Shown here: positions 1 to 26,593 of the stretch, piece by piece | Numbering within the stretch: position 1 is the stretch's first letter | Layout of the letters: each line of letters starts with the position of its first letter | Made by a program: the position numbers and the translations under genes | The notes under the pieces: generated by a model | Told to the model about the DNA's origin: nothing | Databases searched by the model: none | What the model saw: only the letters and a program-made list of their open reading frames with translations | IMG/VR virus record: IMGVR_UViG_3300023172_000163 | Location: 1-26,593 of that record | Length of the DNA: 26,593 bases | Direction: 5' to 3' (one strand) | From: a virus

Positions 1-80
1 CGTGCTTCCTGATAATCACGGGCGATGACTTCTTCCTTGAAGACCTTGCCAGCAACGTAGAGTTTGACTTCACACTTCAT
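1..80 (-). CDS. 5' part of a small hypothetical protein, cut by the window edge
   Basis: The reading frame starts at an ATG at position 80 and runs off the left edge. The visible 26 residues begin MKCEVKLYVAGKVFKEEVIA and continue RDYQEA. The start overlaps the end of the DNA methylase gene by 11 bases, the usual coupling pattern in this operon. The beta-strand-like start followed by RDYQEA looks like the short conserved hypothetical proteins of cyanophages, but I cannot assign a function. The remainder lies outside the window. Confidence 0.6.
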   Translation of the reverse strand, partial: MKCEVKLYVAGKVFKEEVIARDYQEA

Positions 81-915
81 AGTTCATAAGGACCAGTTCA
101 GTCCTGCTTGCTTGATCTGTATTATAGGACCCCACGGACCTCATGGTGTAAGTGTGTGCAAATTCTGCTACTGTCCACCCTCGGAACCTCTCTTTAACAA
201 GTTGAGACGAATTGTAAGAAACGAGCTGACGAGCGATGTAACGATCACAATCGGCAGCAAAATCATCATGGGAAAAGCATTTGTGCATACTACCTCGCCT
301 TCCGTATAAGTTAGATTTAATATCGTAGGGAGGGTCTGAATAAATGAAGACTCGTCGATCGTCGGTAAAGAGCTTTTCATAATGTAAGTTAGTAATCTCC
401 CAGTTGGCAATTAGTTTTTGATACTCTGGCAGTCTGTCGATTCCTGCCATTGAGAAGTTGCTATCGCTTGCTTGTTTGGAGAAAGAACTTGATTCGGTGA
501 GACCCGAGAAAGAACACTTATTAACCACATAGAAGGAAACAGCACGATGGAAATCTTCAGTGTCTTCCACAGGTCGTTCCAGATATTCTTTCGCACTATC
601 AAACAAAGTTCTGGCAGATGCTGGATCAATGTGTCTTTGTTTAAGTTGGACAAGTTCGTCTCTAAGTGCTTGTCCATGGTCTTGTAGTTCTCGCCAGAAA
701 TTATAAAGAGGTTCGTAGAGATCGTTGACAACGATATTCAAATGAGGATATCGTTTAGATACTTCAAGTGCCATAGAACCACCACCTAGGAATGGTTCAC
801 GATACTCATCGTAGTCTTTTAGATCAGGAAGATATTGAAACAGTTTACTCAGGGCACGACTCTTCCCCCCTGGATAGCGAAGGGGAGTCTTCAGGGATTT
901 CAAAGTTTGGGGCAT
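70..915 (-). CDS. dam: DNA adenine N6-methyltransferase (Dam/D12 class)
   Basis: 281 aa. It transfers a methyl group from S-adenosylmethionine to adenine N6 in DNA. The N-terminal segment LKTPLRYPGGKSRA (about residues 8-21) and REPFLGGGS (about 39-47) are the AdoMet-binding motifs of the D12 class. SDPPYD (about residue 193) is the catalytic DPPY motif. Length fits the family, and all key motifs are present, so it looks active. The first ATG lies only nine codons before the PGGK motif, so a later start is impossible. The gene therefore overlaps the upstream small gene by 71 bases, unlike the 1-17 base overlaps typical here. Likely roles are protection of phage DNA from restriction or marking of DNA. 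The target sequence (GATC or another) cannot be read from the protein. Confidence 0.93.
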   Translation of the reverse strand: MPQTLKSLKTPLRYPGGKSRALSKLFQYLPDLKDYDEYREPFLGGGSMALEVSKRYPHLNIVVNDLYEPLYNFWRELQDHGQALRDELVQLKQRHIDPASARTLFDSAKEYLERPVEDTEDFHRAVSFYVVNKCSFSGLTESSSFSKQASDSNFSMAGIDRLPEYQKLIANWEITNLHYEKLFTDDRRVFIYSDPPYDIKSNLYGRRGSMHKCFSHDDFAADCDRYIARQLVSYNSSQLVKERFRGWTVAEFAHTYTMRSVGSYNTDQASRTELVLMNYEV

Positions 916-1066
916 GATATTTAAGGTATTCCCAAAAGGTTAACTTTAATTGTTTCTGTGTCATGCCACAATGAGCGGCAGCAGCAGGTAGATTCATTGT
1001 AGCATGAAACAAAGCTTCGTGTGCTTCTGCTACGTTTTCTGGTGTGGTCTTAACTTTCTCCGACAA
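845..1066 (-). CDS. Small hypothetical protein downstream of clamp loader (TTG start)
   Basis: 73 aa from a TTG at 1066. No in-frame ATG or GTG sits near a ribosome site. GGAGG lies 8 bases upstream of this TTG, and the protein then begins SEKVKTTPENVAEAHEAL. Another TTG at 1090 would lengthen the overlap with the upstream 62-aa gene and has no better ribosome site. The body is helical (AAAAHCGMTQKQLKLTFWEYLK) and may form a small helix-turn-helix-like fold, but that is a guess. The C-terminal 23 residues are encoded inside the dam gene in another frame. Position after gp44 is where T4 has gene 62, but I see no convincing resemblance to gp62. Confidence 0.65.
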   Translation of the reverse strand: MSEKVKTTPENVAEAHEALFHATMNLPAAAAHCGMTQKQLKLTFWEYLKYHAPNFEIPEDSPSLSRGEESCPE

Positions 1067-1238
1067 GTTCAATGTCCTCCACACAATCAACAGTTACTTC
1101 ATGTTCACCAAAGCGATACCAGTGATTCATTTCACCACAAATATCTGGACGTTCTCCAAGATACTCAACGTCATCACTTTGATTTTCTCTCAACCACGCT
1201 TGGAGTCGGTGGTGCATTAATTCGCTTTTACTAATCAT
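1050..1238 (-). CDS. Small hypothetical protein
   Basis: 62 aa, ATG at 1238 overlapping the gp44 stop codon as ATGA, so it is probably translated by coupling to gp44. The protein is mixed charged with several aromatic residues (GEMNHWYRFGEHEVTVDCVE near the C-terminus). It has no signal peptide, membrane segment or recognised motif. The coupling and the placement in the clamp/clamp-loader operon argue that it is a real gene; its function is unknown. Confidence 0.7.
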   Translation of the reverse strand: MISKSELMHHRLQAWLRENQSDDVEYLGERPDICGEMNHWYRFGEHEVTVDCVEDIELVGES

Positions 1239-2176
1239 TTGAATTCACAACTCATCATAATTTCAGTTAGACATGCCAAGAGATTGATCTCCTGGTCAGG
1301 AACAATATGAATGTCCCTAGAATATTTGGCAATGATCAACACTGCTTCAGGAATAGATGCTGATTTGAGTTTATCGTAAAGAACATCATAGAGTTTCCTC
1401 ATCACAGTAGTAGGATCATTATTAATATTATCAACTACCCACTTTCGTACAACAGTAAACTCTTTATTCTTCAAGGACGATACAAGAGAATCGATAGTAA
1501 TATCTGCAACATCAGCAAGGATAGCGGAATTGATACTACCAGTGGCAGCAAACCGCTGACATTCATTAATAAGACGACGCCAATCAGGGTAATAACGTTT
1601 AACCACTTTAGCAAGAACCTTGTCCTCGTACTGAACATTTTGTTCCTCCAGGATTTCTTTCAAACGAGTAAAGAATGCTCCCTGTAGAGCGACTGCTTGA
1701 TCAGTATTGATCTTAAAGTCAACTACAGTACAACGACTATGTAGTGGTTCAATAATCTTGTTTGGAAAGTTACAAGTAAAGATGAAGCGGCAGTTATTGT
1801 GGAACTCCTCCACGGCGGTCCTGAGAGACAGCTGAACATCGTTAGTGGTGTTGTCTGCCTCATCAATGATGACGACCTTGTGGGCGCCCCCAGAGGTCAG
1901 GGAGACCGTTGTAGCGAACTGCCTGACCCGATTCCTCACAGTGTCAAGGAAACGACCCTCGTCAGACCCGTTGATGACGATGTAAGAGGCACCGATCTCG
2001 TCACACAGTGCCTTGGCAACGGTAGTCTTACCAATGCCTGCCGTTCCAGCAAGCAGCAGGTTAGGAATCTCTCCCTGTTCTACAAACCCGTGGAACGACT
2101 TTTTGATATTCTCAGGTAAGATACAGTCAGCAATTTTGCTGGGACGGTACTGTTCAACCCAAAGAAATTTTTTCAT
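1235..2176 (-). CDS. 44: Sliding clamp loader large subunit (gp44)
   Basis: 313 aa AAA+ ATPase that loads the gp45 clamp onto primer-template DNA in the T4-type replisome. In this frame the first ATG is at 2176; an in-frame TTG two codons earlier is the less likely start. Near the N-terminus is the clamp-loader signature WVEQYRPSKIADCILPE, followed by Walker A GTAGIGKT (about 44-51), Walker B VVIIDEAD (about 101-108) and the SRC arginine-finger motif (about 147-149). Length is close to T4 gp44 (319 aa). It follows a 2OG oxygenase gene with a 2-base gap and is followed by an ATGA overlap. A gp62 partner, normally next door, is not recognised. Confidence 0.96.
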   Translation of the reverse strand: MKKFLWVEQYRPSKIADCILPENIKKSFHGFVEQGEIPNLLLAGTAGIGKTTVAKALCDEIGASYIVINGSDEGRFLDTVRNRVRQFATTVSLTSGGAHKVVIIDEADNTTNDVQLSLRTAVEEFHNNCRFIFTCNFPNKIIEPLHSRCTVVDFKINTDQAVALQGAFFTRLKEILEEQNVQYEDKVLAKVVKRYYPDWRRLINECQRFAATGSINSAILADVADITIDSLVSSLKNKEFTVVRKWVVDNINNDPTTVMRKLYDVLYDKLKSASIPEAVLIIAKYSRDIHIVPDQEINLLACLTEIMMSCEFK

Positions 2177-2178
2177 AA

Positions 2179-2724
2179 TCAAATAAAATTAGCGTTAATC
2201 AAGATACGATTTGGATGCTGTACAGGAGAGTGACCAGTATGGTAATAGTCTCCATCAAAGAAACACAACCGATTTTTCCTAGGAGCAATTTTTTTCTGGA
2301 CAGTGTACTCATCACACAGACGTTTTTCATTATACACCATAGTATATCCATCAGAATCTGACACATAATATATGGCAGTAATATTTTTGACTCCTGCTAG
2401 ATCAACATGAGCTGGATGTAATACCCTAGAAGTATTAGCAACCGTCATGTCAATACGTGCTCTAAGAAGTCGTTGAGCACCAACAGTATCTTGTACCTGT
2501 AACAGGAAAGGTTTTAACATCATACTAGCATATGTGTTAGTCCACCCACCTTCAACTTCACTGAAGAGAAGTAAACTAAATCCGTGTTCTACTGGAGATT
2601 GATTTTGTTGATATGGTTGTCCAGAACTACGGGGTTTAAAGTACCACTCTTGACCATCTGATTGAAGTTGAGATTCAATTAAATTAGCATATGATGGTGT
2701 CAGGAAGTTGTCAATCACTCTCAT
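2179..2724 (-). CDS. 2OG-Fe(II) oxygenase family protein
   Basis: 181 aa. The fold family oxidises protein, nucleic-acid or small-molecule substrates using 2-oxoglutarate, O2 and Fe(II). The visible iron site is HVD (H106, D108), with a distal histidine in YHTGHSP (H162 or H165) and a 2OG-binding arginine at about R173 in the segment HPNRILINANF. Spacing fits prolyl-hydroxylase-like members. ATGA overlap with gp45 upstream shows co-translation. It sits between clamp and clamp loader, which are adjacent in T4. The substrate is unknown. A second, different oxygenase lies at 7166-7804. Confidence 0.83.
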   Translation of the reverse strand: MRVIDNFLTPSYANLIESQLQSDGQEWYFKPRSSGQPYQQNQSPVEHGFSLLLFSEVEGGWTNTYASMMLKPFLLQVQDTVGAQRLLRARIDMTVANTSRVLHPAHVDLAGVKNITAIYYVSDSDGYTMVYNEKRLCDEYTVQKKIAPRKNRLCFFDGDYYHTGHSPVQHPNRILINANFI

Positions 2725-3389
2725 GGTTCGAGAGCAATATAGTATACAAGATCGAGATTAGCATGACGCCACTCGGTAATCAGTTTGCTGGAGATCTTCA
2801 CATTGTAGTCACCAGGATACAGTTTCAGGTTCTCAACTTTCAGGAACAACTCATAAGCACCAGTAGCAGTGCCTTGAATCTCCTGAGTGTAAGCATTAGC
2901 AGTGTCGTTCTCTTTATCACACAGATTCAGACTGATAGTTCCATCTTCAGTAGAGACAAAAGAAAGATCGGGGAGACTATAAACACCAGATGCTTTCTGA
3001 AGCTGAACAAGATCCTCAGATGACAGGGAGAATTCCATGTCAGCACCAGGGAACTTAACGTCACGTTCTGGAGCAGACTTCAGGGTGATCTCAGGATCGG
3101 AAAAGTAATACTTAGCAGAGCGGCGACCACCACGAATGGTAACATACTCATCGTTGTCAAAGTTAAGACCAGGATCTTGGAACAAACTCAGACCCATGAG
3201 GAACTGACCTAGGTCATAGATACCACAGGTCTTAGGGAACATCTCAGGAGAAGTGTACTGAGCAATCATGTTCTCACCAACACTGATTGTCTTCAACACA
3301 TTACCCTCACGGATCATAATAGATCCATTAATTGTCGAGAAGTTCTTCAGGACAGATGTAGTTTGGGGCGTAAGTGAAAGTTGACTCAT
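2721..3389 (-). CDS. 45: DNA polymerase sliding clamp (gp45)
   Basis: 222 aa, close to T4 gp45 (228 aa). The trimeric ring tethers the polymerase to DNA, and in T4 it also activates late transcription through gp33 and gp55. Recognised from its size, its synteny next to gp44, and clamp-like text: LKNFSTINGSIMIREGN near the N-terminus, MFPKTCGIYDLGQFLMGLSL in the middle and the hydrophobic C-terminal strand LDLVYYIALEP. The ATG at 3389 overlaps the stop of the preceding gene as ATGA. A gp55 gene occurs in the same window, so a T4-like late-transcription circuit is likely. Confidence 0.92.
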   Translation of the reverse strand: MSQLSLTPQTTSVLKNFSTINGSIMIREGNVLKTISVGENMIAQYTSPEMFPKTCGIYDLGQFLMGLSLFQDPGLNFDNDEYVTIRGGRRSAKYYFSDPEITLKSAPERDVKFPGADMEFSLSSEDLVQLQKASGVYSLPDLSFVSTEDGTISLNLCDKENDTANAYTQEIQGTATGAYELFLKVENLKLYPGDYNVKISSKLITEWRHANLDLVYYIALEP

Positions 3390-3676
3390 CGATTAGGATA
3401 CTCCTCAGTGGTAGTAGATTTATCAGAAAAATGTAGCAAAAGCAAAGCGTAGTGAAGGATCTTTACGATATCACGACGAGCAGTGCCCTTCTTATCATAG
3501 CGTGAAGCATACTTCAGAATGTTGCTTCGACAAAATGCTTCGGCATCACCACATGCTTCAATCAAATCTAAAGTTTGAATGCTGTCATTGCCAGCAGAGT
3601 AGTGCTGGTTATATGTGCTAGCAATGTAATCACGAAGCTCCTGAAGGAGCTTGTCTTCATTATATTTAAAAGTCAT
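3386..3676 (-). CDS. DUF3310-like small protein
   Basis: 96 aa from the ATG at 3676 (MTFKYNEDKLLQELRDYIAS). The frame stays open upstream, but only through the preceding gene. The segment NQHYSAGNDSIQTLDLIEA followed by a helical stretch with ILKYASRYDKKG matches the pattern of the phage DUF3310 family, often loosely called nucleotide-kinase-like: an HY..G...I..ID.IEA start, then ...KYi.Ry..KG...D..Ka. The biochemical role is not established. It starts one base after the upstream stop and ends in an ATGA overlap with gp45, so it belongs to the replisome operon. Confidence 0.75.
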   Translation of the reverse strand: MTFKYNEDKLLQELRDYIASTYNQHYSAGNDSIQTLDLIEACGDAEAFCRSNILKYASRYDKKGTARRDIVKILHYALLLLHFSDKSTTTEEYPNR

Positions 3677-3677
3677 A

Positions 3678-3848
3678 TTACTCGGAAAAGATGGTTTCCA
3701 GTTGATTATGATAGCACTCAAACACTTTGCCGTCAATACTTTGAACATAGAGTTTGAGTCCATCACCATCAAGGATTTTAACAGATCGACCGTCCTTAAG
3801 GACGGCAATACAACCACGATAACCGTGGAACTCGGTATCAGTTTTCAT
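3678..3848 (-). CDS. Small hypothetical protein downstream of cobS
   Basis: 56 aa, beginning MKTDTEFHGYRGCIAVLKDG from an ATG at 3848 that overlaps the cobS 3' end by 11 bases. A longer in-frame extension to 3929 would lie wholly inside cobS and is less likely. The predicted structure is a run of short beta strands (GCIAVLKDGRSVKILDGDGL, then KLYVQSIDGKVFECY), like a small barrel or KOW/SH3-type fold, but no family is recognised with confidence. Confidence 0.7.
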   Translation of the reverse strand: MKTDTEFHGYRGCIAVLKDGRSVKILDGDGLKLYVQSIDGKVFECYHNQLETIFSE

Positions 3849-4899
3849 CGGATTCCTCCACTTTGTCGTCGATTTTTTCATAGAGGGAAAGGAATGATTC
3901 CTTAGTCTCATCATCGAAACGGTTGACACAAGACTGGATTGCTTTCATCCGTTTGCCAAAGATTTTGTAAGCGTTGATGATGTGTACCAGGCGACGGGTG
4001 CTGATAATCTCATCAATACCACCATCATTAAAGGTCTTACGGATGATATCTGCCCAATCAACTAGACGAGATACAAACTCAGCGTCATCACACATCTTGC
4101 CAAGGATCTTTGCCTCAACAGCAGGGGTAGGATACTCCTGCTCAAAGGTCAGGGCAAATCGCTCAAGGAATGCTTCGTTGAGAACGTTAGTGCCGATGAA
4201 GCGACCATCATCGCTACCCTTGCCCTTGGTGTTGGCAGTAGCAACCACAGTGAAACCAGGAGCAGGGACGACATACTTACCAGTTTTCTTAAGGAACACA
4301 CCCTTGCCTTCAAGGATAGATTGGAGACACAGGATCTTATTGGATGCCAGGTCAACCTCGTCTAAAAGCAGCACAGCTCCCCTCTCCAGAGCTTCGATGA
4401 CAGGTCCGTTGTGCCAAACAGTGTTGCCATCAACAAGACGGAACCCACCAATAAGATCATCTTCGTCGGTTTCAATGGTAATGTTTACACGAATCAACTC
4501 TTTATTTAGAGCAGCACATGCTTGTTCAACAGAGAAAGTCTTACCATTACCAGACATACCAGTGATAAACACAGGGTAGAAAATACCAGAACCAAGGATT
4601 TTCTTGAGGTCGGTAAAGTTACCGAACGGGACGAAACCATCGTCTTTCTGGGGAACAAGGTTACGATCTTCCCGTTCGGGAGCAACCATCTCTTCCAATT
4701 GCTCACGTGCTTCTTCGATGGTCAGGTTCCACTTACCACGACCAGTTTTGTAGGGTTCCATACGATTACAAATAGTAGCGTAAGAATAACCCATGTGCTC
4801 AGCACCTGCCTTGATAGCAGCGGTGCCAACCTCGGTGCCAAAGTTCTCTTCAATGTAAGCGAAGAGTTGAATCATATCGATGTGAGCGGGACGGGGCAT
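3838..4899 (-). CDS. cobS: CobS-like MoxR-type AAA+ ATPase
   Basis: 353 aa. Residues 1-60 are a helical, possibly DNA- or partner-binding domain. The AAA+ core follows: Walker A GMSGNGKT (114-121), Walker B LLLDEVD (177-183), sensor-1 asparagine in VATANT (about 223) and an arginine-finger-like FLERF (about 244-248). The family name comes from the cobaltochelatase subunit of B12 synthesis, and cyanophage copies are usually called cobS. The fold class (MoxR/CobS) generally works with a VWA-domain partner as a chaperone or metal-insertion machine. A VWA protein is encoded immediately upstream (4968-7088). No CobN-like chelatase is in the window, so a B12 role is not supported here. It has its own putative promoter at 4924-4929. 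Confidence 0.9.
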   Translation of the reverse strand: MPRPAHIDMIQLFAYIEENFGTEVGTAAIKAGAEHMGYSYATICNRMEPYKTGRGKWNLTIEEAREQLEEMVAPEREDRNLVPQKDDGFVPFGNFTDLKKILGSGIFYPVFITGMSGNGKTFSVEQACAALNKELIRVNITIETDEDDLIGGFRLVDGNTVWHNGPVIEALERGAVLLLDEVDLASNKILCLQSILEGKGVFLKKTGKYVVPAPGFTVVATANTKGKGSDDGRFIGTNVLNEAFLERFALTFEQEYPTPAVEAKILGKMCDDAEFVSRLVDWADIIRKTFNDGGIDEIISTRRLVHIINAYKIFGKRMKAIQSCVNRFDDETKESFLSLYEKIDDKVEESDEN

Positions 4900-4923
4900 T
4901 GTGCTTTGTTTGTTGATGAACTA

Positions 4924-4929
4924 ATTATA
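4924..4929 (-). promoter_or_regulatory. Putative -10 box of the cobS promoter
   Basis: The minus strand reads TATAAT here, 24 bases upstream of the cobS ATG and followed by TA and the leader GTTCATCAAC. No TTGACA-like -35 element lies at 16-18 bases. In its place are three CTCTGCCC boxes. This suggests an activator-dependent early or middle promoter. A chance match is possible because the box is only six bases. Confidence 0.55.
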
Positions 4930-4930
4930 G

Positions 4931-4962
4931 GGGCAGAGTGGGGCAGACTCAGGGCAGAGTGG
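4931..4962 (-). repeat. Three tandem CTCTGCCC/TCTGCCC boxes upstream of cobS
   Basis: On the plus strand GGGCAGAGTG starts at 4931, GGGCAGACTC at 4941 and GGGCAGAGTGG at 4952, giving 10- and 11-base periods. On the transcribed strand these are CTCTGCCC-type boxes ending one base before TATAAT. One helical turn per copy places all three on the same DNA face, as in iteron-type protein binding sites. They lie between the upstream stop codon (4968) and the -10 box, so they are not coding. Confidence 0.6.
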
Positions 4963-4967
4963 ACAGT

Positions 4968-7088
4968 TCAGGAAACGACCGTGGCAAAGGAGGACAGGAT
5001 CTTTTTGTTGGTCGTCTTTGCCTTGAGCATTGAACGGAAGGACTTGCTGATCTCAGTCTTCTTAGCACCTTGTTCAACATCAAACTCAACGTCAGAAGAC
5101 AGTGTAGTTTGACCGAGAACATAGAGAGAATCATATCCAAGACCATTAAGTTCCCAGGATTTTTGTTTCCTCCACTTCTTCATGACAGCATCATGATCGT
5201 GATTCCAACCATGGATACCTTTGTACAGAGAACTGAAATCACCGCCATTACCAATTCGGAAACCGATAAAGTTAACCTCTGGAAAACTATCTTTCAGATT
5301 CTCCAGAAGAATAGTGGTCAAACTATTGGTAATCTCATAATCAAAGTGACGATAAGTTCTGCCAATCTTAGGATCACGAAGGCAACAGTTAGCTTGAACG
5401 CTACGGTTGCCAACATACTCATTCAACTCAACATCATAGCTTAGGTTGTTTCCTTCACCATCAGTAAGAATACAGACATTAACTTTCTGAAGATCATTCG
5501 CTATTCGGAAATAGGGAATGAGAGTCTTGAGAGTGATCAAACTTTCATTGAGAGGAGTGCCAGACAGATCCAGACCCATAGGGTTGTGATAGTAAATAGC
5601 ACTCCTGCTGTAGTAATAAGCAAGACGATACAGATGCTTAATGCTTGTATCAAAACTCTTGCTGTTGCTACGGGAAGTAGCAAGGTTCAGCAGAGAGAAT
5701 CGTTTGTGAACAGAAAGCATGTTGTTCTTACGTTCGTAAGCATACTCTTTTACGTACTCAGTTTCTTCTCCACCCTCAAAAATAGAGTTGTTCCATTCAT
5801 AGGTGAAAGCATAAACCTCAAAAGGAATCTGAACCTTACGGCAGAACCAACAAAGGTTGATGAGTTGCTTGACAGTATCCATGAGTACAGTGCCCATCGA
5901 TCCAGACCAGTCAAGAATAAAAATCATGCCATGGTTCTTACCATCAGGCAGAACAGTCACTTTCTTGAAGATGTCATCAGAATACTTATAAGTATGAAGC
6001 TTAGAAGTATTAAGAACACCAGTCTTAGATTGACCAGCACGAGCATAAGCGTCAGCAGACTTACGGCACTCAAACTCCTTAACAAGGTAGTTTACCTCCT
6101 TCTGAGAAGATTTCTTGAAGTCGTTGAAATCAGAATCAACTCCTTCAAAAATGTTACCCCACTGCTCAGCACGTTGCTCAGCAAGTCCTTTCCAGTATTT
6201 ACCAATGTAATCTTGAAGTTTATCGTAATCAACGATAACTCGGTCAAGATCAACTTTAGGAACCTCAAGATAGACAGGTTCCTGAGCATAAGAACGTTGG
6301 TTAGTCAGTTCTTCTGCTGCCTCATCAAAAGACTTTTGAGTTTGAGATTCGTAGTCTTCACCACCTTGCTTAGAGAAAGAAGGAGTTTCGAGATCGGCTT
6401 CATCACGTTTGCCGTTACCACTGCTGTCATCGGAATCATCGGTCTCTGCTTCAGTTTCTTGGGTTTGATTTTGTGATTGTGCTTCAGCAGAAGTAGACTC
6501 CTGTCCCTGCTGAGAAGATTGTGGAAGATTAGCAGGAGGAGTGTCTTCTTTCTGTTCGTCAAGATACTGTTTTAGTTCACGACAAACAGAGAGAACATCA
6601 TCAAAGGTCTCACACTCAGCAACCTTGTCTACAAAGATTGTCTCACTAGATTCAAAAGGAATGAGAGCATAAGCACCAATCTTAAAGTGAAGGTTGATAC
6701 GGTCGATCAGGTTGAACTTAGAAAGATCTTGATCTTTGATGTCAAAGAAGTCAGCATCGTTAAGTTCTTGGTAACCCCTGTAGAAGTCTTTGCTGAGACC
6801 AGCATACTTACGCTTCATTAACTTCTCAATACGAGCATCCTCCACAACATTAATGAAGTCTTTAGGAACATCGAAGTCCCACTTGTCAGCAGGTGTGTAC
6901 AGAGCATGACCGACTTCGTGACCCACCAGCAGGTCATAGACAATGTTAGATGCCTTGTCCCACAGGGGAAGAGTCAGCACACGACGGAGCACGTCAAAAG
7001 AAGCAGTGCTGACCTTACGGTGCTCAACCACAAGGTTCTCGGTAGCGAGCAGTCGTGCCAGGTTTCCTCGGATCTCTTGGTTGAACAT
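4968..7088 (-). CDS. VWA-domain metallopeptidase, probable partner of CobS-like ATPase
   Basis: 706 aa with three parts. (1) An N-terminal zinc-peptidase-like domain: HEVGH (57-61) followed by NVVEDARIE (80-88), the spacing expected for an HExxH protease with a downstream glutamate ligand. (2) A low-complexity acidic, Ser/Gln-rich linker at about 176-265, probably disordered. (3) A C-terminal von Willebrand A domain with a complete metal-ion-dependent adhesion site: DWSGS (392-396), the SGTPL threonine (510) and TDGEG (541-545). CobT-type proteins also have an acidic linker and a C-terminal VWA domain, but the HExxH motif points to proteolysis. No signal peptide or membrane segment is seen, so it should be cytoplasmic. 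Substrate unknown. Confidence 0.85.
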   Translation of the reverse strand: MFNQEIRGNLARLLATENLVVEHRKVSTASFDVLRRVLTLPLWDKASNIVYDLLVGHEVGHALYTPADKWDFDVPKDFINVVEDARIEKLMKRKYAGLSKDFYRGYQELNDADFFDIKDQDLSKFNLIDRINLHFKIGAYALIPFESSETIFVDKVAECETFDDVLSVCRELKQYLDEQKEDTPPANLPQSSQQGQESTSAEAQSQNQTQETEAETDDSDDSSGNGKRDEADLETPSFSKQGGEDYESQTQKSFDEAAEELTNQRSYAQEPVYLEVPKVDLDRVIVDYDKLQDYIGKYWKGLAEQRAEQWGNIFEGVDSDFNDFKKSSQKEVNYLVKEFECRKSADAYARAGQSKTGVLNTSKLHTYKYSDDIFKKVTVLPDGKNHGMIFILDWSGSMGTVLMDTVKQLINLCWFCRKVQIPFEVYAFTYEWNNSIFEGGEETEYVKEYAYERKNNMLSVHKRFSLLNLATSRSNSKSFDTSIKHLYRLAYYYSRSAIYYHNPMGLDLSGTPLNESLITLKTLIPYFRIANDLQKVNVCILTDGEGNNLSYDVELNEYVGNRSVQANCCLRDPKIGRTYRHFDYEITNSLTTILLENLKDSFPEVNFIGFRIGNGGDFSSLYKGIHGWNHDHDAVMKKWRKQKSWELNGLGYDSLYVLGQTTLSSDVEFDVEQGAKKTEISKSFRSMLKAKTTNKKILSSFATVVS

Positions 7089-7099
7089 GTTCTCTCTCG

Positions 7100-7117
7100 G
7101 TTGATGAACATACTATA
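7100..7117 (-). promoter_or_regulatory. Putative promoter and shared leader of the VWA peptidase gene
   Basis: The minus strand reads TATAGT, AT, then GTTCATCAAC, 12 bases before the peptidase ATG at 7088. The same arrangement (TATAAT, TA, GTTCATCAAC) precedes cobS. The -10-like box directly follows the U-run of the upstream terminator, so part of the TATA could be coincidental. The shared leader makes a regulatory role more likely. Confidence 0.5.
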
Positions 7118-7141
7118 AAACCCCCTGGGGTCACCAGGAGG
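7117..7141 (-). terminator. Rho-independent terminator after the gp46-oxygenase operon
   Basis: The minus-strand RNA reads CCUCCUGG, loop UGACC, CCAGGGGG, then UUUU. The stem is eight pairs including one G-U. It lies about 25 bases past the stop of the 7166-7804 gene and separates the recombination operon from the peptidase-CobS operon. Confidence 0.75.
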
Positions 7142-7165
7142 TCATAGTGGACAGTCTCTCAACTG

Positions 7166-7804
7166 TCAATACTCAAAGTTAGAATCGTCATGACCGACAG
7201 ATCCCTTAGGCATTATATTAAAAGCTAACGAGTATCTTTTAATATCAGTTTTGTGTATTAAAACTTGATGCTGTAAAGAACTAGGAAACAATACCATCAT
7301 GTTTGTTCTTGGTCTAAGTTCCCAAGACAAACTATTAAAGTAATTGTAATCAAATGGTTCTACATTTATAGTTATATGATTAGGATTGTAAAATACTAAA
7401 GGAGCACTGTCATTATCATATGCCCCAAAGTAAACAATACCGCTCAACCAAGAATTGGTGTGTGAATGTCGTTCACATCTACCACCTTCATATGTACGTG
7501 TAAACCATGAACTAGTGAATTGAATATCACACGGATACTTCATAGTATCAATTACATAAGAAAGACATTTGTCTCTCAGGTGCTTCTCAACATCTGGAAG
7601 TTTTGACAAAATATTTTTATCTTTAGTAACTGCTCCTAGACAACCATCATCCTCAATATCTTCTAACCATTCAACAGTATCTTTAAAATCATAAAGTTGT
7701 TTGGTAATATTAAAGTCAATATTACAAGTAGAAATAGGACTAGAAAAAGTCGGAACAATTTGCCAGTAAGGTTCTTGATCTAACGTGAATGGTGGGTAAC
7801 TCAT
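7166..7804 (-). CDS. 2OG-Fe(II) oxygenase family protein (TIGR02466/PF13759-like)
   Basis: 212 aa. The C-terminal half has the layout of this oxygenase family: RHSHTNSWLSGIVYF (H113 and H115), then LVFYNPNH, then MMVLFPSSLQHQV with the distal histidine at about 179, then KRYSLAFNIMPKG with the 2OG-contacting arginine at about 190. The N-terminal 90 residues are less distinctive. The start overlaps the gp46 gene's stop as ATGA, and the gene is last before a terminator. Several cyanophages carry multiple such oxygenases, usually with unknown substrates. The sequence is unlike the other oxygenase in this window, so they are not recent duplicates. Confidence 0.85.
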   Translation of the reverse strand: MSYPPFTLDQEPYWQIVPTFSSPISTCNIDFNITKQLYDFKDTVEWLEDIEDDGCLGAVTKDKNILSKLPDVEKHLRDKCLSYVIDTMKYPCDIQFTSSWFTRTYEGGRCERHSHTNSWLSGIVYFGAYDNDSAPLVFYNPNHITINVEPFDYNYFNSLSWELRPRTNMMVLFPSSLQHQVLIHKTDIKRYSLAFNIMPKGSVGHDDSNFEY

Positions 7805-9516
7805 GCTTCAGATAAAACAGAATAATTTTTAATTTTATCAAACTTAAGGGTTCGATCAAACTTTCCTTCTAGACTTTCTTTGTGACTAATAACAAACACG
7901 TTTGTGTTGTCATCAAAGTTACGAAGGATCCATCCTAGTTCACTACTACCACTGGCATCTAGAGAACCATCAAAGATCTCATCTAGAATAAGGAGGTTAG
8001 TATCCACGCTATTCTTAAGTTTAGCAATACTCCTCCAAGTAAGCAGAAGAGCAAGATCGATACGAGCTTTCTCTCCCTCACTGAAAGATTCGTAAGTAAA
8101 GATGTCTCGGTATCTAGACTTAATAGTTTCCTCAAAGTTTTCATTAAGAGTAAAGTTAACGTAAAAGTCCATCTTCCTAAGATAATCTCCGATGAGTTTG
8201 TTCATCGCTGGAAGATATCGTTTGATGATTCTACTCTTAATTCCATTATCTTTTAACAATTGACCAGCAACACTTAATGTATCTTTATCTTTTTTAGATG
8301 TGATAAACTGATCTTTGATCAGATTCTTCTCATTAACGTAAGCAGTTAGTTTTTCAAACTCTGCTTTCTTGCTGCTGGTAGGAGCATTGAGTTCTTCAAT
8401 CTCCATCTCACGATTACTGATCTGTTGATCGAGAGAAGTGATCTCATAGTTAAGTTGATTAATTGTTGAGTTGATCTCAACAATTTGTTCGGACAACTCC
8501 ATGAACTTTGATTCACGTTGTTCTTCTTGCTCGATTGACTTTTCAAGATCACTGAAGCCCTGCTCTAAGGTCAGTAATTCTTTGTCACCCTCATTGATCT
8601 TCTGATCTCGAAAGTCCTGCCCAATCTCTTGTGTACACGTAGGACACACATGATTGTTAATAAAGAACTCAGTTTCTTTCTTACAGGTGCTAATCTTTTG
8701 TTGAATTTTCACCCTAAAGGTATTGAGTTGCTTGAGTTTCTTTTTATTATCGGCAAGAGTTTTTAACTCTGTATTGTAGTCGGCAAGAACTACAGTTTGA
8801 TCAGCAACATTTTTCAATGCCGACGATTTGTCAACTTTAAGGGTCTCGATGATTGCTTGTTTCTTTTCAATATCAGACTTTGTTTTCTTTTCCAACTCCA
8901 GCATATAATTTTTCTGGAGTTCGATCTTGTCAGTTGACATCTTAAGTTGATATTCTAGTTCCTTGATCTCTTCATTGTTGTCACGAACTTTGTCTTTCAA
9001 CAGGGTGTTCATAACAGAGAAGATTTGGATGTCTAGAATATCTTCGATGATTTCCCTTCGTGATGCCACTGGCAGTTTCATGAAAGGAACGAACGTAGAT
9101 GACCCAAGAACTACAATCTGTGTGAAAGACTTATAGTTCATCTTCAAAATGTTTTGTTCTAGTTGCTTTTGATAGTCAACTGCTGTAGATGACTGATCAA
9201 TCATCTGACCATTTTGATAAATCTCAAACACATTAGGTTTGATACCACGAATAATTTTGTATTGATTTTTAGCAATACGAAACTCGACTTCCACCTCACA
9301 ACCTTTTTCATTGATGCTGTTAACCAGCATGGGTTTATTGATTTTCCTAAATGGTTTACCAAATAAAGAAAATGTCAAAGCGTCAAGAACGGTACTCTTG
9401 CCAGCACCATTTGATCCAATGATTAGATTGGTTTTGTGTGATGTAAGATCCACCTCGGTGAACACGTTCCCCGTAGATAGGAAGTTTTTCCAGCGGATCT
9501 TTTCAAATACGATCAT
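7801..9516 (-). CDS. 46: Recombination endonuclease subunit, SMC/Rad50-like ATPase (gp46)
   Basis: 571 aa, similar to T4 gp46 (560 aa). With gp47 it forms the Mre11/Rad50-type complex that resects ends and supports recombination-dependent replication and host DNA breakdown. Order: Walker A GSNGAGKS (34-41), long coiled coil (about 170-410) broken by the zinc hook CPTC (291-294), ABC signature FSEGEK (about 478-483), and Walker B LLILDEIFD (508-516). The gene is complete. It is linked by ATGA overlaps to the DUF3110-like gene upstream and the oxygenase downstream. Confidence 0.97.
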   Translation of the reverse strand: MIVFEKIRWKNFLSTGNVFTEVDLTSHKTNLIIGSNGAGKSTVLDALTFSLFGKPFRKINKPMLVNSINEKGCEVEVEFRIAKNQYKIIRGIKPNVFEIYQNGQMIDQSSTAVDYQKQLEQNILKMNYKSFTQIVVLGSSTFVPFMKLPVASRREIIEDILDIQIFSVMNTLLKDKVRDNNEEIKELEYQLKMSTDKIELQKNYMLELEKKTKSDIEKKQAIIETLKVDKSSALKNVADQTVVLADYNTELKTLADNKKKLKQLNTFRVKIQQKISTCKKETEFFINNHVCPTCTQEIGQDFRDQKINEGDKELLTLEQGFSDLEKSIEQEEQRESKFMELSEQIVEINSTINQLNYEITSLDQQISNREMEIEELNAPTSSKKAEFEKLTAYVNEKNLIKDQFITSKKDKDTLSVAGQLLKDNGIKSRIIKRYLPAMNKLIGDYLRKMDFYVNFTLNENFEETIKSRYRDIFTYESFSEGEKARIDLALLLTWRSIAKLKNSVDTNLLILDEIFDGSLDASGSSELGWILRNFDDNTNVFVISHKESLEGKFDRTLKFDKIKNYSVLSEA

Positions 9517-9776
9517 TCTAAATCTTTCGGTGGTATCAGGAAATCATCTTTGGTAATTATAGCATACTTATGGTATCTCTCTTCACAAGCATTAATAATT
9601 AAATCTTCATCAATTTCAACAATTTGAAGGAGTGGGTTTGTAGGATCCATTATCATCATACCGTTGTATCGCTCTGCATCGTCAGCATTTTCGAAGATAG
9701 GAATAATCTGGTCTCCTTCTTCGGAGACCACAGAGAACACCCCTTCTACTTTATCAGCTAACGTGAGAATATACAT
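9513..9776 (-). CDS. DUF3110-like small protein between gp47 and gp46
   Basis: 87 aa. The pattern fits DUF3110, a family of cyanobacteria and plastid-bearing organisms: the start MYILTLADKVEGVFSVV, then IPIFENADDAERYNGMM, a central PLLQIVEID and the end DDFLIPPKDLE. Its biochemical function is not known to me. It sits between gp47 (one-base overlap) and gp46 (ATGA overlap), so the nuclease subunits and this protein are made together. A host-derived origin is plausible but not shown. Confidence 0.75.
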   Translation of the reverse strand: MYILTLADKVEGVFSVVSEEGDQIIPIFENADDAERYNGMMIMDPTNPLLQIVEIDEDLIINACEERYHKYAIITKDDFLIPPKDLE

Positions 9777-10825
9777 CAGGCAACTTCACAGCTCTCAATA
9801 TATAGGGACCTCATTAATTTCTTGAGTTCGGTTTTGTCTACCGACATCTCAGTATCATCGACATACTCATTAAGAAGAGTCATAGTGTCTTTGACTTCTA
9901 AATTAATTTCAGCATCAGTATCATCTTCGGTAGTAAGAGTTTCCACAATCTTAATATCGTGTACTCCAACATCATATAGACGATCGACTAGATCTTCAAA
10001 CATGTGATAATCAGTCTTCTCTTCAACAACAATCTTGATATACTTATCAGTATATTCATGGACATTCAACTTATCGTAGTTGTCAATTTTGTCATTGTAA
10101 AAGATCTTTTCAAAAATCTCGTAAGGATTCTTGACCCTAGTCAATTTATTCGTAGGGGGATCATACAGATGGAATCCACGCTCATCTTTATAATCATTCC
10201 AGAACATCTGGTAAGGATTGCCTAGGTATGTAATGTTACCTTTACTAGACTTGTGGTGGTAATGACCAGAGAACACTTGCTTGAACTTCTTGTAAATCTT
10301 AGGGTCCATGCCATGTTCCATCTTGAGACCAGGAGTTACTTCAAACCCATCGAGTTCGAGGTGTCCCATGACGATCTCGGCATTTGTGCTTTCAAGATGC
10401 GATAACGTTTCTTCTTGATTCTCTTTGTTAATCCAGGGGACGAAACAAATTGGAGTATCCTCAATGTAAGTAGTAGTAACTCCATCATAGACCTGAATAT
10501 TCTCATAATCTTTCAGCAACAGTTCAGGTGAATTAATCTTATTGGTGTTCTTATAGTACACACAATGATTACCAAGAATCATGTGGACAGTGACGCCCAT
10601 CCCAGCCAAGCGATCAAAATAAGAGCGACGAATCCGATTCCAAACATTAAAGTCAATGCCTTTCCTGTTGTCAAACGTATCGCCAAGATCAATGACTGTT
10701 TTAATTCCCTTTCTTTCAAGCGTTGGGAAAAAGATTTCTTCATAGAATTTTTCAAAGTAGTTCCAGAATGTTAGAGAACCTTTACGTCCATCTAAATGCT
10801 GATCTGTAATCAAAGCAACAGTCAT
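9776..10825 (-). CDS. 47: Recombination endonuclease subunit, Mre11-like nuclease (gp47)
   Basis: 349 aa, similar to T4 gp47 (339 aa). It is a calcineurin-like metallophosphoesterase. The metal ligands are visible in order: D8 and H10 in ITDQHLDGRKG, D49 in VIDLGDTFDNR, N86 and H87 in ILGNHC, H155 in VMGHLEL, and H188/H190 in FSGHYHHKS. It partners with gp46 for DNA end processing. The ATG overlaps the upstream 76-aa gene's stop as ATGA. Confidence 0.96.
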   Translation of the reverse strand: MTVALITDQHLDGRKGSLTFWNYFEKFYEEIFFPTLERKGIKTVIDLGDTFDNRKGIDFNVWNRIRRSYFDRLAGMGVTVHMILGNHCVYYKNTNKINSPELLLKDYENIQVYDGVTTTYIEDTPICFVPWINKENQEETLSHLESTNAEIVMGHLELDGFEVTPGLKMEHGMDPKIYKKFKQVFSGHYHHKSSKGNITYLGNPYQMFWNDYKDERGFHLYDPPTNKLTRVKNPYEIFEKIFYNDKIDNYDKLNVHEYTDKYIKIVVEEKTDYHMFEDLVDRLYDVGVHDIKIVETLTTEDDTDAEINLEVKDTMTLLNEYVDDTEMSVDKTELKKLMRSLYIESCEVA

Positions 10826-11052
10826 AGTTTACCACCCACTACACCATCATTCAATACTCTACTCTCACCCCATCCTTCTTGTCTACCCTTAAGATAGAAA
10901 TGAGTCATTCTAATACAAAGTTCTTCAGTCAAAGCAGTGATCAACTCTTCACCATCTTTAGCAGCACTGTGCCAAACACCGTACTTTGTTTTATAAACAC
11001 GAAAGGTATCATTAATCCATTCATGTTCGACAGTTTCTAGATGTTCACTCAT
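10822..11052 (-). CDS. Small hypothetical protein between gp55 and gp47
   Basis: 76 aa, ATGA overlaps on both sides (gp55 upstream, gp47 downstream), so it is part of the coupled operon. It starts MSEHLETVEHEWINDTFRVY, has a helical middle (ELITALTEELCIRMTHFYLK) and ends GVVGGKL. No known motif. Its conserved-looking spot between the late sigma factor and the nuclease suggests a transcription or recombination accessory role, but this is inference from position only. Confidence 0.75.
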   Translation of the reverse strand: MSEHLETVEHEWINDTFRVYKTKYGVWHSAAKDGEELITALTEELCIRMTHFYLKGRQEGWGESRVLNDGVVGGKL

Positions 11053-11531
11053 CGGTTCATTCTAAGTTCAACGTTTTCTTTGATGCTACCCATATCAGAA
11101 TATGTAGAGTTCATATCATTACCATAGTCATCTGTGTGCATCACGTGATCGTATCCAGTTTTTTCCAAGATCTTTTGTTTGATGTCGTTCTGACGTTTTT
11201 CTTTTTGGATACGGCGGAGGAAAGCGTAGTAGATAATCTGAGTGAAGTAAGCAAATGGATTCTTTGATTTTTCTGGGTCAAAGTTATTGATGTACTGAAC
11301 ACAGTTTTCAACGCCATCCGAGATCATGTCTTCTCGAAAAGTATAGTTTACAAAATTAGGTTTGTAAGACAAATGTGTAGCAATCTTAAGAAAGCAGTCG
11401 CCAATGTAGTGAGGGATTCTAGGACGCTGTTTACCTGCTTCTTCTGCTGCCTTAACTTTGTTTTTAAAGACAGTGATTGCTTCTAGGAAATCTTTGTTAT
11501 TGACGTAATACTCTGTGTTTTTCTTTGACAT
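11049..11531 (-). CDS. 55: Late-transcription sigma factor (gp55)
   Basis: 160 aa, compared with 185 aa for T4 gp55. It is a minimal sigma-70-family protein that directs host RNA polymerase to late promoters, with activation by the gp45 clamp. The segment FAYFTQIIYYAFLRRIQKEK matches sigma region 2 (core binding and -10 recognition), preceded by SDGVENCVQYINNFDPEKSK. The gene has its own strong sigma-70-type promoter at 11564-11592 and is the first gene of the gp55-gp47-gp46 operon, consistent with expression before late genes. Confidence 0.92.
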   Translation of the reverse strand: MSKKNTEYYVNNKDFLEAITVFKNKVKAAEEAGKQRPRIPHYIGDCFLKIATHLSYKPNFVNYTFREDMISDGVENCVQYINNFDPEKSKNPFAYFTQIIYYAFLRRIQKEKRQNDIKQKILEKTGYDHVMHTDDYGNDMNSTYSDMGSIKENVELRMNR

Positions 11532-11563
11532 AAGACATGTTTTGATTTGCTTACCATAGCAAC

Positions 11564-11592
11564 AGTATAGTTCATTACTGGGTTCTTGTCAA
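11564..11592 (-). promoter_or_regulatory. Consensus sigma-70-type promoter for gp55
   Basis: On the minus strand TTGACA (11592-11587) and TATACT (11569-11564) are separated by exactly 17 bases, an almost perfect vegetative promoter. The predicted start lies about 25 bases before the gp55 ATG. The -35 hexamer is also one arm of an inverted repeat (TGTCAA at 11587, TTGACA at 11599 on the plus strand). Confidence 0.85.
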
Positions 11593-11659
11593 CCAGCTTG
11601 ACAGATCCTCAGAAACTCAGTACAATAACTCTGTCAAGGGTTCAAGAGAGATATAGCTT

Positions 11660-12061
11660 TTAGCTTATTTTATAGATCTTTTCTAATTTCTTTTTCATCT
11701 CTTTTACTGATCCTAAGTATCCCATTCTTTGATTAAGATGTGAGGGTTCTACTCTTCCTTGATCTTCTTGTTCATTAGATCCATCTAGAGTAGATAGATA
11801 ATATCTTTCGATGCGTTTGTCTAGTTCAGACATTGTAATTACACGATCCATTGACAAGACAAACATTTGATCATATGTTGAATGAATCCAATCCACTAGA
11901 ACAAATCCATCAATGTTCTCACCATTTCTACGTTGTTTTACTGGTTCTACTTTTTTAGGGTTTTCAACTAACAGATGATTTTCATCTGCCAAGTAACAAA
12001 CTTTAGCAATAATTTCTTCACCAGTTGTTAGTTTAATTGTTGAGAAAAATTCTTCTTCCAT
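11660..12061 (-). CDS. Hypothetical protein with Sm-like N-terminal strand pattern
   Basis: 133 aa, starting one base after the uvsW stop codon. The N-terminus (FSTIKLTTGEEIIAKVCYLA) resembles Sm/LSm-type barrels, which begin with a 'v.l..G..i.g.v' strand pair. The middle DGFVLVDWIHSTYDQMFVLS and VITMSELDKRIERYY could complete a barrel plus helix. The C-terminus is charged and helical. The Sm assignment is an inference from pattern; RNA binding is not shown. It is the last gene of the late uvsY-uvsW segment before the gp55 promoter region. Confidence 0.75.
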   Translation of the reverse strand: MEEEFFSTIKLTTGEEIIAKVCYLADENHLLVENPKKVEPVKQRRNGENIDGFVLVDWIHSTYDQMFVLSMDRVITMSELDKRIERYYLSTLDGSNEQEDQGRVEPSHLNQRMGYLGSVKEMKKKLEKIYKIS

Positions 12062-12062
12062 A

Positions 12063-13523
12063 TTATTTTAAATTAATTGGTATTACTTCATACTTAAAGT
12101 TTTCCTCTTGGTAGATCTTAATTCTTTCTGTCAAGTGATTGAGAGTATAGTTAGTTCTACTCTTAGAAGAGATATCGTCAGCGATATCATATAGGGTTGC
12201 TATGTCTTTGCCTTCGCCTTTCCTGAGGACACGTCCAATAGATTGAAGATTACGTACCCGTGACTTACTCGGGGAAGCAAAGATGATATTGTGTAAACGT
12301 TTAATGTTGATGCCAGTAGAGAACGTTCCGTAAGAAGCAATAATGATAGCGTTATCCTGAGTCTCGGTTAACTTACGTACTTCTTCCCTATCTTCTACAT
12401 CTGTACCGCCATGAACAAAGAAAATTTCACGGTCTGATATATTGTTATTTATTAAATCGTAAAGTGGTTCACCATGCTTCTCCACATAGTTAAACAACAC
12501 CAAGGTGTTACCATCGATATCATTAACTAGATTCTTAATTAGGTTGTTACGTTGTTCATGTTGTACAATATATTCCATCTCAGCATGATAGTCCTCAAAG
12601 TATTTGTACTCATGCTTACACACCAGCACCTTGATACGGAACTTGGAGAGGTGTCCTTGCTTGATTAGGTCATCTGTCCTAGTCACCTTCTCACAGGCAC
12701 CAAAGAGACCCTCCAGGACCCACTTGTGAGTCTTGCTGCCATCTAACGTACCAGTAAATCCAAAACGATATTTGGCATTGTGTAGCTTAGTCATGATTCC
12801 TGTGAGGGACTTCGACTTAAATAAGTGTGCCTCATCTCCGATAACACAGTCAATGTCATCAAAGTATCTTTTTGGGAACTTGTAGATTGACTGCCATGTA
12901 GAAATAATAACTGGTTTGTCAGTATTCTTATCTTTGCCCGAATATATTGTATGACAGTATTCGTCGGCATTCCATCCATAGTCTTTAAAATCTTTGATCA
13001 TCTGCTCTACCAATGAGGTAGTTGGTACGACTAGCAGAATCTTTTTACCTGCTGCAGCATAGTATCTCACGATACTGTAGATCATAAGGGACTTACCCGA
13101 TCCTGTCGGTGACAAAAACAACCCTCTGTTGTTCTTCAGTGCTTTGTACACCGTCATGTATTGATAGTCTCTAGGTTTGTACTTAGAGATACTATTCATA
13201 AAATCTGCTACACCTTTGGGGGAGACGAACCCGTTGCTTTCTTCAACGTCTCCATACCAATCGTTAGGTTCGTAACTTAATCTATACTTTCGTTCGGCAC
13301 ACCATTCTTTTAGATGGGGAAGTAATCCGCCATACAATTCACCTGTAGCAGGAGAGTACAGGTGAATCATACCATCCCAGTATCTAAATCTGGGCTGCCG
13401 TTTTAAGAACTTTGCTTCTGGTAATTCAAAAGAAAAGTAATCCGCTAATTCATGATGAACGTGCTGATCAGAATTAACGGTAAGATATACTTCGTTCTTC
13501 TTCTTGACAGTAATCAGGGACAT
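12063..13523 (-). CDS. uvsW: DNA/RNA helicase, T4 UvsW type (SF2)
   Basis: 486 aa, similar to T4 UvsW (about 500 aa). It unwinds R-loops and branched DNA and switches replication from origin-primed to recombination-primed. Motifs in order: KPRDYQ Q-motif (about 116-121), Walker A SPTGSGKS (138-145), DEAH (230-233), FTGTL motif III (256-260) and motif VI QSIGRVLRKG (about 430-440). The N-terminal 110 residues correspond to the small DNA-binding domain. A one-base overlap with uvsY couples the two recombination genes. Confidence 0.95.
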   Translation of the reverse strand: MSLITVKKKNEVYLTVNSDQHVHHELADYFSFELPEAKFLKRQPRFRYWDGMIHLYSPATGELYGGLLPHLKEWCAERKYRLSYEPNDWYGDVEESNGFVSPKGVADFMNSISKYKPRDYQYMTVYKALKNNRGLFLSPTGSGKSLMIYSIVRYYAAAGKKILLVVPTTSLVEQMIKDFKDYGWNADEYCHTIYSGKDKNTDKPVIISTWQSIYKFPKRYFDDIDCVIGDEAHLFKSKSLTGIMTKLHNAKYRFGFTGTLDGSKTHKWVLEGLFGACEKVTRTDDLIKQGHLSKFRIKVLVCKHEYKYFEDYHAEMEYIVQHEQRNNLIKNLVNDIDGNTLVLFNYVEKHGEPLYDLINNNISDREIFFVHGGTDVEDREEVRKLTETQDNAIIIASYGTFSTGINIKRLHNIIFASPSKSRVRNLQSIGRVLRKGEGKDIATLYDIADDISSKSRTNYTLNHLTERIKIYQEENFKYEVIPINLK

Positions 13524-13996
13524 TAGTTTCCATTAATAAACTTCTCCCATTCAATAGCGTTCTTCACATGATAATTTCTTTGTGAAATCATCTTTAAAAC
13601 ATTATCTAGAAAATAAAGCATCTGATCAATGTATTTGATTTTTGCTTCTTGGTTAATGATGTCGTCGTCCGACTCAAGATAGACTTTCATCTTGTCGGCG
13701 GTTTTAATACTTGATCCGAAAGGTTTCTCAGCGTAAACTTTTGCTTCTGCCTCCCCGCTGTAATACTCTCTTTTTTCTCGGACTAATTTACGGACTTCAA
13801 ATTCCAGACTGGTTTTAATCTGTGAAAGATCTGTGTAATGGTTTAAGTATTTATTATGTTGGAAAGGGATCTCCATTGAGATCTTGCCGAGGTCAGCACT
13901 GTAGTTCTTGTTCTTAAATTCAAACTCTACAAAACTATCTTGTGCCCACTCATCTTTAATTTTCTCAAATTTATTACGAAGAGATTCAAAATTCAT
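13523..13996 (-). CDS. uvsY: Recombination mediator protein UvsY
   Basis: 157 aa, slightly longer than T4 UvsY (137 aa). It loads the UvsX recombinase onto gp32-covered single-stranded DNA. The text fits UvsY: a charged helical N-terminus with EKIKDEWAQDS, KYLNHYTDLSQIKTSLEFEV, many lysines and arginines, and a C-terminal helix LYFLDNVLKMISQRNYHVKN followed by AIEWEKFING. Position before uvsW supports it. The start overlaps the gp3 stop as ATGA. Confidence 0.92.
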   Translation of the reverse strand: MNFESLRNKFEKIKDEWAQDSFVEFEFKNKNYSADLGKISMEIPFQHNKYLNHYTDLSQIKTSLEFEVRKLVREKREYYSGEAEAKVYAEKPFGSSIKTADKMKVYLESDDDIINQEAKIKYIDQMLYFLDNVLKMISQRNYHVKNAIEWEKFINGN

Positions 13997-14511
13997 TGTT
14001 GAATAGCAAAGGTTTCATCACGGATGTTGTACTTAGTATACTTGAATGTTACTTGAGCTGTAAAGTATTCGATGTCATTAGATGAAGCATCGAAACTCAT
14101 TTCAGATACACTAATTGGAAATAAATTTTCAAAATCAATAACATGATTTACATTGTACGACGAGGTGTAGATTAATACTTGACCATTACTATACTCTGGT
14201 TCTTGGGTCGGCATATGTCCTTCAGACACACCGTTTTGTCTTACCCAATCAAAAATAGAACGCCAGTTAATTAACTCTTCATCGACAATAAACGTCACAG
14301 ACAAGTCCCCATATGTTACCCCGCCACCAGCTACGATAGGAAATTGACGGAACCTAGTGGGGACTTCGGTGAATGGCATAGAAAGATCAGGGAGGTTAAC
14401 TCGCTGACAGAAAAAATCTACCCCCCGAAACTTTTCCAGTTGGAGTTTAAATCCAACTGGCGAGAGGTAGTTTCTATTTCCAATTTGTTCCTTATACCAT
14501 TCAGCAGGCAT
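13993..14511 (-). CDS. 3: Tail completion and tube-terminating protein (gp3)
   Basis: 172 aa, close to T4 gp3 (176 aa), which caps the top of the tail tube and fixes tube and sheath length. The protein has the tail-tube fold pattern, and its segments parallel gp19 in this window: GDLSVTFIVDEELINWRSIF here versus TWTATFFNDKDMKIRSYF in gp19, and NDIEYFTAQVTFKYTKY versus NDQIEEFTVEFQYAYW. In cyanophages gp3 is often found between gp23 and uvsY, as here. A late-promoter-like CTAAATAG lies 22 bases upstream of the ATG. Confidence 0.82.
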   Translation of the reverse strand: MPAEWYKEQIGNRNYLSPVGFKLQLEKFRGVDFFCQRVNLPDLSMPFTEVPTRFRQFPIVAGGGVTYGDLSVTFIVDEELINWRSIFDWVRQNGVSEGHMPTQEPEYSNGQVLIYTSSYNVNHVIDFENLFPISVSEMSFDASSNDIEYFTAQVTFKYTKYNIRDETFAIQQ

Positions 14512-14532
14512 GTGTCAACTTCCCAAGCATTA

Positions 14533-14540
14533 CTATTTAG
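14533..14540 (-). promoter_or_regulatory. Putative late promoter upstream of gp3
   Basis: The minus strand reads CTAAATAG. The core TAAATA matches the late boxes before gp23 and others. The TAA stop of the preceding 70-aa gene is the TAA inside this box. It could drive gp3, uvsY and uvsW late. Confidence 0.5.
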
Positions 14541-14749
14541 GTGTAGTATGCCTGGTAGTAAGCAACGATGCCTGCTGAAATAGCGTGTCCTTGACTTACC
14601 CAATCGTGACAACAAGAAGTAATACTCTCCATACTATGTACAGGAGAACCATCTTCATTTAACTGAGATCCAAACTTCTTGAGGAGGATACTATAAACCT
14701 CTTCACGTAGTTTCATACGAGCGTCACTGTAACGCCAGTCTTCATTCAT
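14537..14749 (-). CDS. Small hypothetical protein, third after the capsid gene
   Basis: 70 aa from an ATG at 14749 (MNEDWRYSDARMKLREEVYS) that overlaps the preceding stop by 8 bases. A seven-codon N-terminal extension is open but would overlap more. The protein is helical with a possible hydrophobic C-terminal helix (AISAGIVAYYQAYYT) and two adjacent cysteines (SITSCCHDW). No family is recognised with confidence. It ends inside the gp3 late-promoter box. Confidence 0.72.
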   Translation of the reverse strand: MNEDWRYSDARMKLREEVYSILLKKFGSQLNEDGSPVHSMESITSCCHDWVSQGHAISAGIVAYYQAYYT

Positions 14750-14912
14750 CGTAGTTGTACCAGAAGTCATCCCAGTCCTCCGTGGTTGCTTCGTAGATAG
14801 GGCATGGTTCCTCCATAAGGATTTCGTTCTTCATCTTAGCACAACGCTCCCGAAGAACCTTCTCGTCTGTGTCAGGTAGCATACCGTCTGTGTTGTCTAG
14901 GTCTTTTCTCAT
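14742..14912 (-). CDS. Small acidic hypothetical protein
   Basis: 56 aa, starting MRKDLDNTDGMLPDTDEKVL and ending TEDWDDFWYNYDE. The ATG overlaps the upstream TGA as ATGA and the stop overlaps the next start, so it is a link in a three-gene coupled set. The protein is strongly acidic and has an aromatic, Asp-rich C-terminal tail that could act as a protein-binding or DNA-mimic tail; that is only a suggestion. Confidence 0.65.
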   Translation of the reverse strand: MRKDLDNTDGMLPDTDEKVLRERCAKMKNEILMEEPCPIYEATTEDWDDFWYNYDE

Positions 14913-15073
14913 CGAACGTATTCGTTTAGGATGTCTAGAATTTCATTATAGGCATGGTGAGCACCATCGTGCCACTCACCATTCTTGTCTTGTCTTGAAC
15001 CGTTGTAAAGGGCGGTCTTTAATTTATATACTCTAGCGAGTAGGTCAGTTTTGCTCACGGATCCAGTGGACAT
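14909..15073 (-). CDS. Small hypothetical protein, first gene after the capsid terminator
   Basis: 54 aa, ATG at 15073 with GAGAAAG about five bases upstream. It begins MSTGSVSKTDLLARVYKLKT and ends GAHHAYNEILDILNEYVR. Mostly helical, with a central GEWHDGAHHAYNE histidine-rich segment that could bind metal. It is the first gene of a three-gene ATGA-linked set after the gp23 terminator, with a possible late box (ATTAAATA) 22 bases upstream. No function is known. Confidence 0.68.
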   Translation of the reverse strand: MSTGSVSKTDLLARVYKLKTALYNGSRQDKNGEWHDGAHHAYNEILDILNEYVR

Positions 15074-15094
15074 AATGCTTTCTCAGTCTATAGG

Positions 15095-15102
15095 TATTTA
15101 AT
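15095..15102 (-). promoter_or_regulatory. Possible late promoter after the gp23 terminator
   Basis: The minus strand reads ATTAAATA, sharing TAAATA with the late boxes, 22 bases before the 54-aa gene and directly after the terminator's U-run. The sequence is AT-rich here, so the match is weaker evidence than for gp17, gp18, gp22 or gp23. Confidence 0.4.
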
Positions 15103-15130
15103 AAAAAAGGGACCCCCGTTAGGGGTCCCT
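15103..15130 (-). terminator. Strong Rho-independent terminator after gp23
   Basis: Minus-strand RNA forms AGGGACCCC, loop UAACG, GGGGUCCCU, a perfect nine-pair GC-rich stem, followed by a run of U. It begins 24 bases after the capsid gene stop and should end most capsid transcripts. Confidence 0.92.
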
Positions 15131-15153
15131 GACAATTCAGTGAATCTGATGGA

Positions 15154-16551
15154 TCACATGAGGTTACGTACAAGAACACGTCTGTAGTACATGTTAACAC
15201 CAGCGGTGAGGGTCTCACCGTCAGGGGTGCCGTTGTAAGCACCGTTGGTGGTAACGAATGGGTTGCTGACCATACCGTAACGAGTCTTGAAGCCAATCTT
15301 GGGCTGGAAGTTGTTAGGATCGATCGAACGAACCATCTGGAGGGGAACGTATGGGCAATAGAAGAGACCAGCGTCATAAGGAGAGGTGCCCTTATAACCC
15401 ATTACGTAGTAGTGGTCATCGCTGAAGTTAGCAGAGTAAGGATCAACGTAGACCTTGATACGACCGTTAATAGTACCAACGGCAAGGTTGCCAGTGTCAT
15501 CAACAGTACCGATGGAAGGACCACCAGCGCCTGAGAGACCTGAGGAATAGTCAAGAACACCAGCCATGGCGAGAGCAGAAGCAACGTCAGCTGAACAGAT
15601 CAGGAAGTTGCCCTTTCCTCTACGAGTGTCTTGGGCGATAGCGTTAGCGTCACGCTCGATTTGGAAGAGAAGACCTTTGAACTTCTCAACCGACCAACGA
15701 CCGTTGCTGTCAACGTCGAGGTCGAAGATGCCAGCGTTAGCAACGTTGTTCTGAGCACCAGGCTTAGCAACGCTGTATACACGACGGACAACTTCACGGT
15801 TGATCTCAGCGAGAACTTCGCTAGACAGAATGTTAGCGAGCTCTTGCTCAGCGTCAAGACCATGGATCGCCTTGAGGTCTTGAGCGAGTTCTAGAGTGTA
15901 CTCAGCTTTGAGTGCTCTGGACTTAGCAGTCACAGAGGTCTTCTCGATGCTGAATGACATCTCACGGAACAGCTTACCAGCATCGCCAGCTTGCTCTAGA
16001 TCTTCACGTGAGAAACCACGGGTTGTTTCGTAGGTGCCACCGTCGTTGAGGAGACCAGGGTTGGTGCCAGCAAGGGCATCACCAGCGCCACCACGTGTGG
16101 TGTCATAAGCACCAGCAGTAGCGTCGAGACCAGCAGTGAAGTTGGCATCAGGCTCGTTGAACAGTGCCTCTTCTCCGCCTTGGTTCTCGTAGCGGGATCT
16201 CATAGCGAAGATGAGACCTGAAGGACCTGACATAGGCTGAACACCACAAACGTCATATGCCATTAGGTTAGGCATAGCACGACGAACGAGGCTGATTAGA
16301 ACGGGGTCGAAACCAGCAAGACCAGCGGTGTTGTTTGAAGCGAGAGCAGAACCAGCGGGGGTTACGGTGCTAGCGCCTAGTGAGTTTACGGCAACTTCAT
16401 TGATCATGCCGCGCTCTTCACGAAGAGCTCTTTCTTGGTTTTCCAGGAGTACAGAGGTCACTGCTCTCTTGTAGCGATCCTGGATTTCAGGAGCTTCGCC
16501 ATGGTTAAGAACAGGGGACCACTTTTCCTGGAGATGTTGTGCGTTAAACAT
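15154..16551 (-). CDS. 23: Major capsid protein precursor (gp23)
   Basis: 465 aa, shorter than T4 gp23 (521 aa) and close to the usual cyanophage size. Forms the hexameric HK97-fold shell of the head. It starts MFNAQHLQEKWSPVLNHGEA, and continues with the gp23-type QDRYKRAVTSVLLENQER and MPNLMAYDVCGVQPMSGPSG. The N-terminal segment is probably removed by gp21. An I-x-E site at MINE (after E52) and an L-x-E site at LLE (after E37) are candidate cleavage positions. A late promoter precedes it and a strong terminator follows it. No gp24 vertex gene follows, unlike T4. Confidence 0.97.
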   Translation of the reverse strand: MFNAQHLQEKWSPVLNHGEAPEIQDRYKRAVTSVLLENQERALREERGMINEVAVNSLGASTVTPAGSALASNNTAGLAGFDPVLISLVRRAMPNLMAYDVCGVQPMSGPSGLIFAMRSRYENQGGEEALFNEPDANFTAGLDATAGAYDTTRGGAGDALAGTNPGLLNDGGTYETTRGFSREDLEQAGDAGKLFREMSFSIEKTSVTAKSRALKAEYTLELAQDLKAIHGLDAEQELANILSSEVLAEINREVVRRVYSVAKPGAQNNVANAGIFDLDVDSNGRWSVEKFKGLLFQIERDANAIAQDTRRGKGNFLICSADVASALAMAGVLDYSSGLSGAGGPSIGTVDDTGNLAVGTINGRIKVYVDPYSANFSDDHYYVMGYKGTSPYDAGLFYCPYVPLQMVRSIDPNNFQPKIGFKTRYGMVSNPFVTTNGAYNGTPDGETLTAGVNMYYRRVLVRNLM

Positions 16552-16590
16552 TACTTTCTCCGAGTTTTTTGTTAGGAAATGTGGATAGAA

Positions 16591-16598
16591 TTATTTAG
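16591..16598 (-). promoter_or_regulatory. Putative late promoter of gp23
   Basis: The minus strand reads CTAAATAA, 39 bases upstream of the gp23 ATG, in the short gap after gp22. It shares TAAATAA with the late boxes of gp17, gp22 and the gp67/68-like gene. Confidence 0.7.
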
Positions 16599-16602
16599 GG
16601 AA

Positions 16603-17778
16603 TCACTGATTCCAGCGGTTCATTGCCTGGAGGTACATTGCCATTGCTGGTGTTACCTCTTCTGCTTCCACTGGAGTTTCGTCAGCAACTACTTTAGGAG
16701 CACCTTCCTTGGGGAAGTATGACTCTTTAATAGTGGTGAGTTTCTTAGAGAATTCCTCCTCAGAAGTAAACTCAACTCCCTCAGCGAGGGATGCTAGTTT
16801 GTCCTTTTGTGTGTCTACTAGATCCTCGGCAATTTGCTTGACGATGATCTGCTTAGCAGACTCATTAAGACGATTTTGAAGTTCAATATTAGCCTTAACC
16901 TGTTCGTTGAGGCGTTCTTCCATCTTACAAAGATCTTCAGTCATACCTTCGAGAACGTCTACCTTCTCGTCGGGGATTGAGATATAATGTGATTCAAAGA
17001 GATTCTTTAGACCGCTAATGAAGTCTTCAGTAATCTCATTTCTGATTCCGCGGTCAACAGCAACTTGGTTTTCCTCAAGCCACTTGGTGACGGCGTAGTT
17101 GACGGTGCCGTTAACTTCTTCAGCAAGTTCTTTCTTAACAGCTTCGACTTGCTCAGCGAGTTGTGTCTTGTAGTGCTCTTCGAGTTTGGTCCACTCTTCA
17201 GACAACTTAGACTTAACAGCAGCTTCAAAAATTGTTTTTGCTTTTTCAGCAAACTCTTCGCTGAGTTCAGTACCCTCGGTGAGAGCAGAAACATCAGCAG
17301 ATACGTCGAGGTCTTCAAACTTAGGTTTGATGGGATAGGTTACGCTACCACCTTCCTTGGTTCCGTAAGCAATTTCAGCACCGAACTTAGGAGCAGTTCC
17401 GTTAGGAAGATCAGTGTTAGAAGCGCCACGGTTAGGTTCGCCAGAGATACCACCAGAGATGGGAGCAGCAGCCTTAGCACCAGGATTCTCATCGCCATCC
17501 TCATCATGTTCATGAGGAGTGGTGGTTACGCTATTAACTTCAGCGGGTGCCTTCTGACCGATGGCAATACCAGGCTGAAGTGGAGCGGCATGTCCTGTAG
17601 CGCCTTCGCCAGCAGCGGCTTTAGCGTTAACAGCAGTATTTGATTGACCTGAAGCAGCGGCGTCACCAGGAAGAACAGCAGCCGTCACCGTTGGCATTGG
17701 ATCTTGTCCTGCCTCAGCGAGGACAGTGGCGTGCTCACTGGCAAACTCCTCAAACTTTTCGTTAAGCATATCTGACAT
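16603..17778 (-). CDS. 22: Prohead core scaffolding protein (gp22)
   Basis: 391 aa, longer than T4 gp22 (269 aa). It is the main internal scaffold around which gp23 assembles and is later digested by gp21. Residues 20-150 are Gly/Ala-rich and low complexity, including HEHDEDGDEN. Residues 170-345 form long charged helices (such as EEWTKLEEHYKTQLAEQVEA) typical of scaffolds. The C-terminus PAMAMYLQAMNRWNQ resembles the conserved end of gp22 proteins. Its place between gp21 and gp23 is diagnostic. A late promoter lies at 17819-17826. Confidence 0.93.
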   Translation of the reverse strand: MSDMLNEKFEEFASEHATVLAEAGQDPMPTVTAAVLPGDAAASGQSNTAVNAKAAAGEGATGHAAPLQPGIAIGQKAPAEVNSVTTTPHEHDEDGDENPGAKAAAPISGGISGEPNRGASNTDLPNGTAPKFGAEIAYGTKEGGSVTYPIKPKFEDLDVSADVSALTEGTELSEEFAEKAKTIFEAAVKSKLSEEWTKLEEHYKTQLAEQVEAVKKELAEEVNGTVNYAVTKWLEENQVAVDRGIRNEITEDFISGLKNLFESHYISIPDEKVDVLEGMTEDLCKMEERLNEQVKANIELQNRLNESAKQIIVKQIAEDLVDTQKDKLASLAEGVEFTSEEEFSKKLTTIKESYFPKEGAPKVVADETPVEAEEVTPAMAMYLQAMNRWNQ

Positions 17779-17818
17779 TTGAGTTTTCCTCGTAAGTATC
17801 TAAATGATTATTCTAAGA

Positions 17819-17826
17819 TTATTTAT
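17819..17826 (-). promoter_or_regulatory. Putative late promoter of gp22
   Basis: The minus strand reads ATAAATAA (in context TCATAAATAATC), immediately after the gp21 stop and 40 bases before the gp22 ATG. Confidence 0.72.
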
Positions 17827-17830
17827 GAAT

Positions 17831-18475
17831 TCAAAGATTTGAAAGGAACTTGTCAAATGCGGAAAGCATTTTTTCTTCTAGATTAATTCTAGAAGCGTTA
17901 TCAATTTCCTTTTTCATCTCTTGGATTTGTCTTTCACGGAGTAAACCGCCTTCCCAAACCCATTCTTTACCTTCCATAATTCCGTTGACGAAAGCGTCAG
18001 GAGCGGAAGGATCTGCTACGATATCAGCAGCAGTGGCGAGCATGAAGTCATCACTAACATACTTCACGCCGTTTTCCTCTTTGAGAGAACCCATTCCTCT
18101 GGAGGAAACACCAAGTTTTACACCTTCACCGAGGAGACTCTTGGCAATTTTACCCATGGGAGTATCAAGAATTCTTGCTTTACCCATGAAGTTGTTACCC
18201 TCTGCCTTTAGTGATGTGATCTTGTGAGACACTCGATCAAGATTGACAGTGGGACCGTCAGGGTGACCTAGTTCACCTAGGGCACGACCAGCTTTGACAT
18301 ACTCTTCAGAATATCTTTCAACTTCTTTATTGAGAACATCGAAAGGATAGATTCTTCCGTTACGGTTCTTAATCTCCGACTGGAGGAATACACCTTCAAT
18401 GTAGAGGTGCTTTTCACCATCCTTTTCCTCTGTAAGGATACGGATGTCTTCGATGCTTTCAGTAATTAGTTTCAT
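17831..18475 (-). CDS. 21: Prohead core protein and maturation protease (gp21)
   Basis: 214 aa, near T4 gp21 (212 aa). A herpesvirus-protease-fold serine protease that cleaves the scaffold and capsid proteins during head maturation. Residues visible: the catalytic histidine H71 in GELGHPDGP and the catalytic serine in GVSSRGMGS (S124 or S125). The N-terminal QSEIKNRNGRIYP is a conserved part of the fold. The start overlaps the upstream small core gene by four bases (ATGA), linking their translation. Confidence 0.95.
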   Translation of the reverse strand: MKLITESIEDIRILTEEKDGEKHLYIEGVFLQSEIKNRNGRIYPFDVLNKEVERYSEEYVKAGRALGELGHPDGPTVNLDRVSHKITSLKAEGNNFMGKARILDTPMGKIAKSLLGEGVKLGVSSRGMGSLKEENGVKYVSDDFMLATAADIVADPSAPDAFVNGIMEGKEWVWEGGLLRERQIQEMKKEIDNASRINLEEKMLSAFDKFLSNL

Positions 18476-18666
18476 TGTTCTTCTGGAGTATCTCCTGTTG
18501 GTTCATCAAAGAACGTATTAGCTACGGTCTTCTTATATGTATCAATTGTTTCTGATGCTTTAGCATAAAGGATGTCCTCAATAGCATCGAGAGCATCCGC
18601 TCGTTTTTTGTCAGCAATTAAGTTGACAACATTGAGCACTTCAGAATCTAATGGTTGATCAGACAT
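18472..18666 (-). CDS. Small prohead core protein, gp67/gp68 position
   Basis: 64 aa, between portal gp20 and protease gp21, where T4 has genes 67 and 68. The protein is helical and acidic (LIADKKRADALDAIEDILYA, then KASETIDTYKKTVANTFF) as expected of a head-core component. Cyanophage homologues of this position are sometimes called gp67; sequence alone does not prove it. It has a late-promoter box 22 bases upstream and an ATGA overlap with gp21. Confidence 0.75.
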   Translation of the reverse strand: MSDQPLDSEVLNVVNLIADKKRADALDAIEDILYAKASETIDTYKKTVANTFFDEPTGDTPEEQ

Positions 18667-18687
18667 AACATAAAAACGGGTTATTAG

Positions 18688-18695
18688 TTATTTAT
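18688..18695 (-). promoter_or_regulatory. Putative late promoter of the gp67/68-gp21 pair
   Basis: The minus strand reads ATAAATAA, whose last three bases are the TAA stop codon of gp20. It lies 21 bases upstream of the next ATG. Confidence 0.68.
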
Positions 18696-20373
18696 CAGTT
18701 TTCTTTTTTGCCGCTGGTGCTGGAGCGGGTTTTGGCATTGCCTTCATCTTTTCAATCTCTCTTGCTTGAGCATCGTCCGCTGCTTGTGCTTCTAGTTCAG
18801 GAGCAAAGGCATCGTTTTGACGATCCATCATGTCAAACGTATTAATGTCAGCAGGATTCATAGCAAGACCAGAGTCAATATCACCCTTGATTTGCTTATC
18901 CATTTCCTTCATTTCTTTCTCAGTCTGTTGGAGAATTTGACGACGGATGTAGTCAACAGAGAAATACTTACCAAGGAATGGATCCATTTGAGTAACGAGG
19001 TTCATACGTTGTAGCATCATTTCCTGTTCCTTCAATTCATTGAAGTGGTTGTCAAACAGGAAGTCATACTGGATATGTTCTTCCATCTCATCCCAATCTT
19101 CGGGAGCAATTACTCCTTTGAGGATGAGTTGTGTCTTGAGAAGATCGTGGAAAAGTTCGCTAAATCTTTTACGAAGTCTTCCGATGAACTTACTGAACTT
19201 GAGTTCGTCACGTAGGACTTCAGTTGTTTTACCGAGGTTAAATCCTTTGTTATCGTCGGTAAGACGAGAAGGGGGAAGGTTGAGAGAGTTATAAAGCTTC
19301 TTCTTGAAATACTCAACATCTTTGAGTTCGCCTAGGTTTTGACCACCAGGAAGAGTTGTGATTTCAGTTCCTCTGCCACCTTCGCGGCGAGGAAGCCAGA
19401 AGTCTTCCAGCATACTCATATGCTTTTTGTCATCACGGATCTCACCAGTGCTAGCATCGTAAACTAGTTTGTTACGATAACGCGCCATCACGTCACGGAG
19501 ATATTGTTCCGCTTTGACCTTAGGTAGATTGCCGACATCGATGTAGAAAATTCTACGCTCTGGAGCACGGGACAATCTGTAGATAACAAGAGAGTCTTCA
19601 ATCATACGGAGTTGATTGAGAGACTTGATTGCTTTGTGTAGGAAACTCAATGGTTGTTTCTTGTTCAGATCCATTAGACCTGAGTTACACTTAGCAATAG
19701 AATCTGCTGCCATCTTGATTCCGTTTGAGGAAGCGAAATCAAATGTAGCGTTTACGGTCATGGCATTGGCATAACCTTTAGGATTGTAGATATAGTAATC
19801 AATGTAATCACCCCAGTCATACTCAAGAGCAGTTCCTTTTGCTCCTTGAGATGCTGCTTCTGGACTCTTAATCTTCTGTCTTACCTTACGTAATTTGAGA
19901 GGATCAATATAACGAAGTTCTAGGATACCTTTCTTGGGTTTGTCCAAGTCGATAACCTTATGATAATATGTACGACCATCGATGTACCAAGTCCGAATGA
20001 TTTGGTGAGCATTCTTGTCGAAGTTTAAAAGTTTTTTGATGTAATTAAATTCATCACGGATCTTTTTCTTGACACCAGCACTGACATCAAGGTTAGATAA
20101 TTCAATTTCAACAGGAGAATCATCAGCATCGCTGACAACAAACTCATTGACAATTTCGTCAATAGCAGAGTCACACTCTGGATGAAGCGCCATATCTCTA
20201 TAACGCTTGATCAGTTCATATTCATTCCGACCCTGTGAGCCATCGACATCCACATATGTACCAAAATGACCCCCAGCGGCTACCGCTACGGAGTCATCTT
20301 GATTTGGTGGGATAGGGGATTGACCCCTATCCTCACCACTTTTATTAATAATAAAACCGAAGAGTTGACTCAT
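18688..20373 (-). CDS. 20: Portal vertex protein (gp20)
   Basis: 561 aa, near T4 gp20 (524 aa). Forms the dodecameric portal ring through which DNA is packaged and to which the tail joins. Recognisable stretches include GRNEYELIKRYRDMALHPEC near the N-terminus, SDADDSPVEIELSNLDVS, LVIYRLSRAPERRIFYIDVG in the middle, and LPGGQNLGELKDVEYFKKKL. The C-terminal tail is Lys/Pro/Ala-rich (PKPAPAPAAKKKTDK). Order gp18-gp19-gp20 is the T4 order. A double palindrome and late-promoter box sit in its leader. Confidence 0.97.
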   Translation of the reverse strand: MSQLFGFIINKSGEDRGQSPIPPNQDDSVAVAAGGHFGTYVDVDGSQGRNEYELIKRYRDMALHPECDSAIDEIVNEFVVSDADDSPVEIELSNLDVSAGVKKKIRDEFNYIKKLLNFDKNAHQIIRTWYIDGRTYYHKVIDLDKPKKGILELRYIDPLKLRKVRQKIKSPEAASQGAKGTALEYDWGDYIDYYIYNPKGYANAMTVNATFDFASSNGIKMAADSIAKCNSGLMDLNKKQPLSFLHKAIKSLNQLRMIEDSLVIYRLSRAPERRIFYIDVGNLPKVKAEQYLRDVMARYRNKLVYDASTGEIRDDKKHMSMLEDFWLPRREGGRGTEITTLPGGQNLGELKDVEYFKKKLYNSLNLPPSRLTDDNKGFNLGKTTEVLRDELKFSKFIGRLRKRFSELFHDLLKTQLILKGVIAPEDWDEMEEHIQYDFLFDNHFNELKEQEMMLQRMNLVTQMDPFLGKYFSVDYIRRQILQQTEKEMKEMDKQIKGDIDSGLAMNPADINTFDMMDRQNDAFAPELEAQAADDAQAREIEKMKAMPKPAPAPAAKKKTDK

Positions 20374-20376
20374 CTC

Positions 20377-20404
20377 AATAGATCTATGTTCCTATAGATC
20401 TATT
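20377..20404 (-). repeat. Twin ATAGATCTAT palindromes in the gp20 leader
   Basis: ATAGATCTAT occurs at 20378-20387 and 20394-20403, spaced by six bases. Each copy is itself a perfect 10-bp palindrome, and together with one flanking A-T pair they can form an 11-bp hairpin with the minus-strand loop AGGAAC. The element sits between the late box and the gp20 ATG. Confidence 0.7.
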
Positions 20405-20407
20405 TAT
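20401..20407 (-). promoter_or_regulatory. Putative late promoter of gp20
   Basis: The minus strand reads ATAAATA (context CTAATAAATAGATC), 27 bases upstream of the gp20 ATG. It overlaps the outer arm of the twin palindrome. Confidence 0.62.
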
Positions 20408-20411
20408 TAGA

Positions 20412-21068
20412 TTAGAGAACGATCTTCTTCGAAGTACCAGTTCTGCCAGAGTCGCCAGCATCAAGAGGTCCTGTGGTAGCACCGTCAACTAACCAGTAAG
20501 CATACTGGAACTCAACAGTAAACTCTTCAATCTGATCGTTGCTGTCATAAGCAAGATCAATCTGAGATACGTTGGTTGGGAAGCAATGCTTGAGGATGTA
20601 AGATCTTAGGATCTGACCACCTTCTTCGCCATGCTTCTCAAGTTGCTTGACAGTAACTTCCGCCATGTAACCATTGGTTTCCTTGGTAGGAATAAAGTTA
20701 GGAGCGTAGTTACCTTCGTGGGTGTTCATCGACTCTAACCATGCTTCGAAGTAAGAGCGAATCTTCATGTCCTTATCGTTGAAGAAGGTAGCAGTCCAAG
20801 TATCGAAGGTACGATCACCAGCGATCTTGACGGTTCTACCACGGAAAGGAACTTCGATAACACCAAGGTTAGAAGCAGGTAGAGCGGCGGACTTACAAAG
20901 TACATCGACAAGAGTTTTGTCGCTTAGTCCAGCAGCTTCCCCACCGCCATCAGCGCCAGGGGTTCCGCCTTCTAGTCCGCCAGTAGGCCATTGAATATCA
21001 ATGGCGAACATATTGGGCTTTACGCCTTGCCCAATATTAGTGATAAAGTCGTTAATTCTAGTTGCCAT
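20412..21068 (-). CDS. 19: Tail tube protein (gp19)
   Basis: 218 aa, longer than T4 gp19 (163 aa). Stacked hexamers make the inner tube of the contractile tail. The tube-fold strands are visible: VIEVPFRGRTVKIAGDRTFD, then TWTATFFNDKDMKIRSYFEA, and DQIEEFTVEFQYAYWLVDG near the C-terminus. The extra length includes a Gly-rich loop at residues 28-45 (GGLEGGTPGADGGGEAAGL). No late box is obvious directly upstream; it is probably transcribed with gp18. The likely ribosome site is AGAGGA about ten bases before the ATG. Confidence 0.94.
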   Translation of the reverse strand: MATRINDFITNIGQGVKPNMFAIDIQWPTGGLEGGTPGADGGGEAAGLSDKTLVDVLCKSAALPASNLGVIEVPFRGRTVKIAGDRTFDTWTATFFNDKDMKIRSYFEAWLESMNTHEGNYAPNFIPTKETNGYMAEVTVKQLEKHGEEGGQILRSYILKHCFPTNVSQIDLAYDSNDQIEEFTVEFQYAYWLVDGATTGPLDAGDSGRTGTSKKIVL

Positions 21069-21107
21069 TTGTTTTTTCCTCTAATACGTTTGTGAAATTA
21101 TTAATTA

Positions 21108-23309
21108 TCAAGAACCGATAACTTCACTAAAGGAAACACCCGTCTTAGTTGCCGTTAAGGTAACTGAGATGTAGTTGATAGAACGGGTTGGTTTCATGTA
21201 GATTTCAGCAACAAACTCGTTACGATCAATTACCGATGGGGTGTTGTTAGATTCATCACAAACTACGAGGAAGTCGGTCACTCCTCTTCTTGAACGGACT
21301 TCGCCTAGGTATGAATTTAAAGCAGAAGCGAAACCAACTCTAGTAGCGGCATCGTTTTGCTCAAATAGTACACCCTTAGCAAGTTGTTCTGCTCTCTTCT
21401 GTACAGCGAGGAATAGACGACGAACGTTAATTCTATCGAAAGCAGAAGGTGAGGCGAGAGCGGTCTTATCACCAAACAGGATTACACCTGAACCAGGGAA
21501 AGAAACAATTGGGTTAACTCTTGCTTGATAGAGTTCGTCTCTATCAGCTTGACCTGGGTTGTATGCTAGTTTAACAGCATTTCTTAGACCACCACGGTTA
21601 GTGCCAGCAGGTGAGTACCAATCTTCCAGAGTAGCAGAAGTGGAAACACAGAGACCAGCAACGTCACCGTTACATGGGATCCAACGATATAGATCGTTGA
21701 AGCGATCATACATGTACTTATAACCACTATCAAACATAGCGTATGATGTGGAAGTTAGTTGATTGAAGAAGTTAATTGTATTTGTCTTCTGAGCGTTCTT
21801 AGAAAGAGCGCCGCCAGTCGAAGCGACTTGATTTCCTCTGTAAGGAGAAATGAAAGCAACACAATCCTTTCTGTTCTGAGCAACTGCCATGACCGAACCT
21901 GCTTTGAGAAGCGTATCGGTTTCGTCTGACATTGAACCACCCATAAGAACAAAGTCTACGGTAGCATCTTCTGTCTCGCTGAAGACTTCATAAGCAGTGT
22001 CAATTTCACCAGCGTCGTAATCATAGTCATCAGCACCAGCAGATAGAGTGAAAGCACCACCGCCACCAATCAACTGAAGTTTTCCAGTTACAGCAGATGA
22101 CTCTTGACCCCATGCTGCTCCAGAACCAGTACCAGTTAGAGTGGCACCAGTGAAGACGTACTCAGAACCTTCGTTAATAGCAGTCTTGTAGTATGCTGCC
22201 TGACCTTCAGTTCCCTTACCGTCAGTTAGTTTGGAGAGATAGGTTAGACGCTCGATGATGGTGCCAGCAGTGCCGCTGATATCACCAGTGACATCAACAA
22301 CAGCAACGTGAACTTCATCATATTCAACTCCTCTAGAAGCAGCGTAAGCAGAAGTGCCAGGGCGAGGACCGATGTTTGAAAGTTTTACACCAGAAACTGT
22401 AGCAGAAGCATACCAGCTAGAAGCAGATTCGATAGCGATATCTGGATCAAGAGCAGTTACGGTAACTAGAATGTCAGTACCACCGAATCCCGATCCAGCA
22501 GGAAGGTTAATTGTGTCTCCTACAGTATAACCATCACCAGGAGCAAGGAGATTTACGATTACAGCACCACCAGCGCCGCCGCCAGCGTCAGCAACTACAA
22601 CCTGGAAAACAGCACCATTAACATCAGCAGGTAGTGTGTAAGTGCCAGGAGTTCTACCTGCTTCGATAACTCCATTGTGAGTGAAGGTTCCAATCTCGTT
22701 GCCATCTTCAAACGTATCAGAAGTGCTGATCAAAGTATTTGGATCAGCAAGAGCAATAGTGAGTTGTCTTGTAGCAGCGTCCCATGCCATTACATCAGCA
22801 GTAGCAGTGCCGCCAGCAGCAAGGTTGAATGAAACAGAAGATCCGATAACAGGGGTGTTGTCCCATCCAGCAGCAAGTGTTAGAACTTGGTCAGGACCAC
22901 GGTCAACAACAATTACCTTAAGAGAATCGCCCCAGATACCAGGGCTTCTGGCAACAAAGCTTTCGCCAGCACCAAGACCAGCATCCCATTCTGCTTTGTT
23001 TAGAACATTGAGAGCAGCGTTTGCTCCAGTGTTAGCAGAGTTGGTGCCAGTTTCGGCACGGACTACAGCGAGTCTGCCGCCGTAGTTAAGGAATTCGGAT
23101 GCTACAAACCAATCTTCAGCATTGTCTGATTTGGGGGCACCGAATGTATCTAATAGTTCTTTCTGTGAGCTGATAGTTACAATCTCTCCAACGGGACCTC
23201 TAGCAAAAGTTGAAGCAAAAGCACCAGTGATAGCACTAGTATTCGTTACAACAGCTGTAGTAAGGTCACGTTCTTTGATTACAATACCAGGCGAGATAAG
23301 ACTTGCCAT
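21108..23309 (-). CDS. 18: Tail sheath protein (gp18)
   Basis: 733 aa (T4 gp18 is 659 aa). The contractile sheath surrounds the gp19 tube. The N-terminus MASLISPGIVIKERDLTTAV and the C-terminal half (for example VYDRFNDLYRWIPCNGDVAG-like text around YKYMYDRFNDLYRWIPCNGD, then RINVRRLFLAVQKRAEQLAK) are standard sheath core. Residues about 217-290 form a Gly/Val-rich insert with the segment GDGYTVGDTINLP, a pattern I associate with cyanophage structural proteins; it is probably an extra outward-facing domain. A good ribosome site (AGGAG) and a late box precede the gene. Confidence 0.96.
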   Translation of the reverse strand: MASLISPGIVIKERDLTTAVVTNTSAITGAFASTFARGPVGEIVTISSQKELLDTFGAPKSDNAEDWFVASEFLNYGGRLAVVRAETGTNSANTGANAALNVLNKAEWDAGLGAGESFVARSPGIWGDSLKVIVVDRGPDQVLTLAAGWDNTPVIGSSVSFNLAAGGTATADVMAWDAATRQLTIALADPNTLISTSDTFEDGNEIGTFTHNGVIEAGRTPGTYTLPADVNGAVFQVVVADAGGGAGGAVIVNLLAPGDGYTVGDTINLPAGSGFGGTDILVTVTALDPDIAIESASSWYASATVSGVKLSNIGPRPGTSAYAASRGVEYDEVHVAVVDVTGDISGTAGTIIERLTYLSKLTDGKGTEGQAAYYKTAINEGSEYVFTGATLTGTGSGAAWGQESSAVTGKLQLIGGGGAFTLSAGADDYDYDAGEIDTAYEVFSETEDATVDFVLMGGSMSDETDTLLKAGSVMAVAQNRKDCVAFISPYRGNQVASTGGALSKNAQKTNTINFFNQLTSTSYAMFDSGYKYMYDRFNDLYRWIPCNGDVAGLCVSTSATLEDWYSPAGTNRGGLRNAVKLAYNPGQADRDELYQARVNPIVSFPGSGVILFGDKTALASPSAFDRINVRRLFLAVQKRAEQLAKGVLFEQNDAATRVGFASALNSYLGEVRSRRGVTDFLVVCDESNNTPSVIDRNEFVAEIYMKPTRSINYISVTLTATKTGVSFSEVIGS

Positions 23310-23344
23310 GAGTTTCTCCTGAGGTATCCAGATTTAATCTAAAA

Positions 23345-23352
23345 ATATTTAT
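23345..23352 (-). promoter_or_regulatory. Putative late promoter of gp18
   Basis: The minus strand reads ATAAATAT (context ACATAAATATTTT), 35 bases upstream of the gp18 ATG in a noncoding gap. Confidence 0.72.
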
Positions 23353-23391
23353 GTTTTTGAACTCCTTGAGTGGGGAAACAAAACATGAACA

Positions 23392-23622
23392 TCACCAATC
23401 AGGATAGTCCCACATCGAAGTCAGATCGTTTCTTTTTCTAGATTCTATTACTCTTTTGACAGTACACAATTTACATTCGTATGAATATGCTGACGCTACA
23501 GTTGCTCTATCTTTTCTTGTTAAGTAAAAATCATCCATCAAACTTTTGGTCTTGCCACAACTACGGCAAGTTCTTTCCTTGAATATTAAATGATCTAGAG
23601 AAAACTGATCTTCTAAATTCAT
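23392..23622 (-). CDS. Small zinc-ribbon protein between gp17 and gp18
   Basis: 76 aa from the ATG at 23622 (MNLEDQFSLDHLIFKERTCR), which shares one base with the gp17 stop codon. A GTG-started form would extend into gp17. Two cysteine pairs, CRSCGKTK and YECKLC, 29 residues apart, form a probable zinc ribbon. The C-terminal basic helix (TVKRVIESRKRN) could contact nucleic acid. Similar ribbons often form the N-terminus of phage HNH endonucleases, but no HNH catalytic motif is present. It may be a nuclease remnant, or a packaging or transcription accessory protein. Confidence 0.75.
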   Translation of the reverse strand: MNLEDQFSLDHLIFKERTCRSCGKTKSLMDDFYLTRKDRATVASAYSYECKLCTVKRVIESRKRNDLTSMWDYPDW

Positions 23623-25274
23623 TATCGATAGTCCCACATGTATCCTACTTCTTCTTGAGTATCTCCATACCAGACTGTACCATCCGTAACAAATCCTTCG
23701 TCACCCTCTAGACCTGTAGTGATAAACCCAAATGGTGCCATGTCTTGTTCAATTTGATTTTTCTGCTCATCGTAGATACGCTGACGGATATCATTGTCAG
23801 TCATTTCTTTAAAGTAATCTTGCTGGACCAACCAAGCAAAAATAACCATACACATTACAAGGTCATCGTGGAATCCATCATCTGCTTCGAATGATTGTTT
23901 CTTCTGGATAAACGTAGTCAACTCATTAATAATGTCATAGTCATTAAAGATAAGTTTGTCATCCTCAACGATCTGCTTGAGGTTGGCACACCCTACCTTC
24001 TTGACGGTCACACTCATCTTAACGCCGAGTTGTGTTTTGTTGCCAGAGAATCCTTGTCCAACAATTTGACCAGCACGTCCCCTCATGGCACACATAAGAA
24101 CGTTAGGATACTCTAGATCAAAGTTCAAAATGGAAGCTACTTGATCTCCAATGTCATTCACTTCACACAGAACCCAGGCATTGTTGTATCCCCTAGCAAC
24201 ATCATTAATGACGCTAGGAAAGAGCATGGGTTTAATTTCATTGTTCCTGTACTTTGCTACAATACGATAAGGAACGGTAGTAATATCATACACAATGAAA
24301 GCAGAATAGTCGCCACCGATGCCACGACTAACGTCAACTGTCATTAAGTATTCAGCTTTTTCTTTTGGTTTTTCATACACATCCAAACCTTTGTTTCTAG
24401 TAATAGGTTCTTCAAACACTAGTGCCTTGAGTTTGGCAGCAGAAATCAATGTATCAACCGATCCCAGGAATTCACACTCAAACTCTTGTGTGAACTGACG
24501 CTGAGACGTGTTTTTAATTGTTTGTTCTTTCCACTTGGCATCCCTACCAGGAACCTGTGACCAGTGGACTTCATGATATGTGTATCCGTTTCTACCAGCA
24601 ACAGCATCTTGCCACATCTTATAGAAGTGGTTCATACCCTGTGGGGTAGAGATGATGATTACTTTTGTTTTTGTACCAGAAGTAATAGTAGGATAAACAG
24701 AGGCAAAGAACGACTCAGCAATGTGATTCGGGACGAACGCGAACTCGTCGAGAAAGATGATGTTAAACGACATACCTCGGACAGCACTTGCAGACGTAGA
24801 AGCTGCCAATATCTTACTGCCATTTTCTAATTCGATGTTACCTTTGTTCCATACTACCACACCTTGCTGGATCCACTTAGGTAAGTTTTCATATGCTGTA
24901 GCCAAACGTGCTAACAGGTCACGTGAAGTGGATGCTTTGTTTGCCAGGATACCTACATTAACATTGTCATTAAACAAAATATAATGCAGCAAATAAGATA
25001 CCACAGTAGTAGACTTACCAGTCTGTCGTGGTAACTTAGCAATGTTAAATCTGTTGTAGTGAAACTTCTCGATTAACTCTTCTTGGAAGTCCCACATTTT
25101 AAATGGCACTAGACCTTCATCAAGTGAAACGATCTGTACGTAGTTCTTAGTGAAATATACAGGATCTTCTTTACACTTTAAATATTCTTCAATCTGTTCC
25201 TTGGTAAAATCAATTTTTACATTCGCTTTTTTTAGAAGCGGATTACCAAGATAGACATCATCTCCAGCAGCCAT
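23622..25274 (-). CDS. 17: Terminase large subunit (gp17)
   Basis: 550 aa from the ATG at 25274 (a GTG one codon earlier is an alternative). It is the packaging motor ATPase and headful nuclease. The ATPase has Walker A LPRQTGKST (about 81-89) and Walker B NIIFLDEFAF (about 171-180). The RNase H-like nuclease domain carries TVDVSRGIGGDYSAF (D314 and D322) and DDGFHDDLVMCM near residue 470. Length is slightly under T4 gp17 (610 aa). The gene is uninterrupted. No gp16 small terminase is recognised directly upstream; a zinc-ribbon protein occupies that position. Confidence 0.97.
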   Translation of the reverse strand: MAAGDDVYLGNPLLKKANVKIDFTKEQIEEYLKCKEDPVYFTKNYVQIVSLDEGLVPFKMWDFQEELIEKFHYNRFNIAKLPRQTGKSTTVVSYLLHYILFNDNVNVGILANKASTSRDLLARLATAYENLPKWIQQGVVVWNKGNIELENGSKILAASTSASAVRGMSFNIIFLDEFAFVPNHIAESFFASVYPTITSGTKTKVIIISTPQGMNHFYKMWQDAVAGRNGYTYHEVHWSQVPGRDAKWKEQTIKNTSQRQFTQEFECEFLGSVDTLISAAKLKALVFEEPITRNKGLDVYEKPKEKAEYLMTVDVSRGIGGDYSAFIVYDITTVPYRIVAKYRNNEIKPMLFPSVINDVARGYNNAWVLCEVNDIGDQVASILNFDLEYPNVLMCAMRGRAGQIVGQGFSGNKTQLGVKMSVTVKKVGCANLKQIVEDDKLIFNDYDIINELTTFIQKKQSFEADDGFHDDLVMCMVIFAWLVQQDYFKEMTDNDIRQRIYDEQKNQIEQDMAPFGFITTGLEGDEGFVTDGTVWYGDTQEEVGYMWDYR

Positions 25275-25294
25275 CACATATTATTCGCCTAGAA

Positions 25295-25302
25295 TTATTT
25301 AT
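25295..25302 (-). promoter_or_regulatory. Putative late promoter of gp17
   Basis: The minus strand reads ATAAATAA (context GGATAAATAATTC); its last three bases are the stop codon of the preceding gene. It lies 20 bases before the gp17 ATG. Confidence 0.7.
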
Positions 25303-25567
25303 CCCTCATATCTTTGTCCATCTCTGGACCATTCTTATCCAGATCTTCCATACGTTTTGCCCAAGTGTCTCCACCTTCAGCACCACGCTTGGGGTTAATA
25401 CACTGAAAGTTTCCTAACTTATTACAAACAAGACCAGCAAGATCTAACTCGTTTCCTAACTTACCAGTACCAGACCAGTAGTGCTGTCCGTTAATCCAAA
25501 CCGCACCACACTTCGGACATTCTGCCCTAGTCATACTAAGGTCAGATAATTCTTTGTCTGATTCCAT
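25295..25567 (-). CDS. Zinc-ribbon hypothetical protein upstream of terminase
   Basis: 90 aa, ATG at 25567. It has CPKCG (about residues 17-21) and a second pair in LVCNKLGNFQC (about 47-56), a spacing compatible with a treble-clef or rubredoxin-like zinc site. The middle is Gly/Trp-rich (WINGQHYWSGTGKLGNELDL), and the C-terminus is highly charged (MEDLDKNGPEMDKDMRDK). The gene immediately precedes gp17 and shares its stop with the gp17 late box. Its job may relate to packaging or late expression, but only position suggests this. Confidence 0.78.
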   Translation of the reverse strand: MESDKELSDLSMTRAECPKCGAVWINGQHYWSGTGKLGNELDLAGLVCNKLGNFQCINPKRGAEGGDTWAKRMEDLDKNGPEMDKDMRDK

Positions 25568-25579
25568 TTGATTAGTCCG

Positions 25580-25621
25580 TAGTGTTACACTAGTATAGTG
25601 TATCTAGCAAAAAATAGTGTA
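25580..25621 (-). repeat. Cluster of TAGTGT/ACACTA repeats in a leader
   Basis: On the plus strand TAGTGT starts at 25580, 25596 and 25615, and the inverse ACACTA starts at 25587. They give two nested palindromes: TAGTGT-T-ACACTA (25580-25592) and TACACTA-GTA-TAGTGTA (25586-25602). They lie between a late-like box and the zinc-ribbon gene, so in RNA one UAGUGU segment can pair with any of three ACACUA segments. Confidence 0.65.
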
Positions 25622-25633
25622 AACTTAAGCTAC

Positions 25634-25641
25634 GATTTATA
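25634..25641 (-). promoter_or_regulatory. Putative late promoter upstream of the zinc-ribbon gene
   Basis: The minus strand reads TATAAATC, seven of eight bases of the T4 late consensus TATAAATA, in a noncoding gap. A start about ten bases downstream would place the TAGTGT/ACACTA cluster within the 5' leader. Confidence 0.5.
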
Positions 25642-25673
25642 CGTAATATGACAATATGAAGATAAAATAAAAG

Positions 25674-25808
25674 TTATTTGTCTTCTAGTTCTCTTAGGTA
25701 TTCGGTCCACCAATCAGGATCTTTTTTCATTTTCCACTTGGGAACAGGAAGACCTTGCTCAGAATACCACTCCTGAATTGCTTCATTGATAATCTGTGCT
25801 ACTTCCAT
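25674..25808 (-). CDS. Small hypothetical protein
   Basis: 44 aa from the ATG at 25808 (MEVAQIINEAIQEWYSEQGL), which has a very strong GAGGAAGAGGA ribosome site just upstream. A start at 25889 would give 71 aa but overlap the upstream gene by 107 bases. The rest is PVPKWKMKKDPDWWTEYLRE and LEDK: a helix, a Pro-rich turn and a Trp-rich acidic end. No function is recognised. The stop is followed by about 106 bases without a gene. Confidence 0.62.
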   Translation of the reverse strand: MEVAQIINEAIQEWYSEQGLPVPKWKMKKDPDWWTEYLRELEDK

Positions 25809-25992
25809 ATTCCTCTTCCTCTTCATCAACGTCAGCATATGGATTCTCCACGAAGGGTCCTCGTTTTCGTAGAGGTTCTTTTCTGACATAATCCGCCTCA
25901 GTATTAACTGCTTCAACCCACACAGCAAGTTTCATCACAATGAAAATAATGATAAGGGGTGTAAAACACCCGACTAAAATTACGGGGTTCAT
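25783..25992 (-). CDS. Small membrane protein with acidic cytoplasm-type tail
   Basis: 69 aa, with ribosome site AGGAG eight bases or so before the ATG. Residues 3-28 (VILVGCFTPLIIIFIVMKLA plus following VWVEAV) form one membrane segment. The remainder is hydrophilic, with KEPLRKRG and an EEEEE run near the C-terminus. The ATG overlaps the preceding gene's TGA. The Glu run is encoded by the same bases that serve as the ribosome site of the next gene. Function unknown; the topology suggests a membrane anchor with a charged tail. Confidence 0.72.
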   Translation of the reverse strand: MNPVILVGCFTPLIIIFIVMKLAVWVEAVNTEADYVRKEPLRKRGPFVENPYADVDEEEEEYGSSTDYQ

Positions 25993-26150
25993 TTGTGACT
26001 CCTAGAGAAAGGTTCCCAGTGTTCCCAATTATATTTATGGACTGCCCACATGCCTAAGATGGGAACGAATACAAGTAAGAATCCCATGACACCTAAGCAC
26101 CATGGGCGTTCCATTACTGCTCTTGCTATATGTCCTAATTGATGCATCAT
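25989..26150 (-). CDS. Small membrane protein (53 aa)
   Basis: 53 aa, starting MMHQLGHIARAVMERPWCLG. Residues about 18-37 (CLGVMGFLLVFVPILGMWAV) are a clear membrane segment followed by a Trp/His-rich tail (HKYNWEHWEPFSRSHK). It is joined to both neighbours by ATGA overlaps: the 26-aa gene ends at its start and the 69-aa gene starts at its stop. No family recognised. Too short for many gene finders, but the double coupling makes it credible. Confidence 0.66.
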   Translation of the reverse strand: MMHQLGHIARAVMERPWCLGVMGFLLVFVPILGMWAVHKYNWEHWEPFSRSHK

Positions 26151-26227
26151 TGATCGAAAAGTGATACTACAAATAAAAATACGCCAAAACTACACATGAA
26201 AATAAGTATACCTATTTGAACTTCCAT
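26147..26227 (-). CDS. Membrane micro-protein (26 aa)
   Basis: 26 aa: it starts MEVQIGILIFMCSFG and ends VSLFDQ, almost entirely a single membrane helix with a charged residue at each end. Its ATG overlaps the coiled-coil gene by 16 bases and its TGA overlaps the next ATG. The size class is like tiny membrane subunits of photosystems and the cytochrome b6f complex, but I see no sequence identity to a specific one. Coding is inferred from the tight coupling and the membrane-helix composition. Confidence 0.5.
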   Translation of the reverse strand: MEVQIGILIFMCSFGVFLFVVSLFDQ

Positions 26228-26370
26228 GTCTCCCAAGGGTCTGGATTGTGGACACATGAGTTTGGATGTGCCCATTTCTTTTCATCAGTCATAGCCAGTT
26301 GATGTCTCAATCTTCTGATCTCTTCTTTCAACCAACGGTTTTCAGATTCTAATTCTTTGATTCGATCCAT
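26212..26370 (-). CDS. Small coiled-coil protein
   Basis: 52 aa. The N-terminal 30 residues (MDRIKELESENRWLKEEIRR, then LRHQLAM) have clear leucine-zipper-like heptads, followed by a Trp/Pro-rich C-terminus (NPDPWETWKFK). It likely oligomerises. The start lies 22 bases inside the preceding gene, and its end overlaps the 26-aa gene by 16 bases. No specific function is recognised. Confidence 0.65.
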   Translation of the reverse strand: MDRIKELESENRWLKEEIRRLRHQLAMTDEKKWAHPNSCVHNPDPWETWKFK

Positions 26371-26567
26371 AACGCTCTAAAGTATCTGTCAACATGATTC
26401 AAGTCATCCAATGGTGCGATCTCTTCATGTAACGCCCAACCTAAACAAAAGTCAGACATTTCTTGAGTCACCTTTGGTGGTGTATACATTCTAGCAAACG
26501 ATGACATAGCAAACCAATACCGCCTCTTAGTGAGCGGTTCCATTTCCTTTGTACATATCGGTGTCAT
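26349..26567 (-). CDS. Small hypothetical protein
   Basis: 72 aa from an ATG at 26567 with an AAGG-type site nine bases upstream. ATGs at 26543 and 26507 are alternatives; the 26543 one would reduce the overlap with the upstream gene from 41 to 17 bases. The body (WFAMSSFARMYTPPKVTQEM and SDFCLGWALHEE) is helical and ends in NHVDRYFRALWIESKN. No known motif. The gene belongs to the overlapping micro-gene operon. Confidence 0.65.
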   Translation of the reverse strand: MTPICTKEMEPLTKRRYWFAMSSFARMYTPPKVTQEMSDFCLGWALHEEIAPLDDLNHVDRYFRALWIESKN

Positions 26568-26593
26568 AGTATCCACCCTTTCTAGCGCCGAAG
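26527..26593 (-). CDS. 3' end of an upstream gene, cut by the window edge
   Basis: The frame enters from the right edge and reads FGARKGGYYDTDMYKGNGTA then H before a TAA at 26527. The Gly/Tyr-rich, structured text looks like the C-terminus of a real protein. In a T4-type layout the neck and tail-terminator genes (13-16) would lie upstream of gp17, so it may be one of those, but 21 residues do not allow a call. Confidence 0.45.
   Translation of the reverse strand, partial: FGARKGGYYDTDMYKGNGTAH

Follow-up and report, generated by a model that had tools for sequence, protein, structure and literature searches.

Marine T4-like cyanophages carry, as part of their core genome (PMC3037559, PMC8651126), a gene for a CobS-like AAA+ protein next to a gene for a VWA protein, and the literature holds two readings of this pair: as cobST (PMC8651126) and as a MoxR-vWA pair with an N-terminal metallopeptidase (PMC7824862). 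Which of them fits the proteins? We analyzed a 26.6-kb piece of a T4-like cyanomyovirus genome (an IMG/VR record), which is referred to in its entirety as the window. Its genes follow on the minus strand in the order gp17, gp18, gp19, gp20, gp21, gp22, gp23, UvsW, gp55, gp47, gp46, a 2OG-Fe(II) oxygenase, a 706-aa protein, an AAA+ protein, a DUF3310 protein, gp45, a second 2OG oxygenase, gp44 and a Dam-type methylase (gp names were assigned from the translations and from synteny with related phage loci). The two open reading frames (ORFs) of interest are separated by 68 bases. An earlier note on this DNA had described them at positions 3838-7088, with HEVGH, NVVED and a VWA metal site; both ORFs and all of these motifs were found again at exactly these positions (Table 1), confirming the observation of the two-gene pair. 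PADLOC gave no match, and a defense-system reading was dropped for this reason.

Table 1. Positions of the two genes and of their domains and motifs in the window
Feature	Position	Strand	Basis and remarks
706-aa zincin-VWA protein	4968..7088	-	phrog_459 'peptidase' (1.5e-261); T4-like GC146 in P-HM1; distant CobT relative
N-terminal domain, residues 1-182, predicted gluzincin-like fold	6543..7088	-	AlphaFold2 and Foldseek
HEVGH, residues 57-61	6906..6920	-	two predicted metal ligands and putative catalytic Glu58; H57, E58, H61 invariant
NVVED, residues 80-84	6837..6851	-	N80, E83, D84 invariant; helix after the HExxH helix
Variable acidic low-complexity linker, about residues 183-285	6234..6542	-	sequence; conservation
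VWA-type half, about residues 386-706	4971..5933	-	family profile matches PDB CobT VWA chains 9uka_G and 21vt_A; conservation
MIDAS motif DWSGS, residues 393-397	5898..5912	-	D393, S395, S397 100% conserved
MIDAS motif SGT, residues 509-511	5556..5564	-	T511 (LSGTPL) 100% conserved
MIDAS motif TDG, residues 542-544	5457..5465	-	D543 (TDGE) 100% conserved
353-aa MoxR/CobS-type AAA+ ATPase	3838..4899	-	phrog_249 (6.6e-136), annotated CobS or 'porphyrin biosynthesis'
Walker A GMSGNGKT, residues 114-121	4537..4560	-	sequence; alignment with cellular CobS
Walker B LLLDEVD, residues 177-183	4351..4371	-	sequence; alignment with cellular CobS

To follow the motifs of the 706-aa protein through its family, 133 long ORFs with a MIDAS were gathered from IMG/VR using seed peptides, none of which contained HExxH. 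The HExxH motif with its catalytic Glu was kept in 132/132 intact phage ORFs; the remaining one (L044) is an interrupted ORF whose HEVGH sits in the piece upstream. Downstream of HExxH, an ED....E motif was present in nearly all homologues, one seed (HNIVEDTM) biasing this motif in its own subset. In the 706-aa protein, the corresponding stretch is NVVEDARIE (residues 80-88). Among 115 cyanophage, pelagiphage and T4-like sequences (effective number about 29), H57, E58, H61, N80, E83, D84 and R86 were 100% conserved, and the motifs are therefore not due to chance. In the same set, the N-domain was the best conserved region (mean major-residue frequency of 0.63 versus 0.41 in the VWA half); mean conservation of residues 180-270 was 0.28. 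Since the Glu of HExxH is dispensable for metal binding alone, the invariance of E58 suggests that the site is catalytic. Relatives without the HExxH motif occur in the Pseudomonas phages ZY21 and nickie.

Next to these invariant residues stands the predicted fold. AlphaFold2, given residues 1-182 together with 61 window and locus sequences, returned a model with a mean pLDDT of 86.9 and the element order H-E-E-E-H(HExxH)-H(E83)-H-H-H-H, in which successive helices carry HExxH and E83. The top Foldseek matches of the N-domain were the minigluzincins selecase, abylysin and jannalysin, followed by ArdC and PprI/IrrE, and the first 16 matches were all metallopeptidases or zincin-fold proteins. 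Against the PDB, the best E value was 0.017 (none was 0.001 or lower), with probabilities of up to 1.0; those of the minigluzincins lay mostly between 0.9 and 1.0. The model thus carries the gluzincin clan features, HExxH and a downstream Glu ligand on a predicted zincin fold; Glu83 is likely the third metal ligand. The structure prediction that the earlier note had proposed as a check therefore came out in favor of a zincin, and we predict with confidence that the N-domain folds as a gluzincin-like zincin. The link that the note drew from the N-terminal residues to metallopeptidases holds for the predicted fold and the invariant HExxH...E; it is not backed by Pfam, whose peptidase models did not match the phage N-domain proteins. 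Minigluzincins, the nearest solved folds, resemble residues 1-182 in having HExxH and a Glu on the following helix. They differ in being small stand-alone peptidases without an AAA+ partner or VWA, and identity was 11-15% for most matches. A search of predicted viral structures also placed the N-domain in CobT-like/VWFA proteins from many phages as well as from haloarchaeal tailed viruses. One of the latter is HHTV-2, the cobT of which has been reported as split into two ORFs (PMC8651126).

Direct assignment of the 706-aa protein with Pfam and NCBIfam gave neither a peptidase nor a VWA match, and Pfam VWA did not match when the protein was searched alone. A TOPRIM_C match (0.0068) in its middle region was dismissed as chance. 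The VWA half is nevertheless recognizable by its complete MIDAS and the match of the family profile to CobT (5.9e-41). Similarity to CobT extends to the N-domain through intermediates. In hhalign comparisons, cyanophage N-domains matched those of Rhizobium/Klebsiella-type phages (8.6e-13), and the latter matched cellular CobT (2.6e-4), with HEV.H aligned on DSMAL; when compared directly, the cyanophage N-domain and cellular CobT gave no significant match (probability 4%), so that the link runs via intermediates only. PF06213, the Pfam CobT N-domain, matched residues 9-294 of a protein of the E. coli phage PhiR41_1 that has HEVAH (9.2e-27), and PF11775 matched the same protein with 7.8e-82. The bacterial protein L301, which has HEAAH, was also matched by PF06213 (6.2e-13). 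Because PF06213 finds zincin-bearing phage proteins, these are CobT relatives and the label 'peptidase' is not merely an error. By sequence comparison, the phage proteins of the 706-aa type are thus distant members of the CobT superfamily, homologous via intermediates in both the N-domain and the VWA half. Of the identity given in the earlier note, the VWA/MIDAS half stands; the CobT kinship of the whole protein had been missed.

In cellular CobT, HExxH was present at this site in 0/79 and 0/30 loci (0/109 in all), and DSMAL and VEQARVE are found where the phage proteins have HExxH...E. The predicted cellular CobT N-domain has its secondary structure elements in the same order as the phage N-domain, and its Foldseek search gave a weak M1 peptidase match (probability 0.44), which is suggestive at best. 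In a tree built from the VWA part and rooted at the midpoint only, the cellular CobT sequences grouped as a single clade (100/100), which was nested beside phage proteins that bear the zincin (87/79). NorD/CbbO-like proteins of 780 aa keep H..AH and EDARVE without the catalytic Glu. From the alignments, the cellular CobT N-domain looks like a degenerate zincin and CobT like a pseudo-peptidase. The simplest reading is that CobT lost the zincin site once and that the Pseudomonas phages ZY21 and nickie lost it separately.

The neighboring gene was, as the earlier note had it, a complete MoxR/CobS-type AAA+ ATPase: Walker A and B are intact, and Pfam gave AAA_5 with 1.7e-19, AAA_3 and CbbQ_C being weak. 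The chains closest to it in sequence are those of midasin and CobS, and there are further matches to NorQ and CbbQ. In 122/122 loci with enough sequence, the gene immediately downstream, on the same strand, encoded a CobS-like AAA+ protein, and the numbers of annotated phage records, compared as counts, were identical for the two genes (365 Synechococcus, 61 Cyanophage, 24 Prochlorococcus). The two genes thus occur together in essentially every related phage, which answers the co-occurrence check proposed earlier in favor of a pair. The VWA protein with the motif was also found in far-related phages of E. coli, Klebsiella, Rhizobium, Vibrio, Roseobacter, Stenotrophomonas, Pelagibacter and Ochrobactrum, where the AAA+ gene adjoins it wherever the region is annotated. 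Used as a query, the Ochrobactrum protein matched no viral contigs. 'Porphyrin biosynthesis' AAA+ proteins of Staphylococcus phages were rejected as members of the pair, their neighbors having neither MIDAS nor HExxH.

We consider it probable that the pair is a MoxR-VWA-type remodeling machine with a zinc-peptidase partner that is used around replication. Complex formation, ATP-driven remodeling, proteolysis and timing are inferred as follows. A ring driven by ATP would be built from the CobS-like AAA+ protein, and the 706-aa protein, with a putative gluzincin-like zinc metallopeptidase domain at its N terminus, would dock on this ring via its VWA/MIDAS half. A bound protein, of phage or host, may then be pulled or remodeled by the motor and passed on to the zincin, which would cleave it; the replication phase of infection is the probable time of action. 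The motor half can work without proteolysis, because close cellular relatives (CobT) function without a peptidase site. A machine of this kind had already been proposed in the earlier note; the predicted zincin fold, the invariant residues, the gene pairing and the doubtful pure B12 role bear it out in part. The missing Pfam peptidase model, the best Foldseek E value and the motif loss in ZY21/nickie count against the machine.

The proposed phase of action rests on gene context, which also bears on an alternative that we regard as unlikely, namely, a late chaperone of virion assembly that is coupled to the processing of structural proteins. Virion assembly with peptide processing was proposed for a jumbo-phage MoxR-vWA-metallopeptidase pair of identical architecture, by analogy with the tail-assembly MoxR-vWA pair of the archaeal virus ATV (PMC7824862). 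However, the window and the examined Kyanoviridae all have the pair between gp46/47 and gp45/44, and in unrelated phages it sits in the replication module, near primase, ligase or DNA polymerase III alpha. The late-promoter motif ATAAATA (PMC2984593), searched as a consensus match, was found before 5/9 structural-block genes versus 0/19 other genes in the window (hypergeometric P about 0.001), and the pair lacks it in the window as in homologous loci (found in 0/41). We found nothing in the literature on the transcription timing of cyanophage cobS. Given the location among replication genes without the late-promoter motif, a late role in virion assembly is not favored.

Also unlikely is a viral CobST that joins the host CobN and raises cobalamin synthesis, the label 'peptidase' being a mis-annotation. 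Such a role has been proposed for viral cobST (PMC8651126), the AAA+ protein is closest to midasin/CobS chains, and the VWA half matches CobT. Cobalt chelation is moreover possible in cyanobacteria, because these hosts have CobN, while lacking CobS and CobT (PMC9227772). Against this stands the HExxH motif itself, present in every one of the 132 intact phage ORFs and in none of the cellular CobT loci. Neither protein reached an equivalog cut-off: the AAA+ protein scored 72.6 bits against the CobS equivalog TIGR01650 (cut-off 558.55), and the CobT equivalog TIGR01651 did not match the 706-aa protein. As stated in the earlier note, no chelatase large subunit is present in the window, and CobN was likewise absent from the whole genomes of nine relatives carrying the pair. 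Class I RNR is independent of B12, and its small subunit was found in 8/9 phage genomes with the pair. In addition, CobN was not found in an E. coli control genome, yet PhiR41_1, a phage of E. coli, has retained both genes together with the zincin motif. The older B12 rationale leans partly on namesakes, CobS being treated as the 'final step' (PMC2984593) and CobT as a lower-ligand enzyme (PMC11288001). Cobalt chelation by the phage pair is thus disfavored, and the absence of CobN, the class I RNR and the PhiR41_1 pair back the doubt voiced earlier over a pure B12 role.

Slightly less probable still is that the zincin domain binds metal for structure or regulation, in the manner of the degenerate CobT domain, and that only MoxR-VWA remodeling matters. 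The domain persists without a catalytic site in cellular CobT and in VWA proteins of the NorD/CbbO-like kind, so that the architecture works without cleavage, but Glu58 shows the same invariance as the metal ligands, and where function drifted (CobT, ZY21), the entire motif is gone.

A remodeling machine with a zinc-peptidase partner has counterparts among known systems. In RavA-ViaA, CbbQ-CbbO and NorQ-NorD, as in the phage pair, a MoxR AAA+ motor and a VWA partner remodel a target; we know of no partner among them with a complete HExxH peptidase site. Likened by description, the group 2.2 jumbo-phage MoxR/vWA pair (Iyer et al. 2021, PMC7824862) has the same layout, an AAA+ gene adjoining that of a VWA protein with a metallopeptidase fused to its N terminus, and shares the chaperone-protease idea; virion assembly was proposed there, whereas for the present pair, gene position and promoter context agree better with the replication phase. 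The CobS-CobT proteins of the aerobic cobaltochelatase, cellular or phage (Liu et al. 2021, PMC8651126; TIGR01650/TIGR01651; PDB 9uka, 9ujv), are homologous in AAA+, VWA and N-domain (PF06213). In contrast to the cellular CobST, the phage proteins keep HExxH...E and score far below the equivalog cut-offs, and the phages lack CobN. New here are the reconciliation of the two published readings, the CobT link and the evidence that the catalytic site is retained.

More tentatively, tailed viruses of bacteria and archaea may share an active AAA+/zincin-VWA unfolding protease of the replication phase, from which CobT, and perhaps NorD/CbbO-type partners, would descend by loss of the peptidase site; we consider this possible rather than probable. 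The CobT link also offers a concrete origin for the CobT N-domain, as a dead zincin. Ocean surveys commonly score cobS as a viral gene for vitamin B12. Should the pair prove to be a protease machine, this ecological conclusion would be wrong, and an abundant viral function would await assignment.

The zincin motif (HExxH with a downstream ED motif) has gone from the CobT-like protein of Pseudomonas phage ZY21 and its nickie relatives. In ZY21, SEISK stands at the place of HExxH and ESFFCE at that of the ED motif. Both the VWA domain and the AAA+ partner are retained despite the absent motif, and this loss was apparently a separate, independent event. In a Staphylococcus Kayvirus and a Rhizobium phage (loci L057 and L059), a CobS-like AAA+ gene is paired with a protein lacking both MIDAS and HExxH. 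An HPSFLRR/NPSFLRR-like stretch is common to these two neighbors, which are possibly VWA proteins in a degenerate form. A peptide deformylase gene adjoins or is close to the pair in Ochrobactrum and Pelagibacter phages (loci L056 and L072).

In cells, NorD/CbbO-like VWA proteins of about 780 aa (L305, L308, L310, L313, and L314) matched the zincin profile weakly. They carry H..AH and EDARVE but no catalytic Glu, as if they were a further degenerate branch. Intact HExxH-VWA proteins of the pair's type were found in a few bacterial genomes (L301, L302, L303/L296, L304, and L306); L296 looks like a mobile element, judging from a primase-like gene close by.

Elsewhere in the window, the PHROG label of the 2OG-Fe(II) oxygenase gene is probably wrong. 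Five of the eight late-promoter motifs are located 25-48 bases upstream of structural-block genes (gp17, gp18, gp20, a 64-aa gene, and gp22).

Features with their coordinates
Feature	Location	Strand	Details
CobT-like protein, ZY21	L058:3448-5532		
CobS-like AAA+ pairing	L057:5863-7838		
CobS-like AAA+ pairing	L059:5554-8199		
Peptide deformylase gene	L056:3270-3764		
Peptide deformylase gene	L072:1614-2168		
2OG-Fe(II) oxygenase gene	window 2179-2724	-	Pfam 3.5e-6; PHROG phrog_274 'DNA endonuclease V'
ATAAATA late-promoter motifs	window 12446-26038	-	8, coding strand in 8/8

The names CobS and CobT are sometimes used in the senses of their Salmonella namesakes, cobalamin synthase and lower-ligand activation, which are enzymes other than the cobaltochelatase CobS/CobT (PMC2984593, PMC11288001). 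CobN (PF02514), the cobaltochelatase large subunit, was undetected in 9 of the 54 proteobacterial genomes having a CobT match (G015, G023, G082, G085, G122, G130, G150, G158, and G185), an absence that could stem from incomplete assemblies. In the Caulobacter control, CobT was likewise detected and CobN was not. In cells too, CobST may have a CobN-independent role.
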